NCBI GenBank assembly: GCA_032622095.1
Contig: CP136065.1
Span: forward strand, 27,227,141-27,291,140
Length of the DNA stretch: 64,000 nt
Reading direction: 5' to 3'
Source of the DNA: Siphonodentalium dalli
Taxonomy: Eukaryota; Mollusca; Scaphopoda; Gadilida; Siphonodentaliidae
This document shows, piece by piece, positions 1 through 64,000 of this stretch. Under the pieces are notes generated by a model that did not search any database, had not been told where the DNA came from, and saw only the letters and a list, made by a program, of their open reading frames with translations. A program made the position numbers and the translations under genes. The stretch's first letter is position 1, and each line of letters begins with the position of its first letter.

Positions 1-109
1 ATTCTACGTCTATCAATGACGAAACATTAACCATACTGCTAGAACGCTTTAATTTTACTGCTAATGACCCATCATATTCCAATATCCCACTGACGATCTT
101 AATAGTAAC

Positions 110-1240
110 ATCAGTAATATAGTTATTCAAGCAGCTGCTCGCTCACTATCTTATAGGAAGAGTACACAAAGTTCGAGGAAAGAGTACACAAAGTTGATTA
201 AGTCAACAGTTTGCTTTTACCAAATCACTTGCTGGCAGAAATTCCAAACATTTCTGGAACCAGATTAGCAATATAAGAGGACATGCACCGTAAGACAATC
301 CAATTGATCTGAAAACATGGCACAATTATAAGGTTCATCTCTATAGATAGCATGATAATGATCGTTTGATTCCAGATGATTCAGAATTAGATATAATGAA
401 AAATACAGCACTATGATTCCCTTTTTAATGTAAGGAGAATTGTAATGTCATTTTCACGTTAAAGACTAATAAGCAACCAGGACTGAATACTGAATTAATT
501 ATTTAAGTATGACAGGTATGCTATGTCGGCTCTACTGAATTAATTATTTAAGTATGACAGGTATGCTATGTCGGCTCTACTGAATTAATTATTTAAGTAT
601 GACAGGTATGCTATGTCGACTCTACTGAGACTTTTCAATAGAATCTTATCTCATGTATTTTTCCAAAAGCTTGGAATGCAGCAACGGTATCTTATTTACA
701 TAAAGGTGGCGGCCTGAACAATAGTTATAATTTCCGTTGTCTGAATCTCACTAGTTGTCTAGGGAAGCTGTTTGTTTCTTTATTGCAAAAACGGTTACAT
801 GATTTTTTTTTTTTGAAAAATAACCATCCGATCACCCGCTTAGTGTTAAACACTGATCAACATATATATACATAGAGATGGTAAATTCTCTAACGACTTC
901 GCTAAAGAATTCGACTCGGTCTGGTGTCGATGGTTATTTCAAAAACTATTGATGACTGGTGCTGGTGGAAACTTCTACAAATTAATTAAACAAATGTATT
1001 CAAATTCCAAGTTTTTAGTGAGAAAGGTCTCAGTAGGAGGCGTTAAGTGTAGAACGTTATAATATTTTCACAAATGACTTGCCACAAATGTTTCAATTGT
1101 CCTTAAACACATACAAGTAACGTTCAAAACTACATCCACTGATCTTCTCTCTGTAAAATCCTACTTGAACTCCCTTGAGACAGAATGTGATCGATGTAAG
1201 TTGGAAATAAATACAGGTAAAACAAGAGCTGGGCTTCCCC
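110..1240 (+). pseudogene. Decayed LINE reverse transcriptase fragment
   Basis: Translated pieces in shifting frames follow the order of a non-LTR retrotransposon ORF2. Around 200-300 there is a linker-like stretch (FAFTKSLAGRNSKHFWNQI). Around 670-790 there is the first reverse transcriptase block (LHKGGG, then a relic of NYR, then LTSCLGKLF). Around 885-1040 there is the catalytic block in degraded form (DFAKEFDSVW, where intact families have D-F-x-KAFD-x-VW), followed by KLLMTGAGGNFYKLIKQMY. Around 1150-1215 there is a relic of the block ending in LEINTGKTR. Stops and frameshifts interrupt every frame and no YADD motif survives, so it cannot encode an active enzyme. The 45-bp triplication at 490-624 lies inside it. 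The family is LINE with good confidence; the clade is not resolved. Confidence 0.7.
490..624. repeat. 45-bp tandem triplication inside LINE relic
   Basis: Three head-to-tail 45-bp copies at 490-534, 535-579 and 580-624 are identical except for one G-to-A change in the last copy (tcggctcta becoming tcgactcta). The near identity shows that the expansion is much younger than the decay of the surrounding LINE. Confidence 0.95.
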
Positions 1241-2144
1241 CCGGTGCATACCCATGTCTTGCATACCGCCTAGTGTAGACATACCTATGACATACGGCTG
1301 AGATACGCAGGCAGACGGACGAAAACATCAACATGTTCAGATAAACAAAGACGAATAACCCTGAATAAAACGATTAAAACTCAATTGGATGTCATAATGG
1401 TGAACATCCATACCAATTTAATTAAAATCCTATGTTTGAGAGATCTGATCGGAAGTACAGCATAGCAGGTTCTCTTCTCGTGAATCAGGGATATGTAGGA
1501 AAACCTGGTGGTCAAAGCTATCCAGGTCAAATAACCCATACAATAATCCCATTCATATACATTAGTTATCTTTCTCAATTTATATTTTGTTATTCTGTTT
1601 ACATTGGTTATTTTATGAAATAAATATTGATTGGTTAATTGAAAAGCCAAAATTTCCAGATACACATAGATGAATAACTCTAGAACGGAAAACCCGAACA
1701 AAATGATTGAAAACTCATTGAATGCCCTCATAGTAGTGAACATACATACCATATTTCATTGTGATCCGGCGGTTGAGATATCTGCCAGCACGGAATGAGG
1801 ATCTGACGCAAGTAATCCACTATACCATCATTTTCTTCGGTCATGGGAAATTAACAAAAGCTATGGTATTTAGTAGACAGATGAGAAATTATTCTAAATA
1901 TAAATTTAGTTTATCCTATACTAAACTTGAGATAGTGGAATAGTGTCGATATATTAGCTCCATTATCCATTATAATTGTTATTTGTAACGTGCTGCTCAG
2001 CATATTGCATAACAACAGCACGCCGTCGGGGCGTGGCATAATACGTCCGTTTATGGAGTAGAGTGGGGCAAGGTTTAATTAATTTGTTTGAAACCTTTGA
2101 CTTAAGACGAAATAATAACAAAAATAAAACACATTATACAAGAC
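1241..2144. other. AT-rich intergenic DNA with short dispersed repeat
   Basis: No gene is supported. Two diverged copies of a short block containing cag-ataaacaaagacgaataac or a similar string lie at about 1340-1430 and 1650-1790. A third related copy lies at about 13570-13680. The small open frames here have no recognisable motifs. Confidence 0.4.
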
Positions 2145-2451
2145 CCCAGGGGTGCTATTCACCAAGCGAGACTATTTTATAAACCAGGTAGTTTATTTGG
2201 TAGCGGCTGAACGCAAAGGTATCTTTGCTTTAGCACAAACGACACACGCTGTCGATGGTGTGATTGATCCAATCTATCATATTTGTCACTTGTCAATTGA
2301 CGCCGTCTCACGACTAATTCATGAACACTCACCGGCCACAATCGGCATGTATAGCGGTATAATTTTTTGGTATAATTGTGTGGAGACTCATGCTGGCGTT
2401 TATACATCTGCAGAATGAGTTTCAATGATATTAATGAGGTTTTAGATTTAA

Positions 2452-2691
2452 TTAGCACAGCGTGAAAATAAAGAGCCGAGAAGATAACGTCTCAGAAGAA
2501 TTTTGTTTGTGTTTTGGTTCTGTCCTTGCCATTTCCAAAGAAATTTCTTTCCTTGCATTTTTCCGGCGCTGGTGAATGGTGCCGGTTTCTTTGTTCTTTA
2601 ATATTTTGATTCTTCTCTCCACAATGCCGAAAAACGTTTTACGCTCGTCGGCAGTGGGGGGGGGGGGGGGGTCTGGAAAACAATTGCACAT
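2452..2691 (-). pseudogene. Myb/SANT-like DNA-binding fragment
   Basis: The minus-strand frame has a basic, helix-rich stretch (ERKTFFGIVERRIKIL, then NKETG, then RRKNARKEISLEMA). This resembles the N-terminal Myb/SANT-like domains carried by the DNA-binding partner proteins of Harbinger-type transposons: an acidic/aromatic first helix, a spaced basic segment, then KxxAW(N/K)xI in the last helix. The tryptophans expected of a good SANT domain are missing and the frame opens through the poly-G run. No rest of a gene was found. It could be a chance open frame. Confidence 0.25.
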
Positions 2692-3293
2692 ATAGGGCCC
2701 AAAAAGATTTTTCCGACCCCGAGGGACCTACCACGCCATTTGTGCAAATTTTTTCCTCCAAACGTTAGGGACCCACCCCTTTCTCATGTTTTTATCCAAA
2801 TTTCAAGAGTTTTTTTAGCCGTTCTTCAATAACTGTGTTAACTGCCTTTCAATCACATTCCACTGCCCTTTGTTGGTGCAAACTGTGCAAAATTAAGACT
2901 CAAGCAATAACATGCTTAATCGGTAAAGCACAGATCAGAAAAACGAAAAAATAAACTGTATTTCCAGGTGTTTCCTGGTGTTTCCAGTATCTAACAACAA
3001 TAATAAAGCATTGTGTAGGTACACCGTATGTCACAAATTGCCCTAGACCGCATTATAGCCTTAATATATCGAGCGTGTTTAGTCTGACAGAGAACACTGG
3101 TCAGTGTAAATAGTGGTAAACAGGTCAGGGGTTCTACAATTATTTGAGCATGATCAAATAACTCTTTAGTCTTATCCACCGGGGTGGGTGAGGAGGGGGA
3201 TTGTTTTGGTTAGGTATACACATAGATATATGGTTATTATACCCCCGATATTAGTCGGCGGGTATATAGTTGACGTCTCAAGCCGTCCATGCG

Positions 3294-3690
3294 TCCGTCC
3301 ATACAAACATTTTGCGTTATAACTCAAGAGTCGGTTGTCATATTTTGATGCTCTATGACATGTGACGGACCAGAAATGGGGAACGAGTATGCATAATATC
3401 ACGGATTGTGAGCGCCAATGCCTACCAGAGTTACCCATGGGCCCTGTTTATGAAATTCAGTCCGTACAAAGTTTTTGTAATATAAGTTGAAGTGTCGGTT
3501 GTCGAATTTTGAAGTGGTTTGGTATGGTGATAGACCTGAACGATAGGGGAAGGATGTATGCAGATATTACTGCATATCACAGGTTTCGCCTGTCGATGCA
3601 TACCAGAGCTACCAACCTGGTTCCATCCGTAAACACATTTTGCATTATTATAACTCAACCATCTGTATGTATATTTGTGCACTAGAGTCT
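3294..3690. repeat. Diverged tandem repeat, period about 166 bp
   Basis: Three diverged copies begin near 3294, 3459 and 3627. Each starts with a CCGT-rich block, then (c/a)aaacattttgcgttat, then aactcaag or a variant, and a TCGGTTGTC block follows in the first two. Repeats starting with CCGTCCG-like runs and then 'ttataactcaag' are widespread in mollusc genomes, to my knowledge. No coding potential was seen. Confidence 0.5.
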
Positions 3691-4700
3691 GCAGTATAGT
3701 CTCAGTCAGATTTTATTCTTGATTTTAGTTTGAACTTTAAAGACATTGAAGAATGTCATTTCTCAAAGCTTCTGAATGCATCACATTATTTCAGTTCATC
3801 TATTTGTAAGCGATAACAGTATACAATTAGTATTTTAGTTTAGTCTTGTTGAGCAGTGTTTAAGCTTCAAGATGAAGTTCGTAAATTCAAGGAGAACAGC
3901 GTCGCCTTCAGTTGTGATTGTCTGAACAATAAACATTAACGGTCATTCATCATAACCAATTCAGATTTTATTTGGATAAGTGTTGCAAATTAACATTACT
4001 TGCAATCATTAAAGATGAGAAATAACCAGAAGGAATGAATTTGATTGCATGCCAGAACAAGACAGTATTTCAGACATTAGAAATTTATGAGATACCCTTT
4101 TCAATTTCATGTTATGCAACAATCGGGTTAATGATATCTAGTCATCATTGAGTATTCACCATGTAGTATTTGTGATACAGTTTATTTTTAGTTTATTGCT
4201 TTTATTCTGGTAATACAACTGGGTAATATATTAATTGTTTTTACTAAATTACGGTTTTCCACTGTGAAGTGGGACGGGATCCTGTGAAATCCAGAAGGTT
4301 GCTAAATCTGAGGCTATATAGTCACTATAAGTCTATATAGTCTATAGCTGTCTATATAGCCATATGCCAACAAACATGATACTAATATGCTTACAAACAA
4401 CATTACATGGTCTGTACTTGTAAATTGTTTGAAAAAATAACCCCATTTTGGAGAGAAACCCCCCCCGGCCCTATATACGGAATTTTGTTTGTAGACGCCC
4501 CATGTCGTCGTTGGTATATTTTGCTCCACGTAATTTCCCTCGGTTGCTCATTGTTGAAATGAACCAAACGTGTACTGTTACACGCAGCATGTTTATGTGA
4601 CCGATGGTCAATCTATGATTGACGCCAATCACCTTGATTGGATAATCCTACATTGTATACCGCGCGGCGATGTCTTCCCATCGATATGTCCACTGATAGC
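3691..4700. other. Gene-free AT-rich DNA
   Basis: I see no recognisable gene, RNA or repeat here beyond AT-rich sequence. The short frames have no motif. Confidence 0.4.
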
Positions 4701-4775
4701 TTCGCATTGAGCGTCGCCTCGTAAAACTACCTGGACTATATTATAAACCCAGCCGGTGAATAGCACCCCAACTGT

Positions 4776-5174
4776 CCAAACATTATCTACCATGTGTCCG
4801 GGCCTAATTCAGGGGACTCCCAGTTGCACTGAATGTTTCTGGCGTTTCGAGCACGGAAGGGGGTGGCCAATCCGCAAGTGCGATAGACTCCCTAACAAAC
4901 CCCCTCAATTTTTTGGTATTGAAATATAGGTTAGCAAGGGTGCCATGATAATGTTCTCCGATTAGGTAACGTTTGTTTCCTTCCATTACTTGTTTTTCTT
5001 TCCCCGGTTAATGGTAGCTCATAATTCCCCCTAAACTTCCGTTTGAGAAGGGGATTGAGGTGGCTAACGCACTTGCTGATTGCGACCAACCCCCCCCCCC
5101 CCGCTTCATATTGAGAGCCCATTGTTTCCTAAGTTTGTTGGGATTGAGAGAGACTCAGTGGTGTTTTTGCGGAG
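4776..5174. other. Gene-free boundary before the GC-rich island
   Basis: This is unrecognised sequence. A run of about 13 C lies at 5090-5102, just before base composition switches to G-rich at about 5175. Confidence 0.4.
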
Positions 5175-7140
5175 ATGGTCACATGTTTAATATTTAAACG
5201 ATTACAGAGGTTGAAGAGGGCCTGCCGGTCCGGATGGTCTTCCGTGCGACGTGAGACTCGATATGATTCGATTCGAGCAGCAGATGCCGGTGGTGTGTCG
5301 GCCCAGGAATCTGGTGATATGGATGTGATGAGCCCGATGGGAGTCGACTCGAGCAGAGCAGATGTTGGTGGTGTGTCGGCCCAAGCATCCGGCGGTGAAT
5401 GGAGGTGATGTGCTCGATGGGACACGGCTCGAGCGACAGATACTGGTGGTATGTCGGCCCAGCATCCGGTGGGATGGATGTGATGTATGGATGTTGTTCA
5501 CGGGTTAGATCCGGACCAGCAGGCCCCGCCCTCCGGCGATGTGACCGCACAGTAGCTGGAAAGAGAAATTAGACAAGCACAGCGAGGGAACGAAGACATC
5601 AGCAGCAGCAGCAAACAAAAACAAAACACGGCCCCTGGGAAACGACGGGGAAGCATAAACGACGGATGGAGCAAGCCGCGGATGAGGTAAAAGCCGCGGG
5701 GAAGCATAGGCGAAACCGAGGTAGCGGATGAGACATGAGCAGTTGGTGAAGCAGATGGTGTGATGAGCTCGATGGGTGTCGGCTCGAGCAGCAGAGGCCG
5801 GTGGGACGGTGCCCAGGCATCGAGATGCGGGATGAGATGAGCCCGATGGGATACGACTCGAGCGGCAGATGCCGGTGGTATGACGGCCCAGGCATAAGCA
5901 GCGCATGAAGCGGAAAAGGCGATGAGACATGAGTAGTGGATGGCACGAGATGAGGCGGCAGCGGTGGGCGGGGTGGGGCGGCGGAATAAGAAGCAGCGGG
6001 CGAAGAAGATGATGAGGTGAGGTGAGCTCGATGGGATTCGGCTCGAGCATCCGATGCTGGTGGAGCGGCGGCCCAGGCATCGCGGGTGCGGTGAAATGAT
6101 CTCGATGGTAACCGGCTCGAGAGGCAGATGCCGGTGGGTGTCGGCCCGGACATAAGCAGCGCATGAAGCGAAGATGCGGTGAGGCAGGAGAAGCAGGCGA
6201 GACGTGAGCTGAGGTAGGAGTGTGAGCGGTGAAGAAACCGAAGCAACAGCGGGAGCCAACGCGGCGGGGCGGGGGAGGGGGGGGCAGAGGCGGCGGGGAG
6301 GCGGAAGCGGAAGCGGCGGCGATGTATAACCAGCGGGGGAGGCGGTAGCAGCGGACGAAGCGGGGGTGCCGGTAATGAAAAGCAGCGGGTGAAGCAGACG
6401 GTGAGATGAGCTCGATGGGATTCGGCTCGAGCAGCAGATGCTGGAGGGTGGCGTCCCAGGCAGCTAGGGTGCGGGATGAGATGGGCTCGATGGGGGGCGG
6501 CTCGAGCGGCAGATGCCGGTGGTATGTCGACCCGGGCATAAGCAGCGCATGAAAATGCGGTGAGGTATGAGGAGTGGGCGAAACACGATCGGCGGGCGAA
6601 GGCGTGAGCGGCGGATAATTCGAATCAGCGGAAGGAGCAGGAAGCGACATGGAAGCGGGGCGGTGGTAGTGGCAAGAGGGGGGAGAGGCGGAAGTGGCAA
6701 TGAGGTAAACTCCGCGGTCGATGCGTTAGCGGCGGGGAAGCGGAAGCGGCGGGATGAGAAGCAGCGGGTGAAGCAGAGAATGAAATGAGCTCGATGGGGT
6801 ACGCTCGAGCAGCCTATGCTGGTGATGTGTCGGCCCAAGCACAGAGGGTGCGGGATGGGCTGAGCTCGATGGAGATTCGACTCGAGCAGCAGATGCAGAT
6901 GGCGTGGCCAACGCATCGGGTGCGGGATGAATGAACTCAATGGGGGACGGCTCGAGTGGCAGATGCCGGTGGTACGCCGGCCCAGGCATAAGCGCGATGA
7001 GGAGCGGAAGAGGCGGTGATGCAATGAGTAGCGTGAACCGGGGCCGCGGGTGAGGTGAGATCGGCGGAATGGCGGAACCGGCTGGTGGGGCAGAATGGGA
7101 AGGCGAGGCAGAAGTAGCGCGCGAAGAGAAACCCGGGGAG
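5175..7140. repeat. GC-rich repeat island, left part, with 58-bp module
   Basis: The sequence turns abruptly G- and CpG-rich. A module of about 58 bp recurs, built as CTCGATGGGA, then CGGCTCGAGC, then GCAGATGCCGGTGG, then TGTCGGCCCAGGCATC. I count twelve copies starting near 5251, 5329, 5411, 5764, 5848, 6025, 6097, 6408, 6485, 6787, 6864 and 6933. A thirteenth lies at about 10097, beyond the LINE. Spacers are purine-rich low complexity (gcggaagcgg, agcagcgcatgaag). Each module contains a short inverted pair, CTCGA and TCGAG. Long open frames on both strands are a consequence of the composition (few T/A-rich stops) and encode only Ser/Pro/Arg/His-rich low complexity, so I do not call genes. 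Confidence 0.8.
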
Positions 7141-7164
7141 GATAGGATAGGATAGGATAGGATA
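7141..7164 (-). repeat. TATCC microsatellite tail of the LINE
   Basis: GATAG-phase pentamers (TATCC on the minus strand) directly follow an AATAAA-like signal and form the 3' end of the LINE. Confidence 0.8.
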
Positions 7165-7531
7165 TTTTATTTCAATATACATATATAAATTAATACATAA
7201 TACATTTGACAAATATTGTAATGTATATTCGAGGGGGTGGCATAGTCAGGCTAGACTGTCTTACTGTCACCCCCTTAGAGATGAATAAATGTTAACATAT
7301 ATAGGCGGTCAAGATTTATTGTACAATGCACGGCTATGAAATTATGTATTACATAATGGTTCCATTTATAGGATTATATAATTATATAATGGAGGGTATA
7401 TACGTATATATAAATCGTTTATTGGTTACTCGATGGTTTGTCTCTTTCTTGTCAGTGTCATGTTCTTTGGAAGTCGAGTAGGAGTGTGCTGAGTGAGGTT
7501 GTAGATTGCGATATATGTACGGGAGGTTACA

Positions 7532-9385
7532 CTATTGACGAGCTACCACACAGTCGGGACATCTTTGATTGTTGCATTTAATTGTTGCAGCATATTTTTT
7601 AATGCAATCGGCATGTACACGGCGTTTGAATGTGTGTCTGGATTGGTATGATGTAAATTCATTATCCAAGTTGTTCCATGTAGTTGGATAAGAATGGAAT
7701 GGTAGTTGTTGGGACCAAGATGTTCTTGGTTTTTTTAAAAATAGTGGGTGCTTTTGCCGGGTGTCTGGTCCGTTTTTGCGTTTGGTAAACATGTCGGTGA
7801 ATGATTCTATTAAGCGCATATGATACCAATCATGCATGAAAACAGCCGCTTGGACTTTGTGGATGTCGTATATTTTGAGTATATTTTCTTTTTTAAAAAG
7901 AGGTTCTGTGTGGCTTCTATATTTGTTATTACATAAAACTCGTATCGCGCGTTTTTGAAGCATGAAAATTTTTTTGACCGCAGGGACGTGTCCCCATATT
8001 TGAACACCGTAGACAAGATGGCTTTGTATTAGAGCATAGTATAATGTTTTAAGTGCGCTACCAGGAAAGAAGTGTTTAACTTTATTGATGTGGTATATGG
8101 CATTCACCATTTTAGAACAAACAGAGGACACATGTTTTTTGAAAGTCAGGTTTTCATCAATATGGATTCCTAAGAATTTTGTGGAGGATTCGTGCTCAAG
8201 ATTTCCTATCTTTTTTAGTTCTGTATTATTCAAGTAAACTTTTATAAAGTTCCATTTGTCATCATTGTTCTCTGGGTGTATTAGCATATAGTTGCTTTTT
8301 TTAGTATTGATCACTAACTTATTGCTACAGCACCAAGCAAATATGTTGCGTAACTCATTATTCACATAACTTTCTACAAGGATGCCATTTTTTCCACCAG
8401 TTACTAGAGTAGTATCGTCCGCGTATGATAAGATATCCATGGTTGTCGAATTTGACATATCGTTAACGTAAATTAAGAAAATTATCGGTCCGAGAATTGA
8501 TCCCTGGGGCACTCCACACGTCACTTCCGTTAAATTAGATTTGTTACCATTGAGTTCAACATATTGCCTTCTATTTTGCAGATAACTCTGAAACCATGAA
8601 TATGCTGTGCCTCGTATGCCATAGTGATCTAGTTTATGAAGTAAAATATCGTGGTTTATCGTGTCAAATGCTTTTGAGAGGTCGAGAAATAGAGCTAAAG
8701 TTGAGTCTCTTGTCATTTTGTCATTATTTGAGACAACTTGATCGAGGAGGTGTAATACAGGATGGAAAGTTGAATGACGAGGGCGGAAGCCGTATTGGTG
8801 TTTATAGAGTATGTTTTGTTCATTTAAAAAGTATAGTAATCGTTTATGCATTATTTTTTCGAGGATTTTAGAGATAGCTGGAAGAATGCTGATAGGTCTG
8901 TAGTTGGAAATTTCATGAGTGGTAGTATTTTTAGGGATTGGGACTACTTTAGAAATTTTCATTTTGTTAGGGACTATTCCATGCTTTAAGGACAAGTTAA
9001 AAATATGCAACAATGCTGGCGCTATCTCCTCAATTGTTTCCTTGATAAGTTTAGTTGATATACCATTGAAATCCCTTGATACTTTCCCAGTCATAGAGAA
9101 ACATGTGAGGATGATCTCCTGTATAGACGTCGGAATTATTTTGAAATTTATGTCGTCTGGTTTGCGGTTATGGAGAAATTCTGTAAAATGAGAGTCATTT
9201 TCATGTTCATTGAGTTGGCTAGTTTCCCGCCCAATTTTTGAGAAAAAGTCATTGAACTTTTCCGATATGAGTTTGGAATTTTCAAGTTCTATTCCGTTTT
9301 CGGTAAAGGTCTTGGGGTTATTATTTGTGTTTACATTTATTTTCAATGCACCCTTAAGTATTTCCCATGTTTTCTTTAAGTTAAG
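7532..9385 (-). CDS. LINE ORF2 C-terminal part: reverse transcriptase
   Basis: The frame stays open for about 615 residues from the truncation point to a stop at 7532. The open frame extends upstream to 9559, but those first 58 residues are island-derived low complexity. In the numbering of the extended frame, the linker lies at about 60-150 and the fingers/palm at about 200-400. Motifs are SNYRPISILP at about 218, FLDLSKAFD at 291-299 (first catalytic Asp), GVPQGSILGP at about 349 and SYADDTTL at 378-385 (catalytic Asp pair). A thumb and a C-terminal region with a Cys-rich end (CNNQRCPDCVV) follow. It would copy element RNA at nicked chromosomal DNA. With no endonuclease domain and no own promoter it is presumably a dead copy, although the enzyme motifs are intact. 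The clade is CR1/L2- or Jockey-like. Confidence 0.85.
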   Translation of the reverse strand, partial: LNLKKTWEILKGALKINVNTNNNPKTFTENGIELENSKLISEKFNDFFSKIGRETSQLNEHENDSHFTEFLHNRKPDDINFKIIPTSIQEIILTCFSMTGKVSRDFNGISTKLIKETIEEIAPALLHIFNLSLKHGIVPNKMKISKVVPIPKNTTTHEISNYRPISILPAISKILEKIMHKRLLYFLNEQNILYKHQYGFRPRHSTFHPVLHLLDQVVSNNDKMTRDSTLALFLDLSKAFDTINHDILLHKLDHYGIRGTAYSWFQSYLQNRRQYVELNGNKSNLTEVTCGVPQGSILGPIIFLIYVNDMSNSTTMDILSYADDTTLVTGGKNGILVESYVNNELRNIFAWCCSNKLVINTKKSNYMLIHPENNDDKWNFIKVYLNNTELKKIGNLEHESSTKFLGIHIDENLTFKKHVSSVCSKMVNAIYHINKVKHFFPGSALKTLYYALIQSHLVYGVQIWGHVPAVKKIFMLQKRAIRVLCNNKYRSHTEPLFKKENILKIYDIHKVQAAVFMHDWYHMRLIESFTDMFTKRKNGPDTRQKHPLFLKKPRTSWSQQLPFHSYPTTWNNLDNEFTSYQSRHTFKRRVHADCIKKYAATIKCNNQRCPDCVVARQ

Positions 9386-9388
9386 GAC

Positions 9389-10905
9389 CAGACACGACGG
9401 GAGAGGCGAGGGAGCGGTGGAGACAGGCGCGGCGGGAGAGGCGGGAACTGGTAAGCGGGAGGTGAGGCACAGGCAGCGGGCGGGTGAGACGGCCGGGGAA
9501 GCGCATGCGGTGGGTAATGGGGAGCGGAAGGAGGAGCGCAAGCGGAAGGTGGAGCGCAAGCGACGGGCGGGTCGAAAGCGGCGGGTGGAGCGTAAGCGGC
9601 GGAAGGACCGTAAGCGGAATCAACGGGCGAAGCGGAAGCGGCGGACGAAGAGGGAACAGCGAGCGAAGCGGGAACAGCGGGCGAACCGTGAGCAGCGGGT
9701 GATGCAGCATCAGCGGGTGATGCTAGAGCAGCGGGTGATACAAGAGCAGCGGGTGATACGAGAGCAGCGGGTGATACGAGAGCAGCGGGTGATACAAGCA
9801 GCGGTGATACAAGCAGCGGGTGGTACAAGCAGCGGGTGATACAAGCAGCGGGTGATACAAGCAGCGGACGATGCAAGAGCAGCGGGTGATGCAAGAGCAG
9901 CGAGCGATGCAAGAGCAGCGGGTGATACAAGAGCAGCGGGTGATACAGGCAGCGGGTGGTACAAGCAGCGGGTGATACAAGCAGCGGATGATGCAAGAGC
10001 AGCGGGTGATGCAAGAGCAGCGAGCGATGCAAGAGCAGCGGGTGATAGCAATAGCAGCAGGCGAGCAAGAGCAGCGGATGAAGTAGCGGGTGAAGGGCTC
10101 GATGGGAGGCGGCTCGAGCAGCAACGCTGGTGGTGTGGCGGCCCAGCCATCGGGTAGCAAGGATCGAAGAGCTCGACCTGATGCGGCTCGAGCTGCAGGC
10201 GCCGGGTAATGCGTGTCCAGAAAGAATCAGTCGGTGGCGCGATGGCGGCGTGTGTGGCCGGAGCAGCGGTGGAAGCCAGAGCGCCGTCTCGAATGTGAAG
10301 CAGGATCAAACGGAAACAGCGGGGGTATAGGCAAGGGATGAAGCAAAAAACAAAAAAACAAAAAAACAAAGCAAAGAAAAGATGGCGGAGGGTGGCGGGA
10401 GTGGGGTGAGCGATGGGAGGAGGAGAGACAGTGGTTGGGACATGAGCGGCGGTGATGCATAGGCGGCGGGAGAGGTAGAAGCGGCGGGTGAAGAGAAGCA
10501 ACAAGCGGCGCAGAAACTGAGGTGCAGCATCCGCGGCGGATGAAGCATAGCTGGGAGGAGAGCGGAAGCGGAGGGGGAGAGGGGGCGGCAGGCGAGAGGC
10601 ACCAGTCGTGAGGGGGTAGCACCAGCGGGGGTGGCGTGGAAAGAGCCACGAAGCGAGTAGGGACGCGCCGAGGGGTAACGAGGGGAGTGATGATCGCCGC
10701 GTGTGGCGGCGAGCCACCAGCGACCGGAATGTGACACGCGACCGAGGGCGGCCGCCGGGGGAAGGACGACCGATAGAACCGAATGCCTGGCCACCGTAGG
10801 GTGGGAGGGCGGGGAAACCTTTTTCGTCCTAGCTCTGTGTGGACAGGTGTTGGACTGGACGGAAGTGGTGATTTTTTCTGCGCATGCTCGGAGCGGATAA
10901 CTCTA
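9389..10905. repeat. GC-rich repeat island, right part
   Basis: This is a continuation of the island beyond the LINE. From 9389 to about 9690 it is purine-rich with a loose 15-18-bp rhythm (gcggaag, gagcg). From 9690 to 10075 it is a tandem array (separate entry). One more copy of the 58-bp module lies at 10097-10152 and a weaker one near 10165. The rest, to about 10905, is G-rich low complexity with A-rich breaks (10345-10380). The open frames of up to 335 residues on the minus strand are compositional. Confidence 0.75.
9690..10075. repeat. 16-18-bp minisatellite (agcagcgggtgatacaag)
   Basis: About 22 head-to-tail units of agcagcgggtgatacaag or shortened 16-bp forms. Variants include gatgca for gatac and gagcga for gggtga. 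A block of several units is itself repeated (about 9850-9930 resembles 9960-10040), so there is some higher-order structure. Confidence 0.85.
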
Positions 10906-11194
10906 TTTGGCACGAGTGACCTTAGTTGTCAATGATGTTGTAGCTCTGGGAAGTCAAACTCCGGTATTCTACGCTTATTGGAGTCAGCGCGACTTGCCGC
11001 TTAATTGAAGACGTTGAGCTTGTATAAATTGCCACAAGGGTGATTCCTTGTGGCTTCATAACTTCAAATGTGGTATTTTTGACTGAAAATTTCACATAGC
11101 AAATTTTTTTATCAATCAGAAACCTCAAAATATAAACATTTTATGTTGAAATTAATATACCTTGTTTCCAGTGAGAAATAACCACATCAACATA
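10906..11194. other. Gene-free AT-rich DNA
   Basis: Return to AT-rich composition. No gene or clear repeat was recognised. Confidence 0.4.
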
Positions 11195-11720
11195 CAATCC
11201 AAACAAGTTCGAACTTGATCTGTATTTTAGGGTGGTAAACTAATTCAGTTCACTTGATTCAATCTAAAGTTATCATCCGGAAACCGCGAATAAAGTAAAA
11301 TCTAAGTCGAAAAAGGGACATAACTCAGTCAAAATCATGCGGACGAAACCCATATTCGAACTTGATCTGTATTTTGGGGTGGTAAACTAATATACCAAAT
11401 TTGGTTCAGTTCACTTGATTCAATCCAAACAAGTTCGAACTTGATCTGTATTTTGTGGTGGTAAACCAATTCAGTTCACTTGATTCAATCTAAAGTTATC
11501 ATCCGGAAACCGCAAATCAAGTAAAATCTAAGTCGAAAAAGGGACATAACTCAGTCAAAAAAATGCGGACGAAACCCATATTCGAACTTGATCTGTATTT
11601 TGGTGCGGTAAACTAACATATCAAATTTGGTTTAGTTCACTTGATTCAATCTAAAGTTATCACCCGGAAACCAAAAGCGGACGGACGACGGACGGACGGA
11701 CAACCCATTTACATGATACG
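11195..11720. repeat. 226-bp tandem dispersed repeat with GGAC-rich tail
   Basis: Two direct copies with a 226-bp offset (aaacaag at 11201 and 11427). Each contains ttcgaacttgatctgtat twice, gttcacttgattcaatc, and tcatccggaaacc. The block ends in a GGAC-rich run at about 11680-11703. I believe such 'ccggaaacc...ggacggacgg' repeats are common in mollusc genomes, but this is from memory of the family style, not a search. Confidence 0.7.
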
Positions 11721-11724
11721 ACCG

Positions 11725-12385
11725 TTTTTTTCTTCAAACGAGCGTAAAAAAAGCTCTCAAAGCTATTTTTCGTTGAGATACATCAAACTTAGAACATCTT
11801 TTACAACTATTTGATACGTTAATCTAACACATACTTCTTAAATCTGGATTAATGACTTCACACACAACTTTTACTTTTGACCAAACTCCTTTTGGAGGAA
11901 TACACACTTGATTTTGTGAATATGAGCTTGGAATTAAGAGGAAAAGCATCTAATGTGGTCAGTCGCTGTGAACGGGAGAGACAACCCATTTCAGCATTAA
12001 CTGGAATTAAAATATTTTTTGAGATTTTAAGAACTTCCAACACTGAGACCGATTTCTCAAGGAAGTATATGAAATCGACAAGGAACTTTTTGAAGGTGGG
12101 CGCAAGTCGTGGTTCTCTTCAATCAATAACCTAATATAGAGATTCAACATCAACGAAATTTCACTCATTGAAGATAGTCCTAAAGAATTGGGCAATACAC
12201 GATTAATACGACATACACCGATTTATTGAAGAAACAGCAGTTATTACTCAAAATATAAGGATAATATGCTCCAACTATATATTTGGCAAATTATATTCTA
12301 AATTTGAATTGCAGAAGTATTTGAAATTCAAAATATCAACAAATTATACTAAACTGTTGACCTCTTTTCGATTGAGTGCACACAA
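11725..12385. other. Gene-free AT-rich DNA
   Basis: No recognisable gene. The small frames at 11858-12134 lack motifs. Confidence 0.4.
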
Positions 12386-12388
12386 ATA

Positions 12389-12762
12389 CAGCCTGTTCCC
12401 CCAAAAAAACGCATAATATCTCCTTATAATAGAACTTATTTTCGGTAGATATTATTATGAGAATCGCCTCATTTTGAGTCGATAATGTACTCAAAATGAG
12501 AGCCTTGTCGTCCGATTCTCGACTCTTGATGCAATTCTAAGCAGATTAAGAGCGGATAATGACACAAATAAGCCAACTCACGACTTTACATGTGTACGCT
12601 CTTTAACACGAGTTTTCACTGTGGCCCGCGTCATAAAACGAAATAACGGCCATTACTCCATTATCTGCTTATTTCAGAATCAAATGATCACATTATGTAC
12701 CCATTTCATTGTATAGGTCGTTATGTGCGTATCTGCGCGAGGATATGTTGACAAATTAGCCA
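12389..12762 (+). repeat. Dispersed repeat with CAGCCTGTTC terminus, copy 1
   Basis: The block begins CAGCCTGTTCCCCC and contains gataatg, taagcagatta and atgacacaaataagccaac. It ends near gcgaggatatgttg. It matches 56755-57120 over most of its length. The inverted form of the same terminus (gggagaacaggctg) ends the fragment at about 20172. It probably derives from one DNA transposon or foldback family with termini CAGCCTGTTC. No coding sequence is present. Confidence 0.65.
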
Positions 12763-12764
12763 TG

Positions 12765-12995
12765 GAAACAGCGATGTATACGTAAAAAAAGAAGATAGGG
12801 ATGATAGAATATGTATATTCAGTGCGGTAATTGAGAAGACGAAGAGCATTATTTATCTCTATTGTAGAAACTAAACTGATCAGAGTGTCGCCTAATGTTC
12901 TATACAGGTTACTCTTCCAATCAACGGTTTGCCGGATCACACGAGTCATTAACACAACTTGAACATTTATTGATTCCAAAAACTGTCCAAGAAAC

Positions 12996-13026
<31 letters not shown>

Positions 13027-13993
13027 GAGTACATCAAGTCATGTGTGGTGGGTCGCTAGCTCACTACTTGTTAGTACTATTATTGAGATGATAACTTCTC
13101 ACCCACCCAGTTCTATTCCGTACCATACAGGGACACCGGAAGCATCAAAGGGCAAACCAGTCGGGTACCCACTGTGCCCTCGCATCCCCCTTCTCATACG
13201 TTCCTGATACCATATATATATGACATCATTATATCCATCACATACATAAGCTATGATTTTGTTTGTATTTAGCTTACACCACTGATATTCTATTTGCTTC
13301 AAATAATATATATATTTATCAATCGTCAATAAATATCCAGAATGCAAAATCCGCACAAAGCCATTAATGGCTCCGCTGAATGCCATATTAATGGCAACCC
13401 ATGTTTTAGATATCCGAGGAAAAAACATTTATGGATAAAGAAATGATAATTCTATAACGACGAATGCAAACTTTATCATGTGACACTCTATTCATACCTG
13501 CATACTAAATTTCATTGAGATACTATAAACAATGGATGAGATATCATCGCGGAAGAAAAGAAAACCATTACCTCCAGATAAACAAAGAAGGATAACTCTA
13601 TAGAACGGAAAACTCAAATGTGCTTCGGCTCTTTTTGAAGATTCTCATGATGGAGAACCTAAATACCATAGTAAGACAATCGCTCTTTATTTTACCATAT
13701 CATCAATCTATCCTAACAACGAACCCCTTCAACGTTCTTTATTGATCCATGCTGAAGAAAATTGGGGACTACTTTAGCATGTTCGATTACTTGAATGATT
13801 TCAGGCTTCAGCCACGGCAGTCACAGGACTTTAAGAGTACACAGGGTCGCCACATCTAATTTTATCCCCAGAACGTGTCAAATGCGAGTATTTATCAGGT
13901 TCAATTAATATGATGCCCATTTGATGTCGCTTTAACAACGCTAATCATTCAGAAATCCACTTATAACTAAACTACAGGATAGGAAGATCTTAT
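12765..13993. other. Gene-free DNA with microsatellite and decayed repeats
   Basis: Contains an (AT)13 run at 12999-13024. At about 13570-13680 there is a relative of the short block seen at 1340 and 1650. No gene was recognised. It ends at ctTTAT, the left flank of the macrosatellite. Confidence 0.4.
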
Positions 13994-14444
13994 GGTTACA
14001 CTGGTGTAAATGTTTTCCATAGGCCTCAGTGCTAACGTTTTAGCGTATAGTGTTGGCAATATAAATGTTGGGTCCAAAGTTTTCTTTAAATCTGAAAAAT
14101 TGACATTTTGGGAAACTTTTTACACAAAAAAATCATGTCTGTCTAGCAGGGAATTCGCCTTTAAATCTTATGTTTTCGTAACTAGTGTCAGAACCGCATA
14201 AAAAAATACAGTCATATTTTAGACCACACCAAAAAATTCAAACTTCACTACAAAGGGTTAATTCCTGTGCCAATGGTTATTTTACCTATGGGAAATCATA
14301 GGGAAGAGGTGTGATGATTTTTTTATGTGAAAAGCACACAAGGCTATTGACCAATCAGGGCCCAGTGTCTATTTTATTCTCTCCTATATATTCCTCCCGC
14401 ATCCGCTAGATGTCACTCGGAACCTTATTTACACCAGTGTAACC
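13994..14444. mobile_element. A element: 451-bp MITE with 18-bp perfect TIRs
   Basis: It starts GGTTACACTGGTGTAAAT and ends with the exact complement ATTTACACCAGTGTAACC. A further GGAACC/GGTTTTCC-like similarity lies just inside. It is non-coding and AT-rich. Five copies stand in the array at a strict 1,353-bp spacing. Internal copies are flanked TTTA on the left and TAAA on the right, while the outer array edges carry TTAT on both sides. A possible diverged solo end is near 61893-61925. Confidence 0.85.
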
Positions 14445-15346
14445 TAAAGCGATAGCCCGCTTTTTCGCGGAATAATTGTAACTCCCTACATTTCTTCAGA
14501 ATTGCCCATCCATGGAAAAAATGTGTTCAAAAACAATATCACGTCTGTGGTTCTTTATTTATCACACACAATTTAACCCCACCCCCTTTAACAAATTATT
14601 CATCAAAAAAGCACAATTTTCCACCACCAGTCATGTTCAGGCCCCATTTTCACTCAGTTTTAGGGGTCTGGTGTTGCAAACTTGGATCAGCTATGGAAGA
14701 CTGTTCAATATTCTTTCCATGAGAGAACTTCTGGTGATGTGAGGTCATTGAGTCCAGATCTGATCTGCTGAGCATCAAGCGCATGACTTTATCAGCACAT
14801 TGAAGAATAAAATATGACATTTTCAGGTCTGCAAGGGTGATCCAAGATAACTGGATGTGGGTGTATATTGAATTAGTTGAATAAAGATATGCTCCCTTTG
14901 AATTGCTGAAGCATTTTCTTAAATGTGTCCAAGTTTTAGTGCTATTAACCTTCAAATGACCATACCCACCAGTGGAAATGACACACTTTTATGATATATA
15001 TCTGTATATCACTGGCTATAAAATCCAAAATACTTGTTAAATTAGGTTCTTATAACAATTGATATATGTGTCGTTGACATGCCCATGTTATGGGTCATTT
15101 GCATTATCATGTGACTATTACCACCTTGAATTTTTTTGAAAATACCTTGAAAAATTGGCATTTTTTATGAAAGATCTTACTATTTTTTTGGCTGATGTAA
15201 GTGAAAGAAGGCATCAGCAGCAAGAATAGCCACATCGAGCATGAGATATTCATTGGACTGAAAGACCAGGCTCTGTAAAATGCATTAAAATGCTTTAAAG
15301 TGACTCCCAGGAATCAAAAATGATAAAAAGCTATTTTTCCCCTTTA
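14445..15346. repeat. B segment (902 bp) between A elements
   Basis: B begins TAAAGCG and ends CCTTTA, so its own edges are a 5-bp inverted pair continuing the A ends. It contains a degraded PolII-like AT-rich stretch but no gene that I recognise. The 76-residue plus frame and 63-101-residue minus frames show no family motif. B was not found elsewhere in the window. Confidence 0.75.
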
Positions 15347-18300
15347 GGTTACACTGGTGTAAATGTTTTCCATAGGCCTCAGTGCTAACGTTTTAGCGTA
15401 TAGTGTTGGCAATATAAATGTTGGGTCCAAAGTTTTCTTTAAATCTGAAAAATTGACATTTTGGGAAACTTTTTACACAAAAAAATCATGTCTGTCTAGC
15501 AGGGAATTCGCCTTTAAGTCTTATGTTTTCGTAACTAGTGTCAGAACCGCATAAAAAAATACAGTCATATTTTAGACCACACCAAAAAATTCAAACTTCA
15601 CTACAAAGGGTTAATTCCTGTGCCAATGGTTATTTTACCTATGGGAAATCATAGGGAAGAGGTGTGATGATTTTTTTATGTGAAAAGCACACAAGGCTAT
15701 TGACCAATCAGGGCCCAGTGTCTATTTTATTCTCTCCTATATATTCCTCCCGCATCCGCTAGATGTCACTCGGAACCTTATTTACACCAGTGTAACCTAA
15801 AGCGATAGCCCGCTTTTTCGCGGAATAATTGTAACTCCCTACATTTCTTCAGAATTGCCCATCCATGGAAAAAATGTGTTCAAAAACAATATCACGTCTG
15901 TGGTTCTTTATTTATCACACACAATTTAACCCCACCCCCTTTAACAAATTATTCATCAAAAAAGCACAATTTTCCACCACCAGTCATGTTCAGGCCCCAT
16001 TTTCACTCAGTTTTAGGGGTCTGGTGTTGCAAACTTGGATCAGCTATGGAAGACTGTTCAATATTCTTTCCATGAGAGAACTTCTGGTGATGTGAGGTCA
16101 TTGAGTCCAGATCTGATCAGCTGAGCATCAAGCGCATGACTTTATCAGCACATTGAAGAATAAAATATGACATTTTCAGGTCTGCAAGGGTGATCCAAGA
16201 TAACTGGATGTGGGTGTATATTGAATTAGTTGAATAAAGATATGCTCCCTTTGAATTGCTGAAGCATTTTCTTAAATGTGTCCAAGTTTTAGTGCTATTA
16301 ACCTTCAAATGACCATACCCACCAGTGGAAATGACACACTTTTATGATATATATCTGTATATCACTGGCTATAAAATCCAAAATACTTGTTAAATTAGGT
16401 TCTTATAACAATTGATATATGTGTCGTTGACATGCCCATGTTATGGGTCATTTGCATTATCATGTGACTATTACCACCTTGAATTTTTTTGAAAATACCT
16501 TGAAAAATTGGCATTTTTTATGAAAAATCTTACTATTTTTTTGGCTGATGTAAGTGAAAGAAGGCATCAGCAGCAAGAATAGCCACATCGAGCATGAGAT
16601 ATTCATTGGACTGAAAGACCAGGCTCTGTAAAATGCATTAAAATGCTTTAAAGTGACTCCCAGGAATCAAAAATGATAAAAAGCTATTTTTTCCCTTTAG
16701 GTTACACTGGTGTAAATGTTTTCCATAGGCCTCAGTGCTAACGTTTTAGCGTATAGTGTTGGCAATATAAATGTTGGGTCCAAAGTTTTCTTTAAATCTG
16801 AAAAATTGACATTTTGGGAAACTTTTTACACAAAAAAATCATGTCTGTCTAGCAGGGAATTCGCCTTTAAATCTTATGTTTTCGTAACTAGTGTCAGAAC
16901 CGCATAAAAAAATACAGTCATATTTTAGACCACACCAAAAAATTCAAACTTCACTACAAAGGGTTAATTCCTGTGCCAATGGTTATTTTACCTATGGGAA
17001 ATCATAGGGAAGAGGTGTGATGATTTTTTTATGTGAAAAGCACACAAGGCTATTGACCAATCAGGGCCCAGTGTCTATTTTATTCTCTCCTATATATTCC
17101 TCCCGCATCCGCTAGATGTCACTCGGAACCTTATTTACACCAGTGTAACCTAAAGCGATAGCCCGCTTTTTCGCGGAATAATTGTAACTCCCTACATTTC
17201 TTCAGAATTGCCCATCCATGGAAAAAATGTGTTCAAAAACAATATCACGTCTGTGGTTCTTTATTTATCACACACAATTTAACCCCACCCCCTTTAACAA
17301 ATTATTCATCAAAAAAGCACAATTTTCCACCACCAGTCATGTTCAGGCCCCATTTTCACTCAGTTTTAGGGGTCTGGTGTTGCAAACTTGGATCAGCTAT
17401 GGAAGACTGTTCAATATTCTTTCCATGAGAGAACTTCTGGTGATGTGAGGTCATTGAGTCCAGATCTGATCAGCTGAGCATCAAGCGCATGACTTTATCA
17501 GCACATTGAAGAATAAAATATGACATTTTCAGGTCTGCAAGGGTGATCCAAGATAACTGGATGTGGGTGTATATTGAATTAGTTGAATAAAGATATGCTC
17601 CCTTTGAATTGCTGAAGCATTTTCTTAAATGTGTCCAAGTTTTAGTGCTATTAACCTTCAAATGACCATACCCACCAGTGGAAATGACACACTTTTATGA
17701 TATATATCTGTATATCACTGGCTATAAAATCCAAAATACTTGTTAAATTAGGTTCATATAACAATTGATATATGTGTCGTTGACATGCCCATGTTATGGG
17801 TCATTTGCATTATCATGTGACTATTACCACCTTGAATTTTTTTGAAAATACCTTGAAAAATTGGCATTTTTTATGAAAAATCTTACTATTTTTTTGGCTG
17901 ATGTAAGTGAAAGAAGGCATCAGCAGCAAGAATAGCCACATCGAGCATGAGATATTCATTGGACTGAAAGACCAGGCTCTGTAAAATGCATTAAAATGCT
18001 TTAAAGTGACTCCCAGGAATCAAAAATGATAAAAAGCTATTTTTTCCCTTTAGGTTACACTGGTGTAAATGTTTTCCATAGGCCTCAGTGCTAACGTTTT
18101 AGCGTATAGTGTTGGCAATATAAATGTTGGGTCCAAAGTTTTCTTTAAATCTGAAAAATTGACATTTTGGGAAACTTTTTACACAAAAAAATCATGTCTG
18201 TCTAGCAGGGAATTCGCCTTTAAATCTTATGTTTTCGTAACTAGTGTCAGAACCGCATAAAAAAATACAGTCATATTTTAGACCACACCAAAAAATTCAA

Positions 18301-19860
18301 ACTTCACTACAAAGGGTTAATTCCTGTGCCAATGGTTATTTTACCTATGGGAAATCATAGGGAAGAGGTGTGATGATTTTTTTATGTGAAAAGCACACAA
18401 GGCTATTGACCAATCAGGGCCCAGTGTCTATTTTATTCTCTCCTATATATTCCTCCCGCATCCGCTAGATGTCACTCGGAACCTTATTTACACCAGTGTA
18501 ACCTAAAGCGATAGCCCGCTTTTTCGCGGAATAATTGTAACTCCCTACATTTCTTCAGAATTGCCCATCCATGGAAAAAATGTGTTCAAAAACAATATCA
18601 CGTCTGTGGTTCTTTATTTATCACACACAATTTAACCCCACCCCCTTTAACAAATTATTCATCAAAAAAGCACAATTTTCCACCACCAGTCATGTTCAGG
18701 CCCCATTTTCACTCAGTTTTAGGGGTCTGGTGTTGCAAACTTGGATCAGCTATGGAAGACTGTTCAATATTCTTTCCATGAGAGAACTTCTGGTGATGTG
18801 AGGTCATTGAGTCCAGATCTGATCAGCTGAGCATCAAGCGCATGACTTTATCAGCACATTGAAGAATAAAATATGACATTTTCAGGTCTGCAAGGGTGAT
18901 CCAAGATAACTGGATGTGGGTGTATATTGAATTAGTTGAATAAAGATATGCTCCCTTTGAATTGCTGAAGCATTTTCTTAAATGTGTCCAAGTTTTAGTG
19001 CTATTAACCTTCAAATGACCATACCCACCAGTGGAAATGACACACTTTTATGATATATATCTGTATATCACTGGCTATAAAATCCAAAATACTTGTTAAA
19101 TTAGGTTCTTATAACAATTGATATATGTGTCGTTGACATGCCCATGTTATGGGTCATTTGCATTATCATGTGACTATTACCACCTTGAATTTTTTTGAAA
19201 ATACCTTGAAAAATTGGCATTTTTTATGAAAAATCTTACTATTTTTTTGGCTGATGTAAGTGAAAGAAGGCATCAGCAGCAAGAATAGCCACATCGAGCA
19301 TGAGATATTCATTGGACTGAAAGACCAGGCTCTGTAAAATGCATTAAAATGCTTTAAAGTGACTCCCAGGAATCAAAAATGATAAAAAGCTATTTTTTCC
19401 CTTTAGGTTACACTGGTGTAAATGTTTTCCATAGGCCTCAGTGCTAACGTTTTAGCGTATAGTGTTGGCAATATAAATGTTGGGTCCAAAGTTTTCTTTA
19501 AATCTGAAAAATTGACATTTTGGGAAACTTTTTACACAAAAAAATCATGTCTGTCTAGCAGGGAATTCGCCTTTAAATCTTATGTTTTCGTAACTAGTGT
19601 CAGAACCGCATAAAAAAATACAGTCATATTTTAGACCACACCAAAAAATTCAAACTTCACTACAAAGGGTTAATTCCTGTGCCAATGGTTATTTTACCTA
19701 TGGGAAATCATAGGGAAGAGGTGTGATGATTTTTTTATGTGAAAAGCACACAAGGCTATTGACCAATCAGGGCCCAGTGTCTATTTTATTCTCTCCTATA
19801 TATTCCTCCCGCATCCGCTAGATGTCACTCGGAACCTTATTTACACCAGTGTAACCTTAT

Positions 19861-20832
19861 TACGTAGTGAGAGGAAAACTCTACTGTGTATTTTATATGA
19901 CCCATCAAACATCGCTTGCTATTTCATACCAAGAGAAATGTGGTTTTGCTGCGACAGTATGCAACAAATCACTTCAGGCCTTGGTCCTAAGAACTACAAT
20001 AACACATGAACGTTTTTTGCTACACTTTTCCTATATGTCGATAATGTGACTAAAATGCTTTAATTTGCAGCACATTATCGACTCCAAATGAGGCAACTCT
20101 AAGCAGATTATCGACCTAAAATAAGTTCGATATAAGCAGATAAAATTTTCGGATTTTCGGGAGAACAGGCTGAGCACATCCATAAGCGCCATATTCAGCT
20201 CCAGTTCCAACGTGAGACAACGTTGTGACTAATACAGTGTCACCGGGAGAAACCAATGTCAAGAGGACACAATTCACAGAAAACACTTTTTTGGTCATAG
20301 GTATCGTTGGAATAAATGGCAGAATGTTGGTCATCATACCACATTTGAAAGAACTTACCATTCCGTGAAGTATGACATTTTCAGATCAAGAGCATTGGTC
20401 ATAGCATCGATGGTTGATTCGTGATTCTAATGGTACTGAACATGCAGATGTTGCTACCAAGTTCGACAGCTACTATGTCGGATTCAAACCCCGACCTTTT
20501 AGATGTAGCTTGGGCATATAATCGATTTGAGGACCCAGCATATTGTATAACCATTGATACAGTGAGTGGCTACATGATTGCTTTAATAAAAATTGAATGG
20601 GAAGAATCAACAAAAAAATCCCAAAATCACTGAAAAAGGAAAAATGTTGGACATTTTGGAAATTTTCAAATGCCAGAATTCTCGGATACCGACTGATGGA
20701 CCTCTTCTTTGTTATTTTGCACCTATGGCACCAAAAGGATACACAAAAAAGCATTTAGCAAATATCGCACCAACAGGACACACAAGCGTGGGTAATGAGA
20801 TTAAAGATATGACACTACCGATCTAATGCATC
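19861..20832. other. Gene-free DNA with repeat fragment
   Basis: A fragment of the CAGCCTGTTC-terminus family lies at about 20035-20172 and ends gggagaacaggctg. A minus frame at 20116-20361 is open for 81 residues, moderately hydrophobic and unrecognised. It overlaps the repeat end and is not called. Confidence 0.4.
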
Positions 20833-20992
20833 TAATGCCTGTAATACGTCCTATATGGGTGTATATCCAACAAAATATGTTGGTAGATCGGCATTTCGTA
20901 TTTTTATGGACACACATTGTCCGTCTTCTCACATTACATATAGACCATAATTTGGAGATCCATATGTGTCATAAGTCATTCAGTTTCAACGG
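20833..20992 (+). repeat. 160-bp dispersed repeat, copy 1
   Basis: Runs from cctgtaatacgtcctatat to cattcagtttcaac and closely matches 42926-43085 in the same orientation. It is non-coding. Nothing indicates its family. Confidence 0.75.
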
Positions 20993-22312
20993 GTCCTACT
21001 AAAAGCCGAACGCACCTGCCCATTGGTCCGAGCGAGACGCGGCATGCATTATCGTACACAATTGACCTGTATGTATACCAAAGTTCAAATCCCCAAGTCG
21101 ATAGCTTGGTCGGAAACGGCACTATCAACCCCTAACTTGCGGCCGGTTCCGTTAGGAACGCAAAATCCAAAAAGGCACCGACCGCACCTCCCATAGCTGC
21201 CTGACCACGGGGACATCATATCATGCAGCGAAGACCACTCTGCTTCCATGGGTACTCGGACAAGTCGCTTGATATAGCGGAAGTGAATAAACTGACCCAT
21301 AAGCTGCTGGCTGCCTGACCAAATAAATGGACATCATTATCGACAACTGGCAGCCTCATGACAGTATTTAATCCACTGTCTATCCATTATAATGGGGGCA
21401 TGGTGCTTCCATGTCTTATCGTGACATGGGTTACATGCTGAACTCAGCTGTACAATGGGGGGGGGGCATGGTGCTTCCATGTCTTATCGTGATATGGGTT
21501 CCATGTCTTATCGTGACATGGGTTACATACAGAACTAAGCTGTATTTGACGTGAGTCTTTATATGAGTCTTTCTACCCTCATAACAGTTTTTTAAGTGAG
21601 CACTACCTCCACACAAACGGTGCTCACCCAATCATGTAATCACTCAGCTCACTGCATCAGTCCTAATATACTGAATATACAGGTAAAATTTTGTGTAAAC
21701 ATATTTATTTCTCTAAATCATGCACATGAATTAACCAAATAAATGTATATAATATAACATGATGACAATTATATTAGAGAATGGGATTTGGCAGAAAGCA
21801 TGACGCTTATATAATATTTATGTGGTGTCTTTATTGCTTATTCATAATGCTCTTTGTCCAGTTAGGTTTTGCTTTCATGTTCAATGTTTTTATCTTATTA
21901 GCTTTGTCGGCAATCTGGGGAATAGGCCGTCAAACAATAACCTATAATGAGTTACTGTTGGGCAGTCCATGCATCAGATGACCTTAATTGTTACCAGTGT
22001 GTGGCCTGCCCCTCGACCCCACCCCATCAGTTCCCAGTAATCGTAACTCAAAGTTCAAATTTCGAAATCAACTGTAAAATTTCCCGATAATCGATCACTT
22101 GAGAGACAGTGTAATGTGTCAGGGGGTTCTTATTTATTTTGAGGTGTTTAGCTTGTTATTCTCCTCCAGAGGAATGTGGTGTTGCGCCGATGGTATACAA
22201 ACCTTCACCGGTGGCCATGATTCTAATTCTTTGTGAATTAAATCGGGACATAAACTGTTAGTGTCTGTATATATTGATGAAGGCTATTTGTTTGTTTTCC
22301 GTTGGTTGGGAT
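20993..22312. other. Gene-free DNA
   Basis: No gene was recognised. Contains the diverged tandem block at 21393-21545 (separate entry) and a hydrophobic 66-residue plus frame at 21781-21981 without a family signature. Confidence 0.4.
21393..21545. repeat. Diverged tandem block with catgtcttatcgtgacatgg
   Basis: Units of ggggcatggtgcttccatg, cttatcgtgacatgggtt and acatgctgaact occur about twice, with the central cttatcgtga(c/t)atgggtt part three times. The central part contains a small palindromic catgtc...gacatg pair. Confidence 0.7.
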
Positions 22313-22703
22313 TTAACCCTTTACCCAACAAACCGGCCAAATAAAGCTTCAACAGCCTAAAATATCTTCGGTCTGTCTCAATAGAACCATACAAATATGG
22401 ATATCATTGGAACCGGCTCCTTGACCACATTGTGATAGTTACAGTTATGCCCTGTGCCAATGCATTCTCTTATATATGCGAGTCGACCACAGGTCGCCTC
22501 GCATATATAAGAGAATGCATTGGCCTAAAGAAAATCTTTTTTTTAACACTTTTTACCATTTTTTCTTACATTCTTTAACAATTTTATAATTTTTAATATG
22601 TTAAGCCAATGCATTCTCTTATATATGCGAGGCGACCTATGGTCGACTCGCATATATAGGAGAATGCATTGGCACAGGCCCCTTCTGTTGGGTAAAGGGT
22701 TAA
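22313..22703. mobile_element. TTAA MITE with paired hairpins, family 1, copy 1
   Basis: Flanked by TTAA (22313-22316 and 22700-22703). The termini are CCCTTTACCCAACA and its complement. Inside lie two 67-bp hairpins (about 22457-22523 and 22603-22670), each with 26-bp arms CCAATGCATTCTCTTATA...GCGAG. The second hairpin is the reverse complement of the first. TTAA target duplication with short CCC(T) termini is the signature of piggyBac-type transposition. It is non-coding, so it would need a transposase in trans. The left subterminal part (aaagcttcaacagcc...) recurs in the copies at 54441 and 62579. Confidence 0.88.
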
Positions 22704-22900
22704 CGTCGTTTTAGCTGTAAGGCCATATCACGACAAAGAACTGGGTGTAGAAAACTTGAAGCAACTGCGAGCGACATACAGTGAATATAGCTAAAAAGAT
22801 ACATTTATATAGCCAACACATATCAAAACACCTAACAGTACTTATTGGCCCGGATGAGCGAAGCCGACCATTGTACAAGACATATAATATGCATATAATA

Positions 22901-23441
22901 TCACACTGTCCAATCGGCTCGCAGAATACCAGTGTGAACGTCAGAATACCAGTGTTGTACAGGAGAATACCAGTGTTTTTAAGCGATATGATGGTACCAT
23001 AATTAGAACTGGACGGCTAAATAACATGACAAAAGACAATGGAAAGGTATGAGCGATCCATTTTACATTTACCCAGTGGAGAGGTCACCTGATGATGTTC
23101 AGTTCGACTCTTGGCGATCTGGCCTTTGTTTAAAGCAGAAAAATAGGGTCTACAAACTCGTAGGGTGGAGGTCAAATTTTGCCCTAATCGGTATTCTAGT
23201 GCGGTTTGTTTAATTCCTGAGCATAACTTGCGGAATTTTTTATAAAATTCCGACAGCGGAATATATTGGAAAAACGTGCACATCGAAATCACTGGCGTGT
23301 ATTAGTTGGAAATACACGAAAATAAATCGAAACGAGGGACGGTGATCACAGAAAATGGCACGGCGAACTACCAGTGCATTCCAACGAGGGCTACCAGTGC
23401 CAAATTTTCTTTATATGGTAAGTTATATCGGGTATATGTCG
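22901..23441 (+). repeat. Left terminal inverted repeat (541 bp)
   Basis: Pairs with 25515-26056. Shared landmarks are gtcagaataccagtgt near the tip, gacaatggaaaggtat, ggtgga-ggtcaaatttt, and gttatatcgggtatatgtcg at the inner end. Similarity stops abruptly at 23441. Confidence 0.9.
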
Positions 23442-23609
23442 ATAAACGCTTCATACAGAGCACCGGGCACCCGAAATGCCTCACCATTCCCAAAACTCAA
23501 AGTTAGTGTAAAATATAGAACAAATTTCATGATGTCCGGGTCAGAATATGGCGTTTTTTGTAGAATTGTTCTTAAAACTATTGGGATACGTCAGTTTAAA
23601 GACATATTG

Positions 23610-23960
23610 TGTACTTATTCGGGTGCGTGAAACTGATAAGTTAGAATTAATGTGCTATGCCAACTGGAGGGATGTAGCATTCTACTAACATAACCGAAAC
23701 TTCAAGCAAATCAACCGTACCGCTCCATAGAAAACATTGTCAGAACTACGCTAAATTGTAAATATTTACTACTCGATTCGGGACGCATCTATCGGCGATA
23801 AACTAACGAAAATGATTTCGTCGTCGACAGTCACTGCATTTAATTAATATATAAGAATGACGATATGTGTTGTCAATATACATATAATATTTGTAAACAT
23901 AACTACTTTGAACAAGATTGTTCTCCATTTCTATTTTATCACCCTACCGGAGTGTTTCAT
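23610..23960 (+). repeat. Dispersed repeat shared with 54.9 kb and 60.9 kb
   Basis: Landmarks are gtgcgtgaaactgataag, tatgccaactgga, atcggcgataaacta and ccctaccggagtgtttca. A longer copy lies at 54860-55225 and a weaker one at about 60850-61050. Here it sits inside the 541-bp-TIR element and may be a part of that family's interior. Confidence 0.7.
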
Positions 23961-24121
23961 ATCACTTTAAATGCAATTTTCCGAACTTGTACAGTAGCTG
24001 AACAATTACATTATAAAATGCCAAAATCTGTTTGGCCTAACGGTGAGTGGCGAATAAATAAATTGCTTTAAATATAATCCGTGGTGATTGGTTGCGACAT
24101 CTATCAGTTATGTTGCCTTGT

Positions 24122-24648
24122 TTATATGTTTATATTGTTTATAAGCAAGTTGATTTTTTCTCCAAAAAGCCTGTATCCTGTTTTCCAGAATGCCGTTGTC
24201 TCCGCAGAGTATCTCATTTGCGTGGTTGAATTTAGAGAAAACCACCGAACTGTCTCGATAAATACACGGAATGAAATGTTCTCCATCGGGAATTTTCCTT
24301 TAGCAATCAGATCGAAAAAAGTTTTTATGTCTTTCAAGTATCCAGTTCCTTTTAAGGCGGTTGTTGCTTTAGCTGGTATTGAATATCCATCGTGCCTTCC
24401 TTGTTGAAAAAGCACTCTCCTTGCTGGGATGATCCCGCGGTTATAGGTCGCTCTCTTAAAGGGCGCCCATGAAAGTTGCTTGCTGAGCACACCTGACTGT
24501 GACCCCGGTGTTATTGGCCCAGCCACATCTGGCTCCGCATTTTCACTATCGTGTCCGTTTCCGCTGTCACGTTTTTTTCTTCTTCAAATTTTATTCTTTT
24601 CCTCTTGTCCCATTGATTGCCACGCTTTCCTTTTCTGAAAAGAGAAAA
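24122..24648 (-). pseudogene. Exon-like frame of an unrecognised, probably transposon-borne protein
   Basis: On the minus strand a good acceptor (ttttctcttttcag) at about 24649 precedes a basic stretch (KGKRGNQWDKRKRIKFEEE). A one-base shift in the A-run near 24570 then leads into a 134-residue open frame. That frame contains RGIIPARRVLFQQGRHDGYS and FPMENISFRVFIETVRWFSL, followed by TQMRYSAET and FWKTGYRLFGEK. The last part resembles a recurrent 'N-I-S-x-x-x-F-L-D-x-V-R-x-x-S-L...RYS-x-E-T-x-x-F-W-x-x-G-Y-x-L-F' block I recall from uncharacterised cnidarian and mollusc proteins. Location between long terminal repeats suggests it is element cargo. The function is unknown and the frame is probably broken. 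Confidence 0.4.
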
Positions 24649-24649
24649 T

Positions 24650-25514
24650 TAGATATGCATAAAATAAACCCCTAGATTTATCCATATGCACACTCAGTCA
24701 TAAAATATATCAATCTATGTGTACACGTATCCACAACATACGTCCAATCACCACGCAACGATCAACCAAAAATAATCCAGCCAACCATCGACTCGCCAAT
24801 CACTCACTGATTCATCAGCACAGCCATCCAACTCATTCTCCCATCACTCCAGCTCAGAAACATCATATCCATGCATTCAACAATTAATATATTTGACACC
24901 AGTCCATCCATCGATATATAATATATATATAAATGCACATTCGTCTACTCGCAGGTCCATCCATATATACATATATACACACACATATATAGCTCATTCA
25001 TCTTTAGTTAAGACATCCAATACATCAAATAATGACACACACACAGATCCATGCATGCATACATACGGTAACGCCTTAAAATCGACGAAGAACTCAACAT
25101 ATAGGCAAAGATATGCATGCCCCATAATATCAATTACTTTCTAAATTTTGGGAACAAGTCTACCCCATATATGCAACATTTGCTGGGATAATTAGAAATA
25201 TCATTCCATTAGAATTAGAACGTCTTCCCTATTTAATGATAGACTTATTTGCAAATGCTAAACATTAGTTTAAACTAACTGTTTGAATCCAATTGATATG
25301 GGACTAACTCAGTGCCAATACCGAATAAAGGGAAATTTAAACTCTTGTCAACTAAATTGTTACTTTATGTTCCACCAATGTTGAGTATCGCCGTACTTAA
25401 AATTTCGAACTTTCATATCTTAGACCCACACATGTACCATTCTAGATCGATTGTGCCCAAATTTGATGATGGGATGAGACATTCCTATAGCTTAAACCGA
25501 ATCTAAAACGTCCC
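24650..25514. other. Gene-free interior of the long-TIR element
   Basis: CA-rich and AT-rich low complexity (cat/tat/atcc motifs, tatata runs near 24915-24990). No gene was seen. Confidence 0.5.
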
Positions 25515-26056
25515 CCGACATATACCCGATATAACTTACCATATAAAAAAAATTTGGCACTGGTAGCCCTCGTTGGCATGCACTGGTAGTTCGCCGTGCC
25601 ATTTTCTGTGATCACCGCCCCTCGTTTCGATTTATTTTCGTGTATTTCCAACTAATACACGCCAGTGATTTCGATGTGTACGTTTTGCCAATAGATTCCG
25701 CTGCATGAATTTTATAAAATATTCCGCAAGTTATGCTCAGGAATCAAACAAACCGCACTAGAATACCGATTAGGGCAAAATTTGACCTCCACCCTACGAG
25801 GTTGTACACCCTATTTTTCTGCTTTAAACGAAGGTCAGATCGCCCAGAGTCGAACTGAACATCACCAGGTGACCTCTCCACTGGGTAAATACAAAATTGA
25901 TCGTATATACCTTTCCATTGTCTTTTGTTTTGTTATTTAGCCGTCAAGTTCTAATTATTGTACCATCATATCGCTTAATAACACTGGTATTCTCCTGTAC
26001 AGCACTGGTATTCTGACGTTCACACTGGTATTCCGCGAGCCGATTGGACAGTGTGA
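25515..26056 (-). repeat. Right terminal inverted repeat (542 bp)
   Basis: Reverse-complement partner of 22901-23441. The inner edge is cgacatatacccgatataac and the outer edge is gccgattggacagtgtga. Small indels and substitutions separate the arms, so the element is not very recent. Confidence 0.9.
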
Positions 26057-26620
26057 ATATATAGCTATCAAATGCGCGTGGATAAATTCTCTTCCTGGAT
26101 AACCGATAGCAACTAATGAATTACAATTCACGAATACTTCGAACTGAAATAACGTTTCAACTGCTGATTTGGCATTGAGAAGATACTTCTGTGGTATTTG
26201 ATGAATCTACTGTTTTAATAATGCTATGCAGTTGACAGTTTCTTCGACAATTTTGGAAGTCTTTTTTATTCAGTAAAAAGCACCCAGTTATCTCGTACTA
26301 CTGAGTTGAGCTATCTCAATGAGTCAATATCAAACCTTTGCTTCTTGGAGTCATGGTTTCTTCGGCAGCTGGTTCCACGAGAACAGATACGAAGATCATG
26401 TCTGTCTCGTGTGATACGTTTACACTTTCGAGTAACGGTTGGTTCCGTAAGCTATATTACCTTCTGTCACTTGCTTTATTATTGGGACTGACTACTTTCA
26501 TTTCATTGGCCTGGGTGCTGTCATCAACATAACTTCTTGTTGATTCGACCGAAGAAAATGTGAAATTTCCAGCTAAGGGTTGAGGTCTTAACATCTGGAT
26601 ATTAAAGATGTTTTTCGACT
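26057..26620. other. Gene-free DNA downstream of the SDR gene
   Basis: No gene was recognised. The two overlapping plus frames at 26306-26532 lack motifs. Confidence 0.4.
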
Positions 26621-26750
26621 TTAAGGCTTTCATGGCGAGAGCTGCGCTGGTGCAGCATAGAAGATCATGGGCCAGTGCAATCTCTTATATCTTCAAGAAT
26701 TCGAGGGAGCCTCGCAAATATAAGAGAATGCACTGGCTTACAAGATCAAG
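26621..26750. mobile_element. TTAA MITE fragment, family 2 (AGCTGCGCTGGTGCAGCAT), copy 1
   Basis: Starts TTAA-GGCTTTCATGG, then gagctgcgctggtgcagcat. A degraded single hairpin (cagtgcaatctcttatat ... ataagagaatgcactgg) and ggcttacaagatcaag follow. The same order occurs at 30272-30495 and, inverted, at 40915-41063. One half of the element appears to be missing. Confidence 0.75.
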
Positions 26751-26988
26751 ATGTTATTTTCTGTCGGCATACTTAAACTGAAATTTATCGGGAATAAAAT
26801 CGGTACTGACTTCGAAGACCTACGTTCTGGAATGGCGGCTAGCCGATTCGATTGAGATTTGATTTGATATTGACATCGGCTCCGCGATTTGATATCTGAT
26901 TGCGAATCTGCGGAAAAGTGCCGATTCGCAGGGCCGTACCGTCTAGTAACATCCCTGAGTAAAAAAAAATATTCACTAGATGAGCACA

Positions 26989-27129
26989 TTATATTGGGTC
27001 ATTTCTTGGCTCAATAAGAATTTCATTGACTGCGACGTGAGTGGGTGTGGTCACGGCATACAGGACAGCCTTCGCTATATCGCTAGCATGCAGTATCATT
27101 CCCTCCTCAGATATGAAGTCACCCTTCGC
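26989..27129 (-). CDS. SDR exon 'e': C-terminus and stop
   Basis: 46 codons plus TAA. The acceptor is ctttttTCAG. Encodes a helix ([15 protein letters not shown]) followed by [16 protein letters not shown], the conserved final strand and short tail of this SDR subgroup. No polyadenylation site is assigned. Confidence 0.93.
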   Translation of the reverse strand, partial: AKGDFISEEGMILHASDIAKAVLYAVTTPTHVAVNEILIEPRNDPI

Positions 27130-30100
27130 CTGAAAAAAGTAAACAAAAACGTTTCAAGCTTCCCACACTTAAAAGTCAAACTGTGTTTATTGATGGTGAA
27201 TATGAAATAGAAGTCTGCCGGTGAGCTATTTGCAATATTGCAATCTCTGGGGTATGGTGGATTTATGTTTTCATTAATGATAAAAGCATTCAAATATACA
27301 CAATATTCTTTATATGTGACATAGTCCGCAAAAAACAAATATCTCCATTTATTTGGCATTATGAGTAGTCACCTCAACATCTGTCGTATGCTGAAACAGC
27401 TCTGTTTTAACAAGGCCTGGCTGTATGCATGTCACTCGTATGCCCTGGTTACGCACCTCTTGCCGGAGGGCTTGTGATAAGCCTTCAACATAGAATTTAG
27501 TACCCGAATACACTGCTAGGCCTTCAAATCCCTGAAAATATAATGTATGCTTATTTAAACATTTTCTATTTCAACAGTTTAATTATTGAGTAATTTTATT
27601 ATCTATAGATGTTGGTTTTCCCCTTTCTATACAAAATGGATTATTCCACTCAGTTATAAAAGCATACATTAGAATGGTATATTATTAATTTGTAGGGGTG
27701 GTCAGAAAAAAGAACAGACAACAGCAAGATGAAAAGATAATAAAAGTAAAAAATAAATCATATTCATTGGTGGGAAATATTTAGATAATAAGTTCAACAA
27801 ACAACTTATTATCTGAACATTTCCTAAGGGAACTACTTGTCGATGAGTGTTTAGTAAAGAAGGGTTTAAAATGGTCTATCTCTTCCTCTAACAAGTGTTT
27901 CCTGGGTATAATAAATATCAATCAAAGACACCTGTCAGGAAATGCTTCTATCAATTAATATTGATTTTATTTCAAATAATATATACAATCAATTGGGACA
28001 TTTTTATGCGCTAATTTTTTAGAACAGATCGGCCATGAAACTGCAAGCGATCTCAGATAGAGATAGAGTTATCCCACTTGCTAAGCTCCGAATGTTTCCG
28101 CGAAGCTTGTGGAAACATTCAGAGCATAGGAAGTGGGAGAACTCTATCTTCTTAGCACTTTCCACCAAGGCAAAATGTCAGAATTATTCTCTACAACCTC
28201 AAGAATAAACCACTTTATTGTGGCTTTATACACAAATGTGACCCGCCATATCAAATCAAGTCGGAAGTCGGGATTTGTTTTACCCTGTGCCAATGCATTC
28301 TCTTATATATGCGAGTCGACCATAGGTCGCCTCGCATAGGACATAAAATAAAAAACATCCATTACCCTGCAGGGAGTCCCACACGTATATAGAAGCATAT
28401 AGAAGAGTGTCGTCTGCTCATGTTTGTCTGGGGCTCTGTATGTGTGAAATTATAAAATTGTTAAAGAATACAAGAACAAATTATTAAAATTGTAAAACAT
28501 TGTTAGGCCAATGCATTCTCTTATATATGCGAGGCGACCTATGGTCGACTCGCATATATACGAGAATGCATTGGCACAGGGTAAAAAAATCCCGACTTCC
28601 GACTGGATTTGATATGGCGGGTCACAAATAATCACACACCATCTGTATTCAAACAATTAGCTTCATTAAGAATCAGTACAAATCGCGATACAGTTACACG
28701 AATGTTTCCGACGTTCATCAGGCAATAACTGAAGTGGGCGACTTCATAAAAAGCAATGAACACTACGTCACTCCAAGCCGACTGTGTGCATGTGCTCTGT
28801 GCGTCGTGTCAACATCACACAAATCAATGAATCACCTACACGTACGTCACTTCAAGCTGTGTGTTGTTAGTGGGAGACTCGGTTGGAATTTGAAGAATTG
28901 ATTGGTTGATTGATTGTTTATTTTGTACAATATTTACAAACATAATGCTGACAGTGAAATATTCAGAAATAAACATGATTATATTATACAGAATATATGT
29001 TACATACAATTGTTGTGGTAGTTTTGAAAAGGTGTTCACATTATTAAAGATATATGACAATGTACTGGTATATGATTACGTGTATAAGGAATGACTTACG
29101 GATCGATTGGGGTCATTGGTTTTGACCGGCAGGGTAATAAAACGAAGTTTATCTGAATCCAAAGTTCATGTGAATCTGGATTCACACACTTGTTTAATTA
29201 CTCTGCCGGTCAAAACCAATAACCCCAATCGATCTGCAAGTCATTTCTAATATAATATACCAATCATGAGTTAAACATAGTTATGTTTTAATGGGTAACT
29301 CGGTATGTGTCTTTTCCCGCTGGTTTGAAGATATCCCAACATCAACATACAACTCTTATCAACATCAACAGCATGTGTCTAATTTATTATGTATCTTAGA
29401 CTAATACTGGTACTACCATACTATACTGGCAAGTTGTATTTCTCATAACAAAACGCGCAGGTGATTTAACGCGGTGATTTAAGGGTCTAGTCCAACACAT
29501 GACATGTATTTACATCTTTTGTCTATCAATATATTAAGTGCAACTGTAGCTGCTATGTGATTTTCAATGACTATAATATCTTTATTATATCCTAATGTTT
29601 ATTTAACCTACTCTCCAATATCAGAGGATATATTAACAATGTGTCCGTCTTCTCTATATATCATGTCTTATAACCTATTATAACCTACCCTCCTTCCAGC
29701 ATCTGAGGAAATATTAACAATGTGTCCGTCTTCTCTATATATCATGTCTTGTAAAACAGCTCCAATGCAATTCGTCACTCCCTGAAATATATCAAGGTAA
29801 ATCAATTATGTTATGTATGCACACTTCTTTTAAAACCATGTGACAGTTTTCAGTATAATGAGAATATTTTAATAATTCTATTTGAAAGATGCATAATCTG
29901 ATTAAGCACCACTCAATTACTATTTGTTGGATTCGGGGGTAAAAAATATGTTATTTGAGTTAAGGAAGCCACAGGTCTATCAAAGCTCAGAGTTATTAGA
30001 TATCATTTATTGAAATTTATTATTTTTCTGCATCGTGACTAACTAGTCGACTAAAAGTCGACGGGCTGACAATCTCGGTCCAAATTGCAGATGAAGATGG

Positions 30101-33100
30101 ATAGCTCCAAAATCAAAAGGCATTGTGTTGATAATAAGGCCAAATTTCGTCGAACAACATGTTGACAAATAACACTTTTCGGGAATATTCCTGACTAGTT
30201 ATCATTGGCTGATAATAATAATAACAGATAGTTTTTATGTAGCTCTTAATCACATGAGTTTCTAAGTGCTTTTAACCATTTCATGATAGGAGCTGCGCTG
30301 GTGCAGCATTAAATATCATGTGCCAGTACATTTTCTTATATATGCGATTCTCCCATGGGAGCCTCAGATATATATCGGGCAAGAATGCACTGGCTTACAA
30401 GGTCAAGGTAAATAGTGCTAGGCCAATGTATTCTCTTATATATGAGAGGCTCCCAAAGAGAGAGATATATAAGATAATGCATGAACACAGGGTTATCAGA
30501 TAATTTCAGGAAGCGCTGCCATTTTACAAGTGCTTCACTAGAGCGGCCAGACATGCACATGTACATACTCACACCACACCACACAAACTTACGCTTGCCC
30601 AATATGCTAGGTACCTATTTCGCATCTAGTTATGACGAAGCAGTCACAATATCAAGGGTCACAACTTGGAGCGAGATTTGAACAGCGTATGAGCCTACAG
30701 CCACACATGCTTAACATCTGATCGTCATACGGGGTTCATAAACATTTTCCAAATTGAAATTCGAGTACATTTTAAGTATTAAGGACCAAATATCCAGCAT
30801 ATTTTCTGTAATATTAAAGTCCCCATTAATTTTCGAACCCCCAGATCACATATATAAAATATATTTTTTACCATTTGACAGAGGAAGATCCAAAACATTG
30901 TATAATCAACTTATCTGCTGTAATAAACAGTGAACATGTTGTTTTTGTTGAGCTACGGCCATGATTTTGTGCTTAAGTTTCATCTGGATTGTAGTGCAAA
31001 AATGTATTATTTTCAATGGAGGGGTAATAACTCTATTTATTCACCACCTTTGTCGTCTACTATATAGATACAGGCTGTGAAATAAACCATGGCTTTATTT
31101 TAGCACGTGCTAAAATAAAGCAAGAACAGCTACTTAAACTATCATAATAAAGGCACGTGCTCAACTATAATAATAAAGGCACGTGCTCAACTATCACAAT
31201 AAAGGCACGTGCTCAACTATCACAATAAAGGCACGTGCTCAACTATCACAATAAAGGCACGTGCTCAACTATCATAATAAAGGCACGTGCTCAACTATCA
31301 TAATAATGGCACGTGCTCAACTGTCATAATAAAGGCACGAGCTCAACTATCATAATAAAGGCACGTGCTCAACTATCACAATAAAGGCACGTGCTCAACT
31401 ATCATAATAAAGGCACGTGCTCAACTATCATAATAAAGGCACGTGCTCAACTATCATAATAAAGGCACGTGCTCAACTATCACAATAAAGGCACGTGCTC
31501 AACTATCATAATAAAGGCACGTGCTCAACTATCACAATAAAGGCACGTGCTCAACTATCATAATAAAGGCACGTGCTCAACTATCATAATAAAGGCACGT
31601 GCTCAACTATCATAATAAAGGCACGTGCTCAACTATCATAATAAAGGCACGTGCTCAACTATCACAATAAAGGCACGTGCTCAACTACCATAATAAAGGC
31701 ACGTGCTCAACTATCATAATAAAGGCACGTGCTCACCTATCATAATAAAGACACGTGCTCAACTATCATAATAAAGGCACGTGCTCAACTATCATAATAA
31801 AGGCACGTGTTCAACTATCATAATAAAGGCACGTGCTCAACTATCACAATAAATGCACGTGCTCAACTATCATAATAAAGGCACGTGCTCAATTATCATA
31901 ATAAAGGCACGTGCTCAACTATCATAATAAAGGCAGGTGCTCAACTATCACAATAAAGGCACGTGCTCAACTATCATAATAAAGGCACGTGCTCAACTAT
32001 CATAATAAAGGCACGTGCTCAACTATCACAATAAAGGCACGTGCTCAACTATCATAATAAAGGCACGTGCTCAACTATCATAATAAAGGCACGTGCTCAA
32101 CTATCATAATAAAGGCACGTGCTCAACTATCATAATAAAGCCACGTGCTCAACTATCACAATAAAGGCACGTGTTCAACTACCATAATAAAGGCACGTGC
32201 TCAACTATCATAATAAAGGCACGTGCTCACCTATCATAATAAAGTCACGTGCTCAACTATCATAATAAAGGCACGTGCTCAACTATCATAATAAAGGCAC
32301 GTGCTCAACTATCATAATAAAGGCACGTGCTCAACTGTCATAATAAAGGCACGTGCTCAACTATCATAATAAAGGCACGTGCTCAACTATCATAATAAAG
32401 GCACGTGCTCAACTATCATAATAAAGGCACGTGGTCAACTATCACAATAAAGGCACGTGCTCAACTACCATAATAAAGGCACGTGCTCAACTATCATAAT
32501 AAAGGCACGTGCTCACCTATCATAATAAAGGCACGTGTTCAACTATCATAATAAAGGCACGTGCTCAACTATCATAATAAAGGCACGTGCTCAACTATCA
32601 TAATAAAGACACGTGCTCAACTATCATAATAAAGGCACGTGCTCAACTATCATAATAAAGGCACGTGTTCAACTATCATAATAAAGGCACGTGCTCAACT
32701 ATCATAATAAAGGCACGTGCTCAACTATCACAATAAAGGCACGTGCTCAACTACCATAATAAAGGCACGTGCTCAACTATCATAATAAAGGCACGTGCTC
32801 AACTATCATAATAAAGGCACGTGTTCAACTATCATAATAAAGGCACGTGCTCAACTATCATAATAAAGGCACGTGCTCAACTATCATAATAAAGGCAGGT
32901 GCTCAACTATCATAATAAAGGCACGTGCTCAACTATCATAATAAAGGCACGTATTCAACTATCATAATAAAGGCACGTGCTCAACTATCACAATAAATGC
33001 ACGTGCTCAACTATAATAATAAAGGCACGTGCTCAATTATCATAATAAAGGCACGTGCTCAACTATCATAATAAAGGCACGTGCTCAACTATCACAATAA

Positions 33101-36100
33101 AGGCACGTGCTCAACTATCATAATAAAGGCACGTGCTCAACTATCATAATAAAGGCACGTGCTCAACTATCACAATAAAGGCACGTGCTCAACTATCATA
33201 ATAAAGGCACGTGCTCAACTGTCATAATAAAGGCACGTGCTCAACTGTCATACTAAAGGCACGTGCTCAACTATCATAATAAAGGCACGTGCTCAACTAT
33301 CACAATAAAGCCACGTGCTCAACTATCATAATAAAGGCACGTGCTCAACTATCATAATAAAGGCACGTGCTCAACTATCACAATAAAGGCACGTGATCAA
33401 CTATCATAATAAAGGCACGTGCTCAACTATCATAATAAAGGCACGTGCTCAACTATCACAATAAAGGCACGTGCTCAACTATCATAATAAAGGCACGTGC
33501 TCAACTGTCATAATAAAGGCACGTGCTCAACTGTCATAATAAAGGCACGTGCTCAACTATCATAATAAAGGCACGTGTTCAACTATCACAATAAAGGCAC
33601 GTGCTCAACTACCATAATAAAGGCACGTGCTCAACTATCATAATAAAGGCACGTGCTGACCTATCATAAAAAAGACACGTGCTCAACTATCATAATAAAG
33701 GCACGTGCTCAACTATCATAATAAAGGCACGTGTTCAACTATCATAATAAAGGCACGTGCTCAACTATCACAATAAATGCACGTGCTCAACTATCATAAT
33801 AAAGGCACGTGCTCAATTATCATAATAAAGGCACGTGCTCAACTATCATAATAAAGGCACGTGCTCAACTATCATAATAAAGACACGTGCTCAACTATCA
33901 TAATAAAAGCACGTGCTCAACTATCATAATAAAGGTACGTGCTCAACTATCATAATAAAGGCACGTGCTCAACTATCATAATAAAGACACGTGCTCAACT
34001 ATCATAATAAAGGCACGTGCTCAACTATCATAATAAAGGCACGTGCTCAACTATCATAATAAAGGCACGTGCGCAACTATCATAATAAAGGCACGTGCTC
34101 AACTATCATAATAAAGGCACGTGCTCAACTATCACAATAAAGGCACGTGCTCAACTATACTATCATAATAAAGGTACGTGCTCAACTATCATAATAAAGG
34201 CACGTGCTCAACTATCATAATAAAGGCACGTGCTCAACCATCATAATAAAGGCACGTGCTCAACTATCATAATAAAGGCACGTGCTCAACTATCATAATA
34301 AAGGCACATGCTCAACTATCATAATAAAGGCACGTGCTCAACTATCATAACAAAGGCACGTGCTCAACTATCACAATAAAGGCACGTGCTCAACTATCAT
34401 AATAAAGGCACGTGCTCAATAATCATAATAAAGGCACGTGCTCAACTATCACAATAAAGGCACGTGCTCAACTATCACAATAAAGGCACGTGCTCAGAAC
34501 TACAGACTGATGCAATCGATAAAAAATTTCCTAAAGAAATTTCCCATTAAACACATTTAATAGATGTTAACGACTTTTAAACTTTGGCGATGGATAAATA
34601 CAATACCCATATAGTTTGACGAGATACAGGGCTTATGTTCGCTCGTATGATTCAGCGTATGGGGGACCTCGCTAAAGCTCGGTCCCCTATTTGCTGACTC
34701 ATACTCGCGAAAATAAACCCTGTATCTCGTCAAACTATATGGATATTCTATATATCTTAAAGATATATTTATTTCCCTTCCATTGAAAATACATTTTTAG
34801 TTTGAATTATGTTGCATTCTGGGAGCCACAACGGGGAATATGAGTTTATGATTTCAGTTATTTTCTATTACTCCATGTGCACCTTCTAAGACACAGATGT
34901 TCCAAATGGTGATGAATTTAGTATTTTAATCATATTTTATGGCATAGATTGTTCTCAAAACCGTATATCAAGACACTATAAAAAAATAATCGGTGACTCA
35001 AAAATTAAGTGGGTAATATGTTTTATACTATACATCTATTCAGTTTTTATATCTATGTTACCAAAGAACAGGGTCCCACTGAAATCTGAAAAGATCATAT
35101 CACAGCGTACTACTACTATGCGTGAAATTGAAGATCAAAGTGATGTTGAATCTGACAGGACAATACTATCAGGTACAAGTTTATAGTCAGTACTATAAAA
35201 TTAATAGCTGGCTGAGAGCTTTCCGATGAATGGCAACAAGCCATATTTCCGACTAAATCCTGAAAAATTACCCATAATTCTGCTGTGGTTAAGGAGTCGT
35301 TATTTGGGGCATTACTGTAAGTGTTAGGGGGAAGCGAACCAAAATGCGAAACCATGAAGCATTACCTTACAGTTGTCGTGGAAACCATGAAGCATTACCT
35401 TACAGTTGTCGTGGAAACCATGAAGTATTTACCTTACAGTTGTCGTGGAAACCATGAAGTATTACCTTACAGTTGTCGTGGAAACCATGAAGCATTACCT
35501 TACAGTTGTCGTGGAAACCATGAAGCATTACCTTACAGTTGTCGTGGAAACCATGAAGCATTACCTTACAGTTGTCGTGGAAACCATGAAGCATTTACCT
35601 TACAGTTGACGTCGATAGTTTTGTCCCATTCGTCTTCGTGTAGATTTCTCATGTATGTGTAATACATAACGCCAGCGTTATTAACTAGGATATTAATAGA
35701 ACCAAACGTCACCTCAACATGCTGTACTAACTCCTTTACCTGTCAACGGACAAAAATAAACTGAATCAGATCAATAGTATTAAAAACTAAGTCTAGAACA
35801 ATCATATAGTTTATAGTCTTGATTCTATAAAAGATTGCTCTTTCTTTCCCAAGTCTGCAAATTATAGACAACCAAATAAGCCTATGTATATAATCTGGTA
35901 CAATAAGCATGAGCCAATATTCAGTCAAAAATTAACGTCTAAATAGAACATTATTTTTCTTGTACGTCTAATGACCCCTGGGGGCATCTTGACATTGTAA
36001 CGATGCTTTAGTTGTGTAGAAAAAATTGAAAGAAAAATGTCTGTTGATAGATGCTTAATCTATTGACTGTACTGTGGTTTGAACTATTTACCCTATACCT

Positions 36101-37582
36101 CCTACAATTACTGTTATTCACTGACTCAAATTCATCAAAACACACTAGGTATACTTGTATGGGAGATTGTTCATTAGAAAATGATTGATGATGTAAGGGC
36201 ATAATATAATGTATATAATAAACATGCAAGATATATGTTTGAACCTCCCATTTTCTGAGGACCAGTTTGCGTTATCTTCCTGGATGATGGTGTCATTCTG
36301 TAAATTTGCATATCTGGAGTTTTCATTACGTGCACTCGCGCAACAGTATGGCGATCAGACAGATTCGTAGGTTGGTGTCACCCTACTCCGTTTCACTCAA
36401 TGACGTCACCAAAAACGACGTAAAACCTCGTGGCGTTCTGACATGTTTACTGTGCCGCGTTTTTGCTATGTTTATTTTATGTGTTGTTTTCGATTATTTG
36501 TTTGTCGCCGATATCGCCATTTGTCGGGATTCCCTGTTTCTATATTTAAAACTGGCATGCTCGTAGTGAGCCTCGATTTCGATTTTTTCTCCCAGGTCAA
36601 AATACGTAAGAGTTATGACAAAAATAGATCGACCTGCATTTTCTCCATCAGAACTCTACATCAAAGAGTCTATAGACTCCTTCGGGACCTACATAGACTC
36701 CTTCATTTGGGTATTTTTACTTATAATTGGGAAGTTTTATCAATTTTGGTTCGTGCGAAGACCTCTTTTTATCGTGCGGGAAAAGAGAGACATTCAAAAC
36801 GCGATTTCGTAATTCTACACAATAGGCTGAATAGCCTAACCTTCAGCCGAGTTCCGGGTCAAATACGACGAATGACGTAACACAAAACAAAACGCATTTG
36901 TTGACACAAACACCGTTTGAAGAGTTTATTATTACATAAAATGATCGTTATTGATTAATTATTGATTAATTATTGATATTTATTGTTGCATATTGGCTGC
37001 TATCAATATTTACACAAATAGTATTAATCACTTCTTATAATTGCTCCTTTGGTCAACTTTGACTATCGGAAAATGAAAATGAAAATATGCCGCTGAAAAA
37101 AATGTAATCGATATTAAAGTCTCATCCTTTCGGCAACATGGAATTGGTTTTAATTACTTAAATGATTAATATAGTAATTTGCCTTTAACTGTGATGAAAT
37201 GAGAAATGGTAATTGTCTTTTTTTGCTAACATTAAATTAAATTAAATAAATTAAGTAAAATACAGTGAAATTATTTTTTAAATTATTGTTTATTACATTT
37301 TTGCGCACGTTGGCATCTCTCTGAGTGCATTCTAGTTCATTTTTGCATACACTTGTCATTATTAATCATATACCTCTTTACGATTGGTGACATCAGTTTT
37401 TACACATATACACAAGCCGCCAGCAGCCTGGATTTCTGCCGAAACCTGCTCCAACCGTTCCAACCTCCGTGCTGCCATGGCAACCTTAGCACCAGCTGAT
37501 GCTAAAGCCTTGGCGATCTCACATCCTATACCACTGGAAGCTCCTGTCACTATGGCAACCTTCCCACTTAGAGGCTTTTTCT
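26989..37582 (-). CDS. Classical short-chain dehydrogenase/reductase (SDR), five exons, start exon missing
   Basis: Exons at 37374-37582, 35599-35739, 29689-29781, 27373-27531 and 26989-27129 (stop TAA) join in one frame to about 247 residues, the usual size of a classical SDR. Every junction has an AG acceptor and GT donor. Order of landmarks: [16 protein letters not shown] (NADP(H)-binding glycine loop and first strand), ARRLERLE (basic residues after strand 2, suggesting NADP preference), [15 protein letters not shown] (catalytic Ser), YSGTK (catalytic Tyr and Lys), IQPG, and C-terminal NEILIEPR. The enzyme is likely a cytosolic NAD(P)(H)-dependent oxidoreductase. The substrate is not predictable. 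The family resembles the bacterial YdfG-like 'uncharacterised oxidoreductase' group widely kept in marine invertebrates. The first exon present here starts in phase after ttattcag, so a short upstream exon with the ATG is needed and was not located. Confidence 0.93.
27373..27531 (-). CDS. SDR exon 'd': YxxxK active site
   Basis: 53 codons. The acceptor is tattttcag and the donor is GTTGAG|gtgact. Encodes [17 protein letters not shown] with catalytic Tyr and Lys, then SQALRQE and [13 protein letters not shown], the usual PG turn after strand 6. Confidence 0.95.
28061..28149. repeat. 89-bp foldback
   Basis: Inverted arms agatagagttatcccactt and aagtgggagaactctatct, with a second inner pair (gaatgtttcc/ggaaacattc), form one nearly continuous imperfect hairpin. 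Confidence 0.8.
28238..28625. mobile_element. Hairpin MITE, family 3 (GTGACCCGCCATATCAAAT), copy 1
   Basis: Terminal inverted repeats start GTGACCCGCCATATCAAAT and continue through the gtcgggatt...ttaccctg block into the 67-bp hairpin module. Flanked by AAAT on both sides (28234-28237, 28626-28629), a 4-bp target duplication. The first hairpin is truncated (tcgcctcgcata joined to ggacataaaat) and the second is complete at about 28505-28571. The middle contains gcatatagaagagtgtcg, shared with the copies at 61078 and 63479. Confidence 0.85.
29090..29245. mobile_element. 156-bp foldback element
   Basis: 49-bp arms: aatgacttacggatcgattg...ggcagggtaat on the left, matched inverted by attactctgccggtc...caagtcatt on the right. 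The arms contain gttttgaccggcag. It is a small palindromic MITE with no coding capacity and was not found elsewhere in the window. Confidence 0.85.
29607..29670 (-). pseudogene. Partial tandem duplicate of SDR exon 'c'
   Basis: 64 bp matching the 3' two thirds of exon 'c' at an 81-bp offset (gtgtccgtcttctctatata identical in both). Read in the exon frame it gives [16 protein letters not shown] and then IGE and a stop, instead of AGRR. It follows the real donor of exon 'c', so it lies in the intron. No clean acceptor precedes it, so it is probably a dead duplicate. Confidence 0.8.
29689..29781 (-). CDS. SDR exon 'c': catalytic serine strand
   Basis: 31 codons. The acceptor is atatttcag and the donor is AGG|gtaggt. 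Encodes [30 protein letters not shown]. The ISS contains the catalytic serine. A diverged partial duplicate of its 3' two thirds lies 81 bp further along the intron (29607-29670). Confidence 0.93.
29782..30271. other. SDR intron (exons 'b'-'c'), unrecognised part
   Basis: AT-rich intronic sequence without a recognised feature. The intron continues to 35598 with the MITEs and the array listed separately. Confidence 0.6.
30272..30495. mobile_element. TTAA MITE, family 2, copy 2 (both hairpins)
   Basis: TTAA at 30272 is followed by CCATTTCATG, gagctgcgctggtgcagcat, and a diverged hairpin (gtacattttcttatatatgc ... aagaatgcactgg). Then ggcttacaaggtcaagg and a second diverged hairpin (ccaatgtattctcttatat...aagataatgcat) ending acacaggg. 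This most complete copy shows that family 2 also carries two hairpins. The right terminus is decayed. Confidence 0.75.
31093..31120. repeat. 28-bp perfect palindrome centred on CACGTG
   Basis: CTTTATTTTAGCAC and its exact complement meet at CACGTG. It directly precedes the minisatellite and shares aataaag and gcacgtgc with its unit, so it may be the seed. Confidence 0.9.
31137..34496. repeat. 26-bp minisatellite, about 129 copies, CACGTG in nearly every unit
   Basis: The unit is ctcaactatcataataaagg plus cacgtg (26 bp). The array is 3,360 bp, or about 129 units, with one 5-bp longer unit near 34155. The commonest variant is catAat versus caCaat. Rarer changes hit the CACGTG core (cacgag, caggtg, cacatg, cacgta). 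Each unit has a palindromic CACGTG E-box and, on the plus strand, an AATAAA hexamer. It lies in the large intron of the SDR gene. Confidence 0.97.
34602..34747. repeat. 146-bp foldback
   Basis: Arms aatacccatatagtttgacg...acagggcttat and its inverted partner ataaaccctgtatctcgtc...ggatatt enclose an inner pair (gggggacctcgc / ctcggtcccc). Confidence 0.85.
35011..35347. other. Intronic DNA, no recognised feature
   Basis: AT-rich. The minus frame at 35116-35355 has no family signature. Confidence 0.5.
35348..35612 (-). repeat. 33-bp minisatellite repeating a splice donor
   Basis: Eight units start at 35348, 35381, 35414, 35448, 35481, 35514, 35547 and 35580 (unit gaaaccatgaagcattaccttacagttgtcgtg, 33 bp, one unit 34 bp). 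On the gene strand each unit reads acaactgtaag|gtaatgcttc. That is the last bases of SDR exon 'b' followed by its donor. The unit nearest the exon (35580-35612) overlaps the exon end, so the array was generated from the exon edge. Confidence 0.95.
35599..35739 (-). CDS. SDR exon 'b': NNAG motif
   Basis: Exactly 47 codons. The acceptor is gttgacag and the donor is TGTAAG|gtaaat. Encodes [21 protein letters not shown], then [13 protein letters not shown]. The NNAG strand stabilises the central beta sheet in SDRs. Its 3' edge is the seed of the 33-bp array immediately downstream in the intron (35348-35598). Confidence 0.95.
35740..37373 (-). other. SDR intron between exons 'a' and 'b'
   Basis: 1.63 kb. 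Overlapping plus frames at 36306-36880 are open for up to 145 residues but show no motif or splice logic. They are treated as chance. Confidence 0.6.
37374..37582 (-). CDS. SDR exon 'a': Rossmann glycine motif
   Basis: 209 bp encoding 69 residues plus a split codon. The acceptor is a pyrimidine-rich tract ending ttattcag. The donor is AAAGAG|gtatat. The open frame continues upstream into the intron to a TTG, but there is no in-frame ATG before the glycine motif, so this exon is not the first. It contains TGASSGIG and the alphaB-strand 2 region ending AARRLERLE. Confidence 0.93.
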
Positions 37583-38910
37583 CTGAATAACAAAGAAGAG
37601 TTGCAGGGGCTTTAAATTGAGAACAGTTATTCTCGCTATTCAATTATTTGGATAGAAGTTGATTATTTATTCGGAAAAATCACAAATGATGAATTTCAAT
37701 TTAAGATGCAGTCAGATTTGATGCTAAATTAGTCAAAATTTTGTAAACCAACGTCCAGCTTAACACACACAGGCGAAAATCCACAAAATCACTATCATCC
37801 ATATTAAAGGCTCAGATCACAATATATACATCATATTCCATATTATATACTATTTGGAAGAGGAACCAAATATATATATACACTCCACCATAATATGGAA
37901 CAGCTGTGGCCTAGGAGTGTCCCACAAGTGATAGAGAATCTCAGATTCACCCCTGTTAATTACTCAGAATGCATCATAATTCACAACTAATAGATAGAGT
38001 TATTCCCCTTCCATTGAAAATCAAAGACTGGCAGTACAGACCAGATCCAAATTAAGCACAGGCTACATGATGGTACCTTTACAAAAGCAACAGGTTTTCA
38101 CTTTCTTCGACCGGATAAGTTGATAATACAATGTTTTGAAGCTTCTTCTTTCAGCCTATTTTATTGGGTCCAGACAGAAAAAATTCAAATAGACAAATAA
38201 GGACAACCTCCAATTAATGGGCTCATGGGTCCGACCTAATTATTTTCAGGTATAGATAATGTACATATGGTGGTTTATGGTGTCTTATCTGACAGGGCAT
38301 CTTAACATTAAGGGGGGGGGCTAGCAGGTGGCCTGCAGATAGAACCTGAAGCCACGACAAATAGTTTTCATGGCTGGCTCAACCGATTTTCGTTGCTGGT
38401 TAGCTAGCTAAGCCGGCTCAGTCACACCGTTCGTGGCTGACGGAATATGGCGGCTCAGCCGGCTGAGATGGTATTATTCAGCGTATTTTCGTTTCCGAAA
38501 TGTTCCTAATCCCCTGTTACCGGTTATAGACACCATTGTTTAGCGTTTGTGGTGAACCCGTAGAATTCCAGACCAAACGTAATCTTTTGATGTTTGGCTT
38601 TTCTATTATGGCGAAAATTCACGAAGGACTGGCATGGATATACTATGTATTTTCCCATCGAATCGGTATAAGTAGTTACATTGGGACTTCTGTCGACTTC
38701 AGACTGCTATCGTCACTACCATCTTGCGATATATGCATCGTTGAATGATGAACCCGATAGTAATGATTCTTATGTGTTTATATATTGACAAATGCCAGCG
38801 ATGTCTGAGACTGGGTGTTGTCGATTTATATTTTAACCCTTTCAATACAGATTGGACGCGCCCATTCAGTTATATGAAAGCATGCATTGGGATAGTCTAT
38901 TCCACATTAA
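37583..38910. other. Upstream of known SDR exons; inverted AGGCCCAC-family copy
   Basis: About 37804-38160 is an inverted, decayed relative of the 59539-59958 MITE (tatactatttggaagagg, aacagctgtggcctagg, cattccccttccattg and aatacaatgttttgaagctt appear in reverse order). The missing SDR start exon may lie here or beyond. I cannot place it. G-rich run at 38313-38321. Confidence 0.5.
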
Positions 38911-39019
38911 GGGGCCCATAGTCCAAGTCTTCTTGTACTAAAACCAGCTAAACACCAGCATCTCGCCATACCAATATCTTAGCTGGTTTTAGTACAAGAA
39001 GACTTGGACTAAGGGGCCC
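38911..39019. repeat. 109-bp foldback
   Basis: Inverted arms of about 40 bp: tagtccaagtcttcttgtac...accagcta and its complement, bounded by GGGGCCC on both sides. The sequence just to the left (cagttatatgaaagcatgca...) resembles about 27650-27680 in the SDR intron. Confidence 0.85.
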
Positions 39020-39789
39020 GGTGTTCTGATAATATAACAACCATGCCGTGTCCATGCGAGTATGCCAATATTAGGCAATACGGTTTAGTTCTTTGCGATT
39101 CACAGTACAGTTGTGCTTGACATATAAGCCCATGCACATGGCTCAGCCATTTTACAATTCCGGCGGCAGAGATTTTTTAATGTGGCTGGCGTTAGAAATA
39201 ATATGGCTGGCGGCGGCTTGTGGCCAATATGGCTGGCGGCTGCGGCGTGCGATGGCGGCTTCGGGCTCTACCTGCAGATAAATGTGTCTCATTTGTAGAA
39301 TGAGGTACCCAGAGGGTGCTCAGCCGCACAGCAGGCTAGCATCAACAAATTCACCCTCTGTGACCTCATTCTGATTTAGGCCTCATCTGGGAAGCTTACT
39401 TTTTCCCTTCTGCGAAGTTTCTATATCGCCTAATTTGCAGATGAAAAAATGCATAATCGAGGTGACTAATGGATAAACATCACAAACTTCAAATGGGGAA
39501 CTTCAATCTGATCCTAGCTAGGTATCCCATAGCTGTTGAGGCCTAAGCAGAATGGTGTCACTAAATTCACACTCTGGGGACCTCATTCTGCAAACGACAG
39601 AAACACTATTTGCAGGCTTCGGAGCTAGGTCAATTGACCTGCATTGGTTACGTATTGGTTACGTCTAAGATCCCAATAACGGTAAAGTAGGACGGTGACT
39701 GGACAGAAGTCAATTGTGTCTCTTCCTCTTTTGCTGGCACTAAAGCAGCAAGGAAAGTCTCTGGTGATTCAGACAAGACAATATTATCC
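39020..39789. other. Gene-free DNA with small inverted repeats
   Basis: ggctggcggc-type low complexity at 39180-39260. A hairpin agaatgaggtacccagaggg / ccctctgtgacctcattct lies at 39297-39372, with a third related block at about 39570-39595. No gene was recognised. Confidence 0.5.
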
Positions 39790-40559
39790 TCCAGGTGGTT
39801 CCAGTCGATTGTAGTGCGAATAAAGAAGGAGTTCTCGTACTTCTTGACCAGGTTTGTTACTTGGTGGTCACTAAATGTTTTTGATGTTATCTTTCTGGTC
39901 TCTCTCTCTCTCTTTGGTGAGGAAGTTGTCAGATGTCATAGCTGTTACCAGGTTCATTACCACCTTATAAAAGTACGACAGCCGCTGGATTTTTCTCCTC
40001 TCGTATATTGGTGGTAGTTTCAGTTCATTGAGTATGGTCGTCATTGATCCAGGATGGTAGCTTCGATAGTCATTTTTAATGAATCTCCCTGCCTTCCTCT
40101 GTATTTTTTCTAGGAGATCGATTTCTTTTTGTTGGTATGGATCCCAGATGGTTGAGCCGTAGTCCATGATGGACCGGACAATAGCGATAAGTAGGCTATC
40201 TGTTTCAGTTTCCCTGGCATGAACTTTAGGTTGCGGCGTAGAAAGCCCAGTGTTGAGTTTGCTTTCTTTGATATATTGTTATTATGAGTTGTCCATTTTA
40301 GGTAATTTGAACATTCTAGTCCGACGTATCTTTTGTGTGCCACTTGTTTTAGGTTTTGTCCATCTAGTTCGTATATCTTGTCTAGTTTCTTGTGCATGCT
40401 CATCACGTAGCACTTCTTTGCATTGAAGGACATTCCCCAGTTTTTGGCCCATCCTTCGAGACTCTGCAGATATTCTTGCAGCTGATGTTGGTCCTTGATG
40501 CTGTTTATTTGCCGGTAGAGTAGGCAGTCATCGACAAAATATTTAATGGGGGTTTCCAT
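39790..40559 (-). pseudogene. LINE reverse transcriptase C-terminal fragment
   Basis: Two minus frames joined by a shift near 40140. The upstream frame (149 residues) has FVDDCLLYR in place of the catalytic F-A-D-D-x-x-L, then LQEYLQSLEGWAKNWGMSFN and KCYVMS. Then ANSTLGFLRRNLK, the usual 'KAN..LGFLRRN' block, and IAYLSLL. The downstream frame has MDYGSTIWDPYQQKEI, LLEKIQRKAGRF and IYERRKIQRL, the standard thumb region. The 5' half is absent. Jockey/Rex-like LINE. Dead copy. Confidence 0.85.
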
Positions 40560-40914
40560 GCAAAATTTACAGAGCGCCTTGGAAGTGTAATTCTAGGGGG
40601 TGGCTTGATGGAATATTGATAATATTATAGATTTATTTGGTGCATGGATATGAGCTCCAAAAATGCTATATTTTTCATGTTTATATATTTATTTTGAATT
40701 TTATATTTAATTTTCAAAAGTACGGTAGGTCAAGAATTGTAATTACAGAATTCTCAAAATAAATTTTTAAATATAGAAAATATTAATAATTTTAGTGGAA
40801 AGTTATGAACATTCATGCAATGATACCATGGTTTAGTTCCCAGATATCTGTTCATGTATAACTTTTGATCTTGAAATTTGCATGTAAATTAATCCTCATT
40901 CATAATTAGTCACT
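40560..40914. other. Gene-free AT-rich DNA
   Basis: Nothing recognised. Confidence 0.4.
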
Positions 40915-41063
40915 TGTCTGCCAACTTGACTTTGTAAGCCAAAGCATTATCTTATATATGCGAGGCTCCCTATGGGAGACTCTCACATATATAATATAAG
41001 AGAATGCATTGGCACAAAATATTTAATACTGCACCAGCGCAGCTCCGGTCATGAAAGGGTTAA
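40915..41063. mobile_element. TTAA MITE fragment, family 2, copy 3 (inverted)
   Basis: Reads ttgactttgtaagcc, one hairpin (aagcattatcttatatatgc ... aagagaatgcattgg), atactgcaccagcgcagctc, then CATGAAAGGG-TTAA (41060-41063). Inverse order of 26621-26750. Confidence 0.8.
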
Positions 41064-41999
41064 CTTAATCCATTGTACATGTTATGCTACAGAATAAAAT
41101 AATATAGTGTACCTGAACTCATGTATGCAGAGGTGACTGTGTCTGGTATGTGAATGTGATATGCTACCGTGCATGGTATGTCTGAATGTGCCAAAATTCC
41201 CACATACAATCACAGCTGATATGGAATCTAGGTAACAACATACCATGTGCTGGCTCCTGTTTACTAAGTGGGCCACTTATGCCCTCAAAAAGAATTTTAG
41301 AGTTATCTGCCTTTGTATAGAGTTATCCATCCTAAACTATCCTCAGTTATATTTTTATTTGTTGTATTATTGCCAAAAACAATTGATAATGCGTCGTGGT
41401 GGTCTGAGCCCTGTTCGGTTCCGGGGATAGAAAAATAGGTTTTTTAAATAGGTTTTTTAAATACGTTAAGGGCCAGACCCGAGTTTTGCATAAATGAAAA
41501 CATCAAAATTACAAAATATATAAAATTATTTATGGATGGCTGTCTTCCTAAATGACAATAATCATGAAATAAATTAGCTAAATAAAATAAGTGTTCTGTC
41601 ATGACCAACAGATAAAAATATCATTGACAAGTACAGAGCAATATCATATTGTCAGAACTAGTATTACACGAAGAATCAGAATTAGGTAAGAATGTATTCC
41701 TTCTACTCAGGTATCTCAATGATAGTGATGCCATACTACAAAACAAGATTAAATGGATTTCTTTTATATAAGAAACGCTCTGCGAAGTAAATATGGAAAG
41801 TGCGTGGCATCACCAGTCACCACTAAGCTCGGAGGTACGAAACGCTTAAAAGCGAAATTAATAGAACACGCAAGTTGCCTCTTCGGCAATCTAAATATGA
41901 CTACTTCAAGTCGTGCCATAATTTGTCGAAACAAAGGATTGAGCCGATACTTAGTATATATGCCCTCTCATCTGCTATTTATTTACTGACATTTAGAAA
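41064..41999. other. Gene-free DNA
   Basis: The 78-residue plus frame at 41753-41989 precedes LINE-derived sequence and may be part of the same relic, but it has no motif I can name. Confidence 0.4.
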
Positions 42000-42510
42000 A
42001 GCCAAACAGATTACCGGTGGAGCAATGCAGATGGAATAAAAGTACATGTAAAGACACGAAATGCCCGTTATGTGGCGAAAATATATGTGATGAATACCAT
42101 TTTGTTATTTTGTGTACAGAACTTAACGACCTGCGAGAAACTATATCCCCGAAGTATTACCGTGAAAATCCTAACAGAAACAAATTATACAGATTGTTGT
42201 CACTGCTAAATATAAGTATATTGAAAAGAGTGAGCATTCTTAAAATTAGAGTTTAAAAAGTTACCATGCCGCAAGTATTATATTATATTATATATAGTAT
42301 AAATATCATATGACTGATATATCATTTAAGAAAACATATTTCTGAATGTATTAGCATTAATTGCTTTTATTATTAATGCCATATAATATGATGGAAGTAT
42401 TTATTGATATACATACATGTTATGTATTGTTTGTATATATGTATATACGTTCTAGCATGTTGCAACTTCGATGTTGACTTTGCAAATAAGCAATTCAATT
42501 CAATTCATAT
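42000..42510 (+). pseudogene. LINE 3' end: Cys/His-rich C-terminus and tail
   Basis: 42005-42256 encodes LPVEQCRWNK, then CPLCGENICDEYHFVILC, then LRETI. This is the C-x-x-C...DE-x-H-F-x-x-x-C block found at the C-terminus of many LINE ORF2 proteins, ending in a natural stop. An AT-rich 3' UTR follows and ends near 42490 in caattcaattcaattcat, a short-repeat tail. The reverse transcriptase is not preserved upstream. Confidence 0.65.
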
Positions 42511-42925
42511 ATGAACTGTAATTTTGAAAAAGTTATATTTTACAGGCGTCCTTGGTAGCTGAAAACATAGGAATTTTATATATTGTTCATGCCATAAACG
42601 TACAGTAAATGGGGTAAAACTTTATAACGAGTTCACGGTTCTTAATATTGTGTCATAATAATTGCTTATGCCAAACTTTAAAAAGAAAGACTGATTTTAA
42701 CAAATTCCATTTTAGATGTCAGGGAAGTTTGGTAAAACATGCGTCTGACACTTGTACAAACGTTGTACGCCACCAACAAACTTATTATTCAAGTCAGTGT
42801 GTAGGTGGCAATAGGGACCGCTCATCGTTATTCTATCCCTGGTGTGGTACAAAATAAAGAGCGTAAGAAAAGAACATCAGAAACAGCTGGAAAACTGCTA
42901 TGACTTTGATGAAACCTTTTTTTCA
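42511..42925. other. Gene-free DNA
   Basis: No feature recognised. Confidence 0.4.
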
Positions 42926-43085
42926 GTGTATAATTCCTGTAATACGTCCTATATGGCGTATATTTAACAAAATATGTTGGTAGATCAGAATTTCGTATCT
43001 TTGTGGACATACCTTGTCCCTCTCCCCGCATTATATATTGATCATAATTTGGAGATCCATATGTGTCATACGTCATTCAGTTTCA
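42926..43085 (+). repeat. 160-bp dispersed repeat, copy 2
   Basis: Matches 20833-20992 in the same orientation (cctgtaatacgtcctatatg ... atccatatgtgtcat ... cattcagtttcaac). Confidence 0.75.
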
Positions 43086-43815
43086 ACTATCTCTTGGCGA
43101 CGATGATCTCGACCAATGTAAGTGGCCGACCAATACGGACGAATCTTGGTGTATAGGGTGTGTCTGTCGTTCTCTCTGCTGCACTGAGGGCTGGGTGGCT
43201 TTTTCACTTTTGCGAAACATATTTACATCTGAAAACATATGTACATATATTGTTTGTCGCCCCATCACATCTTCGGACTGCAGGTTCGCATCTCAGATTA
43301 TTGTAAGACCGTGACTTTTTGAACTTATGCCCTATTCATTCATATCCGGTGGACTTGTCGTTGGTTGCTGTGCATGATGTTGTGTTTGTAAACAACTTTC
43401 AGCTGACAATATTCAGCTCCCAATCGTCGTGTTTCTAGCCCAAACCAAGTTCCATTGTCTTCTTGTGTAGTTTCTAAGATATATTGTCCATCTTTTCTTC
43501 GCATTTTGATCTTGTGATTGTATTCCGAAAAAATAGATATTTGATGAGCAAGAATTTATCACCAGCCGCTGCCAAGCACGTGTTTGCATCAAACTCGAAA
43601 AGTGTAACATTTTGACGAACTGTTAGGTGATAATTATTGCCATAAACTACATACGGGGAGTGTAAAGAAGCAGACGACCAGGTGATCGGGTGAGTACGTT
43701 CCAATTTACAACCCACCCGAAAGGATCCAAGGCGATTTTTATCCATTACTGACTGATTGCCCGACAAGAAACTACGGAATTTGACACAGATTTCTACGTA
43801 TATTTTTGATAAACA
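43086..43815. other. Gene-free DNA, possibly LINE 5' region
   Basis: No protein motif was seen on either strand. Because the hAT MITE at 43824 interrupts sequence continuous with the LINE frame from 44430, part of this stretch may be that LINE's 5' UTR. Confidence 0.35.
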
Positions 43816-43823
43816 CTTCTATG

Positions 43824-44419
43824 CAGTGTCCGCGCTGAATCAATACTTATATTTGCCAAATGAAAATATATTTTGTCAAATTATTTTACCATTTGGCAAA
43901 TGCTATCCCTGATAGTATCATTTTCTGCAACCTTAAGTCTTTTATGTTTCGAAACTCGCGGTTTGAACGACTTTTGATATCGATAGAAAAACCGATAGTT
44001 AATAATTAATTATACTCGCATCTCTATTGTGGTTTGTCATACAACAATAAGCCAATCACCGAACAATACCATGGTAGAAAGGTTGCTTCATCAGAAGGGC
44101 ACATCACAGAAGGATTACCTATGTAAACACCACCATCACACAAAATAATAGTAATCCCCCAACCATCGGTACTAATGCTATGAGAATAACTACATCTTAA
44201 TAGAGGTGTTAACTTTTCCTAAACCTCATAAAACACCACTAATATAATTATGTTGTAAGAGTTTCCTGAAATGTTGGTCTTAATTGGCCAATATTTTTCA
44301 ACTTGCTTGAGGAATTAAAAAGTGACTTGCCAAAAACCTTTGCCAAATTAAAATATTTTTTGCCAAATGTGAATTATTATTGCCATTGGAAAATTTGGCA
44401 ATTGGCAGCGCGAACCCTG
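43824..44419. mobile_element. hAT-type MITE with 8-bp target duplication
   Basis: Ends CAGTGTCCGCGCTG and, inverted, CAGGGTTCGCGCTG. Flanked by CTTCTATG on both sides (43816-43823, 44420-44427). Eight-base duplications and CAGNG termini define hAT transposons. The 596-bp element has no coding sequence and carries several ttgccaaat/atttggcaa motifs near both ends. Confidence 0.9.
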
Positions 44420-44742
44420 CTTCTATGTTGCAGAATCGTTATAGGTTGGAGACACCACTTGGCAGTCTAAAGCGCGGCAGAAGTTTAATTATCATTTTCC
44501 TGCTATTGTAATCTGGGGATATAGCATTAGATCCAGGCCCAAGACATCCCAGCTTTTCATGTGGGAACTGCAAGAAAGCTGTCCCCAGCAGAAATAAGCA
44601 AGAAGAAAGCAAATAAGTATTGCAATGCAAATCTTGTGAATAATGGTTTCATCACAACTGCACACATGGGTTGATCTTTATCAAGGAAACGAACGATTGA
44701 ACTGTAAAGTGTGCAACTAAAACAACATACAAATGTTGATGA

Positions 44743-45183
44743 GGACAGGAATGCTTCCACGATCACTGACACTACTAATACTATCCTCATTGGACAAGAA
44801 TGATTCCACGATCACTGACACTACTAATACTATCCTCATTGGACAAGAATGATTCCACGATCACTGACACTACTAATACTATCCTCATTGGACAAGAATG
44901 ATTCCACGATCACTGACACTACTAATACTATCCTCATTGGACAAGAATGATTCCACGATCACTGACACTACTAATACTATCCTCATTGGACAAGAATGAT
45001 TCCACGATCACTGACACTACTAATACTATCCTCATTGGACAAGAATGATTCCACGATCACTGACACTACTAATACTATCCTGATTGGACAAGAATGATTC
45101 CACGATCACTGACACTACTAATACTATCCTCATTGGACAAGAATGATTCCACGATCACTGACACTACTAATACTATCCTCATT
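44743..45183. repeat. 49-bp minisatellite, nine copies
   Basis: Unit ggacaagaatgattccacga, tcactgacactactaatac, tatcctcatt. Nine copies, almost identical. The first has gcttcc for attcc and one has cctgatt. It lies between the PHD-finger part and the endonuclease part of the LINE relic, presumably expanded from LINE sequence. Confidence 0.97.
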
Positions 45184-45297
45184 GGAAGTGATAATGACAT
45201 AAATGATGACAGGAAACAGCAAGGAAATCCAGTAATCGCAAGATCACCTTACTGAATATAAACTCCCAGAGTGTCAAAATAAGAAGCATTTACTTAA

Positions 45298-45792
45298 AGG
45301 CACGTGCGGCCTTAATTGTCGAAAATATTCATATTTGTTCCAAACACCGTAAACAGAAAAACATTAAAACGCATACAGTTCCGTTCATATATACCATGAC
45401 CATCGCGTAAACAGCATGTTATCATAAAGACCTACTATATTTTACCTAAGCAAGAGCCTGATTGTGTTACAGAAGACAGCACAATGCTACTGGCTAACCA
45501 CACACAAATGGCATAAACGCTCTTTATTAGTTCCATATCAGGTATTCACCAACAAAGAACGCTCTTTATGTTTACCATCATAATATAAACAAACACCAGA
45601 AAAGTAACTTTTTATGCTTTTGTTTACATAACAATGGTCAAATATATGACCATAACATACTGTTTATGCGATATTTCTTATTTGTATACGGACAAAGTCT
45701 ATCTACATTTTGATGTTCTTTCTGTTTGTGGCGGTTTTTGACGGGTGGAGATTTTTTTCACAGGATACCCACCGCCAAGGCCAACCGTACCT
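45298..45792. mobile_element. 495-bp TTAA MITE (AGGCACG family), copy 1
   Basis: TTAA at 45294-45297 and 45793-45796. The ends are AGGCACGTGCGGCCTT and, inverted, AGGTACGGTTGGCCTT. It splits the LINE endonuclease frame. Removing it and one TTAA restores continuity from KIRSIYF into VLTEDDQPNF. It matches 60233-60730 along its length. Internal landmarks are aacgctctttat and atactgtttatg. Non-coding. Confidence 0.92.
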
Positions 45793-47028
45793 TTAAAGTG
45801 CTGACAGAAGATGACCAACCAAATTTTATTGTTGGAACTGAATCATGGATGGATAGTCCAGATAATAGCAGTACATACCTACCTACACACAAGTATAATA
45901 TACTAAGAGGCAGGGGAAATGACATTACCAAGCGTGGTGTTTCCATAGCATTCAGGCAAGGAATACAGGCGAGCAAAGCATACGAGCTTGAAACTGATTG
46001 CGAAATAATCTGGACAAAAGTGAAGTTGAAGAAAAGCAGAGACCTCTACATTAGCTCTTACTACATACCACAGAATAATATTAATATAGCCTAGATATAC
46101 TAGAGAGTTCCATTGGAGACACTTGGTGACAAAATCAACCCGCAACGTTTGATTTTAGCTCGATATTTCAATCTGTCAGGATGGAATTGGAAAGACAACA
46201 TATTGGACTCAACAAAATGCAACTCCCCAAAACTCCACTAAAAATTTAAGGATATAATAGTTGATAGTAGTTTATGACAAATAGTTGAAGAGACGATTAG
46301 AAGAGAATATACACTAGACCTGATAGCAACAAATTATCCACAAGCTGAGTGGCATTCCAGGCATTTCACACCATGGTATTCAAAATGTAGAGATAGAATT
46401 TCCAATTATGCAGAAGCAAAGGAAATTCCAATGTATGCAAATGCTGACTGGTCTGAATTTAGCAAACTGATGACTTCAACTTGGTGATGTATGATATTGA
46501 TGGGAAACGTTTTTTGTGATAAAAGTTTTGGGGATGGGTTTGAAATCTGCAGCCAATATCTTCCAAAGTATAATCAATGATGTGACAAATTGCATTCAAA
46601 CAGAAGGTTTCCCAATCGGGAATTACTTGGATGATTTAGCCGGGGCTGTGGTTGGCACAAAAGCTGATTTGGCTATTGAAACCTTGGGGCGATTTTTTTG
46701 GGTTTGAAAGAAGCAGTGGAGAACTCGTGTAGAATATCCTTCAAAATGGTTTTCTAGTGTGTTCTATTCGATACCGAAACAGTACGTTACAAGTAACATG
46801 TAACAAGTAAGATATACGGAATAAGATACACACGCTGGTTGGTTGGGTAATGTCATCTTTAAAATCTTTACTAGGGAAATTGTATCAGCGTGTGTTAGAC
46901 CAGGGCGTATAGTTATGGCCAGAATTTTGATGTGGCTTCGTACATTTAATACAAGTAATAAACAGTCACAACAACAATCTAAAGTATGTCAAAACGGTCT
47001 AACCTTGTGGAAACATTTCCTCTTTCAG

Positions 47029-47224
47029 TACAATGGAATCTCCATAATGCCTTGAGTACATTGGAATCTCCATAATGCCTTGAGTACATTGGAATCTCCA
47101 TAATGCCTTGAGTACATTGGAATCTCCATAATGCATTGAGTACAATGGAATCTCCATAATGCCTTGAGTACAATGGAATCTCCATGATGCCTTGAGTACA
47201 ATGGAATCTGCATAATGCCTTGGT
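47029..47224 (+). repeat. 28-bp minisatellite, seven copies, from RNase H coding sequence
   Basis: Unit tacaatggaatctccataat plus gccttgag. The first unit is in frame with upstream coding sequence and spells YNGISIMP, a conserved DIRS segment. The remaining six units are tandem duplicates. 28 is not a multiple of 3, so the frame rotates. Confidence 0.95.
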
Positions 47225-47437
47225 AAGTCTGGTCTAAACCAGATGAGATTGTGGCTTCCGACGCCAAATTGTCATCTTGTGGATGTATATGAGAGAATGA
47301 ATATTACCATTGTAAAGGTCCATCCTGGAGATATCTGCACATAAATGAGTTGGCAGTGTTGATGATAATTGTTTGTCTAACATTGTGGAAGGACAAGTTG
47401 TTCGGTAAAATGATTTTCGTCAGATGCGATGTCTCAA

Positions 47438-50400
47438 CTGTAGATTTGGTGAATATGGTTTCCACAAGACACTCCATTCTCCAGACTTGTCTGTAGATTT
47501 GGTGAATATGGTGTCCACAAGACACTCGATTCTCCAGACTTGTATGTAGCTTTGTTGAATATGGTGTCCACAAGACACTCATTTCTCCATGCTTGTATGT
47601 AGCTTTGGTGAATATGGTGGCCACAAGACAATCGATTCTCCAGGCTTGTCTGTAGCTTTGTTGAATATGGTGTCCACAAGACACTCCATTCTCCATGCTT
47701 GTCTGTAGCTTTGGTGAATATGGCGTCCACAAGACACTCCATTATGCAGGCTTGTCTGTAGCTTTGGTGAATATGGTGGCCACAAGACACTCCATTCTCC
47801 AGGCTTGTCTGTAGATTTGGTGAATATGGTGTCCACAAGACACTCCATTCCCCAGGCTTGTCTGTAGCTTTGGTGAATATGGTGGCCACAAGACACTCCA
47901 TTATCCAGGCTTGTCTGTAGCTTTGGTGAATATGGTGTCCACAAGACACTCCATTCTCCAGGCTTGTCTGTAGCTTTGTTGAATATGGTGTCCACAAGAC
48001 ACTCGATTCTCCAGGCTTGTCTGTAGCTTTGGTGAATATGGCGTCCACAAGGCACTCCATTCTCCAGACTTGTCTGTAGCTTTAGTGAATATGGTGTCCA
48101 CAAGACACTCCATTCTCCAGGATTGTCTGTAGCTTTGGTGAATATTGTGTTCACAAGACACTCCATTCTTCAGGCTTGTCTGTAGCTTTAGTTAATATGG
48201 CGTCCACAAGACACTCCATTATGCAGGCTTGTCTGTAGCTTTGGTGAATATGGTGTCCACAAGGCACTCCATTCTCCAGACTTGTCTGTAGCTTTGTTGA
48301 ATATGGTGTCCACAAGACACTCCATTCTCCAGGCTTGTCTGTAGCTTTGTTGAATATGGTGTCCACAAGACACTCGATTCTCCAGGCTTGTCTGTAGCTT
48401 TGGTAAATATGGTGTCCACAAGACACTCGATTCTCCAGGCTTGTCTGTAGCTTTGGTAAATATGGTGTCCACAAGACACTCGATTCTTCAGGCTTGTCTG
48501 TAGCTTTGGTGAATATTGTGTTCACAAGACACTCCATTCTTCAGGCTTGTCTGTAGCTTTGGTTAATATGGCGTCCACAAGACACTCCATTATGCAGGCT
48601 TGTCTGTAGCTTTGGTGAATATGGTGTCCACAAGGCACTCCATTCTCCAGACTTGTCTGTAGCTTTGTTGAATATGGTGTCCACAAGACACTCCATTCTC
48701 CAGGCTTGTCTGTAGCTTTGTTGAATATGGTGTCCACAAGACACTCCATTCTCCAGGCTTGTCTGTAGCTTTGGTAAATATGGTGTCCACAAGACACTCG
48801 ATTCTCCAGGCTTGTCTGTAGCTTTGGTAAATATGGTGTCCACAAGACACTCCATTCTCCAGGCTTGTATGTAGCTTTGGTGAATATGGTGTCCACAAGG
48901 CACTCTATTCTCCAGGCTTGTCTGTAGCTTTGTTGAATATGGTGTCCACAAGACACTCGATTATCCAGGCTTGTCTGTAGCTTTGGTAAATATGGTGTCC
49001 ACAAGACACTCCATTCTCCAGGCTTGTATGTAGCTTTGGTGAATATGGTGTCCACAAGACACTCCATTCTCCAGGCTTGTCTGTAGCTTTGGTGAATATG
49101 GTGTCAACAAGACACTCCATTCTCCAGGCTTGTATGTAGCTTTGGTAAATATGGTGCCAACAAGACACTCCATTCTCCAGGCTTGTCTGTAGCTTTGTTG
49201 AATATGGTGTCAACAAGACACTCGATTCTCCAGGCTTGTCTGTAGCTTTGTTGAATATGGTGTCAACAAGACACTCCATTATCCAGGCTTGTCTGTAGCT
49301 TTGGTGAATATGGTGTCAACAAGACACTCGATTCTCCAGGCTTGTCTGTAGCTTTGTTGAATATGGTGTCAACAAGACACTCGATTCTCCAGTCTTGTAT
49401 GTAGCTTTGTTGAATATGGTGTCCACAAGACACTCCATTCTCCAGGCTTGTCTGTAGCTTTGTTGAATATGGTGTCAACAAGACACTCGATTCTCCAGTC
49501 TTGTATGTAGCTTTGTTGAATATGGTGTCCACAAGACACTCCATTCTCCAGGCTTGTCTGTAGCTTTGTTGAATATGGTGTCAACAAGACACTCGATTCT
49601 CCAGTCTTGTATGTAGCTTTGGTAAATATGGTGCCAACAAGACACTCCATTCTCCAGGCTTTTCTGTAGCTTTGGTGAATATGGTGTCAACAAGACACTC
49701 CATTATCCAGGCTTGTATGTAGCTTTGGTAAATATGGTGTCAACAAGACACTCCGTTCTCCAGGCTTGTCTGCAGCTTTGGTAAATATGGTGTCAACAAG
49801 ACACTCCATTCTCCAGGCTTGTCTGTAGATTTGGTGAATATGGTGTCAACAAGACATTCGATTCTCTCCAGGCTTGTATGTAGCTTTGGTAAATATGGTG
49901 TCCACAAGACACTCCGTTCTCCAGGCTTGTCTGCAGCTTTGGTAAATATGGTGTCAACAAGACACTCCATTCTCCAGGCTTGTCTGTAGATTTGGTGAAT
50001 ATGGTGTCAACAAGACATTCGATTCTCTCCAGGCTTGTCTGCAGCTTTGGTAAATATGGTGTCCACAAGACACTCCATTCTCCAGGCTTGTATGTAGCTT
50101 TGGTAAATATGGTGTCAACAAGACACTCCATGCTCCAGGCTTGTCTCCAGCTTTGGTAAATATGGTGTCAACAAGACACTCCATTCTCCAGGCTTGTCTG
50201 TAGCTTTGGTGAATATGGTGTCAACAAGACATTCGATTCTCTCCAGGCTTGTCTGCAGCTTTGGTAAATATGGTGTCCACAAGACACTCCATTCACCAGG
50301 CTTGTCTGCAGCTTTGGTAAATATGGTGTCAACAAGACACTCCATTATCCAGGCTTGTCTGTAGCTTTGGTAAATATGGTGTCAACAAGACACTCCATTC

Positions 50401-52003
50401 TCCAGGCTTGTCTGTAGCTTTGGTGAATATGGTGTCCACAAGACACTCGATTCTCCAGTCTTGTCTGTAGCTTTGGTGAATATGGTGCCAACAAGACACT
50501 CCATTCTCCAGGCTTGTCTGTAGCTTTGGTGAATATGGTGTCAACAAGACACTCCATTCTCCAGGCTTGTCTGCAGCTTTGGTAAATATGGTGTCAACAA
50601 GACACTCCATTCTCCAGGCTTGTCTGTATCTTTGGTGAATATGGTGTCAACAAGACACTCGATTCTCCAGGCTTGTCTGCAGCTTTGGTAAATATGGTGT
50701 CAACAAGACACTCCATTATCCAGGCTTGTCTGTAGCTTTGGTGAATATTGTGTTCACAAGATACTCCATTCACCAGGCGTGTCTGTAGCTTTGGTGAATA
50801 TGGTGTCCACAAGACACTCCATTCTCCAGGTGTGTCTGTAGCTTTGGTGAATATTGTGTTCACAAGATACTCCATTCTCCAGGATTGTATGTAGCTTTGG
50901 TGAATATGGTGTCCACAAGACACTCCATTCTCCAGGCTTGTCTGTAGCTTTGGTGAATATGGTGTCAACAAGACACTCAATTCTCCAGGATTGTATGTAG
51001 CTTTGGTGAATATGGTGTCCACAAGACACTCCATTCTCCAGGCTTGTCTGTAGCTTTGGTGAATATGGTGTCAACAAGACACTCTATTCTCCAGGATTGT
51101 ATGTAGCTTTGGTGAATATGGTGTCCACAAGACACTCCATTCTCCAGGCTTGTCTGTAGCTTTGGTGAATATGGTGTCAACAAGACACTCCATTCTCCAA
51201 GCTTGTATGTAGCTTTGGTGAATATTGTGTTCACAAGACACTCCATTCTCCAGGCTTGTCTGTAGCTTTGGTGAATATTGTGTTCACAAGAAACTCCATT
51301 CTCCAGGATTGTATGTAGCTTTGGTGAATATGGTGTCAACAAGACACTCCATTCTCCAGACTTGTCTGTAGCTTTGGTGAATATTGTGTTCACAAGACAC
51401 TCCATTCTCCAGGCTTGTCTGCAGCTTTGGTGAATATGGTGTCAACAAGACACTCGATTCTCTCCAGGCTTTTCTGTAGCTTTGGTAAATATGGTGTCCA
51501 CAATACACTCGATTATTCAGGATTGTCTGTAGCTTTGGTGAATATGGTGTCCACAAGACACTCGATTCTCCAGTCTTGTATGTAGCTTTGTTGAATATGG
51601 TGTCCACAAGACACTCCATTCTCCAGACTTGTCTGTAACTTTGGTGAATATGGTGTCCACAAGACACTCCATTATGCAGGCTTGTATGTAGCTTTGGTGA
51701 ATATGGTGTCAACAAGACACTCCATTCTCCAGGCTTGTCTGTAGATTTGGTGAATATGGCGTCCACAAGACACTCGATTCTGCAGGCTTGTCTGTATCTT
51801 TGGTGAATATGGCGTCCACAAGACACTCGATTCTTCGGGCTTGTCTGTAGCTTTGGTGAATACGGTGTCCACAAGACACTCGATTATGCAGGCTTGTCTG
51901 TAGCTTTGGTGAATATGGTGTCCACAAGTCGCTCGATTCTTCAGTCTTGTCTGTAGCTTTGGTGAATATGGTATCCACAATAAACTCGATTATACAGGCT
52001 TGT
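47438..52003 (+). repeat. 53-bp minisatellite, about 86 copies, from RNase H coding sequence
   Basis: Unit ctgtagctttggtgaatat, ggtgtccacaagacactcc, attctccaggcttgt (53 bp, a few 55-bp units with ctctcc). The first unit in frame reads TVDLVNMVSTRHSILQTCL, directly after CDVS of RNase H. The last unit reads VNMVSTINSIIQACL and runs directly into LRDICFVF. Only one unit is needed for the protein, so about 85 are expansion. Sub-blocks with shared variants (tatgtagc, gtgtcaac, ttatcc, tgcagc) show regional homogenisation. The minus-strand open frames of up to 208 residues arise from this array and are not genes. Confidence 0.97.
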
Positions 52004-52299
52004 CTGAGAGACATATGCTTTGTGTTCGCTGCAGAACGTTTCGAAATAAAAAGGGTACATATTGTCAGTGCAAATAATTGTTTACCAGACATTTGTCTCG
52101 ATGGGATGATCGTTTGCCTTTTCGTAAAAGTAGTGAAGAATTCAAGCAGTTATATATAGTTATATATAGTGGCTGACAAAAAAGATATTCTTTTCAAAGC
52201 ATACGCTGATGGTACCAACCAGTATCACAGTGCTGCGCCCAATTTTTGAGCAGATCGTTTCGGTCCACGGATACGATCAGAAATTATTTAAATGCAGTG

Positions 52300-52960
52300 T
52301 ATATGTAGTTGCTGCACATTAGATTAGGTCCTAACACCGATGAATTTGCATTTCCAACTAAACTCACATTAAAAGGCATAGTGAGAAAAAACCCCACACG
52401 GCGTAAAACATGGGCTTTACCTCTTATATCCGATGTATTGCTTCAAATTCACGATACACTGAACTTCGAGAGCTCCCTATATATAGAAGCAACAGTTTGG
52501 AGCACGCTTCTGCTTGGATTCTTCATTATTCTCAGAAAATCTAAACTAGTTCCAGAAGCGATCAAAAATTTTGATCTAAAAGACCAGTTGACATGAGCTG
52601 ATATTTATATCACACAAGATGTGGTAGTTATCAAATGGTCCAAGTCCATACAGTTCGGTCAGAAAGTTCCGCGACTTCTAGTTCTTGTCATACCGGGTTC
52701 AAAACTGCCTTTCGTCAAATATCAATATTAATCCACGGAGATTCCCATAATCAGGCATTCATGCAAGACATGGATCGCAAATCAGTGTCTTATTCACGAT
52801 GGGGAAGCTGGGAATTTAACGCATTAAAAGTCTTTCGGGAGAATTGATTCAACTGATGAGAGATTGGTTTAGCGATGCATACAACATATGTCCCACTTAC
52901 ACAACAGAAGATAAATTCCATATAGCAAAAAACAATGAGATTGTATTTTGTCAGCGTCAA
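52300..52960 (+). pseudogene. Tyrosine recombinase relic of the DIRS-like element
   Basis: A 95-residue open stretch has LTLKGIVRKNPTRRKTWALP, DVLLQIHDTLNF, and FFIILRKSKLVPEAI (the box A region with its catalytic Arg), then NFDLKDQL. After a stop and shifts come KWSKSIQFGQKVP, then SYSRWGSWEFNALKV (box B, Arg kept, the usual His not seen) and IQLMRDWFSDAY near the region of the nucleophilic tyrosine. Length and order fit YR retroelement or Crypton-type recombinases. Position after DIRS RNase H favours the former. Confidence 0.8.
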
Positions 52961-53221
52961 GCATATCTTAAAACTACTTTCTTTCACTTGCAGGACGAAG
53001 GAAGACAGAGAGCAGGCCGAAGACAGAGGAGAGTCCTAAATTGGCAACCGATTATATCGTGAAGTGTGTCTCCAATGTAGACTTCTTAAAGGTTAGGGCA
53101 TTCAGATGATACAATATGCAACAATTATCTAGATTGGTAGCTACAGGTGTAATAACATGAGGGTGGGCACTCATATCATTCGTGTGGGCACGAATAACAC
53201 TGAAGACACCACTCGAGAAGA

Positions 53222-53245
53222 TTTAAAGATACGGGCGGCGTTGGC
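53222..53245 (+). repeat. Solitary AGGCACG-family MITE end
   Basis: TTTAAAGATACGGGCGGCG matches the inverted right end of the 60233-60730 element with its TTAA. No second end was found nearby, so it is a remnant. Confidence 0.6.
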
Positions 53246-54269
53246 CAACTAGATAAATTCTATATAAGTGGTCATACTTGTGTTTGCTGTAATGTTTATA
53301 CATGCTATGTCAGTGCCATGCTAAATGTTGAATTTGTAATTGTCGATTTTGGTTTGTGTGCTGTATATGAGTTCAAATTTGCATGATCTTGTTTTGATAA
53401 ATGTTTCTCCATGTTGTTTTAGTTTTTGGTCTGTCCTATATCCAGCCAGGATGTCTGTTAAATTAATAAACAATATATATAATCAGAGATCTCAAGTTTT
53501 TCTCATCGAGTACTACAACATTAATCATGATTTTAGAATTTGTTCACGCATGGTTACTGAAGCAAGCACATTGAAGCAATGTATACTCTTACTGATCCAG
53601 TGACACATAGCGCCTCCGTAAATATGATATATGTATTATAAAATGAATGGTCATGGTTAATACGATTCAGAGGCATCAAATGATTTGAGCTCTCAGTTAT
53701 GACGAAGTGCGATTCGTATGAATAACTCGTAGTGTTGTTGTTGATGTTATTGTAATAATAGTCTCAGAGATTTGCTGCGATATGATGATGATGAATATGA
53801 TGATAATGATAACGATGATGGTGCTGAATATGATGATGATGATGATGGTGATGATGATGGTGATGACGATGATAATGCTATTAATACATTAGGAAGGCGT
53901 TGATTATATTTACACCAAGAAGTTCTTGTATATATTATACATATGCTGTTATATTCTCATTCTGGTGTATATATTTTCTCCTTGTACTTCTCAATATCTA
54001 TATTTGATCAGAGAATAAAAACATTATGAGCGATAGTCGACATTGGCCGTATGGTTGTCAACTGAACGATCCAAAATTATTCCGACCGAATTGGGTATAG
54101 GCTTTAAAAAGCTGAAACAAACACATTTAGTAGAATAGCAATTATACAGGTTGGTTCCGTTGTTGGTGGGGGTGTTGAATTAAGACCATTGCCATATTAT
54201 ACTAATCTGTAAACAAAATTAGATAAGCCTTTGTTCCTACCATCAGTACCATGTATACATGATTTTCAT
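53246..54269. other. Gene-free DNA with GAT microsatellite
   Basis: An imperfect (GAT)n run lies at 53779-53880. No gene was recognised. Confidence 0.5.
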
Positions 54270-54440
54270 TAATATAAGGTCTAGGCTAGAATAGGCTTTC
54301 TGGCCACTGCGAATCTCCCAATGCGGCATCCTGTTTGTCGTGGGGTGCACCCCGTAATAGATTATATAGGAGTCATCGGGCTACCAGAGTGGTCATATCA
54401 CATGAGACATCGACCTGTGGGCAAGGCTTTGGTAATTGCT

Positions 54441-54782
54441 TTAACCCTTTACCCAACAAACCGGCCAAAATCGGTCAAATAAAGCTTCAACAGCCTAAAA
54501 TATCTTCGGTCTGTCTCAATACAAATATGGATATCATTGGAACCGGCTCCTTGACCACATTGTGATAGTTACAGTTATGCCCTGTGCCAATGCATTCTCT
54601 TATATATGCGAGTCGACCATAGGTCGCCTCGCATATATAAGAGAATGCTTTCTTTAACAATTTTATAATTTTTAATGTGTTAAGCCAATGCATTCTCTTA
54701 TATATGCGAGGCGACCTATGGTCGACTCGCATATATAAGAGAATGCATTGGCACAGGGCCCTTCTGTTGGGTAAAGGGTTAA
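54441..54782. mobile_element. TTAA MITE with paired hairpins, family 1, copy 2
   Basis: TTAA at both edges (54441-54444, 54779-54782) with CCCTTTACCCAACA ends. Same orientation and left arm as 22313-22703. The two hairpins (about 54582-54648 with its end trimmed, and about 54686-54753) stand closer together because the central spacer is deleted. Confidence 0.9.
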
Positions 54783-54859
54783 TGGCGCGGGGCTTAATGA
54801 AAACACGCAATAAAGAGCGTGAATCTGTTAAGTCGTGTTGATGAAAAAGGGTAGAAAAG

Positions 54860-55225
54860 ACATATTATGGACTTGTTTGGGTACGTGAAACTGGCAGGTT
54901 AGTATTTAAGCGCTATGCCAACTGAAGTAACGTTGCATTCTACTAACATCGCCGAAAATCTCAAGCAAATCGACCGTACCACTCTCAAGAAACATCGTAT
55001 GAACTACGCTCAAATATAAATATTTACTTCTGGGTTCGCGACGCAACTATCGGCGATAAACTAAAGAAAACGATTTCGTCAACGCGAGTCACTGCATTTA
55101 ATTAAAATATGAAAATGACGGTGTGTGTTGTCAGTTTGGATATATTTGTGAAAATAACTACTTTGAGCAAAATTATTCACCATTTCTATATGAGCGCCCT
55201 ACCGGAGTGTTTCACATCACTGAGA
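54860..55225 (+). repeat. Dispersed repeat shared with 23.6 kb and 60.9 kb, copy 2
   Basis: Matches 23610-23960 (gtacgtgaaactgg, atcggcgataaacta, tttcgtcaacgcgagtcact, ccctaccggagtgtttca). It sits within the LINE ORF1 relic between the leader and the ORF1 start. Confidence 0.75.
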
Positions 55226-55770
55226 TTCAAATAATACCTATATGGGCCTATTTGTGTTTTGGAAATAAGTTCAATATGAACTTATTTTCAGGAGAACATG
55301 CTGCCTCAGTACTTGGTTCTTGGTGTTGATACGGGTGTCAAGTGACCTTCTGTATTTGGCATTGATAAAACGCTACAACGTATTGATGGACGATTGAAAG
55401 TTGTCAAACCAACCAGGACTGGGCCAATAAGTGTCTCTATCCTGATTGCAGTGCAGTTCACGGGGTATGGTCACGGCCAGGAAATTTGTAAAATAATAAA
55501 TAAATAAAAATAAAATAAAATTTAAGAAATCATACGTGCACGGTGTTCTATTTCTGATCATGACCATTACGAGTGTACGAACCAAACATAATTTTCAAAC
55601 TCAAGATCCACATGCTGCAAAGGATCGTATTCAAGATGTAAGGCTGTGAAACATTTATGATATATAGATGCTTAGAACATAGTTGGTGATCGACCATCAA
55701 TTCCACAGGTTCGTGTTACTCCGCTGTCGTTTCTACGAAAAAGTATGTTGATGCCAGCAGTCAGACATGT

Positions 55771-56754
55771 ATGAGATATTTCAACTGCTACACAAACTAT
55801 CAAGCCACTTGGCGGTCTGCGCTCCAAAATACACATAACAATATTCACTTTTGAATTTTTCCATGTATCAACATAGGACGATAAATATTTGAACTACCTC
55901 TCTGCGGGCATAATATGTTCCAGAAAGACGCATTGAAGTCATAAAAATACAACTTTGAAACACGATGTTTGGGCCCAAACAAATAACATCCATCAGAAAA
56001 GAGCGTCCCTTGTTAGTCTATTCCTGATTTGGTAGAAATAAAGAGCGTATATTTCACTTATGTGCGGGGGGATTGAATACAGTTTGAAAAATTTCTGTGA
56101 CCATGGCAAGTATTTTCCAGAGTATACGAAGCCGGTATATCAATAGTTCGTGTAATTGTCAACTTATATTATACCTCCTTCCAAATTACGAAGACAAAAT
56201 TTAGAAACTCGACTGAGCCATGTCCGTTTAAATCAGAAGATAGCAGACAAAATAGTCAAGTTCGGAAACATCAGAAAATTGTGAGATGGAGTATCAGAAA
56301 AAATCGGAAGAAACCCCAAAACAAAAACAGAAAAAGTTAAGAGATCGCGATTACACGGAAGAGAAGATCAAAGTTGAAATGGAGAAGTATATATTAAGCT
56401 TTGAAGGAAGATAAAATCTTCACTGAAATCTGGAATCGTGCATGTGACTATTTTATTGTAGAATATAATGTCATGGTTAATGTGTATATATTATGATGGT
56501 TGTGAACTAAAACAATTACAAATTGTTTAATAAATATTCCCCCGAATCTGCATTGTGGATCTACGTGAATACAACTCATATCGCACGAACATATATGGCG
56601 TGTGTACCTCCTTCCTCAGCCCGACGTATTTGCAATATCGTGTACTATAACATTATATTGGTGATGATGTATAGTAGAGTTGTTCCACTTTCATCCACAT
56701 TCTGTTTCAAGAACACATGATCATGGAGCTTCGTGGTGAAAATACAGCCTCTTC
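55771..56754. other. Gene-free AT-rich DNA
   Basis: No recognised gene or repeat. Confidence 0.4.
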
Positions 56755-57120
56755 TCCCGAAAATCCGCACATTATCTGCTTTTATGACTAAAATAGAATA
56801 AAACTTTTGTTTTATAGAATCGCCTAATTTTGAGTAGATAATGTGCTGAAAATGGTAGCGATTTAGAAACATTATCGACTCATAATGGGGAAATTCTAAG
56901 CAGATTATGTGCGGACAATGACACAAATAAGCCAACTTACAGACTTTTCAGGTGTACGCTCTTTGACATGTGTTTTCACCGTGGTCCGCATAACAAAACG
57001 AAATAATGATGGATATGATCCAATATCACCTCAGTTCAGATTAAAATAATCACATTATGTACCTATTTCACATTAAGGGTCGATTATGTGCGTATTTGTG
57101 CGAGGATATGTTGGAGAATA
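56755..57120 (+). repeat. Dispersed repeat of the CAGCCTGTTC family, copy 3 (no terminus)
   Basis: Matches 12420-12760: agaatcgcctaattttgag, taagcagatta, gacaatgacacaaataagcc, ggtgtacgctctttgac, gcgaggatatgttgg. The left terminus is missing here. Confidence 0.75.
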
Positions 57121-57216
57121 TGTTGGAAAATAGCATCAATAATGATAACAGGGTTCAAAGCCGTGATATGACCTAGCGCCTAAAATACGACGTTAAACAC
57201 TTACTAAACTACACCT

Positions 57217-57703
57217 ACGTTCCACAGTAGCGATGGCATAGTAGGTGCGACAATTAATTATGGTAGAGTTTGGTGACAATTGGTCAACATAATTTATATG
57301 CCATAGGGAGTCGTGTCGCGCGCCGCATATTCGCACAGTGAGTCGACTGACCAATTAACCCATTGAGTTTCACCAAGGTTGATCTCTACTCATTACGTTT
57401 AGCCACATTGTATTCTCTACGATACATAAAATTGCACGACCGATCGTTCAGAATTGTCTTGTGTGTTAGCATTAAAAATATAACATTGCGTGTTGAGTAA
57501 CGATCAACAGCGACAAGCCATTCGGTTTGATAAATCATTGAGATGTCGATCTCGACGCTGATAGAGCTTGGAAAAGACTCATTGTGTGAATGTGCGGCGG
57601 GCGACATGTCTCGCTATGGCACAGGAATATGACGACCAATTGTCACCAAAATTGCACCATAATTAATTGTCACGCCTACTATGCCATCGCTACTGTGATA
57701 CGT
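57217..57703. mobile_element. About 480-bp MITE with 65-bp inverted ends
   Basis: The left end CACAGTAGCGATGGCATAGT...gacaattggtc (57223-57282) pairs with the inverted right end gaccaattgtcacc...CCATCGCTACTGTG (57633-57697). Flanking acgt on both sides is palindromic and may belong to the arms. The central minus frame of 73 residues has no motif. Confidence 0.85.
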
Positions 57704-58461
57704 GTGTCCGCAGCCAATACATACGGACATGAGTAGAAGCGAAGACACGAAGTAGTATTATAGCCTAAAACTCGAAAGCCGATATCTGACCAATCAAACC
57801 TATATATGGTAGAGTGTCATGGTCTGTCCTATCGTTACTCTCTATATTATTATGGATGTGAACTAAACAACAAGAAAACCATAGTCAGAAATGGTAACGC
57901 GCTCAAGATAATATATTATGATTGTAATTATAGAATCTTTTTCATTTCTGTTATTTGTAATTGGCATAGCTTATCACAAACCAAAAATCAACATTATTGA
58001 CATAACGTAAACGCCAATAAACGAAATTGAAATTCTCAACTACACCTTTTACCTGGCTCGGCCTCGGGGGTCGAACTACAGCTCGGCCTCGCACTACAAC
58101 TTCTAATGTGTCCCAATAATTAACATTCTATCAATAGAACCCCAGCGCTATGGCAGCGCCCAGGCGAAACAAGAATGTGTACATTAGTATATACGCGGTG
58201 CGCGTAATAACGTCGACCGCCAAGTCTGAAACATGTACTCTGATAGATCGCATGATCAAAGTTTTATTCCGCCTATATAGAGGAGGCAGTTACAAAGGCC
58301 AGGTCAACGTCTTGCATCTTTGTTTACCTTATATTTAACATAACCACGGTGGTTCAGATGGACGCAGTTGAGGGGGGGATCCAATATTGCAAATGACCCA
58401 GTCGTCGATTAGCAAATGTTTACTAACATATTTGCGAGAAAGAAAAAAAAGAATATTATAG
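57704..58461. other. Gene-free DNA
   Basis: ctcggcctcg-type short repeats near 58045-58095. Otherwise nothing recognised. Confidence 0.4.
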
Positions 58462-58775
58462 GGTATGACGCTTTATTTCAATATACACTTACATCATTAT
58501 TACATAATACATGTACAGATACATTATATTGTATATTCGAGGGGGGGGGTGACAAAATCAGACTAGACTGTCTTCCCCTTAACGTTAAGTAGATACTACA
58601 TGTATGGTGGGCGGTCACATTTTCTTGTACAATGTACGGCTATATATGTATAACATAATGGTTGCATGTACATGATATGCACGGAGAGTGTATTTATAGA
58701 TGAAATACTTAGGGACTACTCGATGGTTTGTCTCTTTCTGGATAGAGGCTATACATTAATGGTCGAGTATAGGAA
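58462..58775 (-). mobile_element. LINE 3' UTR, second copy of the 7.1-9.4 kb family
   Basis: Aligns with 7160-7480 in the same orientation: tttatttcaatatac, tattcgaggggg, agactgtctt, ggcggtca, cttgtacaatg(t/c)acggctat, and ctactcgatggtttgtctct. It stops before the coding region, so it is an extreme 5' truncation. Confidence 0.85.
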
Positions 58776-59534
58776 TGATTACTGTCCGTGATATGTTGTT
58801 TAAAAAAATGTATGTTGTGAACGCTGCTTTCCAGGGGCGGTGGTGCAGGAGGGACGCACAATGGCTCCTCAACTGATGCACGCGCAGATGCATAATTTAT
58901 ATTTTATTGGGCAGTGCCGTTCTGAAGATCATATCTTGAGTACTTCCACAGACCTTGTTGCTGTGTTACGAACTTGATGAAATGAAAAAATACTTATAGC
59001 CTTGTTCACTTTTACATTGTCCCACCCGATTTAGCACCAAATAAGTAAGAATTTCGTAGCCGAATTTCCGGCCGTGCCAATTGCCTATATGTCGAGGGAC
59101 CTCGCGCGCATAACTATGGCTCAGAAATGATTGTTCTTGGGGGAGAGAACTATTGTCTGAACACTATACTGTGTAATGTTCAACCTGAATCGACATATGT
59201 TAAGGCATCTATACTAAGGCATCATTGCTGAGTAGTTATCCCATAGGAAATGTTCAGATAAACATTTCCCTGATTAAATGGGCCTCTTTCTGTACTTTCG
59301 TCTGCTTTTATCATCTTAATATCCCTCCAAGTGAATAATATATCATTCCTATGTATACTTTTATAACTGAATGTGAGAATCCATTCAGTATAGCAAGGGT
59401 TAATTATAGGAAAAACCATCAGGATGCAGTTATATATAGTAGGTTTAATTTCAGGCTCCATATATACAGGTGAGAAACGTGACAACATCGTGTATATCAC
59501 AAGAAATACATACAGAGTTCGTGGTTCTTCGACT
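58776..59534. other. Gene-free DNA
   Basis: No recognised feature. Confidence 0.4.
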
Positions 59535-59538
59535 TTAA

Positions 59539-59958
59539 AGGCCCACTAAATTTTCGAATCACCAGATCACATTATATACAACATATTCCATGTTATATAC
59601 CATTTGAAAGAGGAAGCTCCAACACATTGTATTATTAACTGATCCGGTCAAATAAACTGGGAATATGTTGTTTTTGTCGAGGTACCAAGGTGTTTCCTGC
59701 ATTTAATTTTGATCCGGACTGTACTATAAAGTCTATTATACTCATTGGAAGGGGAATAACTCTATCTCTTAGTTTGAATTTTGATGCATTCTGGGTTGAA
59801 AAGGGGGGAAGTCTTGGAATGAATCTCTATCACTTGGTGGACAGTCCTAGGCCACAGCTGCTTCGTATTCTGGTGGAATATATATATGTTTGGTTCCTCT
59901 TCCAAATGGTATATAATATGGAATAATGTATCTGGGCATTCGAAAATTAAGTGGGCCT
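59539..59958. mobile_element. 420-bp TTAA MITE (AGGCCCAC family), most intact copy
   Basis: TTAA at 59535-59538 and 59959-59962. The ends are AGGCCCACTAAATTTTCGAA and its near-complement, continuing as long imperfect arms (tataccatttg, agaggaa). Decayed relatives lie at 30814-35010 (split) and 37804-38160 (inverted). Confidence 0.9.
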
Positions 59959-60232
59959 TTAACTGGCAAATCGGTAGCCAGACAATTTCCCCACCAAAAA
60001 AAATGTAGCATTCAGCTAATATTACCAAAATATTTACACTCAAACATGCATTTGCGTCGGTTGGTTGAAATCGCGTCGCGCGATATTGCGCACGAGCCCC
60101 AACTTTATTTCATGTTGTATGAATGCAACTTTCCATCAGAATAGCGTTGAAAATGGCCGCCACATGTTCTTTTAATCTACTAGCTGAGTGTAGATAAAAG
60201 GAATCGATGTTGATTTTGTTGTGTTCCATTGA

Positions 60233-60730
60233 AGGCACGGGCGGCGTTCGTTGCAGAAATATTCATATTTGTTCAAATCATCAAGAGAAGGAATATTAAA
60301 ATATATATAGTTTTGTTCATATGCCAATCATAATCAGCGCGTAAATAGTATATTGTCGTCAAGACGTACGATGGTGAACGTAATCAAGAGCCTGCTCGTG
60401 TTACAGCAGTTTTGCTTCTGTTTACATAACACAGCGCAATTCTATTGGTTAATCACACACAAATGATATAAACGCTCTTTATTATTTCCATATCAGGAAG
60501 ACAATAACAAATAATGTTCTTTATGTTTACCATATCCGGATCTAAACAAAAGCCAGTTACATAACAAAGGGGAAACATTTGACAAAAACATACTGTTTAT
60601 GCCATATTTCTGATTGGTATAAGAACAAAGTCTGTCTATATTTTACTATTATTTCTGTTTGTGGCGGTTTTTTTTTTTTACGGAGGTGAATATTTTAACA
60701 GCATATCCACCGCCAACGCCGCCCGTATCT
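60233..60730. mobile_element. 498-bp MITE (AGGCACG family), copy 2
   Basis: Flanked by TTGA on both sides (60229-60232, 60731-60734). The ends are AGGCACGGGCGGCGTT and, inverted, AGATACGGGCGGCGTT. Homologous to 45298-45792. TTGA instead of TTAA on both sides shows use of a near-cognate target. Confidence 0.9.
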
Positions 60731-60849
60731 TTGAGCTTGGATGCAATTGGTCTGACTATCTTTTGTCATACCAACTTGCATCCACATCCATGGTATACTC
60801 CATGGAACGGAAGCAAATCAACATACATTTCTTTAAAAAATCATAACTA

Positions 60850-61055
60850 TACCGACTGTTCCAGTTCACTGAACTACGCGCAATTGTAAATAATTGCAAC
60901 TTAATTTGGGACGAATTATCGCTAATAAACAAACGGCAATGATTCGGCGAACGAGAATGGCTGCAAATAACACATATATAAGAATGATATAGCGTGCTAA
61001 TATAAATATATTTTCTGTTCCCATTCGATCATCGTCGCGGAGTGTTTCAAAAACA
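60850..61055 (+). repeat. Dispersed repeat shared with 23.6 kb and 54.9 kb, copy 3
   Basis: Diverged match: ctgaactacgcgcaattgta, atcgctaataaac, gaatgatatagcgtg, cggagtgtttcaaa. Confidence 0.55.
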
Positions 61056-61077
61056 CTTTGAGGCAGTAAATACAGAT

Positions 61078-61498
61078 GGATTTTTTACCCTGTGCCAATG
61101 CATTCTCTTATATATGCGAGTCGACCATAGGTCGCCTCGCATATATAAGAGAATGCATTGGTCTAACAATTTTTTATAATTTTTTTTAAATAAATGTTCC
61201 TTACATTTTTTAGGACATAAAATAAAAAACATCCATTACCCTGCAGGGAGCCCCACACATATATAGAAGCATATAGAAGAGTGTCGTCTGCTCATGTTTG
61301 TCTGGGGCTCTGTATGGGTGAAATTATAAAATTGTTAAAGAATACAAGAAAAAATTATTAAAATTGTAAAAAATTGTTAGGCCAATGCATTCTCTTATAT
61401 ATGCGAGGCGACCTATGGTCGACTCGCATATATAAGAGAATGCATTGGCACAGGGTAAAAAAAATCCCGACTTACGACTGGATTTGATATGGCGGGTC
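61078..61498. mobile_element. Hairpin MITE, family 3, copy 2 (left end lost)
   Basis: Begins inside the left arm at gattttttaccctgtgcc. Two complete 67-bp hairpins (about 61094-61160, 61380-61447), shared centre (ccctgcagggagccccac, agaagagtgtcgtctgc), and right end ttgatatggcgggtca. Confidence 0.85.
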
Positions 61499-61929
61499 AT
61501 ATATTTTCAATGTACAGTCTCTAATATACATCACCACAAAGACATTATATAATCGGCATCACAAGTTCAAAATACTTGTATTATACTCGGCGAATAAGCG
61601 CTGTGATTCATACATCAAACAGTTTGTTCAATGAAACGTGTGTGATGCATTTGATGTGCGCATGCCACTCGACAATATTGGATTGGAAGAAGTTTGCCCT
61701 AGCTATGCACATATGCACACTGAGGACTCGGACAGGTGTGCCACCCTACCAGGGTAATATGCTCAAGAGTTGCACTGTATAATGCATGCAGGCATCAAGT
61801 CAGTGTCCGTACACAACATGATCACTAGCAGCATTTTTTTTTTTACAAAGCGGTTTGTCCATTAAGTTATAAACATTTCCGCTAAGCGGAAGTAGTACAC
61901 TGATGTAAATATTTTCCATATATTATAGG
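61499..61929. other. Gene-free DNA; possible A-element end
   Basis: No gene. tacactgatgtaaatatttt at about 61893-61912 (with ccatata after) resembles the A element start of the 14-20 kb array. Confidence 0.4.
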
Positions 61930-63430
61930 TCCCGGAGTAGAATAGGCATATCGCCCCACTGATATATAGGGGTAAGATTCCCATAATGTGGCACCCTGTT
62001 ATAGCCGTGGGGTGCATTCCGTGACGTGTGGTGTAGGAGGAATCCGTCCTGGTGGTATTATTCCGGCCGTACCACGTAATGCATTGGCCTGTGGGTACGG
62101 CTTAACTCATGGTCCACTTTGGTCCTTTAGAAATCTCTTCAAGACGGGTGGTTGAGTTGACCCGGCTCAATCAATTGGCTAGTGACGCCTCTCCATGGTG
62201 TTTCAGATATATTGTTCGTCTGATGTTTTTAACGTACTGTTTTCTGAAGTATGGTGTTTCTGTTCACTCCCGACTTTGGTTGGTGTTCGTCCTCATGATT
62301 GTTGAATGTTGATTCCTGTATTGTTCACGCCTGTTCACTGTGGGTAAGTACGGGAGGCTGCTACACGCAGTGACAGAACTGGTAACCGCTTCAGCTTTGT
62401 TTCTTTGGTCCGACGAGAATTCAAAGTGTAGCCCGCTGGGCTAGTTTCGATTTGTTTGCCTTTTATATGGCAACTCAAGCCAAAAAACCACGACATAATC
62501 GTAAGAATGATGACTCACTTAGTTCCAATGATGCTGGGGTATTCCCTCAGTACTTGGTTCTTACCTTCCACCCTTATATTAACCCTTTACCCAACAGAAG
62601 GGCCCTGTGCCAATACATTCTCTTATATATGCGAGTCGACCATAGGTCGCCTCGCATATATAAGAGAATGCATTGGCTTAACACATTTTTTTAGGCCAAT
62701 GCATTCTCTTATATATGCGAGGCGACCTATGGTCGACTCGCATATATAAGAGAATGCATTGGCACAGGGCATAACTGTAACTATCACAATGTGGTCAAGG
62801 AGCCGGTTCCAATGATATCCATATTTGTATGGTTCTATTGAGACAGACCGAAGATATTTTAGGCTGTTGAAGCTTTATTTGGGCGGTTTTGGCCGGTTTG
62901 TTGGGTAAAGGGTTGGGCAAAGATCTTCTGTATTTGTCATTGATAACATACTTCAAAGTTTTGCTGGACAATTGAAATCTGTCAAACCAATCAGGACCGG
63001 GCCAGTGACTTTGCTTTGTTACAGTTAACAGCTATCGCACAAACACCACTCACGGTTGCACCTCGCAAAACATTGAATAGTAGCACAGCAATTTTGGTCA
63101 TGGCCAGGAACATTGTAAAAGTAAAGAAACCATATGTGCACACTGTTCTGTTTCTGTTCATGATCATACGAATTGTACTAAACCAAAAAAAAAATCAAAC
63201 TGTCAAGGTTCACATGCTGCACTGGATCGTTCATGTCCCATTTGGGACTATTACTATTAGTTAATAATTCAACGGTTTAAGACTGAGAAACATCTATCAT
63301 ATTTCGATGCAAAGACAATAGTTGGTGCTCGACCATCAATTCAACAAGTGGCATACTCTGCTGTCATTTCCATAAAATGTCTGATGATGCCAGCACTCAA
63401 ACAGACAACGGCCAGACTGTATCACGGGGC
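61930..63430 (+). pseudogene. LINE 5' UTR and ORF1 (zinc-knuckle, gag-like), copy 2
   Basis: The 5' leader runs from about 61930. ORF1 starts at ATG 62467 (MATQAKKPRHNRKNDD, then GVFPQYLVL, the usual start of Jockey-type ORF1). A TTAA MITE interrupts at 62579. Beyond it, 62930-63420 encodes NFGHGQEHCKSKETICAHC, DHTNC, then CQGSHAALDRSCP and LSYFDAKTIVGARPS. This is the C-rich nucleic-acid-binding region followed by the conserved tail of LINE gag-like proteins. Stops and one lost Cys (KKKSNC) show decay. ORF2 is absent before the window ends. Confidence 0.8.
62579..62915. mobile_element. TTAA MITE with paired hairpins, family 1, copy 3 (inverted)
   Basis: TTAA at 62579-62582, then CCCTTTACCCAACAGAAGG, two hairpins (about 62610-62676, 62694-62761), the reversed subterminal part, and CCGGTTTGTTGGGTAAAGGG. 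The right TTAA has decayed to TTGG. Orientation is opposite to copies 1 and 2. Confidence 0.88.
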
Positions 63431-63478
63431 GATATATCATTCGAATTATGATTGTGACGAGTGTGTAATTTATGTATA

Positions 63479-63938
63479 TGTAACCCGCCATATCAAACCC
63501 AGTCGTAAGTCGGGATTTTTTTTACCCTGTGCCAATGCATTCTCTTATATATGCGAGTCGACCATAGGTCGCCTCGCATATATAAGAGAATGCATTGGCC
63601 AAACAATTTTTTACAATTTTAATAAATTTTTTCTTGTATTCTTTAACAATTTTATAATTTCACCCATACAGAGCCCCAGACAAACATGAACAGACGACAC
63701 TCTTCTATATGTTTCTATATATGTGTGAGGCTCCCTGTAGGGTAATGGCTGTTTTTTATTTTATGTCCTAAAAATTGTAAGAAACATTTATTTTAAAAAA
63801 ATGAAAAAAAATTGTTAGGCCAATGCATTCTCTTATATATGCGAGGCGACCTATGGTCGACTCGCATATATAAGAGAATGCATTGGCACAGGGTAAAAAA
63901 ATCCCGACTTACGACCGGATTTGATATGGCGGGTCACA
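63479..63938. mobile_element. Hairpin MITE, family 3, copy 3
   Basis: Ends GTAACCCGCCATATCAAA and GATATGGCGGGTCAC. Both 67-bp hairpins are complete (about 63533-63599, 63820-63887). The unique centre is inverted relative to the 28238 and 61078 copies. The flanks ATAT and AAAT are similar but not identical. Confidence 0.88.
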
Positions 63939-64000
63939 AATTTTAAACCTTGGAATGGGACGACTGAACTCGTTTCTGGTCCGACTGTACTTCGTCTTCT

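Follow-up and report, generated by a model that had tools for sequence, protein, structure and literature searches.

How does a short run of transposon codons become a long minisatellite, and at what point in the history of a locus does this happen? The question is raised by a 53-bp tandem array lying within the RNase H remnant of a retrotransposon in the scaphopod Siphonodentalium dalli, whose genome comprises 2.23 Gb in 9 contigs. The stretch of DNA analysed, referred to here as the window, is 64,000 nucleotides long (C5:27227141-27291140). Tandem Repeats Finder placed the array at 47438-52006, with a period of 53, 86.1 copies, 91% matches and a score of 7358. Wraparound alignment to the consensus unit resolved 47438-52003 into 86 complete units with a total length of 4566 bp, of which 82 measure 53 bp and four measure 55 bp; the same alignment showed that the four longer units all have a TC insertion in common. 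The last full unit ends at 52003 and is followed by three further matching bases. The coordinates given by the first-pass annotation were thereby confirmed as exact, and its unit count as right. The figures for this and the other arrays come from one assembly, and exact copy numbers may be off; chance is ruled out as an issue for the 53-bp array. Its unit, CTGTAGCTTTGGTGAATATGGTGTCCACAAGACACTCCATTCTCCAGGCTTGT on the plus strand, derives from RNase H codons that specify T/S-VALVNxxSTRxSxLQxCL.

The RNase H reading frame is interrupted by the array and taken up again, in frame, on its far side. On the left, the frame from 47221 reads HINELAV...FVRCDVS-TVDLVNMVSTRHSILQTCL, and the flank passes into unit 1 as HINELAVLMIIVCLTLWKDKLFGKMIFVRCDVS-TVDLVNMVSTRHSILQTCL. 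On the right, the frame from 51941 reads ...SVALVNMVSTINSIIQACLRDICFVFAAERFEIK, with LRDICFVFAAERFEIK as the in-frame continuation of the last unit. The RNase H protein of the single-segment relative L052 aligns with residues 32-117 up to the first unit and picks up with residues 118-164 in the last. Both junctions were in frame, as had been read from the letters alone.

The remainder of the element was located on the plus strand around the array. Tblastn with reverse transcriptase (RT) pieces of a relative detected, in three frames, an RT/RNase H start remnant of Ngaro-like type (DIRS order) at 46476..47026. This remnant is 5′-truncated, adjoins a LINE, contains stops and frameshifts, and has a 76% DNA match to C3:127223624-127224184. 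Part of RNase H (SKPDEIVASDAKL...HINELAV...FVRCDVS) lies between a 28-bp array and the 53-bp array at 47223..47437, and the rest (LRDICFVFAAERFEIKRVHIVSANNCLPD) lies at 52004..52130. A tyrosine recombinase (YR) remnant in several frames was found at 52165..52935 by tblastn with YR pieces of relatives. All three coding remnants around the array (RT, RNase H, YR) contain stops and frameshifts.

The domain content of relatives was used to classify the element. A relative with a long open RT-RH frame matched RVT_1 (PF00078, E = 2e-11) and the RNase H-like RVT_3 (PF13456, E = 7e-5); no methyltransferase (Dam) Pfam match was found in this frame, and the YR comes directly after it. In the relatives a YR open reading frame lies 3′ of RNase H and ends with a ...HGFRRGGATWAFQ...GDWSSDAYKRYL motif. 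In intact relatives it matched PF00589 with E = 4e-5, slightly under the curated cut-off; a truncated YR piece had no Pfam or PDB match, and longer relatives gave PF00589. An SGNH/GDSL hydrolase frame follows the YR in relatives (PF13472, E = 1e-8), is present as a remnant in L053, and was not found in the window copy. The element belongs to the DIRS order, since a tyrosine recombinase accompanies RT and RNase H, as seen in the Pfam matches of relatives and in the window pieces that align to RT, RNase H and YR. A methyltransferase may be present downstream of RT/RH in DIRS-like elements and is absent from Ngaro-like ones (PMC9210276; PMC3783388), and amphibian Ngaro elements have an SGNH hydrolase after the YR (PMC9210276). 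Since the relatives have the hydrolase after the YR and the methyltransferase is absent, the element is best classed as Ngaro-like within the DIRS order. The name DIRS given to it at first pass holds at the level of the order and does not extend to DIRS1-like elements, to which Ngaro-like elements are a sister group. In all likelihood the host element is a decayed, low-copy YR retrotransposon. In three Ngaro-like relatives (L060, L061 and L062), RT-RH, YR and SGNH hydrolase each have a frame of their own, overlapping with or adjacent to the next. Their hydrolase resembles the ORF1-encoded protein of PDB 4c1b (E = 4e-8).

The state of the site before expansion was sought in relatives. A genome search with the RNase H stretch yielded 670 first-look candidates, and 150 matches sampled from these were scored. 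Two of the 150 were the window's own two halves; the other 148 all ran uninterrupted through the site. The nearest relatives in DNA, L052 on C3 (77% identity) and L053 on C6, contain at base level one copy each of the 53-bp segment and of the segment that forms the 28-bp array, and the TSVA(L/I/V)VN...LQ.CLREIC block occurs once in each of the relatives listed. In the whole genome the 53-bp unit is tandem as DNA at two places only, the window and C5:29205058-29207940; one lone copy lies at C3:127223314. No array was present at the same site in more distant DIRS copies from C2, C3 and C6 (L056-L059), and small tandem repeats near six further copies (L012, L017 and L027-L030) either lay outside the RNase H block or had 2-5 copies. 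The array is thus a minisatellite derived from a transposable element (TE) in the usual sense: its 53-bp unit, repeated 86 times, is within the range of about 10-100 bp and is homologous to TE sequence that L052, L053 and the remaining scored matches each have once. The first-pass annotation had proposed that the minisatellite can be traced to one exact stretch of a transposon protein, and had suggested asking whether DIRS relatives have a single segment and whether the unit is an unrelated satellite found genome-wide. Both answers upheld the proposal, with flanks that resume exactly on either side.

The length and homogeneity of the array, in a genome rich in minisatellites, would also suit a satellite that already existed and entered the retrotransposon by insertion or capture. 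Against this, the unit matches a run of RNase H codons of which every relative has one copy, and it has no tandem occurrence beyond the duplicate pair. The single-segment relatives refute such an origin, to which we give practically no credence. The array might instead be, or have been, a translated repeat used by the element or the host, an inflated protein domain, since its first and last units sit in the RNase H frame and minus-strand open reading frames of up to 208 aa traverse its units. A unit of 53 bp, however, amounts to 17 and 2/3 codons, so the frame shifts at each junction, and at the first junction QTCL is followed by a TAG stop. Nothing past unit 1 is therefore translatable within the RNase H domain, which refutes a translated repeat for the plus strand, where each frame of the consensus meets a stop every three units. 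On the minus strand the consensus unit is open in all three frames, which produces the long frames mechanically and needs no coding role. Translation of the array is accordingly given a negligible probability. The earlier statement that one domain had been inflated by 4.6 kb stands for the DNA and fails for the protein, given a dead element and a unit that disrupts the frame. No function is evident for the array, which we consider very probably to be a side effect of DNA repair or replication in dead sequence.

The second tandem occurrence lies in a duplicate of the region. A segmental duplication of at least 36 kb (27688..63479, plus strand) contains the 28-, 49- and 53-bp arrays and has its partner at about C5:29191000-29218500, 1.93 Mb away on the same contig. 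Because the homology with C5:29191000-29220900, collinear over 27688-63479, includes much non-DIRS sequence, the partner arose by duplication of the whole region, and transposition of the element does not account for it. Ten aligned flank blocks gave K2P distances of 0.021-0.058, with a median of about 0.029. Distances were highest beside the arrays (4.9% and 5.8%) and 2-4% elsewhere in the duplication. In the partner, a deletion (L051:3990-4060) took the left RNase H flank and fused ...GTTGA into the middle of a unit.

Copy numbers in the window and the duplicate were 86 and 54 for the 53-bp array, 7 and 5 for the 28-bp array, 8 and 4 for a 33-bp array, and 9 and 1 for the 49-bp array. The 28-bp array (47027..47222, plus strand) repeats codons of QYNGISIMP in the RNase H region of the same Ngaro-like element and is tandem only at the two duplicate loci; the 28-bp and 53-bp blocks of the element expanded separately. 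The 49-bp array (44743..45186, plus strand) consists of LINE-type coding sequence just upstream of the element, with units about 98% identical. Its segment occurs just once in the segmental duplicate, and likewise at each of 5 further places in the genome; the array either postdates the duplication or has disappeared from the partner. As the 28-, 49- and 53-bp arrays expanded separately from unrelated coding blocks in neighbouring dead retroelements, the 10-kb neighbourhood could be a local hotspot of minisatellite birth with a regional cause such as fork stalling or break repair, a reading that we regard as doubtful. If it were true, the loss of unit order at about 3% flank divergence would imply a property of the region and not anything in the units.

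Other repeats were observed in the window. The 33-bp array lies at 35348-35612, and a third short array of this kind is present at C5:14498172-14498303. At 31137-34496 there are 129 copies of a 26-bp unit, and the duplicate has 20 copies of a 41-bp unit at the same place. Most of the 26-bp sequence is found within the 41-bp unit, and it looks as though the shorter unit had been re-founded inside the longer one. Arrays related to the 26-bp array also occur on C1, C9 and at C5:26.50 Mb. Low-complexity 18-bp repeats of the AGCAGCGGGTGATACAA type (9523-10081) adjoin a minus-strand RT open reading frame (7532-9559).

To follow the evolution of the 53-bp arrays, we compared the 86 units of the window (array A) and the 54 units of the duplicate (array B). 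In array A, units two positions apart (lag 2, z -7.4) or seven positions apart (lag 7, z -7.2) were more alike than in 400 order shuffles, and edge units were more diverged (P = 0.0005). In array B the lag-1 value was z -10.2, and an exact 5-unit block recurs 11 units apart. Sub-blocks sharing variants, described at first pass, are therefore real, and the lag statistics together with the repeated blocks support evolution by local exchange, which the same annotation had taken to be unequal exchange and which may be of that kind.

Comparison between the arrays bears on the order of events. Substitutions common to A and B numbered 27 distinct against 15.4 expected (P = 2.6e-5), common transversions 18 against 8.7 (P = 1.8e-5), and recurrent substitutions 15 against 5.4. 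Linked combinations were also found in both arrays: the 2-bp TC insertion together with 25A and 51T (units A76 and B22), and GCAG together with A13 (8 and 6 units in the two arrays). The nearest unit in the same array differed at 0.98 (A) or 1.40 (B) positions on average, and in the other array at 2.47 or 2.36. The order of units showed no colinearity between A and B (186.5, compared with 187.2 +/- 1.6 when shuffled; 83 of 200 shuffles were as good). Unit order has been erased by turnover while the flanks diverged by about 3%.

The two copies of the region have the same chromosome and orientation, and a K2P of only 2-6% would be compatible with alleles misplaced by the assembly; they are, however, 1.93 Mb apart in one contig and differ by kilobase indels and TE content, which makes misplaced alleles very improbable. 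Growth of both arrays after the duplication, independently and from a single segment at a recurrent hotspot, would agree with units that are closest to their own array and with the lack of a common unit order. It is opposed by the excess of common substitutions, transversions included, by the linked variants, and by the neighbouring 28-bp array, which is multi-copy in both duplicates too, and we regard it as improbable. A single-segment ancestor would not have handed down the shared pool of variants. The 53-bp array would thus already have been multi-unit before the segmental duplication, unless later conversion between the paralogues mixed their variants; the variants common to A and B could alternatively stem from such conversion.

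The ends of the array were examined for traces of the founding event. With one unit, L052 reads ACATCTGTAGC...GCATGTTTGAGG; the array ends in the window read CAACTGTAG on the left and TTGTCTGAGAG on the right. The ends of the founding segment have CTG in common, or TCTG if the ancestor had T as in L052 and L053. The ends of the 49-bp array have GGA in common, and no clear shared microhomology was found at those of the 28-bp array. In the class described by Haber and Louis, the founding duplication occurs between short direct repeats of 5-20 bp (PMC3389668). The 53-bp and 49-bp arrays resemble this class in ending in CTG and GGA repeats, but the repeats are only 3-4 bp, none is seen at the 28-bp array, and the terminal unit is complete. 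A complete terminal unit also differs from the incomplete one of slipped-strand birth of the Taylor and Breden type. By a simple calculation with equal base frequencies, an end match of at least 3 bp arises by chance at about 5% of junctions. For this reason, and because it falls below 5-20 bp, the microhomology at the ends of the 53-bp array is suggestive only.

A recent review describes slippage followed by unequal exchange (2025; PMC12628747). In the account that we favour here, one 53-bp RNase H stretch would have been duplicated in tandem in a decayed Ngaro-like element; the two copies of (T)CTG that bound this stretch probably served as the site of slippage or of microhomology-mediated repair. 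From two units onwards, unequal exchange, gene conversion or slippage could have enlarged the array and kept it locally homogeneous. The data establish the single-copy ancestor, the exact site, the paralogy of the two arrays, their common pool of variants and the loss of colinearity; how the first duplication took place at the molecular level and which exchange mechanism acts are matters that we infer. The array would already have contained many variant units when a segmental duplication placed a copy of the region (at least 36 kb) 1.93 Mb away on this chromosome. Thereafter the arrays of 86 and 54 units presumably each went through a turnover of their own, to the point where no common unit order was left. 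We put the probability of this account as a whole, an array that arose in a dead Ngaro-like RNase H, grew and was then segmentally duplicated, at roughly 0.9.

In the human genome, 7,276 arrays, or 23% of minisatellites and satellites, are TE-derived (Ahmed and Liang 2012, PMC3389668). As here, part of a TE copy was amplified in tandem, either upon insertion or later, and in most cases at a single locus; most human arrays have few units, whereas the present one has 86, comes from the coding region of a YR retrotransposon and has a segmental duplicate as a time point. Satellites from TE coding regions are known from CR1 ORF2 (chicken HinfI), L1 ORF2 (PROsat) and gag (rye) (Zattera and Bruschi 2022, PMC9659126). 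Their units likewise come from retrotransposon codons, but they have spread as families, whereas the 53-bp array remains local. In Lathyrus sativus, short arrays within retrotransposons occasionally expand into satellites (Vondrak et al., PMC7004042), a process resembling the present one, except that the short array there is in many element copies and here arose in one dead copy. The review of satellites (PMC9659126) contains no occurrence of the DIRS order as a source, and no array derived from a DIRS-order element was found in the literature searched, the coverage of which was incomplete.

The locus reveals no new mechanism; it is a clear and datable case of a known process, in which the remains of a transposon give birth to a minisatellite. 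The evidence for the origin of the 53-bp array is unusually complete. Minisatellites are seldom found with a single-copy ancestor, exact founding ends and a dated split; all three are available here, from the 148 uninterrupted relatives, the base-level junctions and the duplicate flanks as a clock. The 49-bp array, with nine copies in the window and one in the duplicate, brackets a birth or a loss, and the pair of 53-bp arrays provides a gauge of the speed at which unit order is erased.
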